From: an uncultured Candidatus Entotheonella sp. | Lineage (GTDB): Bacteria > Tectomicrobia > Entotheonellia > Entotheonellales > Entotheonellaceae | DNA: 64,000 nt | Reading direction: 5' to 3' | Assembly (NCBI GenBank): GCA_951828535.1 | Contig: OX639990.1 | Span: forward strand, 2,529,300 to 2,593,299 | In this document: positions 1 through 64,000 of the stretch, piece by piece | Numbering within the stretch: position 1 is the first letter of the stretch | Layout of the letters: each line of letters opens with the position of its first letter | Translations under genes and position numbers: made by a program | The notes under the pieces: model-generated | What the model was told of the DNA's origin: nothing | The model's input: only the letters and a program-made list of their open reading frames with translations | The model's database searches: none

Positions 1-920
1 CGGACAGGTTGGGCAGCCAAGGCAATCCAGCCGTCTGTCAGCATCCGGGAGCAAACACCCAGTCCGGCTGTCTTGAGCGACGCCGTCAACGTGGTTTCCT
101 GGGGAGCGATAATTCCAGATGCGATCAGGGTGCCTCCCGGCCTCAGACGACGACGCAGGGTTTGCATCATCTCGACCAACGGCCCGAGAAAGATATTCGC
201 CACAATCATGTCGAATGGCCCGGCGGCAGTGTCGTCGCACCAGCCGGAAATGAATTGCACCTGCTTCAGCAGATCATTCGTCGCGGCATTGTCGATCGCT
301 ACGACAACCGCTTGGGGGTCCACGTCCACGCCGACTGCGGCGCGCAAGCCGAGCCGCACAGCAGTCAGCGACAGGATACCCGAGCCACAGCCCGCGTCAA
401 GAAGATCACCGCCTTGGTATTGCGGGGCGTAGTCGGCCAGCATGTCCAGGCACATGCGGGTGGTTGGGTGCGTGCCGGTCCCGAAGGCCAGACCCGGATC
501 AATGGTCAGACACGTCTTGCCCTGCGGTATGCGTGAGATGTCCCAGGAAGGACGGATGAGCAAGCGATCATCCACCCAGAAGGGATGAAAGAAGTCCTGC
601 CACTGGGTGAGGTATCGCTGGTCGCTCAGCTTGCAACAATACAACGACCAAGGCAGGGCCGCTTCGGACCCGGCGCCGGCGGCTATGAATCGCTGCAAGG
701 CGGCGAGCCGTGTCAAGAATTCTTCGTGCCCCGCGAAGGCCGCTTGCAGGACGGTCGAGCCGTGGGTGTAAAGCGTGTTGTCCACGCAGGGCTCGCAGCA
801 GGCCGACAGCCTGGCGTGCTCATGGATGATAACCGCTGCCGAACCCAGGCGATCGAGGTAGGCGCTGACCGCATCGCTTGTATGCGCCGGCGTTTGCACG
901 TAAACGTTCCACCACTGCAT
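1..920 (-). CDS. prmA: Ribosomal protein L11 methyltransferase PrmA (3' end outside window)
   Basis: Trimethylates ribosomal protein L11 using S-adenosylmethionine. The reverse strand reads from ATG at 920 through the edge of the window without a stop. The start MQWWNVYV matches the WIQL-type start of PrmA. The family's PGLAFGTGTHPTT signature lies near residue 150, followed by the AdoMet-binding loop DAGCGSGIL near residue 175 and the IVANIFLGPL catalytic segment near residue 230. About 306 residues are visible, so only the last few are missing compared with the usual 290-310. A GTG at 929 is an alternative start. The gene bounds the CRISPR region on the left. Confidence 0.93.
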   Translation of the reverse strand, partial: MQWWNVYVQTPAHTSDAVSAYLDRLGSAAVIIHEHARLSACCEPCVDNTLYTHGSTVLQAAFAGHEEFLTRLAALQRFIAAGAGSEAALPWSLYCCKLSDQRYLTQWQDFFHPFWVDDRLLIRPSWDISRIPQGKTCLTIDPGLAFGTGTHPTTRMCLDMLADYAPQYQGGDLLDAGCGSGILSLTAVRLGLRAAVGVDVDPQAVVVAIDNAATNDLLKQVQFISGWCDDTAAGPFDMIVANIFLGPLVEMMQTLRRRLRPGGTLIASGIIAPQETTLTASLKTAGLGVCSRMLTDGWIALAAQPV

Positions 921-1007
921 CCAGGCCACCAGTTTGGCTAGTTGGGAGACGTCAGGGGGACGCCGCAGCTAAATTCAGAAAGCTCCGCTTTCGACCTGTT
1001 CAATAGA

Positions 1008-1452
1008 CTTAGAGCGGTTTGCGTTCGTTATGTCTGACCTATCTACGCGCCATGTTGTGATGCGCCGCATCGAGATCGTTCGTGACTGCGGCGTTTGTTT
1101 AGCAGGACCTCGATGCAGCACATGGGCTCTGCGGGGGTTGGGTTTTTGCGGTTCTGACGCGCCTTTTCGGCCAGGGATTTGTTGTCGGGGATCGAACCCC
1201 CCTTGCCCCCCTTATCAGGGGGGAATTTCTGAAAACCGCAAGGGCTCAAGGACAACGTCTCCAAAGTCTCCCTTATCAGGGGGAATTTCTGAAGACCGCA
1301 AGGGCCCAAGGACAACACCTCCAAGGCCCCCCTGACAAGGGGGGTTGGGGGGTTATACCAACGCAGGCGCAGGGCCGCTCGGGTGCACGTCTTTGTCCGG
1401 CGCCTTACGCCGCTGCGGATATCCCATATAGGCATGCGAAAATCGCTCTAAG
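1008..1452. mobile_element. Possible non-autonomous element with terminal inverted repeats
   Basis: No gene is supported between prmA and cas2. The stretch is bounded by imperfect inverted repeats: CTTAGAGCGGTTTGCG at 1008-1023 and, inverted, CGAAAATCGCTCTAAG at 1437-1452. Inside are a two-copy tandem repeat and G/C-run palindromes. Size and ends suit a MITE-like element, but no clear target-site duplication was found, so the call rests only on the inverted repeats. Confidence 0.35.
1211..1330. repeat. Two tandem copies of a ~60-bp unit plus flanking palindrome
   Basis: The unit starting CTTATCAGGGG at 1211 recurs at 1272, each copy continuing through GGAATTTCTGAA and ACCGCAAGGGC to AAGGACAAC. 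The G-run of each copy and the CCCCCCTGACAAGGGGGG stretch that follows (about 1327-1345) can pair with the flanking C-runs. Such repeats are typical of dispersed intergenic elements. Confidence 0.7.
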
Positions 1453-1471
1453 GAACGATCTCTATAGTAGC

Positions 1472-1741
1472 CTACACCATCGTGGTACGTGCCGGGCGGC
1501 TGACCACGCCGCCGAGCGCCACGACCTGTCGCGCGCAATGCTCGCACAGGTGGTAATAGCGCACGTGATCATCGTCCTTGATCTCCCGGCGCACCGCGGC
1601 CTGAAGCCGTCCCACGTCCCTGGGTGCGAGCACGCATTCAAACACGGAATACTGCACACGGGCGCCGAAATTCTTCAGGGTACGGTGCAGACGGTTGCGG
1701 CGCTTGGTGTGCGAAATATCGTAACTCACGACGATGAACAT
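1472..1741 (-). CDS. cas2: CRISPR-associated endoribonuclease Cas2
   Basis: Partner of Cas1 in the spacer-integration complex. The 89-residue product starts MFIVVSYDISHTKRRNRLH, the Cas2 ferredoxin-like first strand with the conserved Asp after the tyrosine (YDI) and the arginine-rich helix. YSVFECVL matches the Q-x-S-V-F-E strand of Cas2. It lies 41 bp after cas1 and is the last gene of the RT-cas1-cas2 unit. A GGGAGA ribosome site precedes the ATG. Confidence 0.95.
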   Translation of the reverse strand: MFIVVSYDISHTKRRNRLHRTLKNFGARVQYSVFECVLAPRDVGRLQAAVRREIKDDDHVRYYHLCEHCARQVVALGGVVSRPARTTMV

Positions 1742-1782
1742 GCTCGGTCTCCCGGGAAAAAGGATGTGGGTTCGGGGTCCCT

Positions 1783-2772
1783 CTACACCCGAAACGCTTC
1801 ATAGGTTGCCCGTTCGCCGCCAATGACACGCGCCAGTTGGCGTGCTTGCAGCTCAAAGGCGCGGCCATAGGTCGTCTTGCCCGCCGCGCCGGGCAGTGAA
1901 ACCGTCTCATGGAGCCGGGTATCAAAGCGGCTGAGGAAGCGTGTCAAGGCGGCCTTGGTCAGACGTGGGCCGCGGCTGCTGCGTTGGACGTCGCCGGGCT
2001 TGATCTCGCGGCGGTTGATCACCGTGAGCACGATGGAATCCACAACGACGGCGCGCCATTCCTCGATGAGGTCCGACACCAGCGCCGCATGGCCGTATTT
2101 ACGCTGGTGAAAAAAGCCCTGATAAGGGTCCAGGCCGACAATGTTGACGGCGGCGAACATGCGGTTGTAGAGCAGGGTATAGCCCAGGCTCAGGAGCGCG
2201 TTCACCGGGTCCGGGGGCGGGTGCGCCTGGCGCTTTTGGAAATCGAAGTCCGTCGCCTTCAGAAAGGTGCGCCACACTTGGTAATACATTGCCGCCGCGG
2301 CGCCTTCATACCCCAGAAGCTGTTGCAGGTCGCTGGCCGCGCGCACCTTCGGCAACAGCGCCTCCAGGCTTTTGAGGCGGCGCTTGCCATCGTGCGTGAG
2401 GCGTCTCTGGCGGCGGCAAAACGCCGCGGCATTGTGAATCTTGCCTGCCACGACGGACCGGGCGACGCGCCGGCAAAAGGCGTCGTCCAGCGAGCGGCGG
2501 TATTGCTGCTGACGGAGCGCGGCGTCTTTCGCCCCGGCCGGCTGCAAGCGCCCGCGGTAGGTGCCGCGGCTGGAAAGATAGGCCACGTCGATGCCGTTTT
2601 CGAGCACGTATTGCACCGCCGGCGTGGTGAAACCGGCGTTGCCGAAGACGACGATCTGGTCGACGTGCAGCGCCGGCGTCTCGTACAGCAGTTTCCCGTC
2701 CTTGCGAACCAGCAGGCGCTCACCGGTCCGGGTCACGGTGGCGCCCTGTTCGGTCAGGTAGAGAGTTCCCAC
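1783..2772 (-). CDS. cas1: CRISPR-associated integrase Cas1
   Basis: Metal-dependent integrase that inserts spacers next to the leader. The product has 329 residues. The likely catalytic residues are visible: Glu in LLGYEGAAA (about residue 146), His in YQGFFHQRKYGHAAL (about residue 215) and Asp in SDLIEEW. The start is GTG at 2772 with a GGGAGGAGG site upstream; it overlaps the end of the reverse transcriptase gene by 19 bp, so the two are probably coupled in translation. Unlike many type III systems, Cas1 is not fused to the RT here. Confidence 0.96.
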   Translation of the reverse strand: MGTLYLTEQGATVTRTGERLLVRKDGKLLYETPALHVDQIVVFGNAGFTTPAVQYVLENGIDVAYLSSRGTYRGRLQPAGAKDAALRQQQYRRSLDDAFCRRVARSVVAGKIHNAAAFCRRQRRLTHDGKRRLKSLEALLPKVRAASDLQQLLGYEGAAAAMYYQVWRTFLKATDFDFQKRQAHPPPDPVNALLSLGYTLLYNRMFAAVNIVGLDPYQGFFHQRKYGHAALVSDLIEEWRAVVVDSIVLTVINRREIKPGDVQRSSRGPRLTKAALTRFLSRFDTRLHETVSLPGAAGKTTYGRAFELQARQLARVIGGERATYEAFRV

Positions 2773-3764
2773 GTGTCGCCTCCTCCCTGCGCCGAGGTCA
2801 GGGTGTGGACTATTTCGGGCTGCGTCGCCTGCGGCAAGGTCGTCTGCGGACGCGGCGCTTTGAGCGGACGCATCTCCAGCCTCGGCGCGCCACTCCGTTG
2901 GTGCCGCAGGAAGAACCGTTCACCCAGGTAGTCGAAGCCCTTGTCGACGTGCTGAATGGCGGTCTTGTACGGATTGACGGCCAGATCGAGTTTGCCCAGA
3001 AGTTTCCGCACGACCTTCAGGGACACTTCCGCATCGGCTTTGCTCTGACAGCACACCACCCCGTCATCGGCGTAGCGCACCAGTTTCTCTCCCCGCTTCA
3101 GCAGAGCCTTGTCAAAACGGTCGAGATAGATATTGGCGAACAAGGGCGACAGGATGCTGCCCTGCAGGATGCCGAGGGTCTGGCGTTTGCGCCGCAGCCC
3201 GGACCGGGTGATGGCCGCGGCTTCCATGTCCAGCCAGGCGCGGACGAGGCGGCGCAGCTCGCTGTTCCTGAGGTGTTCGTTGATGAAGGCGCACAAGCGG
3301 CTGGTGTTGATCGTTTCAAAGCAGGCGGCGATGTCGAAATCGACGATCCAGCCGTAGCCCTGATTGATGAACTGGCACAGTTGCGTCAGCGCCGTTTGCA
3401 CCGAACGGCCCTTGCGGTAGCCATGGCTACACGCCTCGAATTGTGCCTCGAACAGCGGCTCGACCACGAGAAGCACCGCGCGCTGCACGATGCGATCCCG
3501 CACCGTCAGGATGCCCAAAGGGCGCTGGCTGCCGTCCGCCTTGGGGATGCTCAGGCGTTTCACCGGCTGAGGCGCGTAGCGGCCCTTGCGCAGCTCGGTT
3601 TGCAGGGCCTTCAGGTTGGCGAACAGCCGCGCCTGGAAAAGATTGACGGTGACGCCATCCACGCCGGCCATCTCGGTGCCGGTGCGCACCTTGCGCCAGG
3701 CTTCGGTGAGGGTGTCGTCGCTGTAGACCTGTTTGTAGAGGCTGCCTTGTCCCAATCCCAGCAT
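2754..3764 (-). CDS. CRISPR-associated reverse transcriptase (stand-alone, group II intron-like)
   Basis: An RNA-dependent DNA polymerase expected to help RT-Cas1-Cas2 take spacers from RNA. The product has about 336 residues. RT motifs in order: PKADGSQRPLGILTVRDRIVQ (RT2), VDFDIAACFETI with the first catalytic Asp (RT3), GILQGSILSPLFANIYLD (RT4), VRYADDGVV with the YADD centre near residue 228 (RT5), and LNL-like VNPYKT and YLGERFF (RT6-7). It ends soon after RT7, without the maturase or endonuclease domains of group II intron RTs. The ATG at 3764 is preferred because an AAGGGAGG site lies 6 bp upstream; the ATG at 3770 abuts it. Expressed with cas1 and cas2. Confidence 0.92.
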   Translation of the reverse strand: MLGLGQGSLYKQVYSDDTLTEAWRKVRTGTEMAGVDGVTVNLFQARLFANLKALQTELRKGRYAPQPVKRLSIPKADGSQRPLGILTVRDRIVQRAVLLVVEPLFEAQFEACSHGYRKGRSVQTALTQLCQFINQGYGWIVDFDIAACFETINTSRLCAFINEHLRNSELRRLVRAWLDMEAAAITRSGLRRKRQTLGILQGSILSPLFANIYLDRFDKALLKRGEKLVRYADDGVVCCQSKADAEVSLKVVRKLLGKLDLAVNPYKTAIQHVDKGFDYLGERFFLRHQRSGAPRLEMRPLKAPRPQTTLPQATQPEIVHTLTSAQGGGDTWELST

Positions 3765-3850
3765 GTCCATCCTCCCTTGGCTGCATGCCCGCGGCGGCGG
3801 GCGAGGTGTGCACGATTGCTACAGGAGGCGAAACGATAGCAGGACGGAAG

Positions 3851-3891
3851 ACGGGTGGGAAAAGCGGCAACCTTGCCATAATCCCACCCGT
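3851..3891. other. Nested perfect inverted repeat upstream of the RT-cas1-cas2 unit
   Basis: ACGGGTGGGA at 3851-3860 pairs with TCCCACCCGT at 3882-3891, and inside it GGCAA (3866-3870) pairs with TTGCC (3873-3877). Neither strand has a T-run after the stem, so it is not a classic intrinsic terminator. It lies about 90 bp upstream of the RT start and could be a structured mRNA leader or a protein site. Confidence 0.6.
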
Positions 3892-3986
3892 CCCATTGCC
3901 GATTATATTGACTGACAGGCCGCCTACACAGCGGCTTGCACCTTCCCATTTCCGACAATCCCAACCCCCGTGTTTCCGCATCATCA

Positions 3987-3999
3987 TTGGCAACGTTGC
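3987..3999. promoter_or_regulatory. Candidate operator motif upstream of the RT-cas1-cas2 unit
   Basis: The 13-mer TTGGCAACGTTGC lies about 225 bp upstream of the RT gene. The same 13-mer occurs at 24099-24111 upstream of the effector operon, where it completes a perfect palindrome. The rest of the 3765-4096 gap holds no supported gene. That it is regulatory is inference from the shared position only. Confidence 0.35.
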
Positions 4000-4096
4000 T
4001 TACGCACCTCTGCACCGTGATCTGGGGCATCCTCCCCGTCGTTCGACACGATTCAACGCACTTGTGACCTTGGCAATCCCCTGAAAAGGAGTCCCA

Positions 4097-6088
4097 ATGC
4101 GTCTGCGTCGCCTATTCAAGATCGGTTTCATCATCAGTTTCATCGGTGTGGTGGGTTTTGTGGTGCTATGCGCGGCCTACGTGTTCGGCGGGGTGCTTGA
4201 ATCAGATTGGCAGGGACAGGTCCTGCACCTGCGGCACATTCATGACATGGGGCCGCGTTTTCAGCGCCAATCCGCCTGGGGGGTATTCCCACGCGCCAAG
4301 GGGCTGCTGCGCCCAAGTTTTACGGACAATACCTGGGTCATAACCAGCGCGGATGGCCACACCCTCTATTCCCGGGCCCGGACCTGGTGGCACGTGCGGC
4401 TGTCGGACATCCCGTCGCACGTGCGACGGGCGTTCGTCTTTGCCGAAGATCAGCGTTTCGATCAGCACGGAGGCGTGGATGGAATCGCCCTGCTGCGAGC
4501 CATGATGAAAACCGTTTTCGGTGACAGCCGGCAGGGAGGCTCCACCCTTGCCATGCAGGCGGCGCGTCTCTCCATGCTGCCGTACCACACGCAAATGCCT
4601 CGCACCGGGCCGCGCCTGGTCATGCGCAAGATGAAGGAGATGCTCATGGCTTGGCGTCTTGTAAAAGAGGAACGCCGTGACGCCATTCTGGAATTTTATC
4701 TGAACCAGGCTTTCATGGCGCCCGGCATCAAGGGCATCGGGCCGGCCGCCAAGCATTATTTCCGCAAGACGCCCCGACAGCTAAGTGTTGGAGAGGCGGC
4801 CTTTATCGCCGCCATGCTGCCGTCTCCCAGCCACGACCCGCGCAACAAGCGCTATCAGCGCGCTCACGAACAGCGGCGTCAGACGTTGCTGCAACGCATG
4901 CATGACGAGGGTGCACTGTCGGCCGGGGCGTATCGAAAGTCCAAAAGACGACCGCCTACCCGACAACCTCTGCGCCGCCGGCCGACGCTGAAAGCGCCCG
5001 AGAGTACCGCCGCGGCGTTTCGCGCCATCGATCCGATCCTGAAGCGTTTCGATCTGGGCCGGACGCCCTGGGAATTACGCGCTGAACAGCCATTTCCCTT
5101 GCGGGTACGGGTCAGTCTGAACATGCGGCTGAGCTGGGATTTCTACGAGGCGATACGGCAACATCGGCCCAGGGGCGCACAATATGCGGTCATCATCGCA
5201 CTCGACGGCCGTCCCGTGGTGCTCTTGGGCGGGCAACCCGACAAGTGGCACAACGCCTTTCAGGGTCCGCGTCAGGTGGGGTCGGTGAGCAAGCTGTTTT
5301 TCTACGAGGCAGTGTGGCAACTGGGACTGGTTCATCCAGACGCCACTGTGCGCGATGGTGATCTGCCGTGCGGCGACTCTGACTACCGGCCGCGCAACAA
5401 CACCAACCGTTCTTATAAGCCCATGCCGCATCACCGCAGCCTGAGCAAGTCGGTTAACCGAATCGCCTGTCGCAGCACCTGGGGCGACCGCACACCCCCC
5501 CAGCGGCAGCGTATCACCCAGCTTCTGCTGCACCGTTTTGTCTTTCCCTGGCAGCATGTCTCCTCAGCCAGCCGCAAACACTTCAAGCACGTCTTCAGCA
5601 CCGATCCGTCGGTGGCCTTGGGAAGCTGGTCCGCCACCCCGTTCGAGGTGGCCGGCATGCTCGAAAAGGGCTTTCGGGGGTCAAGCCTGACGCGGCAACG
5701 CCTGCTGCTGTCGTGGAACGACAAACGGCTCGACAACGTCCCGCGGCCAAGCGGGCGCGGCTTGCAACGGCATCTGATGAACGCCTTGCAGGCGGCGGTG
5801 CGGGCTACAGCCCCGGCCGCGGACGTGCGTGTTCCGGGTTTGCGTCTGGCCGCCAAAACCGGCACCACCAATGAAGGGCGGGACGCCTGGCTGGCCGGTT
5901 TTGTGTTGACCGATCGCCAAACCCGACAGCGGGCGGTGTATCCGCGTCTCACGTTTGTCGCCTGGTCCGGTTATAACGACAACCGGGCCGCCGGGCTGTC
6001 CGGCGGCAGCGTGCAGGGGCCGATTTTCGGACGCTTCTTGCAGGACAAGCGGGCGCAGCGAACGCTTCGCAAGCTGCTCGCGCCGTAG
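4097..6088 (+). CDS. Bifunctional class A penicillin-binding protein (GT51 plus transpeptidase)
   Basis: Builds and cross-links peptidoglycan at the cytoplasmic membrane. The 663-residue protein has an N-terminal membrane segment (about 8-30). The glycosyltransferase domain shows EDQRFDQHGGVD with the catalytic Glu (near residue 118) and QGGSTLAMQ. The transpeptidase domain shows the serine motif SVSK (GSVSKLF, near residue 397), SVN (SKSVNR) and KTG (AAKTGTT, near residue 588). It starts at ATG after AAAGGAG. It is read against its neighbours and has no evident link to CRISPR function, although it sits between the adaptation genes and the array. Confidence 0.9.
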   Translation: MRLRRLFKIGFIISFIGVVGFVVLCAAYVFGGVLESDWQGQVLHLRHIHDMGPRFQRQSAWGVFPRAKGLLRPSFTDNTWVITSADGHTLYSRARTWWHVRLSDIPSHVRRAFVFAEDQRFDQHGGVDGIALLRAMMKTVFGDSRQGGSTLAMQAARLSMLPYHTQMPRTGPRLVMRKMKEMLMAWRLVKEERRDAILEFYLNQAFMAPGIKGIGPAAKHYFRKTPRQLSVGEAAFIAAMLPSPSHDPRNKRYQRAHEQRRQTLLQRMHDEGALSAGAYRKSKRRPPTRQPLRRRPTLKAPESTAAAFRAIDPILKRFDLGRTPWELRAEQPFPLRVRVSLNMRLSWDFYEAIRQHRPRGAQYAVIIALDGRPVVLLGGQPDKWHNAFQGPRQVGSVSKLFFYEAVWQLGLVHPDATVRDGDLPCGDSDYRPRNNTNRSYKPMPHHRSLSKSVNRIACRSTWGDRTPPQRQRITQLLLHRFVFPWQHVSSASRKHFKHVFSTDPSVALGSWSATPFEVAGMLEKGFRGSSLTRQRLLLSWNDKRLDNVPRPSGRGLQRHLMNALQAAVRATAPAADVRVPGLRLAAKTGTTNEGRDAWLAGFVLTDRQTRQRAVYPRLTFVAWSGYNDNRAAGLSGGSVQGPIFGRFLQDKRAQRTLRKLLAP

Positions 6089-6103
6089 AAAGACCGGTCA
6101 GAA

Positions 6104-6661
6104 CTACGGTTGCCCGTCACTGAACAACTCGTCGACCGCCTTCCGAAGCGCTTGAAAGAGCGGCCCCTTCTGGGCGCTCAGACTCTCAACCAATCCGCGA
6201 TAGTACCACGCCTGTAGGTCCCTCCCCTGCCGGAAACGGTCCCACACCCGGTCGCCAATCACCCGACGCTCAGCCAGAATCGACCGCACGTTGTGAAGCT
6301 TATCGGCGCAGGTCACCATGCGCGCTTCCGGCGATGCGTCCCGCAGGAATTCGATGGTATGGCGTTTCCGGTCTTCCCAGGGCCGAGACTTGTCTGATTC
6401 CGAGCATCCCTCGACGATAGCGGCAACAACGCTGCCGAAGTCCTTTTCAATGTCGTCCAGCGTCAACGCCGTGTCCTCGACCGTATCATGAAGAATGCCC
6501 GCCACCACGACGTCCTCGGCGCAACTCGCGCGCGCCAGGATCAAACCCACGGCGCAGGGATGGGAGATGTACGGAACGTCGGTTCCCTTGCGGAGTTGCC
6601 CCCGGTGCGCCTTGGCGGCTACTTCAAGGGCGAGGTCCACTTTGTTCATGGCTGTGCTCAT
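6104..6661 (-). CDS. HD-domain protein related to the SpoT/Mesh1 (p)ppGpp hydrolase domain
   Basis: The 185-residue product has the HD hydrolase motifs of the RelA/SpoT N-terminal family: YISHP near residue 31, GILHDTVEDT with the metal-binding His-Asp near residue 55, and ADKLHNVR near residue 120. These fit a single-domain hydrolase of (p)ppGpp or a related nucleotide; the substrate cannot be read from sequence. It ends 15 bp from the PBP gene, in convergent orientation. A degenerate CRISPR repeat (6663-6699) begins one base upstream of the ATG, so its promoter region overlaps array debris. ATG at 6649 is an alternative start. Confidence 0.8.
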   Translation of the reverse strand: MSTAMNKVDLALEVAAKAHRGQLRKGTDVPYISHPCAVGLILARASCAEDVVVAGILHDTVEDTALTLDDIEKDFGSVVAAIVEGCSESDKSRPWEDRKRHTIEFLRDASPEARMVTCADKLHNVRSILAERRVIGDRVWDRFRQGRDLQAWYYRGLVESLSAQKGPLFQALRKAVDELFSDGQP

Positions 6662-6662
6662 A

Positions 6663-6699
6663 CGTTCAATCGTTTTCAGACGTATCTCTCAATGCCTGC
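6663..6699 (-). repeat. Degenerate CRISPR repeat (about 29 of 37 positions match)
   Basis: The stretch from CGTTCAATCG through AGACGTATCTCTCAATG to CCTGC aligns without gaps to the array repeat, with eight mismatches. It lies 620 bp from the first perfect repeat, at the leader-distal side, where repeat decay is expected. Confidence 0.75.
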
Positions 6700-6703
6700 G
6701 ACA

Positions 6704-7046
6704 TCATCTCGTCAGGCTGTGGACGACACCGAACGCAAGCCCCATTAAGACCGCATCAAGAAACGAGGTGACGGTGAACACCGTGACAATCACCGAAACC
6801 AGATACACCAAGGCGACGGAAAGCGCCGCGGAGGCAAGACCGAACGAGATCAACCGCAGCGGTAGAAAAATAAGATTCAGCAGTGGGTGTACGGCAATTT
6901 CAATGACGGCGAACACGAGCAGTACGGTGGCGAAAGCCCCCCAAAAAACCGTGCGCGCCGGTACTGAGTGAAACACTGTCAAGGTATTCAACACCGCCGT
7001 AGAGCACGACGCCGAGCAACATGACGCGCAATGCAATCTTGGACAT
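6704..7046 (-). pseudogene. Frameshifted phage-holin superfamily IV (DUF-type) membrane protein
   Basis: The C-terminal part, PLLNLIFLPLRLISFGLAS and following hydrophobic segments, is typical of the small phage_holin_4 membrane family (about 110-120 residues). The family's N-terminus lies in another frame from ATG 7046: MSKIALRVMLLGVVLYG. Joining STG to ARTVFWG needs two extra bases in the GGCGCGCAC run near 6960, so a 2-bp loss in a CG repeat explains the break. The frame that stays open borrows a GTG inside array debris. The gene lies between two decayed CRISPR repeats. It may be dead, or the shift could be a sequencing error. Confidence 0.65.
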
Positions 7047-7049
7047 GCC

Positions 7050-7089
7050 GTTTCAATCGTCCTCACTGACGTTACGCACTCTTGTGGGA
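7050..7089 (-). repeat. Degenerate CRISPR repeat (5' half intact)
   Basis: GTTTCAATCGTCCT at 7050-7063 is identical to the first 14 bases of the repeat. The remainder keeps GACGT and CTCTT with small indels. It is in the same orientation as the array. Confidence 0.6.
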
Positions 7090-7149
7090 TCAGCCGCAGG
7101 TCGGATTACAGGAGATTAAGATTGATTGGCGCCATACAAGGCTGCCGTA

Positions 7150-7246
7150 GCGTCATTCCGGCGCATGCCGGAATCCAGGGCCGTTGTACGTCCGAAAACC
7201 TCTGGACTCCGGCGAAAGCCGGTTTAGACGTTTCTCTTAATGGCTG
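7150..7246. repeat. REP-like palindromic sequence abutting a partial CRISPR repeat
   Basis: TCATTCCGGCGCATGCCGG and GGACTCCGGCGAAAGCCGG are palindromic units of the kind also found at 12855-12935. From 7222 the sequence becomes TTTAGACGTTTCTCTTAATG, the 3' two-thirds of the CRISPR repeat. A 38-bp spacer-sized gap (7247-7284) then leads to the first perfect repeat. The palindromic unit seems to have entered a repeat. Confidence 0.6.
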
Positions 7247-7284
7247 CGCGTGCGATTCCTGGGTGATTCCCCACCAACAAGACG

Positions 7285-7321
7285 GTTTCAATCGTCCTTA
7301 GACGTATCTCTTAATGACTAC
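7285..7321 (-). CRISPR. Perfect CRISPR repeat isolated from the main array by an IS insertion
   Basis: This is an exact 37-bp copy of the array repeat, starting GTTTCAATCGTCCTTAG and ending TTAATGACTAC, the same variant as the four leader-distal repeats of the main array. It is followed by about 28 bases of spacer-like sequence before transposon sequence begins. Confidence 0.92.
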
Positions 7322-7349
7322 ATTGGAACTCATCATGGTGCAGTATGAC

Positions 7350-7902
7350 CTAGCCCCTTGAATCCGGGCCACGGGGATGTAGAGTCCATTGTAGGGAGGA
7401 TGGGCTCTATGAAGCGCAGATTAACGGACCAGCAGATCATCGGTATGATCCGGGAGCAGGAGGCGGGGCTGAAGACTTCCGAGGTCTGCCGCAAATACGG
7501 CATCAGCGACGCCACCTTCTACAAGTACAAGGCCAAGTACGGGGGCATGAGCGTCTCCGATGCGAGGAGGCTGCGCGCCCTGGAGGCGGAAAACGCCAGG
7601 CTCAAGCGCCTTCTGGCCGATGCCATGCTCGACAATGCCGCTCTGAGGGATCTCACGACAAAAAACTTCTGACGCCCGACGCCAAGCGGGTAGCCGTTCG
7701 GCAGGTGATGACTGTACACGGCTTGAGCGAGCGGCGGGCGTGTCAACTGGTTGGGCTGGATCGCTCCACGTTCCAGTATCACAAGAAGACGGGTACGGAC
7801 GCAGTCCTGAGGGAGCGGCTCAAGGCGATGGCCGGCGAACGCCGCCGCTTCGGCTACCGGCGCCTGGGCATCCTGTTACAACGCGAGGGCTTCGTGCCCT
7901 CT
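7350..7902 (+). mobile_element. Truncated IS3-family element inserted in the array
   Basis: The left end (about 7350), orfA and the first third of orfB remain. The right part is lost where a second element begins near 7903. It sits inside what should be one spacer, between the repeats at 7285 and 9509. Confidence 0.7.
7409..7672 (+). CDS. IS3-family transposase OrfA
   Basis: The product starts MKRRLTDQQIIGMIREQEAG, a helix-turn-helix OrfA of the IS3 group: DNA-binding helix KTSEVCRKYGISDATFYKYK, the GGMSVSDARRL linker and a leucine-zipper-like coil ENARLKRLLADAMLDNAALR. It is full length at about 87 residues and ends in an A-run near 7664 like those used for programmed -1 frameshifting to OrfB. 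The OrfB partner is truncated, so this copy cannot move alone. Confidence 0.85.
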   Translation: MKRRLTDQQIIGMIREQEAGLKTSEVCRKYGISDATFYKYKAKYGGMSVSDARRLRALEAENARLKRLLADAMLDNAALRDLTTKNF

Positions 7903-7914
7903 CTGCCAACATGA
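7670..7914 (+). pseudogene. IS3-family transposase OrfB, 5' fragment
   Basis: The region encodes the OrfB N-terminus: AVRQVMTVHGLSERRACQLVG, then RRFGYRRLGILLQREGF. About 75 residues match before the frame enters the next IS and stops. The DDE catalytic core is missing. Confidence 0.8.
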
Positions 7915-7967
7915 CTGAGACATCGGGACCCCTTTGAATTACTGTAGGGCGATGGAGGTGTAACCCG

Positions 7968-8450
7968 ATGAACTCAGAGAGAGTCCCGATAACATTGAAT
8001 GAGATTCCCTATTCGTCCCTGGGGGTCGAGGAGCGTAGCGACGAGGCCCCCAGGGACGGCCGCGCCGGAGCGACGCCTGACCCGGAGGTCGTGGCCAAGC
8101 CGAAACGGCGCCAGTTCACCGCGGAGTATCGGCTGCGGACCCTTGAGGAGGCCGATCGCTGCACACAGCCCGGCGAAGTGGGTCGCCTGCTTCGCCGCGA
8201 GGGGCTCTACAGCTCTCATCTGGCGACTTGGCGAAAGGCGCGACGAAAGGGCTCCTTGCGGGAGTTGGCCTCGAAGAAGCGCGGCGCGAAACCGGCCGAA
8301 CGCAACCCGCTGGATGCGAAAGTGCAAATGCTCGAAGCGAAAGTGGCACGCCTGGAACACGAGTTGCACACCGCGCACACGATCCTGGACGTGCAGGGAA
8401 AAGTTGCCGGGCTGCTGGGATTGAACCTCGAACACGAAACGCGCTCCTGA
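7968..8450 (+). CDS. IS3-family transposase OrfA of the intact IS
   Basis: The 160-residue product has a central helix-turn-helix region (RRQFTAEYRLRTLEEADRC, then EVGRLLRREGLYSSHLATW) and a C-terminal coiled coil (VQMLEAKVARLEHELH). This is the DNA-binding subunit that pairs with OrfB. Its stop overlaps the OrfB start in a TGATG arrangement. The first 40 or so residues are low in complexity, so a downstream start is possible. Confidence 0.82.
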   Translation: MNSERVPITLNEIPYSSLGVEERSDEAPRDGRAGATPDPEVVAKPKRRQFTAEYRLRTLEEADRCTQPGEVGRLLRREGLYSSHLATWRKARRKGSLRELASKKRGAKPAERNPLDAKVQMLEAKVARLEHELHTAHTILDVQGKVAGLLGLNLEHETRS

Positions 8451-9451
8451 TGGCGGCCCAATCGCTGGCAGAGCAGGTCGGCATCGTGCCGGCGTGCCGG
8501 GCGCTGGGCGTGTCGCGGGCGACTTTCTACCGTCGTCAGAGGTCAACTCCCGGGCACCAGCAGCCCCGTTCAACGCCCGCCCGGGCACTGTGTGACGCCG
8601 AGCGCGAGCAGGTCCTCGATATGCTCGCCTGTCCACGCTTCGTTGATCGTGCGCCGGCGGAGGTGGTGGCAACACTGCTCGACGAAGGCTACTACCTGTG
8701 CTCGGAGCGCACCATGTATCGGATCCTGGCCACCAACCAGCCGGTCCGCGAGAGACGCGATCAGCGTGTGCACCCCCAGTACGCCAAACCCGAACTGGTG
8801 GCCACGGCCCCGAACCAGACCTGGTCCTGGGATATAACCAGACTGCTGGGGCCGACCAAGTGGACGTACTTCTACCTCTACGTGATGCTCGACATCTTCA
8901 GCCGCTACGCGGTCGGCTGGATGGTCGCCGACCGGGAGAACTCGGCGCTGGCTGCCAGTCTCATCGAAGAGACCTGCCACAAACAAGGTGTCCGGCCCCA
9001 GGTCCTCACCTTGCACTCCGACCGCGGGGCGCCGATGACGAGCAAGTGCACCGCGCAACTGCTCGCCGACCTCGGGGTCACGCGCTCGCTGAGCCGCCCC
9101 CAGGTCTCCGATGACAACCCGTTTTCCGAGGCGCAGTTCAAGACCCTGAAGTACCACCCAGGCTTCCCCGGGCGGTTCCACAACATCACCGCCGCCATCG
9201 CCTTCTGTCGAACGTTCTTCCCTTGGTACAACACCGAGCATCGACATGGCGGCATTGCCATGCTCACCCCGGACGATGTCCATCACCATCGAACCGAGAG
9301 CGTGCTGCGCAGGCGCGGGCGGACCCTTCAAACCGCCTGGGCCCGTCATCCCGAGCGCTTCGTTCGAGGCATCCCAAAGCCAGACCCCCTACCCGAATCG
9401 GTCTGGATCAATCCACCCGTGACATCCACAACAGGAGAAACTACTCAGTAA
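8450..9451 (+). CDS. IS3-family transposase OrfB (DDE integrase core)
   Basis: The 333-residue product carries the rve-type DDE core. Catalytic residues are visible as SWDITRLLGP (first Asp), LTLHSDRGAPM (second Asp) and DNPFSEAQFKTLKY (Glu), in IS3-like spacing. It also has the N-terminal HTH_21-like segment EREQVLDMLACPRFVDRAP. No interruption is seen, so the element may still be active. The start overlaps the OrfA stop (TGATG). Confidence 0.9.
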   Translation: MAAQSLAEQVGIVPACRALGVSRATFYRRQRSTPGHQQPRSTPARALCDAEREQVLDMLACPRFVDRAPAEVVATLLDEGYYLCSERTMYRILATNQPVRERRDQRVHPQYAKPELVATAPNQTWSWDITRLLGPTKWTYFYLYVMLDIFSRYAVGWMVADRENSALAASLIEETCHKQGVRPQVLTLHSDRGAPMTSKCTAQLLADLGVTRSLSRPQVSDDNPFSEAQFKTLKYHPGFPGRFHNITAAIAFCRTFFPWYNTEHRHGGIAMLTPDDVHHHRTESVLRRRGRTLQTAWARHPERFVRGIPKPDPLPESVWINPPVTSTTGETTQ

Positions 9452-9508
9452 ATCGCAGTCGTCAGTGTCTCAAAGTCGTTGACAGGTTCCGGAACGCATA
9501 ATGGCTGG

Positions 9509-10424
9509 GTTTCAATCGTCCTTAGACGTATCTCTTAATGACTACAGTATTGGTTCGGATGGTTCGGATTGGCGACGATTTGTTTCAATCGTCCTTAGAC
9601 GTATCTCTTAATGACTACAGAGAAAAGAATCCTCCTACAAATTGGATGAGACAATGTTTCAATCGTCCTTAGACGTATCTCTTAATGACTACGGGCATCC
9701 GAACCGTTAGACGATGTCAAAGCCGTAAGTTTCAATCGTCCTTAGACGTATCTCTTAATGACTACACGGGGCCATGTGCCACGAAGTCTGGGTGCAGGTA
9801 AAGTTTCAATCGTCCTTAGACGTATCTCTTAATGATTACAGGAGGGGTGACATGATGATTGTTCACCAATATTAAGTTTCAATCGTCCTTAGACGTATCT
9901 CTTAATGATTACCCGAATATACCCCCACCTTGTGGGTAAGGATTACAAGTTTCAATCGTCCTTAGACGTATCTCTTAATGATTACGTACCCGGCGGGAAT
10001 CCGGTGCACGATCCGCAACAGTTTCAATCGTCCTTAGACGTATCTCTTAATGATTACCTGGAGCGCTTGGAGCGTGGACAATGCCACCATTAATGTTTCA
10101 ATCGTCCTTAGACGTATCTCTTAATGATTACGTCTCAGGGGTCCCGCCGTCACCGCCGTATTGATTAAGTTTCAATCGTCCTTAGACGTATCTCTTAATG
10201 ATTACGGCGACCTCGCAGGTGTCCGTACCCGGCGGGAATCCGTTTCAATCGTCCTTAGACGTATCTCTTAATGATTACCCGGGTTGGAGGTCTCCGCCAC
10301 AGGTAGCAAAATAAGTTTCAATCGTCCTTAGACGTATCTCTTAATGATTACGCGACACGTTGATGCGTGTACCGTTTTCCAGAGAGTGTTTCAATCGTCC
10401 TTAGACGTATCTCTTAATGATTAC
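9509..10424 (-). CRISPR. CRISPR array: 13 repeats of 37 bp, 12 spacers of 35-37 bp
   Basis: Repeats start at 9509, 9582, 9656, 9729, 9803, 9876, 9949, 10021, 10095, 10169, 10242, 10315 and 10388. On the plus strand they begin GTTTCAATCGTCC. The first four end TGACTAC and the other nine TGATTAC. On the minus strand the repeat ends GGACGATTGAAAC, giving the 8-nt handle AUUGAAAC usual for type III crRNAs, so the array is read leftward from a leader at 10425 onward. Decayed repeats at the left end agree. Spacers 9986-10020 and 10206-10241 share 17 bases. Each spacer keeps at least one open frame in plus-strand (target RNA) sense. Confidence 0.97.
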
Positions 10425-10640
10425 AGCCATGATGCGAAAGTGCCTGAAATCAAGCTGTTGGAAGCTATATTTTGCACACCCCGAGTTTTCCACAGGCTGG
10501 AACGACCCGTGATCATAGGCAAACCCTCCAAAACGTTGAAATATATGGCTCAAACATCTCAACGCCGCCCGAAATCTCTCAGATGATTGATTTTGCTAGG
10601 CGATCCAGCCCACAGGCGGCGCATTCCCCGAGGGCCGCGT
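10425..10640 (-). promoter_or_regulatory. Probable CRISPR leader
   Basis: This stretch abuts the last perfect repeat on the side from which the array should be transcribed. It is richer in A/T than the region beyond it (TGATTGATTTTGC, AAACGTTGAAATATATGG) and lacks a coding signal. Leader-proximal repeats share the TGATTAC ending, as expected for recent growth here. The promoter itself was not pinned down. Confidence 0.6.
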
Positions 10641-11030
10641 ATCACGTCGGATGACGTAACCCTTTACAAATCAATACCTGCCTTCCCTGTTCGCGTTTGG
10701 CGGGCATCGGCGGCTACGGTATCATCTTCCGCACTTGAAGCCAACACCCGATGCGCCTCGCAAGACCCGGGGTGCGGTGCCGGAAATGGGGGCAACACGC
10801 CTGGGCTCTGCGGAGCGGGCGCTTCCGTGCTGACCGCCCGGACGGAACCGGCACGCCACCACACTCAAAGTCTGACGCCTCAAACGCGTCTGCGCACGGC
10901 TTTGCGGCAAGCCAATGGCTTGCCCGTCTGCCACGGCCATACCCACCATGCCGTTGTTTCCTTCCGCAGCCATCTTTCCCGCCTTCGGAACGGTTTGGGA
11001 ACGCAGACTGAAGGTCTGTCCCGCGGGTCA
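10641..11030. other. Non-coding stretch between leader and CARF gene
   Basis: Several short overlapping frames are open on both strands but none resembles a known family, and their composition is arginine- and proline-rich, as expected from GC-rich non-coding DNA. No repeat or RNA gene was recognised here. Confidence 0.5.
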
Positions 11031-12266
11031 TCATTCCCAGACGATGCGCTTGGGATCTACCTGCAACCCGTAGCGCCGGGCATCGCCTCTGCCGCGCGCC
11101 GTCATGAGATAGTGCGGTGGGATGCCGGCCTTGCGAGCCCGCTCTCGGCTCTTGGAGATGAGTTGGCTGAACCGCTCTCCGAGATGATCGCGGTCCTTTG
11201 GATGGGTGCTGACCAACTGGGCCCGAAGCTGGCCCAAGAAACCAAAGCCGGCGACGAGTACATAGTCGTCGATGCCAAACGCCTGTCCGCTGGCTTGCGT
11301 GATGCGGCAAAACGTGTCGTCCAGGTCGCCAATCGTGATTTCTTTAAGGCGCACAAAGCCGGCTTGCCCACGGCCCTGCTGCCGTATGGACGCCAGCAGG
11401 GCATGCAGAAAGAATTCGTACACGGTGAGGCGCAGGCGCCGGTTGGAGACGGTGAGGGTTTTTGAGCGGCAATTGATGCGGAAGCTGTGCGTCTCTTCGA
11501 GTACGTCAAGGTCTTCCTGAGCCCGCCGCACCATGTCGTTGTAGTCACTGTCGCGCTGCTGCATCCAGTCGGGAATCAGCCCGCGCAGCCGGATGAAGGG
11601 AATATCCGCCAGGTCAATGGCCGCCTGCTCGGTTGAGAGGGTGCGCACCTGCCCCTCTTGGTCTCGTACTTCCAGGGTGCGCGGCTTGGGCGGGATGTAA
11701 TAAAACTCGCGGTGGGTTTCAAACGGCTCGCTCACCAGCACGTGCGACAACCGGTCCTGCACCCGGCCAAAGAGCTGCATGGCCGCGGTGAGGTAGATGC
11801 TCATGGTTTTGCGGCCGCCGGCGGCCGAGGCATACAGGCGGGTATGGGGATCGCGGGTCAGCTCGCGGACGATGTCGCAGATCTGGTTGGCGGCGTAGCC
11901 GTTGTCGTCCACCGAGCGAATGTCGTCGAGCATGCACCCGTCCGGCGTGCGCAGCAGGGTGATCGTTTTTTCCGAAAAGGTGATACTGGCCGGGTCGATG
12001 CCGTAATCGCGGCAAAAGGCTCCGAAATGCCCCGCCTGCGGGTCGAGAAAGGACTGGACGATACGGTCGCGGCCGCTGCGGGTGGTGATGACGCGAATCT
12101 CGTCCACCCGCACCCCCTGCTGCTGCGTCAGGGCGTACAGGGTTTCGGTGATGATCTGCGGCGTCAGCCCGGCGACGCACAGCAGGATGTGGCGGCAGGC
12201 GCCGCGGCGTTGCTGGCCGAGATCATTGTCGCGGGTGTCCCGCAGATTCGAATTTTCCATAGCCAC
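11031..12266 (-). CDS. CARF-domain CRISPR accessory protein, NE0113 (TIGR02584) family
   Basis: Expected to sense cyclic oligoadenylate made by Cas10. The N-terminal Rossmann-like CARF domain (about residues 15-200) shows ILLCVAGLTPQIITETL, VITTRSGRDRI and the ligand-binding loop ASAAGGRKTMSIYL. The C-terminal half (about 230-411) includes LTVYEFFLHALLASIR and a final DARRYGLQVDPKRIVW, which read like a winged-helix domain; no HEPN R-x4-6-H motif was seen. The start is taken as GTG at 12266 with GAGGAG 6 bp upstream; ATG 12260 is the alternative. It is downstream of csx3 in the same direction. Whether it is a nuclease or a regulator is open. Confidence 0.85.
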   Translation of the reverse strand: MAMENSNLRDTRDNDLGQQRRGACRHILLCVAGLTPQIITETLYALTQQQGVRVDEIRVITTRSGRDRIVQSFLDPQAGHFGAFCRDYGIDPASITFSEKTITLLRTPDGCMLDDIRSVDDNGYAANQICDIVRELTRDPHTRLYASAAGGRKTMSIYLTAAMQLFGRVQDRLSHVLVSEPFETHREFYYIPPKPRTLEVRDQEGQVRTLSTEQAAIDLADIPFIRLRGLIPDWMQQRDSDYNDMVRRAQEDLDVLEETHSFRINCRSKTLTVSNRRLRLTVYEFFLHALLASIRQQGRGQAGFVRLKEITIGDLDDTFCRITQASGQAFGIDDYVLVAGFGFLGQLRAQLVSTHPKDRDHLGERFSQLISKSRERARKAGIPPHYLMTARGRGDARRYGLQVDPKRIVWE

Positions 12267-12323
12267 GTTAATCTCCTCAGAATTGCTGGCCGAGGTCATT
12301 GTCAGGGGTGTCTCGCAGCAGGT
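12212..12323. repeat. Local ~36-bp duplication at the 5' end of the CARF gene
   Basis: TTGCTGGCCGAGATCATTGT at 12212 recurs as TTGCTGGCCGAGGTCATTGT near 12284, and both continue through GGGTGTC and CGCAG. The inner copy encodes LRDTRDNDLGQQ in the CARF protein; the outer copy encodes LRDTPDNDLGQQ at the end of a 32-residue open frame (12277-12375). Confidence 0.6.
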
Positions 12324-12395
12324 GCATGACGAGATGACCCGGGCGTGGCGTGTCCCAGCGTAGGGGTTTACGCATCGCATGCAATGTTCAGAGCG

Positions 12396-12701
12396 TTATT
12401 GGATCCAATCTCCGATCGCGAATTCGGGATCGTGACTTATGGCCACGACGTACTGATTCTTCTTCGGGTCAAAGCAGGCAATTGCTCCAAACAGATGGGA
12501 CAACTTATGCGCCAAGACCATAGCGACCGGCAATGACGCGGGACCGTTGATCTTGACCAAGCCACCGCCGGCTAACTCGCCGTCGGTGCGCATCTCGTCC
12601 AGCCGCTGGGCGGCGTCTTTGACGATCTGGTCGTTATTTGCCCGCTCGCCAAATCCAATACGTAAAACGTCTCCCTCACGGGTAATGTTATAAGTAGCCA
12701 T
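12396..12701 (-). CDS. csx3: Csx3-family ring nuclease (Crn3)
   Basis: Csx3/Crn3 proteins bind and degrade cyclic tetra-adenylate, turning off CARF effectors. The 101-residue protein matches a single Csx3 domain along its length: MATYNITREGDVLRIGFG, then the conserved GGLVKINGPASLPVAMVLAHKLSHLF with the histidine of the family, and IACFDPKKNQYVVAISHDPE ending in GDWI. In some bacteria this domain is fused to a P-loop ATPase; here the likely partner is the separate gene at 13010-13606. A degenerate REP-like stretch separates the two. Confidence 0.85.
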   Translation of the reverse strand: MATYNITREGDVLRIGFGERANNDQIVKDAAQRLDEMRTDGELAGGGLVKINGPASLPVAMVLAHKLSHLFGAIACFDPKKNQYVVAISHDPEFAIGDWIQ

Positions 12702-12849
12702 GTCGTCTTCTTTCCTGCCTTGCCGGCTTCATCGGCGGCTGGCGTCTGGTCTTTTGTTTCCGAAAAGGTGACCGCAGATCGGCCCTTTCTTGCTTCCCTG
12801 ATTTCAACTGCGCATCTAGCAGATCGACATTTCTGAAATGATGAGTATT

Positions 12850-12935
12850 CCATCCGTCACTCCGGCGAAAGCCGGAGTCCAGTGACTTTCCAGGAACCCT
12901 GGATTCCGGGTCAAGCCCGGAATGACGAGCGATAC
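12850..12935. repeat. Pair of REP-like palindromes in the csx3 upstream gap
   Basis: TCACTCCGGCGAAAGCCGG is followed by GGATTCCGGGTCAAGCCCGG and AATGACG. They are imperfect palindromes related to those at 7150-7220. The remainder of the 12702-13009 gap has no supported gene. Confidence 0.65.
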
Positions 12936-13009
12936 CCTTTGACTCCCAGCATCTCCATCAACTCAAAGATGTTGGACGACTAGAGCCTCGCGCCGGGATA
13001 TAGCTGCAC

Positions 13010-13606
13010 TCAGACAGCCAGAAGGTGCCGGGCCAACGCCTGGATCATGGGCCGCGCAGCAATGTCCTCGCCCCTTTCAAGGCGATGGACGCTTCCACGG
13101 AGAATGTTGTCGCAACCAACACCTTTAACAACATCTCTCGCGCCGTGGTAGTCGGAAAACAGTTCCGCTACCACGGTCAAACGGAGTTCTGCTGCAAATC
13201 TCCTCCACTCGTCCATTCTGCTGCACCACGTTTGGCCGGTCTTTGGTTCGTCGCCCGCGATAATCACGATATGTGTGGCGTGTTGACATATCTCACGGTT
13301 AGCGTCGCCAACAATGCCGCCGACGTCCACCATAATGAACATGTCCTTCGGCGAGTCACGCACCCAGCCTGCGGCCAGGCGTACAAATTCCGGCGTGAAC
13401 TGGCCTTTGTAGGCAGCCTTGCACGCCTTGGCGACCCCAGGATCGTTTTTCACCGCTCCCTGGAACCACGCCCCCTCGCCGTCAGGACAGGCTGTAATCA
13501 CATACGGATACGGCGCATCTTCAATCTCGATAAGAGCTTGCTTCAACCCCTCGCGCAGACAGCTTTTGCCGGACCTGGGTGGGCCAGCGAGAACAATTTT
13601 TTTCAA
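13010..13606 (-). CDS. P-loop ATPase/kinase-like protein associated with Csx3
   Basis: The 198-residue product starts LKKIVLAGPPRSGKSCLREG, where GPPRSGKS is the Walker A loop; DMFIMVDVGGIVG supplies a Walker B-like strand, and THIVIIAGDEP follows. This domain type is found fused to Csx3 in other bacteria, and here lies upstream of csx3 in the same direction. Its biochemical role is not established; it may regulate or assist cyclic-nucleotide breakdown. The start is set at TTG 13606 because GGAGGAGG lies 6-7 bp upstream and because the open frame further upstream is low-complexity and overlaps the Uma2 remnant. Confidence 0.75.
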   Translation of the reverse strand: MKKIVLAGPPRSGKSCLREGLKQALIEIEDAPYPYVITACPDGEGAWFQGAVKNDPGVAKACKAAYKGQFTPEFVRLAAGWVRDSPKDMFIMVDVGGIVGDANREICQHATHIVIIAGDEPKTGQTWCSRMDEWRRFAAELRLTVVAELFSDYHGARDVVKGVGCDNILRGSVHRLERGEDIAARPMIQALARHLLAV

Positions 13607-13658
13607 TTGTCCTCCTCCCCGCTTTTCGGTGCTGGTTTGGCGCTGGCTGCGAAGGCAG

Positions 13659-13991
13659 CTATCCCAATCGGGCAACAAACGCGGCGTGCTCGGTACCTGG
13701 CCCGGGACGAACCGTGGGGTTATCCGTGCCAAAAACCGCCAGCGTGAGAGCACGATACATCCCGAGCCAGGTGAGCAGCAATACGCGCGGTCTGCCGTGC
13801 GCACGAAAACGAGCCGCTGAACCCATATACACCACGCCCTGAATCAGTTCCGCCTTCTTTACGTCGGGCATGGCCGCATAACGTCGCTCAAACTCCTCCC
13901 GCGCCAGCCGGTCGCCGTTTTCCAATGGGGGTGGATGTCCCGCCGCGTCAGGGCGGGTGGTTGCGGGTTCGGAGGTCTGCACGATGGCCAT
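13659..13991 (-). pseudogene. Truncated Uma2/DUF820-family nuclease-fold gene
   Basis: The N-terminal half of a Uma2 protein is clear: PPLENGDRLAREEFERRYAA, MPDVKKAELIQGVVYM, then HGRPRVLLLTWLGMYRAL and GTDNPTVR. The family continues with a QPD catalytic strand at this point, but here the frame becomes ARLG and stops, about half the usual 190-230 residues. The catalytic core is lost, so it is unlikely to work. It lies between the RAMP operon and the ATPase gene and was probably a passenger. Start chosen at ATG 13991 after GAGGAG; GTG 14012 is possible. Confidence 0.75.
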
Positions 13992-14012
13992 ATTCGCGTT
14001 CTCCTCTGCCAC

Positions 14013-16598
14013 TCAGGGAGTTACCTGCGTGATCCTGCCTTGGGCGTCCACCCGCCCGACTTTCATTCTTGTCGTTTGTCCCGGTCGGCCCGGATAGTAG
14101 GGTTTCTGGAAGCGCAACTCTTCGTCCTGATTGTCCAGTAACTTTACCGTCACCCAAGTACCGTCGTTGGCTACGATTTCCACATTGACTCGGTCGCCCT
14201 GCTTGGGGCCTTGGGGGGCTGGGGCCGGATATTGGGTCTGCTGAAGAGAGGGTTCGGGGTGTGGTTTTGAACCCGGTCCACTATGCTCGCCGCCTGTCAG
14301 TTCGCTTGCCCCTTCCGCCTCATCTGTGTCCTGAACGTCCGATACTGTTGGAACCTGTTCTCCGGTCAACTTTCCAAAGACGGACGGATCGGGAAGCACG
14401 GGGCGGTCGCGGTATTCGTTTGTTGGGCGAATAGGCATGTACCGGGTATTCGGGCGCTTATCTTTGTCCAAGTATCGGTCGCCCAGGGAATCCGGCGGAA
14501 ATCCCGGCCACTCCATCATTTTCAGGAGCATGCCGATGCGTTTGAGGTCGGAGAGATGGTGGCAGGGCTGGCCGGGTCGAAGCTCTTCAAGGACATGTTG
14601 CTCGAACGCTTGCGTAAGGGATTTCAGAGTAGCACGGTGTGAAATCTGTTGACCTTCGGCGGCCCCTGTCTGCCAAGTGTTCCCCTCTTCTTTGTTGAAG
14701 AGAGAACCGTAGCGCTTCGAACGGTCGGTGAGGTGCAGCGTTGCATCCAGTTTCACGGCGCCCATGCCCAGCGGCTTACCCATTCCCAGGCTGTGGCAAT
14801 ACGTCTTTTTGGAATCTCCCAGCGGATGCAACGCCCAGCATAACGCCCCCAACTCGCGTTCGGACAAGTTCTCGAAATACACCCGGAACGAGAACGTCAC
14901 CCCCGTCTTGACAGGTTTGAATTGGGTGTGTTGGGTGCTATCGTTCTTGACCCGTCCGTTTCGAAGCCATTGAGGGTCGTTTTCCTTGATGTCGAGGACT
15001 TCTCGATCACCTTGATGCCAGTAGCGTTTATGGCCTCGCAGAACGGTCGATGAGCTGTCGTAGTGATTCAGGTCGTTCCTGCTGTTTGGATTTTGCTGCG
15101 TGAGATAGTGCTGAAACGAAGTCGGCTTGGGTGTGGCCAGAATCCTGGGTGTAATCGTGGCGGGCGACAGCCACAGGTCGTCCTGATTCTGGTCCTGGGT
15201 TAAATGGGCGTCGGTCACAAACACACGGGAGGCATAGGCCCTGCCTTTCTCTCCCTGTTGTGGAATCGTGACGTTGCGCTTTTTCATGTCGCCGAGGTCC
15301 TCCCGGCTCCGAACGAACCCGAAAAGCGCGTCGGCATAATCAATGTCCTCCGGCCGCCGCAGTTCCTTGGGAATCAGGTCCACGGGACGCTGGCGGTATG
15401 GGAGGCGAAACATCTGCGCCCTGCCAAAGAACACCAGTTCGTTGTTTTCCATCAGGAAAAAGACCGGCTCTCCGTCGCGCAGATAGCCGTTCCGGTTTCG
15501 TTGTGCTCCACCGGGCTGCCCGTGAGGGAATGCGGAGGCTTGCCAGCGCGTAATCTGATCGTCGCCGTGAAAGAGGTCAACCAGCCGTCTGTTGATGTCT
15601 GGCTCGTCCCGTTCGTTGGGTATCTTCACGACATTGGGTGCCGGCGAATTGTTCTCAAGAAACACGAAAGCCAAATGCTTGTCGTTCATGTGACCCGTCA
15701 GGACGATCTTCCCCTTTTTCTTTCCCTTTACAAATGATGAAGGATTCGTCGCTTTGCGAAAACGGAGATACAGGTCAGGGTGGCGTAATCTTTTCTTACC
15801 CTGTCTATCCGTTCGGAACTGCTTGGGGAAGAAATAGTCTCCTTCGGATGCGTCCACATCGACCCATATATCTCGGTGCTGATAGGCCCACTTGGGCGTT
15901 TGGTTCGGATTCCTATCATCATGAGCAGTTAAGGGGCGGCCTCCCAACTCATAAAGCTCTCGTCTGTCCGCCAGACAAAAGGCTGCCAGCAAGTCATCTG
16001 TCTCGATGCGAGCAACGATACACTCTTCGATTTCATACGACCCATCAGAACGAATCCGCAAGAATCCTCCCTGGACTCGTGAACGGTAGCTTGAAGCTTT
16101 TGGATCTGGGGTAACCGCAACCTCCCCTAGTTGTTTAACCATTCGCTTATTGTAGTAAGTGCCAATTGCTGATCCATCCACTGTCCGAAAGAACAAACGC
16201 TTGTCCGTCACCCGTTCGACTTTCCCGTAGCTGACAATCTCCAGCAGGCTGCGCAACATGCCGCGCAGGCTGCTGCCGTGAATGACCGGCTGGGTTTTGT
16301 CATGGGTATAGAAAAAGTCGGGCGTGTTTTTGACTTTCTGTCGGAAAGGGCACTCCTCGTCTTCTTCACGCTCTTGGCGCAGAAAGTCTTTAAGAAGAAA
16401 CGGACACCGCACGTACAGGGGGGATTTTGTCGTCAAGGCGACGTCAAAATAACCTGACTTGTTCAGGTACACGTCGTGAGACGGCAAGGCGTCCGCTTGG
16501 TCCACCGCTTTGACGACGCGTTCGGGAAGCGGAACGAAGTTGTAAGGGGCGCTCGCCATACGGTCCGTATTGGGATTTTTGTGTTGCGGTAGGCTCAT
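14013..16598 (-). CDS. Large RAMP (Cas7-type) protein, TIGR03986 family
   Basis: A backbone subunit of type III-D complexes, equivalent to the Cas7 with insertions in III-Dv systems. The 861-residue product opens with FVPLPERVV and SGYFDVALTTKSPLYVR, then PVIHGSSLRGMLRSLLEIV, the RAMP glycine-rich helix (about residues 105-125). A second RAMP-like segment, CHSLGMGKPLGMGAVKLD, lies near residue 640. The tail (about 750-861) is proline-rich and then forms a small OB-like domain (GDRVNVEIVANDGTWVTVKL). It starts at an ATGA overlap with the csx19 stop. It probably carries one of the target-RNA cleavage sites. Confidence 0.87.
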   Translation of the reverse strand: MSLPQHKNPNTDRMASAPYNFVPLPERVVKAVDQADALPSHDVYLNKSGYFDVALTTKSPLYVRCPFLLKDFLRQEREEDEECPFRQKVKNTPDFFYTHDKTQPVIHGSSLRGMLRSLLEIVSYGKVERVTDKRLFFRTVDGSAIGTYYNKRMVKQLGEVAVTPDPKASSYRSRVQGGFLRIRSDGSYEIEECIVARIETDDLLAAFCLADRRELYELGGRPLTAHDDRNPNQTPKWAYQHRDIWVDVDASEGDYFFPKQFRTDRQGKKRLRHPDLYLRFRKATNPSSFVKGKKKGKIVLTGHMNDKHLAFVFLENNSPAPNVVKIPNERDEPDINRRLVDLFHGDDQITRWQASAFPHGQPGGAQRNRNGYLRDGEPVFFLMENNELVFFGRAQMFRLPYRQRPVDLIPKELRRPEDIDYADALFGFVRSREDLGDMKKRNVTIPQQGEKGRAYASRVFVTDAHLTQDQNQDDLWLSPATITPRILATPKPTSFQHYLTQQNPNSRNDLNHYDSSSTVLRGHKRYWHQGDREVLDIKENDPQWLRNGRVKNDSTQHTQFKPVKTGVTFSFRVYFENLSERELGALCWALHPLGDSKKTYCHSLGMGKPLGMGAVKLDATLHLTDRSKRYGSLFNKEEGNTWQTGAAEGQQISHRATLKSLTQAFEQHVLEELRPGQPCHHLSDLKRIGMLLKMMEWPGFPPDSLGDRYLDKDKRPNTRYMPIRPTNEYRDRPVLPDPSVFGKLTGEQVPTVSDVQDTDEAEGASELTGGEHSGPGSKPHPEPSLQQTQYPAPAPQGPKQGDRVNVEIVANDGTWVTVKLLDNQDEELRFQKPYYPGRPGQTTRMKVGRVDAQGRITQVTP

Positions 16599-17188
16599 CC
16601 CTTCGTCTCCTCTGTCAGTTCTACAAGACGGCTGGCGGTGACCCGGACAAAACCGGACGCATCATCTTCTTCAAGATAATGCCGGACGCGAAGACGGAGG
16701 GGCCGGCTTTCCTCGCCGAAAGCGCCTGCAAGGTGAAGGGGAACCACGTGCCGCAGACCCCGCGCGCCGTCGCTCATCACAGTGAAACCCGTGTTTTCTA
16801 GCGGCTTGGCATCGGTGCCCCAGAGCATCTGCCGTTCGTCGAACGTTTCCGTGAACACGGCCTTTGCCGCCGCATCCACGTCACGTATGAGCCTCGCCTG
16901 AAAATGATTGTCCATATCACGCCACAACAGGAGTTCTGCAGCCGGGGAGAAAAGGCGGGCCTGCTGGAGGGTCGCCAATCGAAGCGGAGGCGGTTCAGGT
17001 GCGACGAGTAGCTTGCCCGCCTCCCTTCTGCCCCAGATCACCCCATCGTCCGCATGGGCGAGAAGCCAGTCCAACTGGTATGTTACCGCTTGCGTTTGCA
17101 ACCAGGCTTTCGGGTCGTGAAGGTCCTGGACAGAAACGCAAACGGATTCCACAACAGCCGGACGTGACTCGATCTTTCGCTCGGTCAT
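16595..17188 (-). CDS. csx19: CRISPR-associated protein Csx19 (TIGR03984 family)
   Basis: Csx19 is a small subunit marker of type III-D loci and sits on the backbone of III-Dv complexes; no catalytic role is known. The 197-residue product contains the family segment DWLLAHADDGVIWGR (about residues 40-54) and SPAAELLLWRDMDNHFQARL with LRVRHYLEEDD nearer the C-terminus. Both ends overlap neighbours by ATGA: its start (17188) with the end of the double Cas7 gene, and its stop (16595) with the start of the 861-residue RAMP gene. Codons upstream of 17188 are also open but out of keeping with the family. Confidence 0.85.
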   Translation of the reverse strand: MTERKIESRPAVVESVCVSVQDLHDPKAWLQTQAVTYQLDWLLAHADDGVIWGRREAGKLLVAPEPPPLRLATLQQARLFSPAAELLLWRDMDNHFQARLIRDVDAAAKAVFTETFDERQMLWGTDAKPLENTGFTVMSDGARGLRHVVPLHLAGAFGEESRPLRLRVRHYLEEDDASGFVRVTASRLVELTEETKG

Positions 17189-18621
17189 GGTGCTGACGCT
17201 TTCATGTATGTGTTCAATGCGGCAACGTAATCTTCCAACACGGCACGGCAGCCTGAGACGGTTACTGCGTTGTCCTTGTCGCCCTCTACATGAATCTTCC
17301 ACTCGTGCTGGGTGCCATGTCGATAGAGAAGGTCGGCCTTCTTCCCCTTCAGACGTCCACGCCCAACGCTCCTTTCGCCACCGAGAGCCAAATCGCCTGT
17401 CCACAGGTCTTTGAGAACGAGCAGCAACAAGCCGATTTCGTGGGGTTGAGGCTCGGTCAATTGCAACTCTACCGTCACGGTCGTGTCGTCGTTGCCGAAT
17501 GCCGGTTGCTCGTTGAACAGCGCCGTGTCTCGGGCACCGCCCGTGAAACGATCAATGCTCACACGATTCTGCACAAGATCTGTTTTCGCGTTTTCTACAA
17601 TGCTCTCTTTGAAACCGACACGGCTCGCCTTGCTGGTCTTTCCGAACAGGTCCTCTATCAGAGCATGAGCTTTGGAGGGTCCGAGGGTATTGGCAATCCT
17701 GAACGCCCTGGCTCGCAACGCGCCGGCCAGGCTGGTGCCGGACAAGACCGCCTCCATCTGCCCGTTCACCTGCTTGGCGCGGAGATGTACCATGTCCGGG
17801 CCTTGGTCGTCTTTGCCGCCACCAGAACGAATCAGGAGCGAGCCATCCAGGGAAAAGCTCGCCTTCATGCTGAAGGCATTTCGACGGTCGGCAATCAGAT
17901 CACAGACGCCGAGGGCTTGCTGAATGCTTGACGGTTGTTGTCCGATTAAGGACTGATCACCGTTCTGAATCCAGTCGAGCAGGCCCTGGATAGTTTTCAG
18001 ATCATAGGTCTTGACTCGCCACTCTGAAACCCGAACCTGTCCGTAACCACGTCGCTTGCGTGCTCCGAGCGTAATGTCCCCTTCCGCCAATCCGTTGAGT
18101 GCTGAGGCAAGAGCTTGTTTTAACGTATCAGCATCGTCTGCGGCGCGGATAACCAACTCAAAGCGTAACGGGAATACGCTCCCGGCCTGCCACAGTTGGA
18201 TGTTGAAAAGTGCATCGTTCGCGGCAGTCAGGCTATCGGGACGGATTTGTACGCCGTCTCGCTGCTCGGTCCCGAAACATTTGCCGAAGGCGTCGTCAAC
18301 GATCAAGGGGCTCTGTTCTCCGGTGTCGTCGCCTTTCATGCCGCCGAACAGCAAGACACTCGCAGCCTTTGAACCCTTGGGCTTCGGTCCATACCCCTCT
18401 TCCCGTTCGCGCAGATAGCTCCGCAAAGCACCTGCGATCGACGCCCCGGTCAGGACCGGGGTCTTGCCATCAAAAGGGTCCACCAACAACAGCATATCGG
18501 TAAGATCATCGCCTTCACCGTTGCCGAGATGCGCCGGCGTCTGCAGCACGAGGTCGCCTTCGACAATAAGACGGGACACGATTTTCCGCGATTCCGTTCC
18601 TGACCAAGCCTGTCGTGGCAC
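17185..18621 (-). CDS. Double RAMP protein (two Csm3/Cas7-like domains)
   Basis: The 478-residue product holds two Cas7-type domains in tandem. Domain 1 (about 15-235) has LQTPAHLGNGEGDDLTDMLL and VLTGASIAGALRSYL, and ends with GARKRRGYGQVRV. Domain 2 (about 255-450) has LLIRSGGGKDDQGPDMVHLR, VLSGTSLAGALRARAF and GGERSVGRGRLKGK. The aspartate-rich loops after the glycines are where Csm3 proteins place the RNA-cutting aspartates. This matches the Cas7-2x subunit of III-Dv complexes. Start GTG 18621 with AGGAAGG upstream; the preceding gene stops 14 bp away. Strong synteny with csx10 and csx19. Confidence 0.87.
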   Translation of the reverse strand: MPRQAWSGTESRKIVSRLIVEGDLVLQTPAHLGNGEGDDLTDMLLLVDPFDGKTPVLTGASIAGALRSYLREREEGYGPKPKGSKAASVLLFGGMKGDDTGEQSPLIVDDAFGKCFGTEQRDGVQIRPDSLTAANDALFNIQLWQAGSVFPLRFELVIRAADDADTLKQALASALNGLAEGDITLGARKRRGYGQVRVSEWRVKTYDLKTIQGLLDWIQNGDQSLIGQQPSSIQQALGVCDLIADRRNAFSMKASFSLDGSLLIRSGGGKDDQGPDMVHLRAKQVNGQMEAVLSGTSLAGALRARAFRIANTLGPSKAHALIEDLFGKTSKASRVGFKESIVENAKTDLVQNRVSIDRFTGGARDTALFNEQPAFGNDDTTVTVELQLTEPQPHEIGLLLLVLKDLWTGDLALGGERSVGRGRLKGKKADLLYRHGTQHEWKIHVEGDKDNAVTVSGCRAVLEDYVAALNTYMKASAP

Positions 18622-18634
18622 CGTGTTTTCCTTC

Positions 18635-20293
18635 CTAACGGTTCTGTTTTGCCGCCTGCGCCAAAACGGCATCAACGAGGCGCAGGTTGTACTCATAGGC
18701 CAATTCGGGGGACTTCTCAGCGTCTATGCCTCCGATCCGAGGAAGATCGGAAGGGGTGTCGGCACCAAGGGCCTGCCAGATATCGGCCTCGTCTTTGACC
18801 CGGAAGCGCAACCATTCAAGCAGTCCTTTTCCGGCGACCCGGTCCCGGCCAAACTGTCTTCTGGTGCTCTGGCGGTTCTCAAGGTCTTTAAGATAGGCGA
18901 CAATTCGTGGCCTTCCTGTCTCAGGGGATTGCAGGAGGGCGTCCTGCAGAACGGCGCGTAAACGCGACAGTTGACTGTTCTTCGGGTGATGGACGTATTG
19001 CCCCAGTCTGTTTGCCACCTGGACGACGGCGCCGTCGAGGCGTTTGCGCCACATCCGGTGGACCATGCCGCGGGCAACATCGACCTCGGGAGCCTGAGAG
19101 AGATCAACCGAGTCCGCAAAACTATCTTCCGATACGTTGTCTATGCTCAGCTCAGACTCGTAACCATGCCAGTTTACGGCGATACGTCCAAATCCCTCGG
19201 CCCTGCGTTCTCCGATGCCCTGTTCTTCCAGCTCGCGGATTTTTTCCGGCGCGCATTGCTGCGGCGCCTCATAGACCAGCGTACTCCCCATCTGAACGGC
19301 GAGCGCCTGTGGCAAGGGCAGATTCCATTGGCGGTTGAAACCGCCTGTCTCGCGACCGCGCACAAAGACCGTATCGTTTAAGCCGTTATATGGAGAAAGA
19401 GAGACGCCGAGCCGTTTTTCCAGCGCCTTCGTGATCGCCTGGGAGTCCGTCGTGAACTGTCCACTGGTATCGCGGATCAGCGCGTCACTGAGGAACGTGA
19501 CGACCCATTTTCCGTCAATGTCTGTCGTCGGTACTTCCCTCCAGTTCGTCTCCGGCTCTCCCACCAGCTCAAGGCATGCGTGGCCATATCCCGCGCTGCG
19601 CGAGCGACCGAGGTGTATCTCGCCACTAAGAAAACACTGCAGCACTTGCACGTCTGCGGCATGGTCGCACAGGATGGCGGCTTCAAAGATCTGCCCCGCG
19701 GCCAGGGCGTCGTAGCGGTAGACGGCTCCCGGGTCTTCGCCTGGCGCATGGCCAGGGTCTACCGCCCGGCCAAAGCGGCGGTTGCGGGTAGTATGCACGT
19801 TGATCTGACGCTCGGGTTGAACCAAGCGAATTGTCGCAGGCTTGGCGCCGCCGTCATCGGAGTCCTCATCGTACTCGTCATCGTCATACCCGCTGTCCAA
19901 ATCCCCAGCGTCGTTATCGGAAAACCTGCAAAACGGGGTGTTTACCATCTGCCATTGTTCTTCAGGCGGATTCCGCGAGGCGAAATCATGAATTGGGCCT
20001 TCCTGCCCTTTCATGCGATGCAGGGAAAGCGGTGTAGGAGCCGTGCGGTAATCCAGCCGGTCAAGCGGATAGGCGTTAAGGTATCGGGTTGTTCCATCGA
20101 AAAACAAGCGGCGAGCATTTGCGTCCCCGGCAAGGTCTGCAACCCTGTGAACGTGCTGATATTTCGCAATGACGATGCCTCGCAGGGTGCTTCCGGGTAG
20201 ATAGGGGAAGGATACGCCGCTGTTCGGATCGCCTTCCAAAGCGGTTACAAGCGTGGGTTCCAGCAACGTCACGCGATAGACGAGAACGTTCAT
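18635..20293 (-). CDS. csx10: Csx10 (Cas5-like RAMP) with long helical C-terminal region
   Basis: Csx10 is the Cas5-type subunit that caps the crRNA 5' handle in type III-D. The N-terminal RAMP fold shows FPYLPGSTLRGIVIAKYQH (about residues 30-48) and IHLGRSRSAGYGHACLELV (about 228-246), and a second half with EEQGIGERRAEGFGRIAVNW (about 350-370). An acidic low-complexity loop (DSGYDDDEYDEDSDDGG) interrupts it near residue 140. The last 140 residues are predicted mostly helical (ARGMVHRMWRKRLDGAVVQV onward), like a Cas11 small subunit joined to Cas5. It starts at an ATGA overlap with the preceding Cas7 gene. No separate small-subunit gene was found. Confidence 0.85.
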   Translation of the reverse strand: MNVLVYRVTLLEPTLVTALEGDPNSGVSFPYLPGSTLRGIVIAKYQHVHRVADLAGDANARRLFFDGTTRYLNAYPLDRLDYRTAPTPLSLHRMKGQEGPIHDFASRNPPEEQWQMVNTPFCRFSDNDAGDLDSGYDDDEYDEDSDDGGAKPATIRLVQPERQINVHTTRNRRFGRAVDPGHAPGEDPGAVYRYDALAAGQIFEAAILCDHAADVQVLQCFLSGEIHLGRSRSAGYGHACLELVGEPETNWREVPTTDIDGKWVVTFLSDALIRDTSGQFTTDSQAITKALEKRLGVSLSPYNGLNDTVFVRGRETGGFNRQWNLPLPQALAVQMGSTLVYEAPQQCAPEKIRELEEQGIGERRAEGFGRIAVNWHGYESELSIDNVSEDSFADSVDLSQAPEVDVARGMVHRMWRKRLDGAVVQVANRLGQYVHHPKNSQLSRLRAVLQDALLQSPETGRPRIVAYLKDLENRQSTRRQFGRDRVAGKGLLEWLRFRVKDEADIWQALGADTPSDLPRIGGIDAEKSPELAYEYNLRLVDAVLAQAAKQNR

Positions 20294-20979
20294 GGTTGCA
20301 CCCTTGGCGGTATGGACCGCTGAAACTGTTTGATATGAGCTTCGGTGACATCCTGACCCTGCCCGTCATGCAAGCGGGCAGCGAGGCGGCCTCGGCCGCG
20401 GTTTCGACTGGTTCCCGCCCGCCGGAAGGCCAGAACGCAGGCCGCCAGTAGGGCAAGCGCGTCGGGAGAAGGTTCTTCTTCAAAATCGACCCGGGCGACA
20501 AAGGAGGTCTGGCGCAAGACCACCCGCGTGGAGCGCAAGCTTCCCGTCTCGGGCGCTCCATCTTCATTGACTGCGGTTTGTCTGCGGATGGCGGTAAGCG
20601 ATTCGAGAACGTCGACCGGGCTCAGTTGAGACGGGTTTTTGAGGTCGGCCTTGACCGCGCCGCGGAGAGCCTCCGGCAGCAGAGCGTCTCCGGCGTGCAT
20701 CTTGGCAATACCATCCTGGGTGCCGCCGGCCTCACCAAAGAGGAATCTCGCCGCTTCCTGAAACTTTTGCAGGACCGGAGGCGGAGATGTCTGTTGTTCG
20801 AGAGCAAACAGGATGTTTGCACATTCCTCCACGAGTAGGCCTTTGAGCGTTCGGCCACGCAGGAAGGGAAGGCCGGTTTCGGCATCGTACTCGACCTCCG
20901 TATCCACCAGCCCGGCTACGCCTGCCGCTCCCGCGAAGGTCGCGTCGCTTTGGAGCGTAAAACGGATTTCGTATGTCAT
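20290..20979 (-). CDS. Single-domain Cas7-type RAMP (Csm3-like)
   Basis: The product of about 229 residues is a single RAMP domain: YEIRFTLQSDATFAGAAGVA, the Asp-containing segment LVDTEVEYD, GLPFLRGRTLKGLLVEE (RAMP helix) and AGTSRNRGRGRLAARL. VDTEVEYD lies where Csm3 proteins carry the catalytic aspartate. It sits directly after cas10 and its stop overlaps the csx10 start, so the three are surely one transcript. ATG 20979 was preferred; a GTG at 20997 overlapping the cas10 stop (GTGA) is an equally real possibility. Confidence 0.85.
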   Translation of the reverse strand: MTYEIRFTLQSDATFAGAAGVAGLVDTEVEYDAETGLPFLRGRTLKGLLVEECANILFALEQQTSPPPVLQKFQEAARFLFGEAGGTQDGIAKMHAGDALLPEALRGAVKADLKNPSQLSPVDVLESLTAIRRQTAVNEDGAPETGSLRSTRVVLRQTSFVARVDFEEEPSPDALALLAACVLAFRRAGTSRNRGRGRLAARLHDGQGQDVTEAHIKQFQRSIPPRVQP

Positions 20980-20993
20980 GGGCCTTCGCCCTC

Positions 20994-22640
20994 TCACAGC
21001 GGGATGAACCAGTCGGCAAGCTCTAGGGCGTCAAAATAGGTACAACGGTAACCAAATCGCCCTGTCTTGTTGTAATCGTTCGTAGAGGCGAGAGCGGGAA
21101 GGTCGGGGAGCGGCTTCTCCTCATTGAACATGGTCAGGAAGCGTTCAACGGCCGCATCTCCCTCGCGCAGCATCTCCTGCAGGGCTTTCATCTTGTTGCG
21201 GCGTTCCACCCAGTCAGGCTTTTGAAAGGCGTCAATACCGCTTTGGACAACCTGCCATGAACGGCTCTCGTCGCGAGGGTTCGCGCCCAAGATGAGGGGG
21301 CGCAAATACAGTTTCGTCCCTTCTTTCGTCAAGTATTCGCGTTCCCGAATCCGAGCGATGTCGCCCGTTAGGCCGCCCAGCGCAAAATGCCAGTCGAGGT
21401 AGGCATCATCCATGTGCTTCCCAGGACTATATTTAGCTTCCCGGCGATAGTTTTTCGCTGACCGGCATAATTGGTCGGCCAGTTCATAGGCTTGAGCAAA
21501 CGGATAGTGGGTCTTGACGATCGCTATCCCGGCGCTGGCCGTTATGAGACCGCGGCAGTCGGGGCGTTTCTGCGTTTCTTCCTGAAAGAGTCCGATATAG
21601 GACGCCGCCAAGGATAACCCCAGGCGTCCGTCACATACGAACGTCACGTCGTCTCCGCCAAAGACAATGGGGCGGAACGGCAAGAGAAGCATTTCTTTTT
21701 CATCTTTGGCCAAGGTGACGAAGAGGTCTTCCAAAGAGGGATGCGGAAGACTGCCGTCCTCGATGCGAGAGGCGAGCTTGTCAAGCGTTCCTTTGAGCGC
21801 GGCCTGAGCTGCCTGCTCAACGGCTTGAGAGAGCTTACGTAGCGTGGCGACGTAATCACGGTTCTGCGCTTGTTCCTGGAAAACGTTGCCGATGTCGATG
21901 ATTCGCTGCCCCATGCTGTTGCCGTCAGCATGGACGACCGCCAGATAATTCTGCCTGCCTCTGGTTCCTCCAAGATCGTCGAATTGCTTTGGATAGTCGT
22001 ACCCTTGAGGGGGTGGCAGATGCCGCTGAAGTCGCTCGTCTGCCTCGCTGGGGTTCCCGCCGCGGTCTGTAGCCGCTGAGATTTTGGCGTGAATCTCCTC
22101 GGAAGCGGGATAACCGGGGTCTCCGCCGATGCTGTCCGTAAACCGCACGGCCGGGAGTCCGGTCGAGCGGCACGCCACCGTAACGCCAAGTCCCAGCAGC
22201 GGAGCCGCTTGCACTCTGCAGCGCTTCTGGCTGGCCAAATCCTCGAAGAGTTCCTTTACGGCCACAGAAAGAGAGGCACCGCTCCAGACAAACGCCTTCT
22301 GGACAACAACCAACTGCAGGTTGGGAGCGTCGGTGATGACCCGACGGGAGAGCTTCCGGGTGAAGTCCTTTGCTCCGGACGCATCCCGAAAAAGCGCCAC
22401 GACGTTTCCCCCGGCCGCGTAAAGCACTTCCGCAGCCAGATTGGCCCGTTCAATATGCTTGTTGTCGTCGATTTCTCCGGTGGTAACGTCTTTGACGTTG
22501 TGGGGCGCAGGGAGGGCATCAAGTGCCCATTCTCCCGTTGCCTGGGCAACGAGGTGGGAAGCGCCGATATTTTCCCGGAGCCGGTTACTCCCGAATATGT
22601 ACGGCTGAATCCCCACCGTGTCGACGATCAGTAAACGCAT
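20994..22640 (-). CDS. cas10: Cas10, cyclase-type, lacking the HD nuclease domain
   Basis: Signature subunit of type III effectors; the palm domain makes cyclic oligoadenylates when target RNA is bound. The 548-residue protein starts directly with a palm-like segment LLIVDTVGIQPYIFGSNRLR, so no N-terminal HD nuclease domain is present. The active palm shows YLAVVHADGNSMGQ and the metal-binding GGDD in IVFGGDDVTFV (about residue 328), both intact. A zinc-finger CxxC pair was not obvious. Start ATG 22640; a GTG at 22652 overlaps the upstream stop (GTGA). It is the second gene of the effector operon. Prediction: no target-DNA cutting, but active signalling. Confidence 0.93.
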   Translation of the reverse strand: MRLLIVDTVGIQPYIFGSNRLRENIGASHLVAQATGEWALDALPAPHNVKDVTTGEIDDNKHIERANLAAEVLYAAGGNVVALFRDASGAKDFTRKLSRRVITDAPNLQLVVVQKAFVWSGASLSVAVKELFEDLASQKRCRVQAAPLLGLGVTVACRSTGLPAVRFTDSIGGDPGYPASEEIHAKISAATDRGGNPSEADERLQRHLPPPQGYDYPKQFDDLGGTRGRQNYLAVVHADGNSMGQRIIDIGNVFQEQAQNRDYVATLRKLSQAVEQAAQAALKGTLDKLASRIEDGSLPHPSLEDLFVTLAKDEKEMLLLPFRPIVFGGDDVTFVCDGRLGLSLAASYIGLFQEETQKRPDCRGLITASAGIAIVKTHYPFAQAYELADQLCRSAKNYRREAKYSPGKHMDDAYLDWHFALGGLTGDIARIREREYLTKEGTKLYLRPLILGANPRDESRSWQVVQSGIDAFQKPDWVERRNKMKALQEMLREGDAAVERFLTMFNEEKPLPDLPALASTNDYNKTGRFGYRCTYFDALELADWFIPL

Positions 22641-22648
22641 GGCTCGCC

Positions 22649-23935
22649 TCACGAATGACTCTGTTGTTTAATCCACGCCTTTGTATGTTTTTTCAGGTCT
22701 GCAAGGTGTTGTTGTCCGAAGACCTTTATGCGTTCATCACCGCCGGCATCCAGAAAGAGGTTGCGGGTTTCTGCCTGTAAGCCCTCCGGATCATTGCTGC
22801 AGCAAACCAGGGCAACGCAGGCCTCGTCGCCGCCCATTTGACGGGCGCGAATCACCGCCTCGAATAGCTTGCGCTTCAACCGGCTCCTGTCGCCTCTGGT
22901 GTCACGTGCCGTACTGCAAGAAAAAGCGAAAAGCTGATAGCCTCGGATCGCGACGACGTCAAACTCAAAATCAGTTACTCGCATTAGGGGTTTGACGTTC
23001 ATCAATGCGTCATGCAGGTTCAATGTATCAGCGCACTCCTGCAAGACGGCTAGCAAGGCCGATTCCAGCCACTTCCCGTCAAGCCAATTGCAAAATTCGT
23101 CCGTTCTCACACCATAATTACACTGACCCGCCGCGGATTGTAAGCAGAGGTTCCCCCCGCCCTGGCCAAGTTCCTTGTGGATTGCACATGCCACTTCAGC
23201 CAAAGCACCAGTAGTCGGCAGGCATAGAGTCAGCCGGTTGAGATCATATTGATTTTTCCAGTTGTTGTTGGCTTTTTGGCCTATTTTGCATTGATCGTAG
23301 AGCACCTCGTTCTTCCAATCACGCCATATCTGCGGACCCTTTGCATGAAGATTAATCAGTGCCTGAGCGGTTCCGGGCAGGACAGGCTTGCATGAAGGAG
23401 ATGGTTTCAGTTCCCACCCATGCAGAGCCAGGAGTTCCTCCAGAGAAATTTGTATCTTGTCCCCGACGCATGTCTTGGAGGCTGAAGCACCGCTAGCTGA
23501 ATCGTCTGGGTCAATTATCATCTCCAGAGTTCTCGCGTTGAGATAGCTGAAATGAGTCCTCGGCCTGGACTGCTGCTCTTTGGCCCGCTGCTCAACTGCT
23601 CGATACGCATGGACGCCCATCGTTTTGGTCCCACCCGTGTAGTGCAATCCCACGGAATTGGACTGGATTTCTTGTAATGCCTCTTCGACCTGCTTGGCTA
23701 TGCAAACAGGGTCCGATTCATCCACCTCCTTCATTCGTATTTTTACTGCAGGTTTTTTACCTTCGATCCAAGGCTTCAAATTCAGAGCTATGCCGTGGGA
23801 GTCCTGCGAGTGAATCATGGTGATTGTCGCCTTTTCTGCTGTGAGCAACAGTCCGGCAACGGCATTGGGAAGCGGGTTGCTGCCAACAAGCAAAATGAGG
23901 TGATCCGATTTGGGCAAATTTTCACAGGTCTCCAT
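22649..23935 (-). CDS. CARF-DUF1887 protein (Can2/Card1-like signalling effector)
   Basis: The 428-residue protein joins an N-terminal CARF domain (LILLVGSNPLPNAVAGLLL, and the ligand loop LHYTGGTKTMGVHAYRAVEQ) to a C-terminal DUF1887 restriction-endonuclease fold (GKWLESALLAVLQE, FEFDVVAIRGYQLFAFSC, LKRKLFEAVIRARQMGGDEA). In Can2/Card1 enzymes this fold cuts nucleic acid when cyclic tetra-adenylate binds. The Asp of the FEFDVV strand is kept, but the usual E-x-K of the next strand reads SCS here, so catalysis may differ or be lost. ATG 23935 has AAGGAGG 6 bp upstream. It heads the effector operon. Confidence 0.85.
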   Translation of the reverse strand: METCENLPKSDHLILLVGSNPLPNAVAGLLLTAEKATITMIHSQDSHGIALNLKPWIEGKKPAVKIRMKEVDESDPVCIAKQVEEALQEIQSNSVGLHYTGGTKTMGVHAYRAVEQRAKEQQSRPRTHFSYLNARTLEMIIDPDDSASGASASKTCVGDKIQISLEELLALHGWELKPSPSCKPVLPGTAQALINLHAKGPQIWRDWKNEVLYDQCKIGQKANNNWKNQYDLNRLTLCLPTTGALAEVACAIHKELGQGGGNLCLQSAAGQCNYGVRTDEFCNWLDGKWLESALLAVLQECADTLNLHDALMNVKPLMRVTDFEFDVVAIRGYQLFAFSCSTARDTRGDRSRLKRKLFEAVIRARQMGGDEACVALVCCSNDPEGLQAETRNLFLDAGGDERIKVFGQQHLADLKKHTKAWIKQQSHS

Positions 23936-24099
23936 GGTTCCTCCTTGATGTCCGGGAACAGAGGCGCGCTGTCGACAAAGCCACCACCACAGCGACAATC
24001 CCAACCAAGCGTCCTATTATGTTCTTCATCGGTCGAATGCCAAAGGATTTCTAGACAGCAGCCCCGCATCTTATACGCGAATTCACCGCTTGGAAACGT

Positions 24100-24113
24100 T
24101 GGCAACGTTGCCA
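24100..24113. promoter_or_regulatory. Perfect 14-bp palindrome upstream of the effector operon
   Basis: TGGCAACGTTGCCA reads the same on both strands and lies 165 bp upstream of the first effector gene. Thirteen bases of this site (TTGGCAACGTTGC, 24099-24111) recur at 3987-3999 upstream of the RT-cas1-cas2 unit. A shared regulator for both cas transcripts is a reasonable inference. Confidence 0.45.
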
Positions 24114-24275
24114 GTTTTTGAAAAGCCGGCTCTATTCGGTAAGTCCTGCAGGTTGATGTAGCCGAAGGTGTAACTGGCATTGCGCAAACATCCGGTCAGA
24201 TACCAAGCATTCTCCACTCCGGTCCAACTGTGTTACACTCCGGCAAATCCCCAAGGCCTCTGGAGGCTTCATCCC

Positions 24276-24674
24276 ATGCCCAACTTCTTCGAAAAACACA
24301 GCACTACCCTCACCACCATCGCCACTATCATCATCGCTTTCGCCGCCCTGGTCGCTATCGTCCACCAACGCTTCGACGCCCAGGACAAACTCATCAGCCA
24401 ACGCTTCGACGCCCAGGACAGGCGTACTGACAACCTCGATGCCAGCATGAATCAGCGCTTCGACGCCCAGGACAAGCGTACTGACAACCTCGAAGCCAAC
24501 ATGAATCGGCGCTTCGACGCCCAGGAGAGGCGCTTCGACCGCCTCACCGACGAAGTCTCCGAGCTTCGCAAGCTCACCGTCAGCATCAGCGAGCGCGTCT
24601 CCCGCAATGAAGGGGAGATCGACGTCATCCGGGAACAGATTCAGGCCGCCGATAAACCCTCACCCCCCGATTAA
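24276..24674 (+). CDS. Small membrane-anchored coiled-coil protein with internal repeats
   Basis: Family not recognised. The 132-residue product has an N-terminal membrane segment (TLTTIATIIIAFAALVAIV, about residues 12-30) followed by repeats of a motif built on RFDAQDKRTDNL (near residues 33, 42, 58 and 75), then a coiled-coil tail (LTDEVSELRKLTVSISERV). Start ATG 24276 with TGGAGG 9 bp upstream; codons further upstream are less typical. It is the only plus-strand gene between the effector operon and cas6, divergent from the former and convergent with the latter. Membrane proteins are frequent accessories of type III loci, but similar coils also occur elsewhere. Confidence 0.7.
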   Translation: MPNFFEKHSTTLTTIATIIIAFAALVAIVHQRFDAQDKLISQRFDAQDRRTDNLDASMNQRFDAQDKRTDNLEANMNRRFDAQERRFDRLTDEVSELRKLTVSISERVSRNEGEIDVIREQIQAADKPSPPD

Positions 24675-24740
24675 ATCCGGGGCAGGCTCTGAACCCGCCA
24701 CAAGCTCCCTCAGCACGGACACACCCCGCCCATAGGCAGC

Positions 24741-24890
24741 ATGAAACACGACACCCACGAAACCGCGCAGCAATTCGCGGCCGCTGGTATCCCTGACAAG
24801 CAGGTGGAACGGATTGAGGGCGCGGTATATATGGACTCACCAGCGTCCCGCTATCTGCCGCACCTGCCCCATGCCCACCGCAGTGCGTGA
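24741..24890 (+). other. Short open frame, probably a gene fragment
   Basis: A 49-residue frame starting MKHDTHETAQQFAAAGIPDK resembles the first residues of small DUF1640-type coiled-coil proteins, then passes into IEGAVYMDSPA, which resembles the Uma2 strand seen at 13659-13991. Its end overlaps the cas6 3' end antisense. It is more likely debris than a working gene. Confidence 0.3.
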
Positions 24891-25676
24891 CCCGACCCCG
24901 GCAAACAGCGCGTAGCGCGCCAGCAGATGCACGACCCGCAGCACCGCTTCCGGCGTGCCGCGCTGCGCCCGGTAGCGGCACCTGCCGACGAAGCCCTGCT
25001 GGTACCAGACCTGCCGCGACGCGCCTTTGGCGTATCGCTGCACCCGCGTTTGCAACTCGTAGGCATCGACGTCGAGACAGGCTGCGAAGGCGTCTTCCAG
25101 GTCGTCGGGCAGCAGCGCCGGCGCATAAGCCTGCCAGCGCTGAAGGAGGGAACCGAAGACGCGACGCGCGTCCGGCCACAGCACCGCGCGGCCCTGCGAA
25201 AGAAAAGCGGTCGGCGAGACGAACTCCAGGGTCAACAGGGGAGCGGCGCCTGCCGATTCCTGCCACGTGGCGTGATACAGGTCGTCGTACGATTGCCGTT
25301 GCGCCCAGTCGTGCCGGCGCGCGTCGCTGCTGACCGTGACCACCTCGAAGCGTTGCCGGTCCAGTTCCAGGGTGCGCGGCGGCTGTGCCTCGATGCTCTC
25401 CAGCATGTGGGACAGCGCCGGGGCTACGCTGCTGACCCGAAACCAGTAGGTCTGCCCGGGGCGCAGGCGCAACCGCTCGTCCTCGACGGTAAACGGCCCT
25501 TGCAGAGGCGAGGCGGCCGCGGGTTTGAGACCAGCCTCGTCGTGCAGGGCCGCGGCCATGTCCGGCTGCCGGCCGCCGATCAGTCCGAGGGCGCAAGCCC
25601 AGACCGCCCGCCCCATGGTCTTGGGCAGGGTTATCTCGGCGGTTGGCTGTATCACGAACACCGTGCTGCGCAGCAT
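24837..25676 (-). CDS. cas6: CRISPR pre-crRNA endonuclease Cas6
   Basis: Cuts the array transcript within each repeat to leave an 8-nt 5' handle. The 279-residue product has two ferredoxin-like halves and the C-terminal Cas6 signature GFVGRCRYRAQ, followed by HLLARYALFAGVGSRTAVGM with the glycine-rich loop (about residues 240-270). A histidine-containing active-site segment is not obvious from the N-terminal half. ATG 25676 preceded by GAGGTGGG. It stands alone, in the same direction as the effector operon but 0.7 kb upstream of it. Confidence 0.87.
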   Translation of the reverse strand: MLRSTVFVIQPTAEITLPKTMGRAVWACALGLIGGRQPDMAAALHDEAGLKPAAASPLQGPFTVEDERLRLRPGQTYWFRVSSVAPALSHMLESIEAQPPRTLELDRQRFEVVTVSSDARRHDWAQRQSYDDLYHATWQESAGAAPLLTLEFVSPTAFLSQGRAVLWPDARRVFGSLLQRWQAYAPALLPDDLEDAFAACLDVDAYELQTRVQRYAKGASRQVWYQQGFVGRCRYRAQRGTPEAVLRVVHLLARYALFAGVGSRTAVGMGQVRQIAGRW

Positions 25677-25752
25677 CGTGATCCCACCTCTGTGACCCAT
25701 CCCCTGAAGGGTCCATCCTCATGTTGCGGCATGGGCATGGAGGAGAACCGTC

Positions 25753-26190
25753 ATGCCAAGGAAGCGAGACAAGCCCGAAGAGATTATTGCCCTGCTTTGC
25801 CAAGTTGACGTGCAGGTTTCGCAGGGCAGCAGCGTTGCCGACGCTATCGATCTCCCGGCGGCTCTGCTCATCCTGCGTGGCGTACCAAGATATGTTCGCT
25901 CCGACCATGGCCTAGCTGTCCACCGCTGAGGCTTTGCAAGGGTGGATCGCTGCGCTTGGCGCCAAGACGGCTGCATATCACGCCTGCGCAGTCTCTGGGA
26001 GCATGGCTGCATCAAGAGTTGCAACGCACGATTGCGTGGCGAACTGCCATGGCGAGATGTTCTATACGCTGCGGGAGGCACGGATTGGGGATTGAGAGTT
26101 GGCGGCGGCAGTGCAACAGCGTCCGGTGCCTTATCTCATTTGGTTACCGGGCGCCGGTGCCGGAGGTCGCTGTCGGAAGTCGACGGCGAA
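25753..26190 (+). pseudogene. Internally deleted, frameshifted IS3-family transposase
   Basis: The frame begins as OrfA (MPRKRDKPEEIIALLCQVDV, VSQGSSVADA) and jumps directly into the OrfB core (LLILRGVPRYVRSDHGLAV). Further OrfB pieces follow in other frames: WIAALGAKTAAY, CNARLRGEL, FYTLREARI and YRAPVPEVAVG. The order is correct, so it is one transposase that lost its middle and collected frameshifts. The following sequence to 26494 holds only short debris; an opposite-strand stretch at 26136-26318 (ALALVRRYLWEAEYF) may be a piece of another transposase. Confidence 0.75.
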
Positions 26191-26494
26191 AAATACTCGG
26201 CCTCCCACAGATACCGCCGCACCAACGCCAAGGCATCACCAAAGGTCGCCTGCTGCTTGGCACACCAAGCACTCCTTCGCACCGCCGGGCGACCGTCTAG
26301 ATACAGGTCATGAGCCAACAGCGCCGATCAGCGAATACAAGCTCAGCGGACACGATGTGGTTCGCTCAATCGCCAAGTCCGACCGCCGGCGCTGACGTCT
26401 CAAAACCCAAGTGGGTGTGGCTTTCCTCGAAAAGCCTGCCCCCAGACCCCCGGGATTTACATTAAAGGGGCGGGCACGTCAAAAGACAGGGACG

Positions 26495-27550
26495 CTAGCC
26501 CTGAGTGAGGAGCTTGCTGACGAGCTGTGCGGTGTAATCCACAACGGACATGACACGCGGATAGGCCATGCGTTTTGGACCGAGGACACCGAGGACGCCG
26601 ATCGTGCGGTTGGCATAGGTGTAGGTGTGGGTGACGAAGCTGCATTCGTGAATGTCCTTGAAGGGGGTTTCCGAGCCGATAACGACATTCACGCCGGTTT
26701 CCTCAAGGCATTTGTCGAGCACGCTGATCAAACGGCTCTTTTCTTCAAACGCCGCGAAAAGGTCCTTCATCTGATCGACATTCGAGGCAAACTCGGGCTG
26801 ATCGAGGATGTTGACCGTGCCGCCCAGATAGATGTCACTCTCGCTTTCCACGATGCCGCCAAACGTTTTTTCGCCCACGTGCATCGCCTGTCGAACGAGG
26901 TTGTCGTATCGCGCTTTTTCTTCCTGCATGCGTTCGAGAACCTGGCGGCGAATCTCTCGCATGGGCTGGTTGGCAAACTCATGATTGAGATAATTGGAGA
27001 TGCGATGCAGGTCGTCTTGACTCAACTCTTCGTCGAGCATGATCAGCTTGTTCTGGATCATCCCGGATTCCATGACGAAAATCGCCAGAATCTGCTGGTC
27101 GCGTATCTTGACAAACTCGATGCGTTTGAAGATCGTGGTCGTGAACGTGCGTAGGACTACCCCGGCGTACTGTGTGACCTCCGAGAGCAAGCGAGAGGTT
27201 TCCGCCATCACCTCGTCGACTTCGCCGCGATAAAGCGTATAGCGCTGCGAGATACGAGCGGAATCCTCGCTGCTGAGAACATCGAGGTCGCTTAGGTGAT
27301 TGACGTAGAATCGATAACCTTTGTCGGTGGGGACGCGTCCTGCGGAGGTGTGCGGTTGCTCCAGGAATCCGAGGTCCTCGAGGTCGGACATCACGTTGCG
27401 GATGGTCGCCGGACTCAGACCGAAATCGAAGCGTTTCGATATCGTCCGAGAACCGATGGGCTCGGCGTTCTGAATGAAACAATGCACAATGGCCGTCAAA
27501 ATGCCTTGCGTGCGCCCATCCAAGACTTCGGGTTCTGGCGTCTGAGGCAT
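26495..27550 (-). CDS. hrcA: Heat-inducible transcription repressor HrcA
   Basis: Represses groE and dnaK operons by binding CIRCE operators. The 351-residue protein begins with a winged-helix domain (GILTAIVHCFIQNAEPIGSR, then FGLSPATIRNVMSDLEDLG), followed by HTSAGRVPTDKGYRFYVNHL, the best HrcA signature, and ends in IGVLGVLGPKRMAYPRVM. ATG 27550 has GGAAGG upstream. No CIRCE or chaperone gene lies next to it in this window, so it acts elsewhere. Confidence 0.96.
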   Translation of the reverse strand: MPQTPEPEVLDGRTQGILTAIVHCFIQNAEPIGSRTISKRFDFGLSPATIRNVMSDLEDLGFLEQPHTSAGRVPTDKGYRFYVNHLSDLDVLSSEDSARISQRYTLYRGEVDEVMAETSRLLSEVTQYAGVVLRTFTTTIFKRIEFVKIRDQQILAIFVMESGMIQNKLIMLDEELSQDDLHRISNYLNHEFANQPMREIRRQVLERMQEEKARYDNLVRQAMHVGEKTFGGIVESESDIYLGGTVNILDQPEFASNVDQMKDLFAAFEEKSRLISVLDKCLEETGVNVVIGSETPFKDIHECSFVTHTYTYANRTIGVLGVLGPKRMAYPRVMSVVDYTAQLVSKLLTQG

Positions 27551-27779
27551 GCGTATACCTTCCTGCCACGATGAATTCAAGGGCGAAGAATGCGCCATTA
27601 TACCCGTCAACGTTTCAACCGCAAGGACGGTACGGTGATGAACAATTCTCCAACAGTCGTCTTGGGGCGGTTGCCGTGCCGCTCGTCCTTGCCCGCAGAG
27701 CACCGCACGTCGGGATGGCAGAAGCCGGTTTGCCGTGATACGTTAGGTGTATTTCGACTATAGAGCACAAGGAGCGGTG

Positions 27780-28781
27780 GTGAGTTTTGAAGGTATCTTG
27801 GGACAGGAACGGGCCGTCGCGCGGTTGCGAAAAGCGCTGAAAAGTGACCGTTTATCGCATGCCTATCTGTTCTATGGACCCAACGGCACGGGCAAGAAAC
27901 TCGCGGCCTTGCAATTCACCAAGGGGCTGTATTGCACCGCTGCCACCGCCGATGCCTGCGACGCCTGCACAACGTGCCGCAAGATCGCCAGCCGGAACCA
28001 TCCCGATGTGCTGCTGATCGAGCCGGAGGGCGCCTCGATCAGGATCGAAGCCATTCGCATGATCCAGAATCGCCTCAGCTATAAGCCGTACGAAAGCCAG
28101 CGCACCACGATTATCATCGACGGTTGTGAGTTGCTGACGCTCCCGGCGGCCCACGCTCTTTTGAAGACGCTGGAGGAGCCGCCCGGTAATGCGCTGCTAC
28201 TGCTGTTGGCTGGCAGGAAGGAGGCGCTGCCGCTGACCATTATTTCGCGCTGTCAACTCCTGCCCTTTCAGCCCCTTGCGCCGCAACACATTGCAAGCAT
28301 TCTTTCGCAGCGAGGGGTGGACGCTGGGACCGCTGGGGCTGCCGCTTCGCTGGTGGAAGGCAGCCTGGATGCGTTTGCGGAAACAGAGCCCGCGCAGATA
28401 CTCGCCAAACGACAGGCGGCGTATACCCTGCTGTCCGATGCGTTGGACGTCAAGGATCCCAGTCTTTTCAGCAAGGCGAGACAGTTTGCCGGTAAACGGG
28501 AACAGTGCGAAGAGTTGTTGCGATGGCTTGAGCTTCTATGCCGGGACATGGTGGTGCTTAAAGTCGCCCCGGCGGCACCACTTTATAACCAGGACATGCG
28601 TGTGGAATTGAATGAGCTGGCACACCCGTTGACGCATGAACGGCTGCTCGACACGTGTGACCTCATTGAGCAGCTTCGCCATTACCTCGCCATGAACGTC
28701 AATCCCCAGCTTGTCTTTGAGCGCCTGCTGGTCCATTTGCAGCAGACCTTGAGCGGAGCGGTGGCGGCGCGTCCGGCTTAG
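27780..28781 (+). CDS. holB: DNA polymerase III subunit delta'
   Basis: Clamp-loader subunit. The 333-residue product starts SFEGILGQERAVARLRKAL, with the Walker-type loop GPNGTGKKL (about residue 37), a zinc-binding cysteine set CDACTTCRK, the sensor-1 helix AAHALLKTLEEPP and SRCQLLPFQPL (SRC motif). GTG 27780 follows AAGGAG by 5 bp; GTG 27777 is adjacent. It overlaps the 5-formyl-THF cyclo-ligase gene tail to tail by 4 bp. Confidence 0.92.
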   Translation: MSFEGILGQERAVARLRKALKSDRLSHAYLFYGPNGTGKKLAALQFTKGLYCTAATADACDACTTCRKIASRNHPDVLLIEPEGASIRIEAIRMIQNRLSYKPYESQRTTIIIDGCELLTLPAAHALLKTLEEPPGNALLLLLAGRKEALPLTIISRCQLLPFQPLAPQHIASILSQRGVDAGTAGAAASLVEGSLDAFAETEPAQILAKRQAAYTLLSDALDVKDPSLFSKARQFAGKREQCEELLRWLELLCRDMVVLKVAPAAPLYNQDMRVELNELAHPLTHERLLDTCDLIEQLRHYLAMNVNPQLVFERLLVHLQQTLSGAVAARPA

Positions 28782-29353
28782 CGGGTGTCTTCGCAAAGCA
28801 GCACGCCCTGTTCGGTCACCAGCGACTGCATGCGGACGTCGTGCGGCAGGTCGGGCACATGTTGGACGATCTGCACCGAGAAGGCCAAGCCGCACACATG
28901 CGTCGTGGCCGGGAGTCGGCACAAGAAGCGGTCGTAATAGCCTTTTCCGAATCCCAATCGCGCGCCGCGGCGGTCAAAAGCGAGGCCAGGGACCATGACG
29001 CAGTTGATGTCTTCAGGGGGTATGATCGCCGTGCTGACGGCAGGTTCGGGAATGTCAAAGGGGCCCGGCTGAAATTGGAGTTGGCCCGTCGGCAGTTCCG
29101 CGGCAACGAGTCCGCACGGCTTTACGACGGGGACCGTTACCCGCTTTCCTTGATAGCGGCTTTCCGCGAGGATTGCCGCGGTCTGCGCTTCCTGCGGCAA
29201 CGCCATGTAAAGCATGACCGTCTGGCTGTCCTGAAAAGCCGGCATGGCGCAAACATGCTTGGCGATTGCGGCGCTCATTTGGCGGCGTCTTGCCGTCGTC
29301 AGGGCCGCTCGTCGAGCCAGACACGATTTACGCAACTGTGCTTTGGTGAGCAT
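28778..29353 (-). CDS. fau: 5-formyltetrahydrofolate cyclo-ligase
   Basis: Converts 5-formyl-THF to 5,10-methenyl-THF using ATP. The 191-residue length is normal. The N-terminal KAQLRKSCLARRAAL, MLYMALPQEAQTAAI and the signature GARLGFGKGYYDRFL with PGLAFDRRG are all present. It lies downstream of zapA in the same direction; this zapA-fau linkage is common. I looked for 6S RNA in the 124-bp gap, where it often lies, and did not see it. Confidence 0.93.
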   Translation of the reverse strand: MLTKAQLRKSCLARRAALTTARRRQMSAAIAKHVCAMPAFQDSQTVMLYMALPQEAQTAAILAESRYQGKRVTVPVVKPCGLVAAELPTGQLQFQPGPFDIPEPAVSTAIIPPEDINCVMVPGLAFDRRGARLGFGKGYYDRFLCRLPATTHVCGLAFSVQIVQHVPDLPHDVRMQSLVTEQGVLLCEDTR

Positions 29354-29477
29354 GGTTTGTGTTGATGCCTTGGCTGATTACAAAGTTTGAATACGGGCGG
29401 AGCGGGGATTTATCTAAACGGGGGTCGGACCGTTCATGGGAGATCAAGAGCGGTCAGTGGCTGATGGGGGCCGGGGT

Positions 29478-29768
29478 TTAGTTCGTTGTCAGGTGTTGTT
29501 TGATCGCGGCGATGAGCCTGTCGGCCTTCGCGTCCATGAGTTGCGAGGCATGGTCTAAGTCATCTTGGAGTTTGAAGAGATCATCGGCAATGTTGAGGGC
29601 AGCCAAGATGGCCAAACGATTGAAAGATACGGACGGACTTGCGTCAGCGATGGCGCGGATTCTCTCATCGATGTGCGCTGCCAACCGTCGCATGTAGTCG
29701 GACTCCGCTGCCCCGGCAGAAAGCCGGAACGTCTGTCCGAATATCTCGACCTCAACGTCCTCTGCCAC
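29478..29768 (-). CDS. zapA: Cell division protein ZapA
   Basis: Cross-links FtsZ filaments at midcell. The 96-residue product shows VEVEIFGQTFRLSAG, then DYMRRLAAHIDERIRAIAD and RLAILAALNIADDLFKLQDD, the ZapA helix pattern with C-terminal coiled coil. It follows a ZapB-like coiled-coil gene by 26 bp, suggesting a two-gene division unit. Confidence 0.92.
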   Translation of the reverse strand: MAEDVEVEIFGQTFRLSAGAAESDYMRRLAAHIDERIRAIADASPSVSFNRLAILAALNIADDLFKLQDDLDHASQLMDAKADRLIAAIKQHLTTN

Positions 29769-29794
29769 ACTGAGCCCCTTCGTTTGCCTGAATC

Positions 29795-30115
29795 CTAGCC
29801 TGTTTCACGCCTCTGAGGGGAATTTTCAAGCTGCTCAACAACCTGCAACAACTCCTGGAGCTTCTTATGTACGACGAACCGCTCCTGTTGCAGATCCTGC
29901 ACAATCGCACGCAATTGCGTGAACCTTTCCCGCGCGTTTTGCAAACCGGTGATTCGCTTCTCCCGGACTGACGCGTCGGATTGCAATTGCCCGATCTCGG
30001 ACTGCAATTGCCCGATCTCGGATTGCAATTGCTTGTTATCCCGCTTCAAACGGTCATGGGACAGAAGCAATCGCTCAACCTGAGCTTCAAGTATGATGAA
30101 TTGATCCACGTCCAT
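29795..30115 (-). CDS. Coiled-coil protein, ZapB-like, upstream of zapA
   Basis: The 106-residue product is coiled coil throughout (LEAQVERLLLSHDRLKRDNK). It contains tandem copies of IGQLQSE encoded by near-identical 21-bp repeats at about 29985-30030. Position directly upstream of zapA and lack of other domains suggest a ZapB-type partner in cell division, which is inference; length is greater than E. coli ZapB (81 residues) partly because of the repeats. Confidence 0.7.
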   Translation of the reverse strand: MDVDQFIILEAQVERLLLSHDRLKRDNKQLQSEIGQLQSEIGQLQSDASVREKRITGLQNARERFTQLRAIVQDLQQERFVVHKKLQELLQVVEQLENSPQRRETG

Positions 30116-30131
30116 CCAGGGGCCTCAAGCG

Positions 30132-30153
30132 TCACAAAGCCGGCGCTTTGTGA
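30132..30153. terminator. Strong hairpin between rplT and the ZapB-like gene
   Basis: TCACAAAGC pairs perfectly with GCTTTGTGA around a CGGC loop. It lies 20 bp past the rplT stop on the minus strand. No T-run follows, so it may protect the mRNA 3' end or need a factor rather than act as an intrinsic terminator. Confidence 0.45.
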
Positions 30154-30172
30154 TTCGGCAAGCTTTTGTCCC

Positions 30173-30529
30173 TCAGGACAGGTGTTTTTTGGCAAGCGCC
30201 GCCACCTCGGCAAACGCTTCAGGCTCGTGCATGGCCACTGATGCCAATACCCGGCGGTCGAGATCGACATTGGCCAGCTTGAGACCTGACATGAACCTGC
30301 TGTAGGTCAACCCGTGCAGCCGTGCTGCGGCATTGATACGGATAATCCACAACCGGCGAAAATCTCTCTTGCGGGCCTTGCGATCACGATACGCAGACTT
30401 CCAACCGCGTTCGACTGTCTCGCGAGCTCGCCGGTACAAATTACCACGACCGCCCCGGTTGCCCTTTGCGTGTTGCAACATACGCTTATGGCGCCGATGC
30501 GTGACTGAACCACTCGTTGCTCGTGGCAT
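30173..30529 (-). CDS. rplT: 50S ribosomal protein L20
   Basis: Early-assembly 23S rRNA-binding protein. The 118-residue product has RRHKRMLQHAKGNRGGRGNL, KARKRDFRRLWIIRINAAAR and YSRFMSGLKLANVDLDRRVL, all L20 signatures. It is the last gene of infC-rpmI-rplT. In many genomes pheST follows; here it does not. Confidence 0.98.
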   Translation of the reverse strand: MPRATSGSVTHRRHKRMLQHAKGNRGGRGNLYRRARETVERGWKSAYRDRKARKRDFRRLWIIRINAAARLHGLTYSRFMSGLKLANVDLDRRVLASVAMHEPEAFAEVAALAKKHLS

Positions 30530-30563
30530 GATTCTTTTCCTGTCTTGTGACGGTGAAGGAAAC

Positions 30564-30758
30564 TCAAACGAGAAGGAGGCGTTTCATACGCCGGCTGTCG
30601 GCAGCGGATACCAGGGTGGATTGACGCAGGCCACGTTTGCGTTTGCGCGTCTTTATGGCCAGTTTGTGCCGCTTATAGGCGTGAGCGCGTCGTATATTAC
30701 CCTGCGAGGTGAAAGAGAAGCGTTTTCTGGCGCTTCGATTACTCTTCATCTTTGGCAT
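30564..30758 (-). CDS. rpmI: 50S ribosomal protein L35
   Basis: The 64-residue basic protein begins MPKMKSNRSARKRFSFTSQG and has HKLAIKTRKRKRGLRQST, as in L35. It lies between infC and rplT, the conserved order. Confidence 0.97.
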   Translation of the reverse strand: MPKMKSNRSARKRFSFTSQGNIRRAHAYKRHKLAIKTRKRKRGLRQSTLVSAADSRRMKRLLLV

Positions 30759-30790
30759 TAACTCATCCCTCTAAAAACACCATCAAGAAC

Positions 30791-31303
30791 TCAGGACGAC
30801 CGCGGGCTCAGAACCATCGCCAGACTGCGGCCTTCCTGCTTGGGTGTTTGCTCGATGGTGCTTACGTCTTCCAATTCTCCGGCCATGCGGTCCAGTATGC
30901 GCCGGCCCAACTCGGTATGGGCCATCTCGCGGCCCCGAAAAACGATGGTGACTTTCGCCTTGTGTCCGTCCTGAAGAAAACGCCGTACGTGTTGGCTTTT
31001 GAAGTGATAGTCATGCTCTTCAGTCTTCGGCCGCAACTTGATTTCTTTTACAAGAATGACTTTCTGCTTTTTCTTAGCCTGTTGGAGGCGTTTACTTTGC
31101 TGGTATTTGTACTTGCCGTAATCCATGATTCGGCAGACAGGCGGCTTTTCGTTCGGGGCGACTTCGACCAGATCCAAGCCTTGCTCTTCAGCCATCTGCA
31201 GGGCGTCCGACGTCAATATGATACCCAATTGGGCACCTTCCTGACCGATGACGCGAACCTCCGGAACCCGAATCATCCTATTAATACGTTGCTGCTTAGA
31301 TAT
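30791..31303 (-). CDS. infC: Translation initiation factor IF-3 (probable ATA start)
   Basis: Keeps 30S subunits apart and checks the start codon. Conserved segments are VPEVRVIGQEGAQLGII, LVEVAPNEKPPVCRIMDYGK and VTIVFRGREMAHTELG. The usual frame begins at ATG 31276, but this would cut the family's RIN-x-x-IRVPEVR segment. The upstream codons read I-S-K-Q-Q-R-I-N-R, starting at ATA 31303 with TAGGAG 9 bp upstream. IF-3 genes commonly use rare AUU/AUA/AUC starts for self-control, so ATA 31303 is preferred (170 residues). Confidence 0.93.
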   Translation of the reverse strand: MSKQQRINRMIRVPEVRVIGQEGAQLGIILTSDALQMAEEQGLDLVEVAPNEKPPVCRIMDYGKYKYQQSKRLQQAKKKQKVILVKEIKLRPKTEEHDYHFKSQHVRRFLQDGHKAKVTIVFRGREMAHTELGRRILDRMAGELEDVSTIEQTPKQEGRSLAMVLSPRSS

Positions 31304-31439
31304 AGCGACCTACTCCTAAGACCAAAGTACATAATTGAGAAGGTGCCTCTGCCCACCTGCCTAGCCAGCCCGCGGCCCCTTCAAACGCATCTTCACCCTC
31401 TTTGCGATGCACACTGTTTGAAAACTGTATGGTTCGGAA

Positions 31440-31511
31440 TAGGCACGGGCGGTCTTGAACCGCCGACCTCTTGCGCGTCAAGCAAGCGCTCTCCCCCTGA
31501 GCTACGTGCCT
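31440..31511 (-). tRNA. tRNA-Val(GAC)
   Basis: Cloverleaf from the minus strand: acceptor AGGCACG/CGTGCCT, D stem GCTC/GAGC, anticodon stem CTTGC/GCAAG with loop TTGACGC (anticodon GAC), T arm GGCGG-TTCAAGA-CCGCC, discriminator A. No CCA is encoded. Confidence 0.93.
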
Positions 31512-31590
31512 ATGAAAAAAACGGGGCTGAGGGTACCGTTGGCAAAAATGCTTGTCAAGCGAAAACATGGCGCCCGCGAAGGGTTACAAG

Positions 31591-32829
31591 CTAGCTGGCT
31601 TGCTTGAAAAATAGCGCCGGCTGCTGGCGTTTCGTGACCACGTCGCGGGTGATCGTGCACTCCTGAATGTCGTGTCGGGAAGGCAGTTCATACATCGTAT
31701 CGAGCATCACTTCTTCCAGGATCGACCGCAGTCCGCGGGCGCCGGTCTTGCGGCGCAGCGCCTCTTGGGCGATAGCCCGGAGCGCGTCGTCGGTAAACGT
31801 GAGGGCCACCTTTTCAAAATCGAAACACTTCTGATATTGCCGGACAAGAGCGTTCTTAGGGGTCGTGAGGATACACACGAAGTCGTCCTCGGTGAGTTCC
31901 TCAAGCGTCGCCACGATGGGTAGGCGGCCCACAAATTCCGGGATGAGACCGTTCTTGAGCAGGTCCTCGGGCTGCACGCGCGACAGGATTTCACCCAGCG
32001 GTTCGTCATTCCTGGAGTAAAGCTGGGCTTCAAACCCCATGGTGCGTTTGCTCATGCGCTGCTCAATGATCTTCTCCAGCCCGTGAAACGCGCCGCCGCA
32101 GACAAAAAGGATATTCGTGGTATCGACCTGCAGAAATTCCTGATGCGGATGTTTGCGGCCACCCTGCGGGGGCACGCTGGCTACGGTGCCTTCAATGATC
32201 TTCAACAGGGCCTGTTGCACGCCCTCGCCGGAGACATCGCGCGTGATGGAGGGGTTTTCAGCCTTGCGGCTGATCTTGTCGATTTCGTCTATATAGATAA
32301 TGCCCCGCTCGGCGCGCTCCACGTCGTAATCGGCTGCCTGCAACAAGCGCAGGATAATGTTCTCGACGTCTTCCCCCACGTAGCCCGCTTCGGTCAACGT
32401 GGTGGCATCCGCAATGGTGAACGGCACATCCAGAATGCGGGCCAGCGTTTGCGCCAACAACGTCTTGCCGGAACCGGTCGGGCCGATGAGCAGCACATTG
32501 CTTTTCTGCAACTCAACGTCATCCGAACCCGCGTTCGCCTCGATGCGCTTGTAGTGGTTGTACACCGCTACCGAAAGCACTTTCTTGGCATGCACCTGGC
32601 CGATGATGTATTCGTCGAGCCGCTGGTTGATCTCCTTGGGGGTCAGCAAGCGCTGCATAATCGCGGCCTTTTCGTTTGCCCCTTCTTCGAGAATGATGTC
32701 GTTGCAGAGATCAATGCATTCGTCGCAGATATACACGGTCGGGCCAGCGATGAGCCGCCTCACCTCGTCCTCGTTCTTGCCACAAAACGAGCACCGTAGC
32801 TTGTCACCCTGCGGGTCTTTGCGTGACAT
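31591..32829 (-). CDS. clpX: ATP-dependent protease ATPase subunit ClpX
   Basis: Hexameric unfoldase that feeds ClpP. The 412-residue product has the N-terminal zinc-binding domain ([28 protein letters not shown]), Walker [14 protein letters not shown] (about residue 117), Walker [11 protein letters not shown] (about residue 180), the ClpP-contact IGF-like loop as TMGFEAQ, and sensor 2 [10 protein letters not shown]. It follows clpP by 40 bp in the standard tig-clpP-clpX order. Confidence 0.98.
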
Positions 32830-32869
32830 CAGTGCCCTCCAATGTCATGGAATGTCGTGCAACCGACCT

Positions 32870-33508
32870 CTAGGACTCCGAGTCCGAATTATCCGCCGCC
32901 CCATCGGGCAGCGCTACCGCCTTGCCGTTGCGCGCTACGATCACTTCGTCAATGAGCCCATAGGTCCGCGCCTCCTCCGGCGTCATAAAGCGATCCCTGT
33001 CGGTATCCTCTTCAATCTTGATCTGCGGCTGTCCCGTATGGCGAACCAGAATGTCGTTGAGCACACTGCGGACACGGAGAATTTCGCGGGCATGGATCTC
33101 AATGTCGGTGGCCTGACCCTGCATGCCTCCCATGGGCTGGTGAATCATGATGGTCGAATGCGGCAGGGCATACCGCTTGCCGGTGCATCCGGCCGTTAGC
33201 AGCAGGGCTGCAGCACTCGCCGCCATGCCAATGCAAATGGTGGATACATCGGGGCGGATGTATTGCATGGTATCGTAGATTGCCAAACCCGCCGTGACCG
33301 AACCCCCGGGGCTGTTGATGTAAAAAGCGATGTCTTGGTCGGGATCATCCGCTTCCAGAAAGAGCAACTGAGCAATGATGAGATTCGCGATTACATCACT
33401 AATCGGTGAGCCAATGAAAATGATGCGATCCTTGAGGAGCCGCGAGTAAATGTCATACGCGCGCTCGCCGCGATTGGTCTGTTCGACTACCATTGGTATC
33501 AACGCCAT
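32870..33508 (-). CDS. clpP: ATP-dependent Clp protease proteolytic subunit
   Basis: Serine protease chambers driven by ClpX. The 212-residue product starts [20 protein letters not shown]. The catalytic Ser lies in [11 protein letters not shown], His in [11 protein letters not shown] and Asp in [13 protein letters not shown], in normal spacing. A short tail (NSDSES) follows the core. ATG 33508 with AAGGAAG upstream; the open frame upstream overlaps the end of tig in another frame and is not used. Confidence 0.98.
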
Positions 33509-33551
33509 GTTACTTCCTTTGCCTCCTCCATTTGTGCCGTTCCCGCGTCGG

Positions 33552-34886
33552 CTAAGCCTCGGACGGCGACACCGCTGACGTTTCCGTCGTGGTTGCCCGT
33601 TCGGCGGCGCTGTCGGACACCTGCACATCGGCCAGGATGGACGCGAAGATTTTGTCGTCCTGCAGACCGTTTTCGATACCGACCAGAGTGCCATTACGCT
33701 GCAGCGTCTGCTTCAGGGCCTCTGGATTTTGTGCCATGCGGCTTGCCAATCTGGCAATCTCGGCATCCACTTCTTCCGGTGTGACAGTTATGCCAGCCTG
33801 GGCACCAATATGCCGCAAAATCAACTGCCCGCGCACCATCTCGCGCGCCTGCGTGCTAAACGTTTCATCCATAGACGCCACGTCTACGTTGAAATCGGCC
33901 TCGTCCAATTGGCCGCCCTTCACGGCGCGTATTCCTTGCAGATAGGCCCGGCGCATCTGGTCATGCACGAGAACCTCCGGCACGTCGAAGGTGTTCTCGT
34001 CCACCAACCGTTTGAGAATGTCCGCCCGCACCTCGGCGTCGGCGCGCTCGCCGATGGCGGCTTCGACATCGGACCGCAGACGCTCTTGCAAGAAGTCCAA
34101 CGAGTCGGCGTCTTCGTAGGCACGCGCAAATTCGTCATCCAGGTTCGGCAAGACTTTCTCTTTGAGCTCAACCACCGTGAGACGAATTTCAATGATTCTG
34201 CCCGCCAAGGCGTCGTCGCGGTAGTCTTCAGGCAGCGTAATCGGGATGTTCTTTTCTTCGCCTTCCATCATCCCGACAACCCCTTGCTCGATCTCCGGCA
34301 GCACTTGCCCGGCGCCTACTTCCAGCGTCGCATTGGTGCCGTGTATGGCGGGAATGTCAGTGCCCTCAAACGTGCCCTGGTAGTTAGCAATGACAAAGTC
34401 GTGCTCGTGCACAGCCCGTCCGCTCACCGTGCGCAACTCCGCATGGCGCTCGCGCAACTGCTGCATCGCTTGTTCGAGTTGCTCATCCGTAACGGGCGGG
34501 ACGTGCCGGGTGAAGGTCCAGGAACTGTAATCGGACAGCGCAATTTCGGGGATAATTTGCGTGGTTGCCACGAACTGGAAGGGGCGATCTTTGGCCAAGT
34601 CGACATGGTCGATCTGCGGCTCGCCAACCGCCTGCAAGTTTTCTTGCGTCATAGCCTCGGAAAGCGCTTCGGGAATCAGCTTCTGCAGGATTTCCTGTTC
34701 CACGCTGTGGTGATAGTGGTTTTCCAATATGGATCGGGGGACCTTGCCCTGCCGAAATCCTGGGACTTTGACACGCTTCTGAAGGCCCCCGTAGATCGCG
34801 TTCATCTCCCGTTGCACCCGCTCCACCGGCATTTCGATCGTTAAACGCCGTTCGCAAGGGTTTGTTTGCTCGACCTCAACTTTCAT
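33552..34886 (-). CDS. tig: Trigger factor (ribosome-associated chaperone)
   Basis: The 444-residue product has the N-terminal ribosome-binding domain with [19 protein letters not shown] (family GFRxGKxP signature), a central FKBP-like PPIase domain ([30 protein letters not shown]) and the helical C-terminal arms. It heads tig-clpP-clpX. The tail is serine/threonine-rich and of low complexity. Confidence 0.97.
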
Positions 34887-34938
34887 CGCTGGCTATTCCC
34901 AATGACTCGCTTGCCCTCTCTGCGCGGGTGTCTTGGAA

Positions 34939-35022
34939 TGGCTGCCCCGAGACTCGAACTCGGACACCTGTGAGGGTACTGGCTCCTAAGGCCAGCGTGT
35001 CTACCAATTTCACCAGGCAGCC
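34939..35022 (-). tRNA. tRNA-Leu(TAG)
   Basis: Minus strand: acceptor GGCTGCC/GGCAGCC, anticodon stem CTGGC/GCCAG with loop CTTAGGA (anticodon TAG), long class II variable arm, T arm CCGAG-TTCGAGT-CTCGG, discriminator A. Confidence 0.93.
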
Positions 35023-35027
35023 GATGA

Positions 35028-35100
35028 TGAGCCGCGAAGGAATCGAACCTTCAACCGACGGATTAAGAGTCCGTTGCTCTACCAATTGAGCTAGCGGCCC
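35028..35100 (-). tRNA. tRNA-Lys(CTT)
   Basis: Minus strand: acceptor GGGCCGC/GCGGCTC (one G-T pair), D arm GCTCAATTGGTAGAGC, anticodon stem ACGGA/TCCGT with loop CTCTTAA (anticodon CTT), T loop TTCGATT, discriminator A. Confidence 0.93.
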
Positions 35101-35203
35101 AGTTCTTGTTTCCGACTCGCTGGGCACCGCATCCCGCAATGCAGCCCGACCCCGCCAATACGCCTTCGCGGCACGCCTTGAGGAGCAAAGTACGCTGCTT
35201 GAA

Positions 35204-35278
35204 GGTGAGCGATGGGATTTGAACCCACGACCACTGGAGCCACAATCCAGTGCTCTACCATGCTGAGCTACGCCCACC
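35204..35278 (-). tRNA. tRNA-His(GTG)
   Basis: Minus strand: extra 5' G at position -1 as required for tRNA-His, acceptor GTGGGCG/CGCTCAC, anticodon stem CTGGA/TCCAG with loop TTGTGGC (anticodon GTG), T arm GTGGG-TTCAAAT-CCCAT, discriminator C. Confidence 0.93.
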
Positions 35279-35583
35279 CTCGACATTCGACGAAACCACG
35301 CCCCACAGCGATTCGACGCCAAGGCGCCCGTAATCGAGGGGGGTTGCCTACTGACCAATATGTGAAGCCAAGCGGCAAGTGTCGCACATTCATATAGGCA
35401 CTGCAAGCCGCGGCTAAAGACATCTTTAACGCCGTCCCGGGAGGCTCCGGTGAGTTGCGTGCTCGTTTCGGCAGGGCTAGAATGCCCCGGCTTTCCAGCC
35501 CCCGACAGGACCTCGCCGGCGACCGCCAGCGGGTGATCAAGCCAAGCTCCATTACGGTTTCCAACCCCAAGGAAGGCGGTTCC

Positions 35584-38500
35584 ATGCCCAGTGAGCTACC
35601 CAAACAATACGAGCCCGCCGAGATCGAAAAGCGTATCTTCGACCGCTGGCAGAATGCGAAGGCGTTTGCGGCGTTCCCGGACGACAACCCGCATCCTTAT
35701 GTCATCATGATGCCGTTGCCCAACGTCACCGGCGCCCTGCACATGGGTCATGCTATGGACAACGTCATGCAGGATCTGCTGACTCGCTGGCACCGCATGA
35801 TGGGCGACAACACGCTGTGGATGCCCGGCACCGATCACGCTGGCATCGCAACCCAGGCTGTCGTGGAGAAACGTCTTCTGGAACTGGAGGGCAAGACGCG
35901 CCACGACGTGGGCCGCGCCGGGCTGGAAAAACGCATTTGGGATTGGAAAGACCAGTACCAGAAGCGTATCGTCCAGCAGCAGCAGAGTATGGGCTGCTCG
36001 TGCGACTGGGATCGCCAGCGCTTCACCATGGACCCGGTGTGCGCCCATGCCGTGCGCTGGACGTTCTTTGCGATGTTCCGCGACGGCCTGATTTTCCGCG
36101 GTCATCGGCTGGTCAATTGGGACTGTCAACTCCAAACGGCCGTCGCCGATGACGAGATTGTTTATGAGGCCGTGCAGGGCCATTTCTACTATCTGCGCTA
36201 CCCGATCGTGGACCCGCAGCCGGGCGAACCGACCCACGTGGTAGTGGCCACGACGCGTCCCGAGACCATGCTCGGCGACACCGCGGTGGCCTGTCACCCC
36301 GACCCGGCGGGCGTTCTCGCGGCCCGCATCGCCGAGACGCAGCGCCGTCTGGAACAGGCGCCGCCGCGCGAACAAGCCGCCCTGGCGGCGGAACTGGCGC
36401 GTCTCGAAGAGCGGCAGACAAGTCACCTGCCGACGCTGCTCGCCCTGGTCCGCATGGCTCGGGAGGGTCGCCACGTGCGCTTGCCCCTGCTCGACCGTCC
36501 CATGCCGCTGATTTGCGACGAGTGGGCCAAGCCCGAACTCGGCACCGGCTGCGTGAAGATCACCCCGGCGCACGACCCGAACGACTATGACGTATGGACG
36601 CGCCATCAGGACGAAATCGACCGCATCAATATCCTCAATGAAGACGGCACCCTGAACGCCAACGCCGGGCCCTACGGAGGGCTGGACCGCTTCGTGGCCC
36701 GCGAGCGCGTGGCGGCGGATTTGCAGGCGCGCGGTCTGCTAGAAGCCAGGGAGGCGCGCGACATCGAGATTGGCCACTCGGACCGCTCCAAGACGCCTAT
36801 CGAGCCCTATCTCTCCAGACAGTGGTTTGTCAAAATGGGGGATGTTGACGGCGGTATCGTCTGTGGGCGCGGCACGCCGAACGCCTTTGCGGCGCCGGGC
36901 TTGGCGCAGGCGGCGATGGATGCGGCGCAGGGCGACTGGCGCTCGCCGACCGGCCGCAACGTCAGCTTCCACCCCGACCCGGTACGCTACGGCAACACAT
37001 ACCTGCAATGGCTGGGCGAAAAGCGGGATTGGTGCATCAGCCGCCAGCTTTGGTGGGGACATCGCATTCCGGTGTGGACCGGCACGTTCACGGGCAGCGC
37101 TCTGCAGGATGTTTTGAGCGCGCTCACGCCGCATCTCGAGCGGGGCGACCTGTGCTTGCGCTTGGTCGATGCCAACGGGGTGAACGTCGTGCTGCAAACT
37201 TCCGACGATGCACGCGGCCTATCCGAATCCTTCGCCGCGGGCAGCGAAGTGGAAGTCATGGCTTGCCTGCGAGACCTCGAAGCTGATACGGCTTTGGCCC
37301 AGATATGCGCCGATCAGGGGCTGACGCAGGACCCGGACGTGCTTGATACCTGGTTTTCCAGCGGTCTGTGGCCGCAAAGTACCCTCGGGTGGCCCGATCC
37401 GGAAACCGCTGAGATCGACGCAGGTCAGCCGCCCATGCGAAGCCAGAACGGCTTTCCCGACACCCTGTCCTATTACTACCCCGGCTCATGCCTTGTCACC
37501 GGGCGCGACATCATCACCCTGTGGGTGGCCCGCATGGTGATCATGGGCCTTTACAACATGGGCGACGTGCCGTTCACCGACGTGTTCATCCACGCCAATA
37601 TCCTGGACGGCAAGGGCGAGCGGATGAGCAAGTCCAAGGGCAACGGCATCGACCCCGTGGACATCATTGAACGCTACGGCGCCGACGCCATGCGCTACGT
37701 GCTGTGCGACATGCAGACCGGCATGCAGGATATCCGCCTGCCGGTGCAAGCGATCTCGCCGTTTACGGGCGACTTCATCGACCTGGCCGCGGCGCAGCAC
37801 GGGCGGAGCATTTTTACCTATCTGTGTCCGATAACGGGCAAGGAGTTTGACGTGCTCGGCACCATGCCCGAGGTGCCGGCGGCCAAGCTGGTGAGCGAGC
37901 GCTTCGAGGTGGGACGCAATTTTTGCAACAAGCTCTTGAACGCCGTGCGCTTTGCTCTCATGAATCTGACCGATGCGGCCTTTCAGCCCTTGCAGATCGA
38001 TGATCTCGCTGCCGAGGATCGCTGGATACTGTCGCGGCTTTCTCGCGCGGTCGAGACCGTGCACGGCCACCTATCCTCCTATAATCCGGCAGCCGCGCTA
38101 TGGGCAGCGCGGGATTTCTTCTGGGGCGAGTTGTGCGATTGGTATCTCGAATTCATCAAGTCGCGCTTGCGCGACGCAGCTCAGGCCGGTGTTGCCCAGC
38201 AGGTCCTGGCGATGACCATCGATCAGGTTTTGCGTCTCTTTCACCCGTTTGTGCCGTACCTGACCGAGCGTCTTTGGGAAGCCCTCAACGAGCAAGCACC
38301 GCAGCGCGGCATCGACGAGCCGTTGGCGGCCACGCCGCTGTTGATCCATGCGCCCTGGCCCACCTCAGAATTGGCTTGGCGGAGCGCCGCTGTCGAGGCG
38401 CGTATCGCGTTTCTGCAGGAAGTCGTACGCGGCATCCGTGACTTGCGCAGCAAATATACGATTCCGCCGCAGGCCAGGGTTTCCGCCCGCATCCGGGCCA

Positions 38501-38856
38501 ATGACGCCGACGCCGAGACGCTGCGCGGTGTGACCGACCTGCTCGTGAACATGGCGCGCCTTGATGTCGTTGACATCGCGCCCGACATCCAACGCACCCC
38601 GGATGCCGCCACCGCCGTAGTGGGCGGTGTTGAGGTTTATGTCCCGGGTGTGATTGACATGACAAAGGAGCGCGACCGTCTGACCAAACAGCGGGATCAG
38701 CTTCGCGGTCGCATCGCCGGCTCGCAGCGCAAGCTGGCGAACGAGCAGTTTCTCAGCAAAGCGAGCCCGGAGGTCGTGCAGAAAGAGCGCGACCGCCTGG
38801 CGACGTGTGAGGAACAGATGAACAACGTGGAAACGGCTTTGGCGGCTCTGACGTAA
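35584..38856 (+). CDS. valS: Valyl-tRNA synthetase (enlarged form)
   Basis: Charges tRNA-Val and edits mischarged threonine. The 1090-residue product shows PNVTGALHMGHAMDNV (HIGH-type motif, about residue 45), VVATTRPETMLGDTAVACHP at the editing domain, GTGCVKITPAHDPNDYDVW, and MSKSKGNGIDPVDI (KMSKS, about residue 682). The C-terminal coiled coil (RLTKQRDQLRGRIAGSQRK) is present. It is about 140 residues longer than E. coli ValS: an alanine/glutamate-rich insert (about residues 242-285) interrupts the editing domain and another follows WTGTFTGSALQDV (about residues 500-570). ATG 35584 preceded by AAGGAAGG. Confidence 0.96.
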   Translation: MPSELPKQYEPAEIEKRIFDRWQNAKAFAAFPDDNPHPYVIMMPLPNVTGALHMGHAMDNVMQDLLTRWHRMMGDNTLWMPGTDHAGIATQAVVEKRLLELEGKTRHDVGRAGLEKRIWDWKDQYQKRIVQQQQSMGCSCDWDRQRFTMDPVCAHAVRWTFFAMFRDGLIFRGHRLVNWDCQLQTAVADDEIVYEAVQGHFYYLRYPIVDPQPGEPTHVVVATTRPETMLGDTAVACHPDPAGVLAARIAETQRRLEQAPPREQAALAAELARLEERQTSHLPTLLALVRMAREGRHVRLPLLDRPMPLICDEWAKPELGTGCVKITPAHDPNDYDVWTRHQDEIDRINILNEDGTLNANAGPYGGLDRFVARERVAADLQARGLLEAREARDIEIGHSDRSKTPIEPYLSRQWFVKMGDVDGGIVCGRGTPNAFAAPGLAQAAMDAAQGDWRSPTGRNVSFHPDPVRYGNTYLQWLGEKRDWCISRQLWWGHRIPVWTGTFTGSALQDVLSALTPHLERGDLCLRLVDANGVNVVLQTSDDARGLSESFAAGSEVEVMACLRDLEADTALAQICADQGLTQDPDVLDTWFSSGLWPQSTLGWPDPETAEIDAGQPPMRSQNGFPDTLSYYYPGSCLVTGRDIITLWVARMVIMGLYNMGDVPFTDVFIHANILDGKGERMSKSKGNGIDPVDIIERYGADAMRYVLCDMQTGMQDIRLPVQAISPFTGDFIDLAAAQHGRSIFTYLCPITGKEFDVLGTMPEVPAAKLVSERFEVGRNFCNKLLNAVRFALMNLTDAAFQPLQIDDLAAEDRWILSRLSRAVETVHGHLSSYNPAAALWAARDFFWGELCDWYLEFIKSRLRDAAQAGVAQQVLAMTIDQVLRLFHPFVPYLTERLWEALNEQAPQRGIDEPLAATPLLIHAPWPTSELAWRSAAVEARIAFLQEVVRGIRDLRSKYTIPPQARVSARIRANDADAETLRGVTDLLVNMARLDVVDIAPDIQRTPDAATAVVGGVEVYVPGVIDMTKERDRLTKQRDQLRGRIAGSQRKLANEQFLSKASPEVVQKERDRLATCEEQMNNVETALAALT

Positions 38857-38898
38857 CGCCTGCAATCGATCAGGCGACACAGCAAAGGGGGGATTGCA

Positions 38899-39306
38899 AT
38901 GGCAACCGTTGGAATCGATCACATCGCCATGCCGACAGCAGACGCTGAGGCGTTGCTCGCGTTTTACAAGGGCCTTGGTTTTCCCATCAACAATGAGGCG
39001 GAATGGCGGGCCGGCACGATGCCGATTTTCTCGATCCAGGTGGGAGAGTCGAAAATCAACGTGCACCCCGAAGGGTTTACCGCCGGGCTGCGGGGGCCGA
39101 CGGCGGTGCCCGGCTGCACGGACATTTGCTTCGTGTGGGAAGGCAGCGTGACCGATTGCCAGCGTATGCTGGAAGAAGCGGGCGTCACGATCATCGAAGG
39201 CCCGGTGCCGCGTTCGGGTGGGCGCGGTCGCGGCAAAGCGCCGTCGTTGAGCCTGTATGCTCGCGACCCGGACGACAACCTGCTGGAATGGATGGTCTAC
39301 GAGTAA
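38899..39306 (+). CDS. VOC/glyoxalase-family metalloprotein
   Basis: The 135-residue product is a two-module vicinal-oxygen-chelate domain: GIDHIAMPTADAEALLAFYK with a metal-ligand His, INVHPEGF, TDICFVWEG and the final Glu-containing strand YARDPDDNLLEWMVYE. His/Glu ligands fit a metal-dependent enzyme, but dioxygenase, lyase and resistance proteins share this fold, so the substrate is unknown. AGGGGGG precedes the ATG. It lies 42 bp after valS, in the same direction. Confidence 0.85.
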   Translation: MATVGIDHIAMPTADAEALLAFYKGLGFPINNEAEWRAGTMPIFSIQVGESKINVHPEGFTAGLRGPTAVPGCTDICFVWEGSVTDCQRMLEEAGVTIIEGPVPRSGGRGRGKAPSLSLYARDPDDNLLEWMVYE

Positions 39307-39341
39307 CCTCGGACGCCCCACGGCGCAAGCCGCCGGCGTCG

Positions 39342-40547
39342 TCAGGGGATGCCCGCCTCCCGCCGGAAGACTTGCGCCAGCTTGGCAATCCCATCCCTGA
39401 TGAGCTGCTCGGACGGCAGGGCGTAACACAGCCGCAGGTAGTTGCGCGCCGCGTCGGGCTCCACGGCCCACTCAGGCCCGGGATTGTATGCAATGCCGGC
39501 CTCCAGTGCCGGACCTGCCAGCTTCAGGGTGTCTACCTCCGGCGGAAACTTGACCCACAGGAACATGCCGCCGCGCGGCGCCTGGAATTCGACGGACGAG
39601 CCGAAGTGCTCGACGAGGGCGTCGGCCAGTGCCTGCAATCGAACCTTCAGGCTCGTCCGCAGCTTGTCCATGTGCTCCTCGTAGTGGTTCTGGAAAAAGT
39701 CCGCCACCACCATTTGTCCCAGCGCGCCGGTTCCGCCGTCCGTCTTGCAAGCCAGCATGCGGCTCAGCACCTGCCACGGCGCCACGACGTAGCCAAGGCG
39801 CAGGGCGGGCGACAGGGATTTGGAGAAGGAGCCGATGTGCAGGACGTGGTGGCTGTCGTCCAGACCGCAGATGGCCGGCGGCCATTCGCCTTCCCAGATC
39901 AGATCGGCGTAACATTCATCCTCGAAGATCGGCACCCCGTATTCCCGGCTGAGGCGCAGCATCTCGTGGCGTCGCTCCATGCTGAGCACTGTGCCGGTGG
40001 GGTTTTGCAGGGTGGGAATGGTGTAGATGAATTTGGGCCTGACGCCGTTGCTGCGAAGATCAGCGAGCGTTGAGGCCAAGGCGTCCATGCGCATGCCGTC
40101 TTCGTCCAGCGGAATGCCGACCACGTTCACCTGCAGCTTGCGCCACCGGCCCACCACGCCTTGATACGTGAAGAACTCGGCGATCACGGTGTCGCCGGGT
40201 TCCAGCAGGACTTCGTTGATGAGCTCGATGCCCTGATTGGAGCCCGATGTGATCAGGACATTTTCATCAGGCGCCCGCAGGCCGCGATAGTGGGCCAGTT
40301 TCTCAACGAGGAATCCGCGCAGCCCGGTGTAGCCTTGGGGGCCGCTTTTCATGTTGTAGGTCGCCAGGTTTTGGCCTTCCTGCCTCAACACGCGGGCGGA
40401 GGATTCGACGAAGTCTTCAACGGGCATCGTCTCGGGGTTGTTATGGCCGCCGACGAAGTTGTAGGTCGGAAATCCACCCCAAGATGTTGCCCCTTCGGGT
40501 GCGTTTTTGGCGAACAGACTGGCATAGTCGAGGTTTGTCGTGGCCAT
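39342..40547 (-). CDS. PLP-dependent aminotransferase, class I/II (2-aminoadipate/MocR-type)
   Basis: The 401-residue fold-type I enzyme contains SGSNQGIELINEVLLEPGD, YTIPTLQNPTGTVLSMERR, IFEDECYADLIW (PLP-ring Asp) and GSFSKSLSPALRLGYVV with the Schiff-base Lys (about residue 232). ARNYLRLCYALP has the carboxylate-binding Arg. Sequence features fit the LysN/MocR-like aminotransferase branch without the DNA-binding domain; amino acid specificity cannot be read. It is convergent with the VOC gene. Confidence 0.85.
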   Translation of the reverse strand: MATTNLDYASLFAKNAPEGATSWGGFPTYNFVGGHNNPETMPVEDFVESSARVLRQEGQNLATYNMKSGPQGYTGLRGFLVEKLAHYRGLRAPDENVLITSGSNQGIELINEVLLEPGDTVIAEFFTYQGVVGRWRKLQVNVVGIPLDEDGMRMDALASTLADLRSNGVRPKFIYTIPTLQNPTGTVLSMERRHEMLRLSREYGVPIFEDECYADLIWEGEWPPAICGLDDSHHVLHIGSFSKSLSPALRLGYVVAPWQVLSRMLACKTDGGTGALGQMVVADFFQNHYEEHMDKLRTSLKVRLQALADALVEHFGSSVEFQAPRGGMFLWVKFPPEVDTLKLAGPALEAGIAYNPGPEWAVEPDAARNYLRLCYALPSEQLIRDGIAKLAQVFRREAGIP

Positions 40548-40616
40548 TAGTCTTCTCCCCTGTAGACCGTATCGACGTTATAATGGAACAGATGGGTTAG
40601 CGTGTAGCCGCTTGGC

Positions 40617-40838
40617 TTGAATGAGGGACATGCGGTGCAAGGACATTTTACCCTTGGGTATTGGCTGGATGACAACTGGTATATTGGCAAGCTGAAAGAA
40701 GTTCCCGGCGTGTTCAGTCAAGGTGAGTCGCTTGAAGAACTTGAGGACAATGTCAGAGATGCTTATCGGATGATGATTCAGGAGGCGTATACGGAAACGC
40801 ATCCAGAGGCTCAGCTTTGCATAAAAAGTCAAGGGTGA
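40617..40838 (+). CDS. HicB-family antitoxin-like protein
   Basis: The 73-residue product has the partial RNase H fold of HicB: FTLGYWLDDNWYIGKLKEVP, then GVFSQGESLEELEDNVRDAY. Single-domain HicB proteins neutralise HicA mRNA interferases. The matching hicA seems present only as a broken relic directly downstream, so the antitoxin may be an orphan. Confidence 0.8.
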   Translation: MNEGHAVQGHFTLGYWLDDNWYIGKLKEVPGVFSQGESLEELEDNVRDAYRMMIQEAYTETHPEAQLCIKSQG

Positions 40839-41030
40839 CGACCATTTCATAAAGCGGGGACTTCTCGTTGCGATAAACGAGGCGACTGCGCACGGGACCA
40901 GTCGCAACCTCGTCGGTGATCCATGACCGCCTGATCGTCGAACCACGCGATGTGGACGACCTTGGCTGTCCCCGCGGGAGCCAAGCCCCTGATAAACGCT
41001 ACGGCTTGCAGGTCTTCAAGAATGGCCACT
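40836..41030 (+). pseudogene. Decayed HicA-type toxin gene
   Basis: Directly after hicB, GTG-ACG-ACC-ATT-TCA encodes VTTIS, the usual HicA N-terminus (KVTTIS), and is followed at once by a stop. Later, AVPAGAKPLINATACRSSRMA aligns with the HicA C-terminal pattern VP-x-H-x-KPL-x-x-GTLRSILRQA. Frames are broken between. The 41031-41399 remainder has open frames on both strands but no recognised gene. Confidence 0.5.
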
Positions 41031-41399
41031 ACTGGTCACGTCCCCGTCGACCTTGTGGCCATCATCGCTTCCCCAATCTTCAACAAAGAGCTTCTCGCCC
41101 GTATCGTTGCCAAGCATACCCGGTGCAGGTCAGTGCTGATCGATCTTTTGCTGTCATGCTTCGTTGGCCATCCCGACTTGGAAGCGACACGTCGTTCCCG
41201 CCGCTCCTCCCGCTCGCGCACCCGCCGCTTGATGCTCTCCGGTCGGCTCGGCGCCGCGAGACCAGGGTTCGGAGTGTCGGAGATCAGTTCACCGAGGTTG
41301 CGGGCTCCCCGAGCACCGCGTTCACTAGCCGCCAAGCTTCCGGGAACGTTTCCTCTCACGAGCTGCTATTGCCCCATCTCCGCGGGGACTTCGATCCGT

Positions 41400-43250
41400 T
41401 CATTCCGGCTTGGGGCTCCCGGTAGCCGCCGCGGTCACAAATCGGGGTATTTGCGACCCGCCATTTTCGATCAAGGCCCGAATTTCGCCGAGATCAGACT
41501 CGAACAAGCCGGCATTAACCTGGAGATACCGCCAGCAGCTGAACACCGTTCTACGGCGCAAGGCACTTACCGCCCGTTGCGCCCGCTCCATGTAGTGGAC
41601 CGCCGTGTCTTGATCCCCCGCAGCCCAGTAGGCGATCCCCATGCATTGAAAATAGTTTGAAATCTCATACCTCTGAGAGTCCGACCCCGAACGATCAAGT
41701 TCGACAACGCGTTCGAAAGTCTCGGCATCAGGCGAGCCGGTTGCGCCCCATATTGCCATACCGTAATTGAATGCATCATCTACCTTTAGGTCGGCGATAT
41801 TCTGTCCTTCATTGCGGAACATCCTTGCAGCGTCGGAGCACCTTCCCAACCCCATGTATGACAGCCCCAACTTTTGTTCGGCCTCGCGACGCTTATTCGC
41901 GGGAAAATCCTGGGCATCAACAATCTGTTCCCACAAGGCTACCGCGATCGACAGATCTCTCCGAGAACTATTAAACGTTCCAGCAAGCCACAATTTTTCT
42001 TCGGGTTCCAGAGCCGTCACTGCGGTTGATTCTACGAGTTCCTTGGGAACACACGATCCCACCCACTGGATCGCCTCCCTCACCATAGGCGGAGCTACTT
42101 GCTTGGATTTCAGCACCCGCCACGCATCCTCACTCGCACCATCCCGGTCCCGGTTGTTTGTTCGGATTCGGGCACGTTTTAAGTAGGCATTGGGTTGATC
42201 GTATCCAGCTTCAATCGCTCTATCGATTAGCGATGCAGTCCATTCCGCTCGACCATCGGCCTCTCCGAGTTCCCCGAGACGAAACAATACTTCTCCATCA
42301 TTTGAATGGGTGTCCTCGATCTTTTCGAGCATCTCTTCCCTGGCTTGAATGGATTCATGCTCTATCCATCGCGACCGCCTGCCCGCTCGCCGAATGTAGT
42401 CGAGTGCGCCGTCCCGATCGGCCCAGTTTCGCGCCGTGATGTCCCGTACAATCTCAGCGTACTCATTCGCAAGCCGGCTTCTCGGGCGATCCTTCGCAAA
42501 GACGACCTGATTCAAGAGGGAAAGACTATCGTATCGGTGCACGACCATTGGCTCCCGCCCGAAGCCAAGTTGCTCTTGGAATGCCCTGATCTTGCTTTCT
42601 AGTATCCGGTCTTCGTCATCCAGATCTGGCACATTGGACATCACGAAGTGAAGTTCAATGCTCTTGCTACGTGGCTCGTTTGCTTCGGATCGAATATCGC
42701 GAACCACCTCGGTAAGTCCCCGCAGGTTCTGTTCGTTCGGAAAGAACAGAATTACCACCGAATCTGGGAGCTGCCGGGTGCAGATTCCGCTTGTATCCGT
42801 GTGTCCCGTGCGGGAGTCAATCAGCACGTAGTCCGGTTGTACGATCCGGTTCCACTGCTCCTTGAGGTCTTCGAACAACAGAAACCCGTCGTACCTTTCG
42901 TACAGCGCGCCCCAATCGACTTGATTGAATTTCGCGGCGTAAGTCTCGTTCCTGCCCGATGGCATGATCCAGAGTCCGCCGCCCTGATCTCCGATGACGG
43001 GACACTCACCGATGAAGCTGTCGGCGGCCGGAGCTTGTCCGACCTCCAGATATTGGGTAACGAAGTCGATAACTCCAGGGACCTCCTCACGCGGCCGCAA
43101 CACGTCGAAGGTATCAAGCCCGGGTGCCTCCACATCGAAATCCACCACGAGTACGCGGCGGCCGCGCAGGGCGAGCGTAACGGCAACGTTGACCAAAGCC
43201 ATTGTGCGGCCGACGCCGCCCTTGAATGAATAGAACGTGGTAACGTACAT
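41400..43250 (-). CDS. KGGVGR-type ParA/MinD-like ATPase with TPR-like C-terminal region
   Basis: The 616-residue protein starts MYVTTFYSFKGGVGRTMALV, a deviant Walker A loop with Arg after KGGVG where ParA/MinD has Lys-Thr. VLVVDFDVEAPGLDTFD is the A' motif and DYVLIDSRTGHTDTSG the Walker B region. FFPNEQNLRGLTEVVRDIR follows. From about residue 300 the chain is helical with TPR-like repeats (LFRLGELGEADGRAEWTASL; YGMAIWGATGSPDAETFERV). It is the last gene of a three-gene operon after a toxin/antitoxin-like pair. ATG 43250 lies 4 bp after the antitoxin stop (GTG 43253 is possible). Role unknown; such ATPases are frequent in defence and accessory islands. Confidence 0.8.
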   Translation of the reverse strand: MYVTTFYSFKGGVGRTMALVNVAVTLALRGRRVLVVDFDVEAPGLDTFDVLRPREEVPGVIDFVTQYLEVGQAPAADSFIGECPVIGDQGGGLWIMPSGRNETYAAKFNQVDWGALYERYDGFLLFEDLKEQWNRIVQPDYVLIDSRTGHTDTSGICTRQLPDSVVILFFPNEQNLRGLTEVVRDIRSEANEPRSKSIELHFVMSNVPDLDDEDRILESKIRAFQEQLGFGREPMVVHRYDSLSLLNQVVFAKDRPRSRLANEYAEIVRDITARNWADRDGALDYIRRAGRRSRWIEHESIQAREEMLEKIEDTHSNDGEVLFRLGELGEADGRAEWTASLIDRAIEAGYDQPNAYLKRARIRTNNRDRDGASEDAWRVLKSKQVAPPMVREAIQWVGSCVPKELVESTAVTALEPEEKLWLAGTFNSSRRDLSIAVALWEQIVDAQDFPANKRREAEQKLGLSYMGLGRCSDAARMFRNEGQNIADLKVDDAFNYGMAIWGATGSPDAETFERVVELDRSGSDSQRYEISNYFQCMGIAYWAAGDQDTAVHYMERAQRAVSALRRRTVFSCWRYLQVNAGLFESDLGEIRALIENGGSQIPRFVTAAATGSPKPE

Positions 43251-43254
43251 CACC

Positions 43255-43815
43255 TCAGGCAGCCTTCCTCAACTGAAAACTCCTTCCTTCTTCCCGTTTG
43301 GCATGGGTCAAATCCAAGACCCGGAATCGCTTCTGGACCGGAACCGAAATTGACGGTGAGAGTGAGTCGGATGCTGCAAGATCCTCTAGGTACCGCATGT
43401 TCTGCGGAAGCGCCAGGAGGCGAAGGTATCGATCATTCGCTTGCGTCTGGATGTTTATACCATTCTCCCAGCGATTCAGTGAGGCTTCGCCAAGTCCGGT
43501 CACCTGGGCAAATTTTGCTCGCGTCATCCGATGATAGTCTCTGATGTGCCGAATTTCGCCGGGCGACAGAACCCCAAAGTGCTCACAAACCGCCTCATGT
43601 TTCACGCGTTCGGCCACTTCATCAAGGTATTCGAATTCACAGGTGTCACACCGGCGCACCGGCAGGGTTACCGTCAGTTCCACCGCCGATTCCCCGGACC
43701 CATAGTAAAATGAGTGACGATGCTGCGAGGTTGTGATCCCCTCACTGCCGCACAGCGGACAGGCAGTATCCATCCGCACTGCCCGCACCGAGGCTGTCGA
43801 GTGTCGGTGATCCAT
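43255..43815 (-). CDS. MqsA-like antitoxin (zinc finger plus HTH)
   Basis: The 186-residue product has two CxxC pairs (ACPLCGSEG and RRCDTCEFEYL) forming a YgiT/MqsA-type zinc domain, then an Xre-type helix-turn-helix (YHRMTRAKFAQVTGLGEASL, NRWENGINIQTQAND). MqsA proteins bind a toxin through the zinc domain and repress their operon through the HTH. The partner is probably the preceding gene (12 bp upstream). The protein is longer than MqsA (131 residues), with an extra C-terminal region ending in basic residues. ATG 43815 with GAAGGA upstream. Confidence 0.8.
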   Translation of the reverse strand: MDHRHSTASVRAVRMDTACPLCGSEGITTSQHRHSFYYGSGESAVELTVTLPVRRCDTCEFEYLDEVAERVKHEAVCEHFGVLSPGEIRHIRDYHRMTRAKFAQVTGLGEASLNRWENGINIQTQANDRYLRLLALPQNMRYLEDLAASDSLSPSISVPVQKRFRVLDLTHAKREEGRSFQLRKAA

Positions 43816-43827
43816 CTTCCAGTTCCT

Positions 43828-44187
43828 TCAATTTTGCCGTTTCGAGTAGTGAAAGCTGCGCCCGATGATCTGCCCCGACCCCAATTGCAGCTTGACGTAG
43901 AGTGGGGGCCGGCCGGGCTCAATGTCGATCTTCATCACATAGGCCTTGGCCCCCGGTGGCTTCCGCAGTTCCACGATCTCGACTGGGTGTTCGTCCTCGA
44001 GCTTGGACGCGATTAGCTCCCAGGCCGACGCGTCTGTAAAGTGGGTGTCGAGCACCCCGTCTGGGTTGCGGACCTGCTCCGGACGCCAGTCAGTCGGGCG
44101 GTCCCTTGTGAACTCCGTATTGCGGGCTCGACCCCTTCTTGCAAGGACAACCAACTGGTGCCTGATCGACGCGTCCAGTGCCATCAT
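43828..44187 (-). CDS. Putative toxin paired with the MqsA-like antitoxin
   Basis: The 119-residue product has a central segment ASAWELIASKLEDEHPVEIV and a conserved-looking C-terminus PLYVKLQLGSGQIIGRSFHY. This YVKLQL-GRSFHYS ending occurs in small proteins paired with YgiT-zinc-finger antitoxins, and the length, gene order and 12-bp spacing suit a toxin-antitoxin pair. No catalytic residue can be assigned with confidence; the late Arg-Ser-x-His is a candidate. Start ATG 44187 or 44184. Confidence 0.6.
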   Translation of the reverse strand: MMALDASIRHQLVVLARRGRARNTEFTRDRPTDWRPEQVRNPDGVLDTHFTDASAWELIASKLEDEHPVEIVELRKPPGAKAYVMKIDIEPGRPPLYVKLQLGSGQIIGRSFHYSKRQN

Positions 44188-44284
44188 CGGGAGTTATCCA
44201 TGTCGGAGACAATCATATGACTGCCAGATTTGGATATCAAGGCCTTCCTGACGGATATCTGGGCCTGTGAAACTATACGTGACA

Positions 44285-44665
44285 TCATTTGATGGAATAA
44301 ACCTTAACCCTGTCGGGAACCGAGGCGGTGCCACCGCGCGCTTTCGCGGCCACCCGTACGACCGGATGTGCTGGAGGCGCGGGATCGAACACCGTCTGAA
44401 GCAACCGAACCATGCCTGGACGATTGGTCAGGTTGAGCGCATGAACCATACGATCAAGGAGGCGACTGTCAAGCGTTTCCATTACGATAGTCATGAGCGG
44501 CTTCGCAGCCACCTGAACGACTTTGTTTCAGCCTACAACTTCGCGCGACGCCTCAAGACCCTGCGGGGCCTGACGCCCTACGAATACGTCTGCAAGGTGT
44601 GGGCGCTGGAACCCGAAAGATTCAAAGTCGATCCATACCATCAAATCCCAGGACCGTACACCTAA
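44285..44665 (+). pseudogene. IS481-family transposase, C-terminal fragment
   Basis: The segment GIEHRLKQPNHAWTIGQVER, MNHTIKEATVKRFHYDSHER and LKTLRGLTPYEYVCKVWALE is the end of an IS481 rve transposase, including the catalytic Glu in GQVER. The first two aspartates and the N-terminal HTH are missing. About one third of the gene remains. The 44666-44971 gap that follows holds no recognised gene. Confidence 0.85.
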
Positions 44666-44971
44666 TCCGTAAACAATTAGGTATAAGCCATCCAACTCCT
44701 TTTTGTCAGAAGACGGAAGCCGGGATCGACGAAGCGTTCGTCTGGATCGAATCCGCAGAGCTTTCTTAACGCTCCACGACTTTCGCCTGATACTCCCACC
44801 TCACCTAACCTATGATCAGAAAATCCCAATGATCGGCTACAAGGTCGTCTGCTCTTGCCGATGGCATTACCTTAGCATGAACCGCACATACCAGACCCCC
44901 ACGTGGTTAGCTGATTGCGTTACACTGCTTCATATCTTGATGTCAGAACCAGGTCGGAAAGAGAATCGAAA

Positions 44972-46567
44972 ATGGCAAGAGCCGTAGAAGGCGCGCGCGC
45001 CTCTACCGTATTGGCGCTGGATACCGAAGCGCCGAGCTACAAGTGGTTGGTGGCCGCTATCGTCCTGGTGGCAGGGGGAACCCAGACGTTCGCCGGCAAC
45101 AGCGTGAATCTCGCCATTCCCAGGCTGATGGCGGCGTTTGGCACGGACTTGGCGACCACGCAATGGGTCACCACCGGCTTTCTCATCACCCGCACGCTGA
45201 TGATCCCCATGCTGGGCTGGCTCGGCGCAGTCATGGGGAACCGCAATCTGTTCGTGACCATCATGGCGGGTTTTGTCATTTCATCGATCGGCTGCGGCTT
45301 GGCTACCAATCTGCCCATGCTGGTTTTCTTCCGACTGCTGCAAGGTATCGCGCTGGGACCGATGGAGGGCCTGACGGCAGTCATTCTGGTACAGACGTTT
45401 CCGGCCCGGCAGCGGGGCTTGGCGCTGGGGCTGCGCACTGTCGGCTGGTCGGCCGGACACATCATTTCGTTCACCCTGGGCGGTTACCTCCTTGAGTACG
45501 TCTCATGGCGCCTGATCTTCTTCATGGGCCTGCCCACCGGCGTCTTGTCGGTGCTGTTGGGTTGGTTGATGCTCCCGCAGCAACGCGATGGGCGCCGCGA
45601 GCCGGTCGACTACCTGGGTCTCATGTTCCTGGGCGGCTTTCTGGTACCGCTGCTGCTGGCTATCAGCCTGGCGCGGGACCGCAGCACCGCCGTGTCAACC
45701 ATCGTGCTCCTGGGCATCGGCGCCGCGTCCGGCGGTGGCCTGTTCATCCTGTGGGAGCTGTTCACCCGCTTCCCCGCCGTGAACCTGCGGCTGTTTCGCC
45801 GGGCTGGGCTTCGAAACGTCTGCGTCACGGCGTTTTTCAACATGATCGGCCTGTTCGGCGCCCAATTCATGGTGCCGATCTTTCTGCAGCAGGTGATGGG
45901 GTTCACGCCATTACAGGCTGGCCTGATCATCGTGCCGGCGCTGATCGTGTCGGGACTGAGCGGTGTGGTCAGCGGCCGTCTCAACGACCTGATTTCCCCT
46001 GCCGTCATGGCCACGGTCGGGTTCGTGGTGCTCACCGGCGTGTTCATGAGTTTCGCCACGGTTACGACGTTGACGACCGCCGGCGTGCTGATCGGCTACA
46101 TCATTCTGTACCGCACGTGCATGTTTTCGACCATCACCTCGCTGACAGCGCTCAACGTTCAGATGCTGCCGCCCGAGGACGTGCGCATGGGCCAGGGCTT
46201 GATGGGCGTCACGCGCAACATCGGCGCCAGCCTCGGCGTCACCGTGACCAGCGTGTTCTTTGAGCGCCGCCGCGCCGCGCACCAATTGGTGAGCTACCAC
46301 GAGTACGACGCCATGGCGCCCACGCATGCGACGGCTCTGGATGACGTGAAGCGCTATCTGAATCAAGCCGGAATCATGGACGGAAGCGCGGATTGGGGAG
46401 CCTTGAAGACGATCAAGCAGCAAATGGACCTGGAAGCCGTTGCCGCCGGCTTCCGCGACAGCTTTCTGATGATTGGCGTGGCGTTCCTCTTGGCCTGTCT
46501 GCCCATGGCGTGGATTGTCGTGCGGCGGCTGACCAGCCGGCCCCGGAGCCAGGCAAGCCCGGCGTGA
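44972..46567 (+). CDS. DHA2-family MFS exporter (EmrB/QacA type, 14 TM)
   Basis: Proton-driven drug or metabolite exporter of the inner membrane. The 531-residue protein has about 14 hydrophobic segments; VNLAIPRLMAAFGTDLATTQ and WVTTGFLITRTLMIPMLGWL give the DHA2 start, FFRLLQGIALGPMEG the motif C-like region and GLMGVTRNIGASLGVTVTSV a late helix pair. ATG 44972 was chosen because the family begins about 25 residues before the first helix. No linked membrane-fusion protein (EmrA) is present. Substrate unknown. Confidence 0.9.
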   Translation: MARAVEGARASTVLALDTEAPSYKWLVAAIVLVAGGTQTFAGNSVNLAIPRLMAAFGTDLATTQWVTTGFLITRTLMIPMLGWLGAVMGNRNLFVTIMAGFVISSIGCGLATNLPMLVFFRLLQGIALGPMEGLTAVILVQTFPARQRGLALGLRTVGWSAGHIISFTLGGYLLEYVSWRLIFFMGLPTGVLSVLLGWLMLPQQRDGRREPVDYLGLMFLGGFLVPLLLAISLARDRSTAVSTIVLLGIGAASGGGLFILWELFTRFPAVNLRLFRRAGLRNVCVTAFFNMIGLFGAQFMVPIFLQQVMGFTPLQAGLIIVPALIVSGLSGVVSGRLNDLISPAVMATVGFVVLTGVFMSFATVTTLTTAGVLIGYIILYRTCMFSTITSLTALNVQMLPPEDVRMGQGLMGVTRNIGASLGVTVTSVFFERRRAAHQLVSYHEYDAMAPTHATALDDVKRYLNQAGIMDGSADWGALKTIKQQMDLEAVAAGFRDSFLMIGVAFLLACLPMAWIVVRRLTSRPRSQASPA

Positions 46568-46672
46568 GTTTGCGAGCGGCTGACCGAACGCGCTAACATG
46601 GGCTGCAACCGTTTCTAACCTTCGATGACTCACAACCTTGACGAATCGGCGCCGCGGCGCTCCGGAGGTTTC

Positions 46673-47815
46673 ATGCCAGTCTTGCGACGGAAAATGCATC
46701 TCAGCCTCGGCGTCTACCTTAGCGTGCTTGTCACCTTTTGCGTGGCCGTAAGCGCAGTGGTGGTCGAGGCTAAGCAGCTGCCCCTGCACACCCTCAACCT
46801 GCCGCCCGGATTTTCCATCAGCCTCTACGCCGATGATGTCCCGAACGCCCGCGCCATGGCCCTGAGCCCCAGCGGCGTCGTGTTCGTGGGCAGCCGCCGC
46901 GCGGGCCGGGTCTACGCCGTTGTGGATCGCGACGGCGACCATAAGGCGGAAACCGTCATCCCCATCGCCCACGGATTGAACCTGCCCACCGGCGTTGCGT
47001 TCCGCGACGGCTCGCTGTACGTGGCCGAGGTGAGCCGTATCCTCCGCTACGACGACATTGAAGCCAGATTGGACCGCCCGCCGCGGCCTTCAGTGGTTAT
47101 CAACACCCTGCCCAACGACCGCCATCACGGCTGGAAATTCATCGCCTTCGGCCCCGACGGCCTGATGTATGTGCCGGTCGGCGCGCCTTGCAACGTGTGC
47201 GAGCGCAACGACGACCCGCGCTACGCCGCCATCCTCCGCATGCGTCCGGACGGAACCGGGTTGGAACCGTTTGCCCGCGGGGTGCGCAATTCGGTAGGAT
47301 TCGACTGGCACCCGGAAACCCACGAGCTCTGGTTCACCGACAACGGCCGTGACATGCTGGGCGATAATCTTCCCTCGGACGAACTCAATCACGCCCCACG
47401 CGCCGGGCTGCACTTCGGCTTTCCATACTGCCACGAGGGCAAAATTCCCGACCCGAGATTCGGCAGCGAGCGGCCGTGCTCGGCGTTCGAGCCGCCGGTG
47501 GTTGCCCTCGGTCCGCACGTCGCCGGGTTGGGGATGCGGTTTTACACAGGCAGCATGTTTCCCGAGGCGTACCGGCATCAGATCTTCGTGGCGCAGCACG
47601 GCTCCTGGAATCGCAGCACGCCGATCGGCTATCGCGTCATGCGGGTGAAACTGGCGGGCAACCAGGCTGAGGAGTACGAGGTGTTCGTGGACGGCTGGCT
47701 GCGCGGCGCGCAAGCGTGGGGACGCCCCGTGGACGTGCTAGTCATGCCCGACGGCGCCCTGCTGGTTTCGGACGATCGCGCCGGCGTCATCTACCGCATC
47801 ATCTATGAGCAATGA
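46673..47815 (+). CDS. PQQ-dependent sugar (sorbosone/glucose) dehydrogenase family protein
   Basis: The 380-residue product has an N-terminal signal segment (LSLGVYLSVLVTFCVAVSAV) and a six-bladed propeller of the GSDH/sorbosone dehydrogenase type: GLNLPTGVAFRDGSLYVAEV, HGWKFIAFGPDGLMYVPVGA with PCNVCER, GVRNSVGFDWHPETHELWFT and FVAQHGSWNRSTPIGYRVMR. Expected in the periplasm, oxidising sugars or alcohols with PQQ. ATG 46673 is preferred because GGAGG lies 4 bp upstream; ATG 46625 gives 16 more residues. Confidence 0.88.
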   Translation: MPVLRRKMHLSLGVYLSVLVTFCVAVSAVVVEAKQLPLHTLNLPPGFSISLYADDVPNARAMALSPSGVVFVGSRRAGRVYAVVDRDGDHKAETVIPIAHGLNLPTGVAFRDGSLYVAEVSRILRYDDIEARLDRPPRPSVVINTLPNDRHHGWKFIAFGPDGLMYVPVGAPCNVCERNDDPRYAAILRMRPDGTGLEPFARGVRNSVGFDWHPETHELWFTDNGRDMLGDNLPSDELNHAPRAGLHFGFPYCHEGKIPDPRFGSERPCSAFEPPVVALGPHVAGLGMRFYTGSMFPEAYRHQIFVAQHGSWNRSTPIGYRVMRVKLAGNQAEEYEVFVDGWLRGAQAWGRPVDVLVMPDGALLVSDDRAGVIYRIIYEQ

Positions 47816-47850
47816 TGCCCCCCGTTTCCTGCGGAGTGAAAAGCGAACCC

Positions 47851-48246
47851 ATGTCACGAATCGTCAGCCTGCATCTGCGTCCACGGTACGCCGAGACCGA
47901 TCAGATGGGCATCGTCTACTACGCCAATTACTTGGTGTGGTTTGAATGCGGCCGCTCGGAATACATGCGGGCGGTCGGCATGCCGTACACCGAGTTGGAA
48001 AGCCGCGGGTATTACTTCCCGGTCACCGAATTCCAGTGCCGCCTGACCGCTTCCGCGCGTTACGATGAGGAAATCACCGTGCATACCCGCGTGCAGGAGC
48101 TGAAATCCCGCCAACTGTGCTATGCCTACGAAGTCACCCGACAGGAGCAACTCCTGGCCTCCGGCACGACTACGCACATGTGTGTCAACGACCAGCAACG
48201 GCCGGCGAGATTCCCGCAATGGCTGCTGGATGGGCTGAGTGGCTGA
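47851..48246 (+). CDS. Hotdog-fold acyl-CoA thioesterase (YbgC/4-HBT type)
   Basis: The 131-residue product has the YbgC pattern RPRYAETDQMGIVYYANYLV with the catalytic Asp, followed by WFECGRSEYMRAVGMPY and FQCRLTASARYDEEITVHTR. Hydrolyses small acyl-CoAs; exact substrate unknown. A near-identical copy of its first two thirds occurs at 63784-64000, with homology starting 23 bp upstream of the ATG in both places. It is complete here, following the sugar dehydrogenase by 35 bp. Confidence 0.9.
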   Translation: MSRIVSLHLRPRYAETDQMGIVYYANYLVWFECGRSEYMRAVGMPYTELESRGYYFPVTEFQCRLTASARYDEEITVHTRVQELKSRQLCYAYEVTRQEQLLASGTTTHMCVNDQQRPARFPQWLLDGLSG

Positions 48247-48297
48247 CCCCTCCTGCAGTACGACAGCCCATCTTTTCCCACAGGATGAAGGGGAATG

Positions 48298-48690
48298 TCG
48301 CGAAAAAAGGTCCGGTAGGGGTTCGCATATGGCCGCATGAGATTGGCGTGTTTGTCCGGTCCGAGGACGAGATGGAGCGGGCATTCAGGGCCGTCCACGC
48401 CGGAATGTCCGCGGTGGCATTGGATGAGCGCTCGGACGCTACACCCGGCAGCATGGCGGTCGGAACGATGCATCTCGCCAAGGGCCTGGAGTTCCTCGCC
48501 GTAGCGGTCGTGGCGTGCGACGGCGAAATCCTGCCATTGCAATCCAGGAACGAAAGCATCGCCGATGATGCCGACCTGGTGGGTACCTACGGGACCGAGC
48601 GGCGCCTCCTCTACGTAGCGCGCCCGCGACCATCTGCTGGTGACCGGCGTGTAGCCTGTCCGAATTTCTCGATGATCTGCGGACGAATCT
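48298..48690 (+). pseudogene. UvrD/Rep-type helicase, decayed C-terminal fragment
   Basis: VGTMHLAKGLEFLAVAVVAC, then DDADLVGTYGTERRLLYVA, is helicase motif V and its surroundings (usual form GTMHxAKGLEF). Motif VI (CTRARDHLLVTGV) appears one frame away as RARDHLLVTGV followed by a stop, and SEFLDDLR follows in a third frame. The N-terminal helicase domains are absent. It fills most of the gap between the thioesterase and ndk. Confidence 0.75.
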
Positions 48691-48800
48691 GTGATCCCGG
48701 CCACGGCGCCGGTTCTCCGGCGCATGAAGCAGGGGGCCGCGTGAGGAAGGTCAGGGGGTTTGCTGGCGAGACGCCCGCGTACCAAGGTGGGAACAGCAGG

Positions 48801-49229
48801 TCAGCGGGGTTCTGCCTCGTGACATGCCAGTTGGCTGAAGAAGAACGGGATTTCCTGCGCCGCCGAAGCGGGCGAATCGGACCCGTGGATGGAGTTTTTC
48901 TCCACGTCAACACCGAATTCCTGCCGCAGGGTGCCCGGCGCCGCTTGGCTCGGGTCGGTGGCGCCCATCACGTCTCGCAAGGTCTTGATGGCCTCATCGC
49001 GTTGCAGCAGCAGCGGAATGATCGGCCCTGACGCCATGTAGGCGGTCAGGCTGTCGAAGAACGGCCGCTCGCGGTGTACGGCGTAAAAACGCTTGGCGTC
49101 GTCCTGGCTGAGGCGGATCATTTTCAGCCCGAGCACGACGAACCCCTCGCCTTGCAAGCGTGCGATGATGTTGCCGGCCAGGTTGCGCCCCACGGCATCC
49201 GGTTTAATGATGGCTAGCGTGCGTTCCAA
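48801..49229 (-). CDS. ndk: Nucleoside diphosphate kinase
   Basis: Transfers phosphate between nucleoside di- and triphosphates. The 142-residue product begins MERTLAIIKPDAVGRNLAGN, has the IRADFG-type region modified to LRQEFGVDVEKN and the catalytic histidine in NSIHGSDSPASAAQEI (about residue 116). It follows sucD by 12 bp, so ndk is probably expressed with sucCD, which make the nucleotide it would use. Confidence 0.97.
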   Translation of the reverse strand: MERTLAIIKPDAVGRNLAGNIIARLQGEGFVVLGLKMIRLSQDDAKRFYAVHRERPFFDSLTAYMASGPIIPLLLQRDEAIKTLRDVMGATDPSQAAPGTLRQEFGVDVEKNSIHGSDSPASAAQEIPFFFSQLACHEAEPR

Positions 49230-49241
49230 ATTTCTGCCCTT

Positions 49242-50117
49242 TCAGGTGTTCCCGTCCAACACGTCCGCCACTGCCGCGCCGATGCCGGCGGGGCTGCGGA
49301 CGACCGTGAGACCGTTTTCTTCCATAGCCGCAATTTTCGAGGCCGCGGTGCCTCGGGCGCCGTCGATGATCGCCCCGGCGTGCCCCATGCGTCGGCCTGT
49401 GGGCGCGCTTTGTCCGGCGATAAATCCGACCACCGGCCTGCTGACGTGCTCCGCAATATAGGCAGCCGCTTCTTCCTCCGCTGAGCCGCCGATCTCTCCG
49501 ATCAGAACAATGACGTCAGTGTCCGCATCCGCCTCGAACAGGCTCAAGCACTGCACGAAATTGAGACCGCCGATGGGGTCGCCGCCAATGCCGACGCAGG
49601 TGGATTGGCCGATGCCGCGCGCCGTGAGTTGCGCCACGGCCTCGTACGTCAGCGTGCCGCTGCGGGAGATCACCCCGACGCGTCCGGGTTGGTGAATATG
49701 TCCCGGCATGATGCCCACCTTGGCCTTCCCCGGCGAAATGACGCCCGGGCAATTGGGGCCGATCAGGGTGGCGTCTTTGCCCGCCATGTAGCGTCGCACG
49801 GTGACCATGTCGAGCACTGGAATACCGTCGGTGATGCAGACGACCAGGCCGATGCCGGCGTCGATGGCCTCGCAGATGGCGTCCGCCGCGAACGGCGCGG
49901 GCACGAAAATGATGCTGGTGTCGGCGCCGGTGTCGGCCACGGCGCCGGCCACCGTGTTGAACAGCGGCCGCCCCAAGGCTGCGCCGCCGCCCCGGCCCGG
50001 ATTCACGCCGCCGACATAGCGCGTACCGTAGTCCACCGCCTGCTCGGCGTGAAACCGCCCTTCTCGTCCCATGCCCTGCACTAGCAGGCGGGTGTTTTCG
50101 TCGACCAGAATGCTCAC
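49242..50117 (-). CDS. sucD: Succinyl-CoA synthetase alpha subunit
   Basis: TCA-cycle enzyme; binds CoA and carries the phosphohistidine. The 291-residue product has [20 protein letters not shown] (CoA-binding Rossmann start), [20 protein letters not shown] and the active-site His in [18 protein letters not shown] (about residue 246). Overlaps sucC by 4 bp. Confidence 0.97.
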
Positions 50118-51331
50118 GCTTCGTCCTGCGCCATGAAGCCCCTTCCCTTGAGGGAGGGGCTGGGGAGGGGTGAATGGATGACTTGCGACACCTTGGCAGC
50201 AGCGTCTGCCATGTCGTCCGCCACCAGAAAATTCAGCCCCGATTCGGCGAATAACCGCCGGCCTTCTTCGGCGTTCGTGCCGGCAATGCGAACAATCACC
50301 GGAACCTCGACTGCCACCTTGGATACCGCGTGCAACACGCCTTCCGCGAACACGTCGCAGCGCAGAATACCGCCGAAGACGTTGATCAGCACCGCCCTGA
50401 CGTGCGGGTCAGCCATCAGAATGCGAAACGCGTTTTCCACCCTGTCGGCGTTGGCGGCGCCGCCAACGTCCAGAAAATTGGCCGGGGAACCGCCGCCCAG
50501 CTTGATGACGTCCATCGTAGCCATGGCCAACCCGGCGCCGTTGACGATGCAGCCGACGTTGCCGGAGAGTTTGATGTACGTCAGGTCATACGCGGCCGCC
50601 TCGACTTCCAGCGGGTCTTCCTCGGCGGGGTCGCGCAGCGCCGCAACGTCGGCGTGGCGGAACAGGGCGTTGTCGTCGAACTGCATCTTGGCATCGAGCA
50701 CGACGGGGCGGTCGTCGGGTGTCAGGATCAGCGGGTTGACCTCCAGCAGGGAGCAGTCCTTGGCGCGGAACACGCCATAAAGTTGTTGCAGCAGGGGTGC
50801 CAAGGCGCGTTGCACCGCAGCATTGACGGGTAAATTGGCAACCAGCCCGCGGACCTGGAAGTCGGCCAAGCCGAGCAGTACGTCGACGTGGGTACGGAAG
50901 ATTTTCTCCGGGTGGTCGGCCGCCACCGTTTCGATGTCCATGCCCCCGGCTGGGCTGAGCATCAAGGCCGGCTGGCCGGCGGCGCGGTCGATGAACAGGC
51001 TGCAATACAGCTCTTGGGCGATGTCGCAGCCTTCCTCGACGAGAACCTGACGCACTTCCTGCCCTTGCGGACCGGTTTGCGGCGTTACCAGACGGCTCCC
51101 CAGCAGTTGCCCGGCATATTGTTCCACCTCCGCGAGGCTGGCGGCCCGTCGGATACCGCCGCCCTTGCCACGCCCGCCGGCGTGGATTTGCGCCTTGACG
51201 ACCCAGCGTTCGCCACCAAGCGTTTCGGCCGCTTGTCTCGCCTGCGCCGCGGAAGCTGCCGACGACCCAGCCGGGACGGGCACGCCATGCTCCCGCAAGA
51301 TCGTTTTGGCCTGATGCTCATGGATTTTCAC
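50114..51331 (-). CDS. sucC: Succinyl-CoA synthetase beta subunit with repeat-derived C-terminus
   Basis: ATP-grasp subunit binding nucleotide and succinate. The 405-residue product has [58 protein letters not shown], and [18 protein letters not shown]. The normal end ([17 protein letters not shown]) is followed by [18 protein letters not shown], encoded by a dispersed palindromic repeat (50140-50172) also found twice inside carB. The extension replaces the last few residues and should lie on the protein surface. Confidence 0.96.
50140..50172. repeat. Dispersed palindromic repeat within the sucC 3' end
   Basis: Contains the 15-mer CCTTGAGGGAGGGGC (50146-50160) flanked by C- and G-runs that pair. 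The same 15-mer lies at 55886-55900 and 56016-56030 inside carB. Here it encodes [10 protein letters not shown]. Confidence 0.85.
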
Positions 51332-51443
51332 GGCTGTTCCTTCGGCCTCAGAGTCGGGCGTCGGTTACACGGGATCGGCTATACTGCCGTTAACGTTGGT
51401 TTTTGGATCGCTTCGGGTCCACAAAAGGAAGGGAAAACGGTTC

Positions 51444-52319
51444 GTGGCAAGACATATTTTGCATCGCCGCAAGCGCCTGGGGCAGGTGTTTTTGCGCGAT
51501 CGGCTCGTTGTCGAAAAAATCATGCACATTGCCGCCCTTGCGGCCGGCGAGACCGTGCTGGAAATCGGTCCGGGCCGGGGGATTCTCACCACCGCTCTGG
51601 CCCGCCAAGCGACCGCTTTGTACGCCTTGGAGATCGATCCGCGTTACGCCCAGGCCATGCTGCAACGATTCGCTGCTGCATCGCACGTTCACATCCTCCA
51701 GGCTGACGCGCGGGCTTACGACTACCACCAACTACCGCAGCCCCTGGTCGTCGTGGCCAATCTGCCGTATCAAGCGGGTATGGCGATTCTGACACAACTC
51801 TTTCGCTTCCGCCATCGGCTGAGCCGCCTTGTCGTCATGCTGCAAAAGGAAGTCGCCGCTCGCCTGCTTGCCAAGCCCAACTCCTCGGCGTACGGCGCCA
51901 CGTCCGTGTTTTTCCAGTATTACGCCACCCTGCAGCACGGCCTCGAGGTCTCACGGCACGCCTTCACGCCCGTGCCCGCGGTTGATTCAACCGTTATCAC
52001 CCTGACGCCCTACGCCGAACTGCCGTGGCAGGGCCACGATGAGCAGTTGTTCTCCCGCGTCGTCCGGCACGCCTTTGCCCACCGCCGCAAGCTGCTGCGC
52101 GGCAACCTCCTCAGCCTCCCCGATCCGTCCCTCAGTCAAGCCGTTATCGCGCAGGCTTTCGCCGCCCTCGGCCTCGGTAGCAACGCACGGGCGCAGGAAC
52201 TGCCTGTTGCCCAATTTATCCAACTCAGCGAGACGTTGCGTCGATTGGTGTCGAATGGGGGCGCCTGTCAGAGCGAGGGCGGTTGCAGCAACTTGCCGAG
52301 CCTGTCCCAGCGGATGTAG
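51444..52319 (+). CDS. rsmA: 16S rRNA dimethyladenosine transferase
   Basis: Dimethylates two adjacent adenines near the 3' end of 16S rRNA (KsgA). The 291-residue product has RKRLGQVFLRDRLVVEKIMH, the AdoMet loop VLEIGPGRGILTTAL, and the catalytic NLPY motif in VVANLPYQAGMAIL. GTG 51444 has AAGGAAGGG upstream; open codons before it lack the family start. Its last 52 bp overlap the end of lepB on the other strand. Confidence 0.95.
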   Translation: MARHILHRRKRLGQVFLRDRLVVEKIMHIAALAAGETVLEIGPGRGILTTALARQATALYALEIDPRYAQAMLQRFAAASHVHILQADARAYDYHQLPQPLVVVANLPYQAGMAILTQLFRFRHRLSRLVVMLQKEVAARLLAKPNSSAYGATSVFFQYYATLQHGLEVSRHAFTPVPAVDSTVITLTPYAELPWQGHDEQLFSRVVRHAFAHRRKLLRGNLLSLPDPSLSQAVIAQAFAALGLGSNARAQELPVAQFIQLSETLRRLVSNGGACQSEGGCSNLPSLSQRM

Positions 52320-53071
52320 TCCGGAAAGCTGGTGGCGCGGTTCCACGACCAGTAGATGAAGAAGGCTTTACCCTTGATGCGCGTGCTGCGCACCAAGCCC
52401 CAGAAGCGGCTGTCCCTGCTGTTGCCGCGGTTGTCGCCCAGGGTGAAGTAGTAATCGTGCTCCACTTCTAGCGGCCCGACGGGCTGACGCAGGGTCGTTC
52501 CGGGCGGGAACAGCGGCCCGTAGAACACCTGAAAACCGTCCAGCGCCTGACCATGGTCGCGTGGGTAAAACATCCCGGAGGGAATAGGAACACGTTCGCT
52601 GTTGAGGTAAAGATTCTGATCTTGCCGGATCTCAACCGTGTCTCCCGCCCGCGGGACGACAACCGGTCCGAAGTTCTCGTGCCCCAAGGACGCCGTCCCG
52701 TGCAGGTACCATTCCTGCTCCAGCGCATCGCCGTTCACGTAAACCCGTCGGTCTCGGACTTCCACCCTGTCGCCGGGAAGCGCGATGACGCGCTTGATGA
52801 AATCGCGCTCCTCGTCCCAAGGATATCGGAAGACAATAACGTCGAATTGTTTGGGGTCGGTGAGGTGATAGAGAAATTTGTTCACCAGAATGTGGTCGCC
52901 GATGAGCAGGGTGTCCTCCATGGAACCCGAGGGGATCTTGAAGGCCTGCACGACAAACTGGCGCAGGATCAGAGCCAGAACCACGGCAAAAATGATCGAT
53001 TCGGCGTATTCGCGAAAAACGGATTTTTGCCGCTTTTGTCCGCTCGGGTTTCCTCTCGGTCCTGGTACCAT
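52268..53071 (-). CDS. lepB: Signal peptidase I
   Basis: Cleaves signal peptides at the outer face of the inner membrane. The 267-residue product has one N-terminal membrane segment (YAESIIFAVVLALILRQFVV), catalytic Ser in FKIPSGSMEDTLLIGDHILV (about residue 56), catalytic Lys in RDFIKRVIALPGD (about residue 107), and the box E GDNRGNSRDSRFWG. ATG 53071 taken; a TTG at 53098 would add nine residues. It follows pyrD in the same direction after 146 bp. Confidence 0.95.
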   Translation of the reverse strand: MVPGPRGNPSGQKRQKSVFREYAESIIFAVVLALILRQFVVQAFKIPSGSMEDTLLIGDHILVNKFLYHLTDPKQFDVIVFRYPWDEERDFIKRVIALPGDRVEVRDRRVYVNGDALEQEWYLHGTASLGHENFGPVVVPRAGDTVEIRQDQNLYLNSERVPIPSGMFYPRDHGQALDGFQVFYGPLFPPGTTLRQPVGPLEVEHDYYFTLGDNRGNSRDSRFWGLVRSTRIKGKAFFIYWSWNRATSFPDYIRWDRLGKLLQPPSL

Positions 53072-53217
53072 TTTTTCTACTCTCTTGTGGGCGCCCAACG
53101 CCCCTAGCGGGGCGGACTCGGTATGATGGAGGTCAGTATAAACGAGGCACTATAGACGATTGAAATGTGCATTGCCATTGCCAGGAAACCGCACGCCTAA
53201 GCCGCGTGTCTCGGTTG

Positions 53218-54144
53218 CTACTCCGCTGGCGTCTGCAGCTTGCCGCAGAGCTCAGCTGCCGTGGCGATGCCGCGCCGCCGCAGATAGTCTTCCATCTCGG
53301 ATACGATTTTTCGGCAGGCGGCGGGGTCTGCGAAGCTTGCCGTACCCACTTGGCAAGCCGCAGCGCCGGCCAGGAGAAATTCCAGCGCGTCCCGGCCGTT
53401 CATAATACCGCCCATGCCAACCACAGGAATGCGTACCGCTTGGCATACCTGCCAGACCATGCGCAGCGCGATGGGCTTGATGGCCGGCCCCGAAAGGCCG
53501 CCGAAACCGAGTGGCAGCTCAGCCCGGCGCGCCTCCAGGTCGATGGCCATGCCCAGTACTGTATTGATCAGAGAGATCGCATCAGCGCCGGCCTCCTCGG
53601 CTGCGCGGGCGATTTCCGTGATGTCGGTGACGTTTGGGCTGAGCTTGACCCACAGCGGCAGGTGGGTGGCTCGCCGTATTTTTCTGACCACCTCTGCCGT
53701 CAGACGCGCATGACTGCTGAAAAGCATGCCGCCGTGCCGGACGTTGGGACAGGAAATGTTGGCTTCAAGAGCCGCAATGCCTTGCCCTTCACTGGCACGG
53801 GCCGCCACCGCGGCGTATTCGTCCGGGGAATCACCAAAGAAGTTGACCACGATATTCGCGCGATAACCCCGCAGACGCGGCAGCTTGTCGCGCAGGAAGG
53901 CCTCGATGCCGATGTTCTGGAGACCGACGGAGTTGAGCATGCCGGCCGGGGTCTCGACGAGCCGCGGCGCCGGATTGCCGGGACGCGGTTCAAGCGACAA
54001 GCCTTTCACCACCACACCGCCCAGGCGGTCGAGGTCAACGAAGGGGTGCAGTTCTTCGCCGTATCCACAGGTGCCCGACGCCGCGATGACAGGGTTTTGC
54101 AGGCACAACCCGGCAACGTTCACCCGCAAGTCGGGCTTCGGCAC
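53218..54144 (-). CDS. pyrD: Dihydroorotate dehydrogenase, class 1B catalytic subunit
   Basis: Oxidises dihydroorotate to orotate with FMN. The 308-residue product has VAGLCLQNPVIAASGTCGYG, EANISCPNVRHGG with the catalytic Cys of class 1 enzymes, LWVKLSPNVTDI and GGIMNGRDALEFLLAGAAAC. Class 1B enzymes work with a PyrK electron-transfer subunit; none is seen in this operon. GTG 54144 has AAAGGGG upstream and starts 11 bp after carB. Confidence 0.95.
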   Translation of the reverse strand: MPKPDLRVNVAGLCLQNPVIAASGTCGYGEELHPFVDLDRLGGVVVKGLSLEPRPGNPAPRLVETPAGMLNSVGLQNIGIEAFLRDKLPRLRGYRANIVVNFFGDSPDEYAAVAARASEGQGIAALEANISCPNVRHGGMLFSSHARLTAEVVRKIRRATHLPLWVKLSPNVTDITEIARAAEEAGADAISLINTVLGMAIDLEARRAELPLGFGGLSGPAIKPIALRMVWQVCQAVRIPVVGMGGIMNGRDALEFLLAGAAACQVGTASFADPAACRKIVSEMEDYLRRRGIATAAELCGKLQTPAE

Positions 54145-54155
54145 GGCGGCCCCTT

Positions 54156-57467
<3,312 letters not shown>

Positions 57468-57468
57468 T

Positions 57469-58557
57469 TCAGCTCCCTTGTCGCATGCTGGTGAGAAACG
57501 GTGCAAACAGGTCAAAAGCGTCGTGCGGTCCGGGCGACGCTTCCGGGTGAAACTGCACCGAGAACACCGGCAACTCGCGGTGCCTGACGCCTTCGACGAC
57601 GTTGTCATTCAGGTTGACGTGAGTCACTTCCAAAGCGTCCGGCAGGGTGCTCGGATCGACAGCGAAACCGTGATTTTCCGCGGTGATCAGGACGCGCTCG
57701 GTGTAAAGGTCGCGGATGGGCTGGTTGCCGCCGTGGTGACCGAACTTCAGTTTCACGGTTTCGGCGCCGCTGGCGAGCGCGAGAATCTGATGGCCCAGGC
57801 AGATGCCCATGACCGGCTTGACCCCGATAAACCGGCGCACCTGTTCGATGGCCGTCGGCAGGGCCGCCGGGTCCCCGGGGCCGTTGGACAGAAAGACGCC
57901 GTCCGGCTGCAGGTCGAGCACCGCCTCGGCCGGGGTGCCGGCCGGCACCACATGCACGCGGCAGCCGCGGCGGGTAAGGCAGCGCAGGATGTTGTGCTTG
58001 ATGCCGTAGTCGTAGGCGACGACAAACGGCGTGGCAGAGGCTGGGGCGTCTTCTGTCCAGTGGTACGGCGCTTCGCAAGTGACGTCCGTGACCAGATCCT
58101 GGCCGCTCATGGACGGCACGCCGCGAGCCCTCGCAACCAAGGCGTCAGGATCCAGTTCGACGGTCGAAATGATGCCCTCTTGCGCGCCGCGGTCCCGCAA
58201 GCGGCGGGTCAGCGTGCGCGTGTCGATCCCCTCGATGCCAACAATGCCGTGCTCGCGCATGAACTCCGGCAGGCTCTGCTGGGCGCGCCAGTTGCTCACC
58301 ACCGGGCTGCATTCCTTCACGATCAGGCCCTCGGCCCAGGGCCTTCTCGACTCAAAATCCTCGTCGTTGACGCCGTAGTTGCCGATGAGCGGATACGTCA
58401 TGGTGACGATCTGCCCCTTGTACGACGGGTCGGTGAGAATTTCCTGGTAGCCCGTCATGCTGGTGTTGAACACCACTTCCCCGGCAACCTCTCCGGGCGC
58501 GCCGAAGGACTTGCCCTCGAATACCGTACCGTCTGCCAAGGCTAACAAGGCCCGCAT
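57469..58557 (-). CDS. carA: Carbamoyl phosphate synthase small subunit
   Basis: Glutaminase subunit that releases ammonia for CarB. The 362-residue product begins [20 protein letters not shown]; the class I amidotransferase domain shows [26 protein letters not shown] and the nucleophile Cys in [18 protein letters not shown], with His-x-Glu in [15 protein letters not shown]. It lies 6 bp after pyrC and 1 bp before carB. Confidence 0.97.
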
Positions 58558-58563
58558 GGCGTT

Positions 58564-59871
58564 TTACACTCCCTGCTTGCGTTCAAAAATGATGCTGCCC
58601 CCGACAATCGTCGCCATCGCCGCGCCACGCAGCCGCCAACCCAGAAACGGGGTGTTTTGGCTGCGCGAGTGCAAGGCGGCAGCGTCAACCTCGACCTCGT
58701 GCTCGGGATCGATCAGGGTAATGTCGGCCAACGCACCGACCCGCAGGGAGCCGTGCGGCAGGCCGAGAATGCGAGCCGGGCGACTCGTATAGGCGGCGAC
58801 CAGTTGCGGCAGGGGCAGCAGGCCGTCGTGGTACAGCCGCAGGGCCAGGCCGACGCTGGTTTCCAGGCCGATCATGCCCGGCGCGGCCGCCAGGTAATCC
58901 TGTTCCTTGTCCGCCACGTGCTGCGGCAGGTGATCGGAAGCCATGGCGTCAATCGTACCGTCCCGCACGCCGCTCCGCACCGCCTCGACGTCCGGCGCCG
59001 GGCGCAGCGGCGGGTTGACCTTGGTGTTGGTATCGTAACCCCTGACCGCCTCGTCGGTCAGCGTGGCGTAATGCGGACAGGTCTCCGCCGTCACGTTCAC
59101 GCCCCGGTTCTTGGCACACCGCAAGAGGCTGAGCGTTTCCGCGGTGCTCACGTGCTGCACGTGCAGGTGCGCGCCGCTCAGGGCCGCCAGCTGGATATCC
59201 CGGTAAACGATGATGCTTTCCGCCGCCGCCGGCACACCCGGAAGCCCCAGGATAGTGGACACCGCGCCCTCGTGCATGACGCCGTTGCCGGCGAGCACGC
59301 GGTCCTCGCAATGCGACAGGATAGGCAGATCAAACATGCAGCCGTACTCCATGGCGCGGCGCATCAGGCGGGCGCTGCCGACAGATTGGGGGGCATCCGA
59401 CAGGGCCACGATGCCGGCCTTGTGCATACCGCCGATTTCGGCCAGCGATTCGCCATTCAAGCCCATTGTCACAGCGCCGACCGGGTAGAGCCGAGCACCG
59501 TGCACGATTCCGGCGCGCCGCAGGATGTATTCGGTCACCGTCGGCGTATCGTGCACCGGTTGGGTATCCGGCATCACCGCCACCGCGGTAAAGCCTCCGG
59601 CAGCAGCAGCGGCAAGCCCGCTGGCAATCGTTTCGCGGTGCTCGTAGCCCGGCTCGCCGAAGTGGACGTGCATGTCGATCAATCCCGGCACCACAATCCA
59701 GCCACCGGCTTCCACAACCCGGGGCGCCGCCGCGCACGACGACCCGCTTGCGGGCAGCGGTAGATCACGCCCGATCTCGGCAATTCGGTCCTCGGCAACA
59801 CGCACGTCCAGGTGGGCATCCAGCCCCTGCTCCGGGTCGATAACCCGCCCGCCGCGAATCAACAAGTCCAC
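58564..59871 (-). CDS. pyrC: Dihydroorotase (class I)
   Basis: Closes carbamoyl aspartate to dihydroorotate. The 435-residue product has the zinc-binding HxH in VPGLIDMHVHFGEPGYEHRE (about residue 68), ILSHCEDR, HVQHVSTAETL and the catalytic Asp in AMASDHLPQHVADKEQDY, where most class I enzymes read SDHAPH. The later metal-site variation is mild. The start overlaps the pyrB stop by one base. Confidence 0.95.
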   Translation of the reverse strand: MDLLIRGGRVIDPEQGLDAHLDVRVAEDRIAEIGRDLPLPASGSSCAAAPRVVEAGGWIVVPGLIDMHVHFGEPGYEHRETIASGLAAAAAGGFTAVAVMPDTQPVHDTPTVTEYILRRAGIVHGARLYPVGAVTMGLNGESLAEIGGMHKAGIVALSDAPQSVGSARLMRRAMEYGCMFDLPILSHCEDRVLAGNGVMHEGAVSTILGLPGVPAAAESIIVYRDIQLAALSGAHLHVQHVSTAETLSLLRCAKNRGVNVTAETCPHYATLTDEAVRGYDTNTKVNPPLRPAPDVEAVRSGVRDGTIDAMASDHLPQHVADKEQDYLAAAPGMIGLETSVGLALRLYHDGLLPLPQLVAAYTSRPARILGLPHGSLRVGALADITLIDPEHEVEVDAAALHSRSQNTPFLGWRLRGAAMATIVGGSIIFERKQGV

Positions 59872-60800
59872 TAGCCGCCTCCCAGGATCAGGTACAGCAG
59901 GGCCATGCGCACCGCGACACCGTTGGTGACTTGTTGCAAAATAACCGACGCCAAACCGTCGGCCACCTCGGGAGCGATCTCCACGCCCCGGTTGATGGGG
60001 CCCGGGTGCATCACCACCACGCCCTCCCTGGCGCGCCGCAGGCGCTCGCCGGTGAGGCAGTAGCGCCCGGCGTATTCCGCCAGCGACGGGAACAGCACGT
60101 CCTTGTGGCGCTCACGCTGCATACGCAGCATCATGACGACGTCGGTGGACTGGATGGCCTTGTCGAAGTCGCTGGTGGACTCGACGCCGAGTTGATCGAG
60201 ACCCACCGGCAACATGGTAGGCGGGCCGCAGACGCAGACCTGCATGCCGAGTTTCCGCATGGCCAGCACGTTCGAGCGTGCCACGCGGCTGCTGGCGATA
60301 TCCCCGACGATCAAGGCGCTTCGGCCCTGCAGCGAACCCCATTTTTCCTGCAACGTAAAGACGTCCAGCAGTGCCTGGGTGGGGTGCTCGTGGGCGCCGT
60401 CGCCGGCATTGATGACCGGCTGCGGCACGGAGCGCGCCAGGAAATGCGGCACCCCGGCGACGTGGTGGCGCACGATCAGCACGTCAGCCTGCATCGCCGC
60501 AAGGTTGTCGGCCATGTCTCGCAGGCTTTCTCCCTTGCTGACGCTGCTGGTTGACACCGAAATATTGACCACATCGGCGCTGAGGCGCTTGCCAGCAATT
60601 TCAAATGAGGTGCGCGTCCGCGTGCTGGGCTCGAAGAACAGGTTGACGATCGTTTTGCCGCGCAGGGTCGGGACTTTCTTGATGTCGCGCTCGGAAACTT
60701 CCTTGAAGGAGGGAACGGCGTCCAGAATGTGTTGAATGTCCTCGGTGGAGAGGGTTTCAACGTCCAGGAGGTCGCGGCCACGGAAGCTGATCGAACTCAT
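59871..60800 (-). CDS. pyrB: Aspartate carbamoyltransferase catalytic subunit
   Basis: Joins carbamoyl phosphate and aspartate. The 309-residue product has the carbamoyl-phosphate loop VNLFFEPSTRTRTSFEIAGK (about residue 53) and HPTQALLDVFTLQEKWG. No regulatory PyrI subunit is present in the operon. It lies about 100 bp after pyrR; that gap holds GC-rich palindromic sequence (CTCGCTGCGCTCG). Confidence 0.97.
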   Translation of the reverse strand: MSSISFRGRDLLDVETLSTEDIQHILDAVPSFKEVSERDIKKVPTLRGKTIVNLFFEPSTRTRTSFEIAGKRLSADVVNISVSTSSVSKGESLRDMADNLAAMQADVLIVRHHVAGVPHFLARSVPQPVINAGDGAHEHPTQALLDVFTLQEKWGSLQGRSALIVGDIASSRVARSNVLAMRKLGMQVCVCGPPTMLPVGLDQLGVESTSDFDKAIQSTDVVMMLRMQRERHKDVLFPSLAEYAGRYCLTGERLRRAREGVVVMHPGPINRGVEIAPEVADGLASVILQQVTNGVAVRMALLYLILGGG

Positions 60801-60906
60801 GACGTTGCGTCTTTCCTGAGCGGTTGCATCAAGCCAGGACTCGCTGCGCTCGCTTGGGTTTAGTCAATACGCTCGGCTTCGCTCGCTGTGGCGGGGTCGC
60901 CTCTGG

Positions 60907-61458
60907 CTAGCAAGCTTTGAGGGTGACGGCGTCCTGGCCGTCGATTTCACTTACCTGCACGCGCACCTGCTCGTCGTGCGCGGTTTCCAGGCTGGTGCCG
61001 ACGTAATCGGCCTGAATGGGGAACTCGCGGTGGCCGCGGTCGACCAGCGCCGCCAACTGGACCGACAACGGGCGCCCGAAATCGGTGAGCGCGTCCATGG
61101 CCGCCCGAATGGTCCGCCCGGTGTACAGGACATCATCTACCAGCACCACGTGCCGGGCGTCGAGCGGGCAGGGAATGTGCGTCGCCTGCACCGGCCGGCT
61201 TTGGCGGGCTTTAAGGTCGTCGCGGTAGAGCGTGATGTCGATGGTGCCGACGGGTATGTCCGTGCCGGTATCGTTCTTGATGAGGGTGCCCAGTCGCATG
61301 GCCAGCGGCACGCCGCGGGTGCGGATACCGATGAGCACGAGGCGCGTCGCCGGGGTGTTGCGTGTGACGATCTCACGGCTGATGCGCTGCAGCGCCTGTT
61401 CGATGCTGGCAGCGTCTAGCACCTGCCTCTTGCCGGCAAGCTTTGTACCTCTCCCCAC
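60907..61458 (-). CDS. pyrR: Bifunctional PyrR (pyrimidine regulator / uracil phosphoribosyltransferase)
   Basis: Binds pyr mRNA or acts as a UPRTase. The 183-residue product has RQVLDAASIEQALQRISREI, LVLIGIRTRGVPLAMRLG and the PRPP-binding loop VVLVDDVLYTGRTIRAAMDA (about residue 105). GTG 61458 is preferred, with GGAGG 6 bp upstream; TTG 61464 is the alternative. It heads the pyrB-pyrC-carA-carB-pyrD operon, as in PyrR-regulated genomes. I could not recognise the usual PyrR-binding hairpin in the leader. Confidence 0.93.
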   Translation of the reverse strand: MGRGTKLAGKRQVLDAASIEQALQRISREIVTRNTPATRLVLIGIRTRGVPLAMRLGTLIKNDTGTDIPVGTIDITLYRDDLKARQSRPVQATHIPCPLDARHVVLVDDVLYTGRTIRAAMDALTDFGRPLSVQLAALVDRGHREFPIQADYVGTSLETAHDEQVRVQVSEIDGQDAVTLKAC

Positions 61459-61500
61459 CTGCAACCTCCGTCAGCCTCGGGCTAGCAAGCTTTGATCGGG

Positions 61501-61525
61501 CAAAAAAGAGCCCTGCAAGGGGCAT
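61501..61525 (-). terminator. Possible intrinsic terminator after surA
   Basis: On the minus strand a short stem GCCC/GGGC around CTTGCA is followed by TCTTTTTTG. It lies just past the surA stop and before pyrR. The stem is short, so it may be weak and allow read-through. Confidence 0.45.
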
Positions 61526-61529
61526 GGGG

Positions 61530-62558
61530 TTAATCTTCGTACAGGATCTTGATGTACGCCTGTAGCCGCAGGGCCTCAAGCCATTCCTGGTATTTGGCCC
61601 CGGTTTTCTCGCGCAGCAACTCGTTCTGCAATCCCTCTTTGATGTCGTCGAAAGACTTGAAGCTGTCCGCCTGCCGGTCTTCGAGGCGGATGACGTGCAG
61701 GCCCACCCGGGTGCGTACCACGTCGCTGACTTCGCCGGGCAGCAGGCCGGCCGTCGCCTCATCGAAGCCCGGCAGCAGTTCGTTGGCCTGGAAGGTACCC
61801 AGCAAGCCGCCGCGTTCCGCCGACGGCCCTTCGGAGTGCTGACGCGCCAGAGCCGCAAAATCGCCACCGTCTCGGATTTCCTGCAACACGCGCTCGGCTT
61901 CGGCGCGCCGCTGCGCCACGTCGTCATCCGAGGCGCGCTCCGGCAGCAGAAATAGGACGTGACTCACCGTCTGGGTGCCGGCGATGCGGTAGCTTTCCTG
62001 CCGCGCCTCGTAAGCTTCCTGCAACTCGCTGTCGAGGATGATGAGGCGCGACCGCACCTCGGCGTTGACGACCTTGGCGACCAGCAGGCCCTCGCGGATC
62101 TGCTGCCGGTAGGTCTCCAGGGTCATACCGCGGCTTTTCAGCATCTGCACCAACTGGTCGTCGGAAATCTGGTTCTGTTCCCTCAGCGCATCGACTTGCC
62201 GGTCAATGTCGCCGTCGTTGACGCTCATTTGCAACTGCCGCGCCCGGGCAAGCTGCAATTGGATGTCCATGAGGTTGTTCAGCGTCTGCTTGTACGCGGC
62301 GGAAATCTGCTTCTGCAACCGCTCGCCGCGATAGGTTCGGGCCAGTTGCGTCACCTCGAAGGCCATCGCCTCGCGCACTTCGCCGATGGTGATGATTTCC
62401 TCGTTCACCACCGCCGCAATGCCGTCCAACGTTTGCGCCTCCTGCGCCCAACCAGCCGGCGAGCCCAGAAGCATCATCGCGCAAACGGCCGCGGCCAGAA
62501 GAATCCGCAACCTGCCGCTGATGTCGCCCCCGGTCGGCTTGTGCATTTGGCTGTTCAT
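61530..62558 (-). CDS. surA: SurA-type periplasmic peptidyl-prolyl isomerase/chaperone
   Basis: Assists outer-membrane protein folding. The 342-residue product has a signal peptide (LRILLAAAVCAMMLLGSPAG, cleavage near AQEAQ), the SurA N-terminal domain (LDGIAAVVNEEIITIGEVRE) and one parvulin domain (about residues 195-300) with SHVLFLLPERASDDD, LARQHSEGPSAERGGLLGTF and TRVGLHVIRLEDR. E. coli SurA has two parvulin domains; only one is seen here. rsmA, often linked with surA, is 10 kb away. Confidence 0.9.
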   Translation of the reverse strand: MNSQMHKPTGGDISGRLRILLAAAVCAMMLLGSPAGWAQEAQTLDGIAAVVNEEIITIGEVREAMAFEVTQLARTYRGERLQKQISAAYKQTLNNLMDIQLQLARARQLQMSVNDGDIDRQVDALREQNQISDDQLVQMLKSRGMTLETYRQQIREGLLVAKVVNAEVRSRLIILDSELQEAYEARQESYRIAGTQTVSHVLFLLPERASDDDVAQRRAEAERVLQEIRDGGDFAALARQHSEGPSAERGGLLGTFQANELLPGFDEATAGLLPGEVSDVVRTRVGLHVIRLEDRQADSFKSFDDIKEGLQNELLREKTGAKYQEWLEALRLQAYIKILYED

Positions 62559-62811
62559 CGTGCGCGTTTCCCGAATGTGGTTCCAGAACCCAAGCCCATG
62601 ATTTCAGTCCCCTTTTTCGTGACACAAACGGCAGCCATGATAGACATTCTTGGTAGCTGCTTCAAGTTCCGCCAGGACCTTGTTCTCCCCCTTGGCGGGG
62701 CAGGGCCAGGAAGAGGGATGCTCCCGCACAGGCCCAGACGATCACCTTCCCAACAAGTGGCGGCAACACAGATGGCACTGTAGACGGTGTGGGCACAAAC
62801 TGGAGTTCACA

Positions 62812-64000
62812 ATGTCAAGATCGAAATCTTTTCGCCGCACCAAGATAGGCGGTCGCACGCTGCACCCTTCCACGCAAATGATGTCCTACGGATACGAACC
62901 GTCCATGTCGGAAGGGGCAGTCAAACCGCCAGTGTTTCTGACTTCGACATTTGCCTTTCAGTCGGCGGAAGAAGGTGCCGAGTTTTCTGATGTTGTCGCG
63001 GGCCGCAAACCGGCGCCACAGGACGGCGGCGCCGGCGGTCTGGTTTACAGCCGCTTCAACCATCCCAATACGGAAATCGTTGAGGACAGATTGGCGCTGC
63101 TTGATGGTGCGGAAAGCGCGCTGCTTACCGCATCCGGCATGGCGGCAATCGGCGCGTTGTTCCTGACACTGACCCGGCCGGGCGATGCCGTCGTCCACTA
63201 CACACCGCTCTACGGTGGAACAGAGACATTGCTGACCAAAGTCATGACCACTTGGGGGGTGAAATCAATTTCGTTCACCAATGGATTGTCGGAAGCGGCG
63301 CTCATCGACGCACTCGAAAAGGCGGCGCGCCGTGGTCCGGTGAAGATGCTTTATCTGGAAACCCCGGCGAACCCCACCAATGCCATCATTGATCTCGCCA
63401 TGACACGGCAAGTGATCGACCAATGGTCACAGACGACCGGTCAGCGGCCGGTAATTGCCTGCGACAACACCATGCTGGGGCCGGTTTTCCAAAAACCCAT
63501 CGGACTTGGCATCGATATCTGCATCTACTCGCTGACCAAATATGTCGGTGGGCACAGCGACTTGATTGCCGGTGGCATAACCGGATCTCGCGAGCTCTTA
63601 ACGCCCATTCGCCTAACCCGCAGCGCCTTTGGTTTTCAACTTGATCCGCACTCCTCCTGGATGCTTTCCAGATCCTTGGAGACCCTGTCCTTGCGCATGG
63701 AAAGGGCTGCTCAGTCCGGATCGCAAGTCGCGGCGTGGCTGGCTCAGAACACCATCGTTGCCTGCGGAGCGAGAAGCGAACCCATGTCACGAATCGTTAG
63801 CCTGCACCTGCGCCCACGGTACGCCGAGACCGATCAGATGGGCATCGTCTACTACGCCAATTACCTGGTGTGGTTTGAATGCGGCCGCTCGGAATACATG
63901 CGGGCGGTCGGCATGCCGTACACCGAGCTGGAAAGCCGCGGGTACTACTTCCCGGTCACGGAATTCCAGTGCCGCCTGACCGCTTCCGCGCGTTACGATG
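62812..64000 (+). CDS. Cys/Met-metabolism PLP enzyme fused in frame to a thioesterase (runs off window)
   Basis: Residues 1-320 are a cystathionine gamma-synthase/methionine gamma-lyase family enzyme: GYEPSMSEGAVKPPVFLTST, YSRFNHPNTEIVEDRLALLD, ASGMAAIGALFL, and the PLP-Lys motif CIYSLTKYVGGHSD. At AWLAQNTIVA the chain stops matching this family and, in the same frame, continues as CGARSEPMSRIVSLHLRPRY, the thioesterase otherwise found at 47851-48246. The PLP enzyme lacks its C-terminal domain (about 80-100 residues). ATG 62812 has TGGAG upstream. Either a true recombination product or an assembly join; only the first part is a safe functional call. Confidence 0.8.
   Translation, partial: MSRSKSFRRTKIGGRTLHPSTQMMSYGYEPSMSEGAVKPPVFLTSTFAFQSAEEGAEFSDVVAGRKPAPQDGGAGGLVYSRFNHPNTEIVEDRLALLDGAESALLTASGMAAIGALFLTLTRPGDAVVHYTPLYGGTETLLTKVMTTWGVKSISFTNGLSEAALIDALEKAARRGPVKMLYLETPANPTNAIIDLAMTRQVIDQWSQTTGQRPVIACDNTMLGPVFQKPIGLGIDICIYSLTKYVGGHSDLIAGGITGSRELLTPIRLTRSAFGFQLDPHSSWMLSRSLETLSLRMERAAQSGSQVAAWLAQNTIVACGARSEPMSRIVSLHLRPRYAETDQMGIVYYANYLVWFECGRSEYMRAVGMPYTELESRGYYFPVTEFQCRLTASARYD

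What the first reader, a model, noticed from the sequence alone, without database searches (positions are those of the whole stretch)
17185..22640. Type III-D effector with the parts of III-Dv but Cas7 and Csx10 still unfused
Seen: order cas10, single Cas7, Csx10 with a ~140-residue helical tail, double Cas7, Csx19, 861-residue Cas7-type protein, most joined by ATGA or GTGA overlaps. Known: the III-Dv complex is made of a Cas7-Cas5-Cas11 fusion, a Cas7 doublet, a Cas7 with insertion, Csx19 and Cas10. Inference: the Cas7 gene and Csx10 (Cas5 plus a Cas11-like tail) are co-linear with that fusion, separated only by a 4-bp overlap, so this may be a pre-fusion state on the path from multi-subunit type III to fused effectors.
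Basis: partly seen in the sequence, partly recalled or inferred. Interest (0 to 1): 0.75.

Follow-up and report, generated by a model that had tools for sequence, protein, structure and literature searches.

The report
Unfused sister of III-Dv CRISPR effector
This is an ordinary, probably working type III-D CRISPR immune operon whose Csx10 protein carries a built-in Cas11 subunit; it belongs to a widespread family that is the unfused sister of the solved III-Dv complex, and its relatives show that Cas7-Cas5 fusion happened more than once or was also undone.

Summary
In detail: on the minus strand lie cas10, single cas7, csx10 with a helical tail, double cas7, csx19 and an 861-aa insertion-type cas7, although the stated coordinates cover only four of the six genes. 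The tail is a Cas11 domain. It aligns with the Cas11 part of the III-Dv protein by sequence, and its model (pLDDT 95.6) matches that part at Z 13.9, with Csm2 proteins next. The three catalytic aspartates and the Cas10 GGDD of III-Dv are conserved.

It is not a rarity. The same unfused operon occurs in about 80 fetched loci (cyanobacteria, Chloroflexota, Bacillota and others), and PADLOC already has a full-length profile for this Csx10.

The 'pre-fusion' reading is only partly supported. In cas10, cas5 and cas7 trees III-Dv is the sister of the unfused clade, not nested in it. A second Cas7-Cas5-tail fusion clade in Chloroflexota branches below both (AU test rejects one fused clade, p = 0.0016), and a third Cas7-Cas5 fusion sits inside split III-D1. 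So fusion recurred, or fission occurred once; counting changes cannot decide. Gene order is co-linear from split III-D1 to III-Dv. New member of a known kind.

The parts
20994..22640 (-). cas10, no N-terminal HD domain found; palm with GGDD at residues 332-335 of the 552-aa ORF
   Evidence: PADLOC Cas10d E 2e-131, Pfam Cas10 palm2; GGDD in register with III-Dv Cas10 306-309; only Cas10 palm2 match in the genome
20290..20997 (-). single cas7 (235 aa), matches the N-terminal Cas7 of the III-Dv fusion; catalytic Asp32
   Evidence: PADLOC PDLC02113 E 5e-71 and N-terminus of fused models PDLC02091/02089; phmmer to 8s9t_A residues 5-207 E 0.0012; D32 aligns with III-Dv D26
19160..20293 (-). csx10, Cas5 domain (residues 1-378)
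   Evidence: TIGR02674 residues 1-376 E 1.8e-44, below its cut-off; model aligns to Cmr3/Csm4-type Cas5 chains, Z up to 21 over residues 1-377
18638..19093 (-). csx10, C-terminal Cas11 domain (residues 401-552), behind a low-confidence linker at about 380-400
   Evidence: phmmer to 8s9t_A through residue 544; tail-only model pLDDT 95.6; Z 13.9, rmsd 2.6, 142 residues to 8s9t_A 623-776, then Csm2 chains Z up to 8.6
17185..18621 (-). double cas7 (Cas7-2x); likely start GTG 18621; Asp42 and Asp276 counted from there
   Evidence: PADLOC PDLC02111 E 2e-127; phmmer to 8s9t_D Cas7-2x E 9.6e-18; D42/D276 align with III-Dv D33/D246
16595..17188 (-). csx19 (197 aa)
   Evidence: TIGR03984 E 3.6e-38 over cut-off; PADLOC Csx19 E 1.2e-37
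14013..16598 (-). insertion-type cas7 (861 aa), TIGR03986
   Evidence: TIGR03986 E 9.4e-122; PADLOC PDLC02114 E 4.5e-171; PDB 9wxh_D E 3e-15 and 8s9t_E (III-Dv TIGR03986 chain) E 5.3e-9
22649..23935 (-). Card1-like CARF-PDDEXK effector; stop codon overlaps the first possible cas10 start (GTG 22652)
   Evidence: PADLOC CARF4 PDDEXK E 2e-105; Pfam Card1 endonuclease 5.8e-6
11031..12380 (-). CARF protein of the NE0113/Csm6-named family
   Evidence: PF09623 E 4e-48; TIGR02584 E 9e-66
12396..12701 (-). Csx3
   Evidence: PF09620 E 1.1e-5 over cut-off
13010..13606 (-). Csx3-associated AAA/P-loop protein (likely TTG start at 13606)
   Evidence: PADLOC Csx3-AAA E 1.7e-55; start by ribosome-binding site
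24837..25700 (-). cas6
   Evidence: PF10040 E 2.1e-18; PADLOC Cas6d E 5.8e-30
9509..10424 (-). CRISPR array: 13 repeats of 37 nt, spacing 72-74; reverse complement of the repeat ends in ATTGAAAC
   Evidence: the strand is inferred from the ATTGAAAC handle
1783..2772 (-). cas1, with a separate reverse transcriptase gene (2754-3770) and cas2 (about 1526-1741)
   Evidence: PF01867 E 1.6e-90 and PF00078 E 7.3e-36; PF09827 E 1.2e-21

Best explanation
The operon encodes a six-protein type III-D effector. A crRNA cut by Cas6 from the neighbouring array is held by Cas5 (front half of Csx10), the single Cas7, the two Cas7 units of the double protein and the insertion-type Cas7. The Cas11 domain at the back of Csx10 folds back through a flexible linker onto the Cas7 row, and Csx19 braces Cas5 against Cas10. 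Target RNA is cut at three Cas7 sites, and Cas10 makes cyclic oligoadenylates that switch on the CARF proteins next door. It works as III-Dv does, with Cas7 as a free chain. In evolution it belongs to a widespread unfused clade that is the sister of III-Dv; it most likely keeps the gene state from which III-Dv fused, while Cas7-Cas5 fusion also arose separately in other III-D lineages. Shown here: gene content, Cas11 fold of the model, conserved catalytic residues, sister position. Inferred: assembly, activity and direction of change.
For: Domains and order. Cas11 tail: phmmer E 6.6e-20 to III-Dv Cas7-Cas5-Cas11 running to residue 544; model pLDDT 95.6; Foldseek top four all III-Dv; Z 13.9 to the Cas11 part, then Csm2; profile comparison with stand-alone III-D1 Csm2 probability 63, E 7e-5, 111 columns. 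Catalysis: D32, D42 and D276 align with III-Dv D26, D33 and D246, shown catalytic in PMC11026444; GGDD kept; R446 aligns with III-Dv R678. Same operon in about 80 loci, with a 4-nt cas7/csx10 overlap in 55 of 81. Trees: III-Dv is sister of the unfused clade for cas5, cas10, cas7 and concatenated. Split III-D1 has cas10-cas7-cas5-csm2-cas7-cas7-cas7, co-linear. A Cas7-Cas5 fusion inside split III-D1 shows that fusion recurs.
Against: The Chloroflexota fused clade lies below both groups, so an early fusion followed by a fission in this clade needs no more changes than two fusions. Trees are 'quick' ones with long branches; the careful run did not finish. Only the best 80 of 210 related loci were kept, so unfused loci nearer to III-Dv may have been missed. 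Csx19 found no PDB match by sequence. No complex was modelled.
Confidence: 0.78

Rival explanations
1. Post-fission state: Cas7, Cas5 and Cas11 were fused in the common ancestor of the Chloroflexota fused clade, III-Dv and this clade, and the single Cas7 was split off again here.
For: The tree (split III-D1, (Chloroflexota fused, (III-Dv, unfused))) gives equal counts for one fusion plus one fission and for two fusions; one fused clade is rejected, p-AU 0.0016. Sequence similarity between the two fused groups runs from Cas7 into the start of Cas5.
Against: Split III-D1 is unfused with similarly tight junctions. Cas7-Cas5 fusion also arose in L138 next to a stand-alone Csm2, so repeated fusion is the less special assumption. 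The Chloroflexota tail shows no detectable similarity to either Cas11 tail, which may mean a separate origin (five sequences only).
Confidence: 0.3
2. The tail of Csx10 is a helical extension unrelated to Cas11, and Cas11 is supplied elsewhere.
For: Pfam and NCBIfam models do not cover the tail; helical bundles give middling structure scores easily (note).
Against: Z 13.9 over 142 of 151 residues to the III-Dv Cas11 part with the next rows Csm2; sequence alignment with III-Dv through the tail; in split III-D1 a csm2 gene stands at exactly this place between cas5 and the next cas7.
Confidence: 0.03
3. The locus is decayed or inactive and its arrangement is accidental.
For: A transposase gene lies between the adaptation genes and the array.
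Against: All reading frames are open, catalytic residues are intact, the array has 13 repeats, and the arrangement is conserved across phyla.
Confidence: 0.03

Closest known systems
Type III-Dv effector of Synechocystis sp. PCC 6803 (PDB 8s9t; PMC11026444)
   Same: Same gene order and domains; same three catalytic aspartates; Cas11 fold; Csx19 and insertion-type Cas7
   Different: There Cas7, Cas5 and Cas11 are one 791-aa chain; here Cas7 is a separate gene with a 4-nt overlap. It is a sister clade in the trees.
Unfused III-D operons of cyanobacterial plasmids (Nostoc ATCC 53789, Anabaena cylindrica PCC 7122, Planktothrix, Sphaerospermopsis; L012-L015)
   Same: Identical six-gene order, Csx10 with the same tail, Csx19, TIGR03986 protein
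   Different: 34-37% identity in Csx10; other accessory genes
Split type III-D1 (loci L136, L137, L149-L155, L189-L191, L222)
   Same: Co-linear order; Cas5 followed by the small subunit; single Cas7 before Cas5
   Different: Csm2/Cas11 is its own gene and the two middle Cas7 units are separate genes
Chloroflexota Cas7-Cas5-tail fusion clade (L186, L187, L217-L221)
   Same: Same order and double Cas7
   Different: Fused Cas7-Cas5 with a tail not recognisably similar to Cas11; csx19 not detected; branches below III-Dv and this clade
Type III-E Cas7-11
   Same: Double Cas7 and insertion-type Cas7 match Cas7-11 domains
   Different: III-E is a single chain without Cas10 and Cas5

Membership tests
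Type III-D CRISPR-Cas | csx10-type Cas5 and (often) csx19, per PMC11026444 | tested here: met
   PADLOC Cas5_IIId E 3e-133; TIGR03984 Csx19 over cut-off. TIGR02674 Csx10 is below its cut-off (152.5 of 177.3).
Type III-D CRISPR-Cas | Cas10 in the III-D group | tested here: met
   Best PADLOC model Cas10d E 2e-131; cas10 tree groups it with III-D loci
III-Dv | single Cas7-Cas5-Cas11 fusion protein | tested here: not met
   cas7 ends at 20290 and csx10 starts at 20293; two open frames
III-Dv | Cas7-2x, Csx19, Cas7-insertion, Cas10 with GGDD | tested here: met
III-Dv | three Cas7 catalytic aspartates (D26, D33, D246) | tested here: met
   D32, D42, D276 in the alignment
III-Dv | falls inside the III-Dv clade | tested here: not met
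   sister clade in all trees
III-Dv | 332-kDa complex with one copy of each subunit on a 37-nt crRNA | not testable with these tools
   needs purification
Split III-D1 | stand-alone Cas11 (Csm2) gene | tested here: not met
   Cas11 is the C-terminal domain of Csx10; no Csm2 match in the genome by PDLC01474
Unfused six-gene III-D clade (PADLOC PDLC02090) | Cas5-Cas11 protein matched full length, cas7 gene directly upstream | tested here: met
   PDLC02090 residues 1-551 to 1-496 of 499; order as in 81 loci

The most novel reading that the evidence does not exclude
Fusion of Cas7 to Cas5 (with or without Cas11) is convergent within type III-D: it arose separately in III-Dv, in a Chloroflexota clade and in at least one split III-D1 lineage, always by joining neighbours without reordering, so III-Dv is one of several parallel outcomes and not a single step on the road to III-E. 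The six-gene clade with its Cas5-Cas11 protein is the common base form, for which no solved structure turned up here.
Probability: 0.5. Interest if true: 0.5.

Novelty: new member of a known kind. Interest (0 to 1): 0.36.

Why it matters
PMC11026444 presents III-Dv as an apparent intermediate between multi-subunit III-D1 and single-protein III-E, with the operon order kept. The six-gene clade supplies the stage between split III-D1 and III-Dv (Cas5-Cas11 and Cas7-Cas7 joined, Cas7-Cas5 not), and it occurs in many cyanobacteria. The extra fused lineages make it testable whether fusion is a repeated outcome. It also gives a Cas11 identity to a Csx10 tail that the Pfam and NCBIfam models used here leave uncovered.

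Tried and rejected
A scan of viral contigs found no relative. The tail alone matches no Cas11 model in PADLOC or Pfam, only PDLC02090. A careful maximum-likelihood tree did not finish in the time limit. Similarity at the start of Cas5 between the two fused groups (AR..GN..E.L..IPG) was considered as a shared fusion mark but is partly present in split III-D1, so it does not decide. The papers with DOI 10.1038/s41586-021-03886-5 and 10.1038/s41579-019-0299-x are not in the library, so what they already say about unfused III-D operons could not be read. Csx19 has no PDB match by sequence.
Full report
What is in the sequence. On the minus strand of the window, six genes follow each other: cas10 (20994-22640), a single cas7 (20290-20997), csx10 (18635-20293), a double cas7 (17185-18621), csx19 (16595-17188) and an 861-residue insertion-type cas7 of family TIGR03986 (14013-16598). 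Four of the five junctions are 4-nt overlaps (GTGA or ATGA); the csx10/double-cas7 junction is not, since the likely start of the latter is a GTG at 18621 behind a ribosome-binding site, near where homology begins. The interval in the finding covers only the first four genes. Around the operon lie a Card1-like CARF nuclease, a CARF protein of the NE0113 family, Csx3 and a Csx3-type AAA protein, cas6, an array of 13 repeats, cas1, cas2 and a separate reverse transcriptase gene. The genome has one Cas10 palm2 match, so this is its only type III effector by that test.

The tail of Csx10. By phmmer, Csx10 residues 119-544 align with residues 320-768 of the III-Dv Cas7-Cas5-Cas11 protein (E 6.6e-20), which includes the Cas11 part. 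The multiple alignment of unfused and fused proteins runs through the tail, with an invariant Q441 and L442. A model of the tail alone, from 48 related tails, has mean pLDDT 95.6. Foldseek's four best matches are the four III-Dv entries. VIA-align gives Z 13.9, rmsd 2.6, 142 of 151 residues to 8s9t_A 623-776, and the next rows are Csm2-type (Cas11) chains of type III-A complexes at Z up to 8.6. The tool warns that helical bundles score easily; here sequence and structure agree. The full model aligns to III-Dv at Z 34 (rmsd 11, so the relative placing of the two domains differs from the complex) and to Cmr3/Csm4-type Cas5 chains over residues 1-377, with a low-confidence linker near 380-400.

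Catalytic residues. The III-Dv paper (PMC11026444) shows D26, D33 and D246 to be the three cleavage aspartates. They align with D32 of the single Cas7 and with D42 and D276 of the double Cas7 here; the Cas10 GGDD is in register. R678 of the III-Dv Cas11 part, proposed there as a catalytic base, aligns with R446, though this position varies among relatives.

How common it is. The plasmid search returned the same six-gene unfused operon in four cyanobacteria, and fused versions in Nostoc edaphicum and Synechocystis 6803. The scan of 84,980 species genomes found 210 relatives. The best 80 were fetched: where gene calls are complete they carry the same unfused order, in cyanobacteria, Chloroflexota, Bacillota, Planctomycetota, Deinococcota, Acidobacteriota and others. 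In all, 81 loci have an unfused Csx10 with a detected tail, and 55 of 81 loci tested for it have the 4-nt overlap between cas7 and csx10. PADLOC already holds a profile (PDLC02090) that covers this Csx10 end to end. So the arrangement is known to databases, even if the tail is not named there.

Split relatives. Loci with a stand-alone Csm2 have the order cas10, cas7, cas5, csm2, cas7, cas7, last cas7. The order is the same as here, with Csm2 exactly where the tail is. The window-type tail profile matches the Csm2 profile weakly (probability 63, E 7e-5 over 111 columns). The simplest reading is that the neighbours cas5+cas11 and cas7+cas7 were joined on the way to the six-gene form.

Trees. In cas5, cas10 and cas7 trees rooted on split III-D1, the III-Dv proteins form one clade (support 98-100) that is the sister of the whole unfused clade, which holds the window. 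In Chloroflexota a further set of Cas7-Cas5-tail fusions was found. In concatenated trees it branches below both, and holding all fused proteins together is rejected (p-AU 0.0016). Locus L138, inside split III-D1 with its own csm2, has another Cas7-Cas5 fusion; the tree then needs three changes between fused and split. These trees are quick ones with long branches, and the careful run did not finish.

What this means for the claim. The unfused state here is either retained, in which case III-Dv and the Chloroflexota clade fused separately, or it is the result of one fission after an early fusion. The counts are equal. I favour retention (about 0.65) because fusion is seen to recur in L138, because split III-D1 is unfused with equally tight junctions, and because the Chloroflexota tail is not recognisably the same. 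In either case the window is a cousin of III-Dv and not its ancestor.

Within the window's own family, one genome (G003) has both a III-Dv-type fused operon (L126) and a split III-D1 (L151), and another (G002) has a divergent unfused one (L125). Such loci have been exchanged between lineages or kept side by side. Baaleninema simplex PCC 7105 likewise has an unfused (L035) and a fused (L098, L128) system.

Mechanism. By homology with III-Dv: Cas6 cuts the array transcript (the reverse-complemented repeat ends in ATTGAAAC, the usual type III handle from general knowledge), the six proteins assemble on the crRNA, three Cas7 sites cut target RNA at 6-nt steps, and Cas10 signals to the CARF proteins. 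All of this beyond sequence and model is inference.

Verdict. A real and probably intact III-D operon, a new member of a widespread known clade. The Cas11 reading of the tail is confirmed at the level of sequence and predicted fold; the pre-fusion reading is plausible but not shown.

Noticed in passing
L186, L187, L217-L221: A Chloroflexota clade of Cas7-Cas5-tail fusions distinct from III-Dv, with the double Cas7 and no detected csx19; its tail is not recognisable as Cas11 by sequence.
   Followed up: partly
L138:8962-10959 (-): A Cas7-Cas5 fusion next to a stand-alone csm2 inside split III-D1: fusion of Cas7 to Cas5 without Cas11.
   Followed up: partly
L126 and L151 (genome G003): A genome of the window's own family holds both a III-Dv-type fused operon and a split III-D1 operon.
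   Followed up: partly
window 1526-3770: Reverse transcriptase gene directly upstream of and overlapping cas1, with cas2 after it: RT and Cas1 unfused, suggesting possible spacer acquisition from RNA.
   Followed up: no
window 8228-9451: Transposase with an rve integrase domain between the adaptation genes and the CRISPR array.
   Followed up: no
window 9509-9771: The four repeats at the low-coordinate end read GACTAC and the other nine GATTAC, consistent with the trailer end and a - strand transcript.
   Followed up: no
window 12396-12701 and 13010-13606: Csx3 and its AAA/P-loop partner are separate genes here; PADLOC has models with both in one protein.
   Followed up: no
window 14013-14312 (residues 763-859 of the 861-aa protein): C-terminal part of the insertion-type Cas7 has a weak match to Csx21 (PADLOC E 0.0033), possibly an added domain.
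   Followed up: no
window 24180-24674 (+): Small protein with a hydrophobic N-terminal stretch and tandem 33- and 54-base repeats, between cas6 and the CARF gene on the opposite strand.
   Followed up: no
L136:6085-7034 (-) and L137:7738-8612 (+): Some split III-D1 loci carry two Csm2-like genes in tandem after cas5.
   Followed up: no
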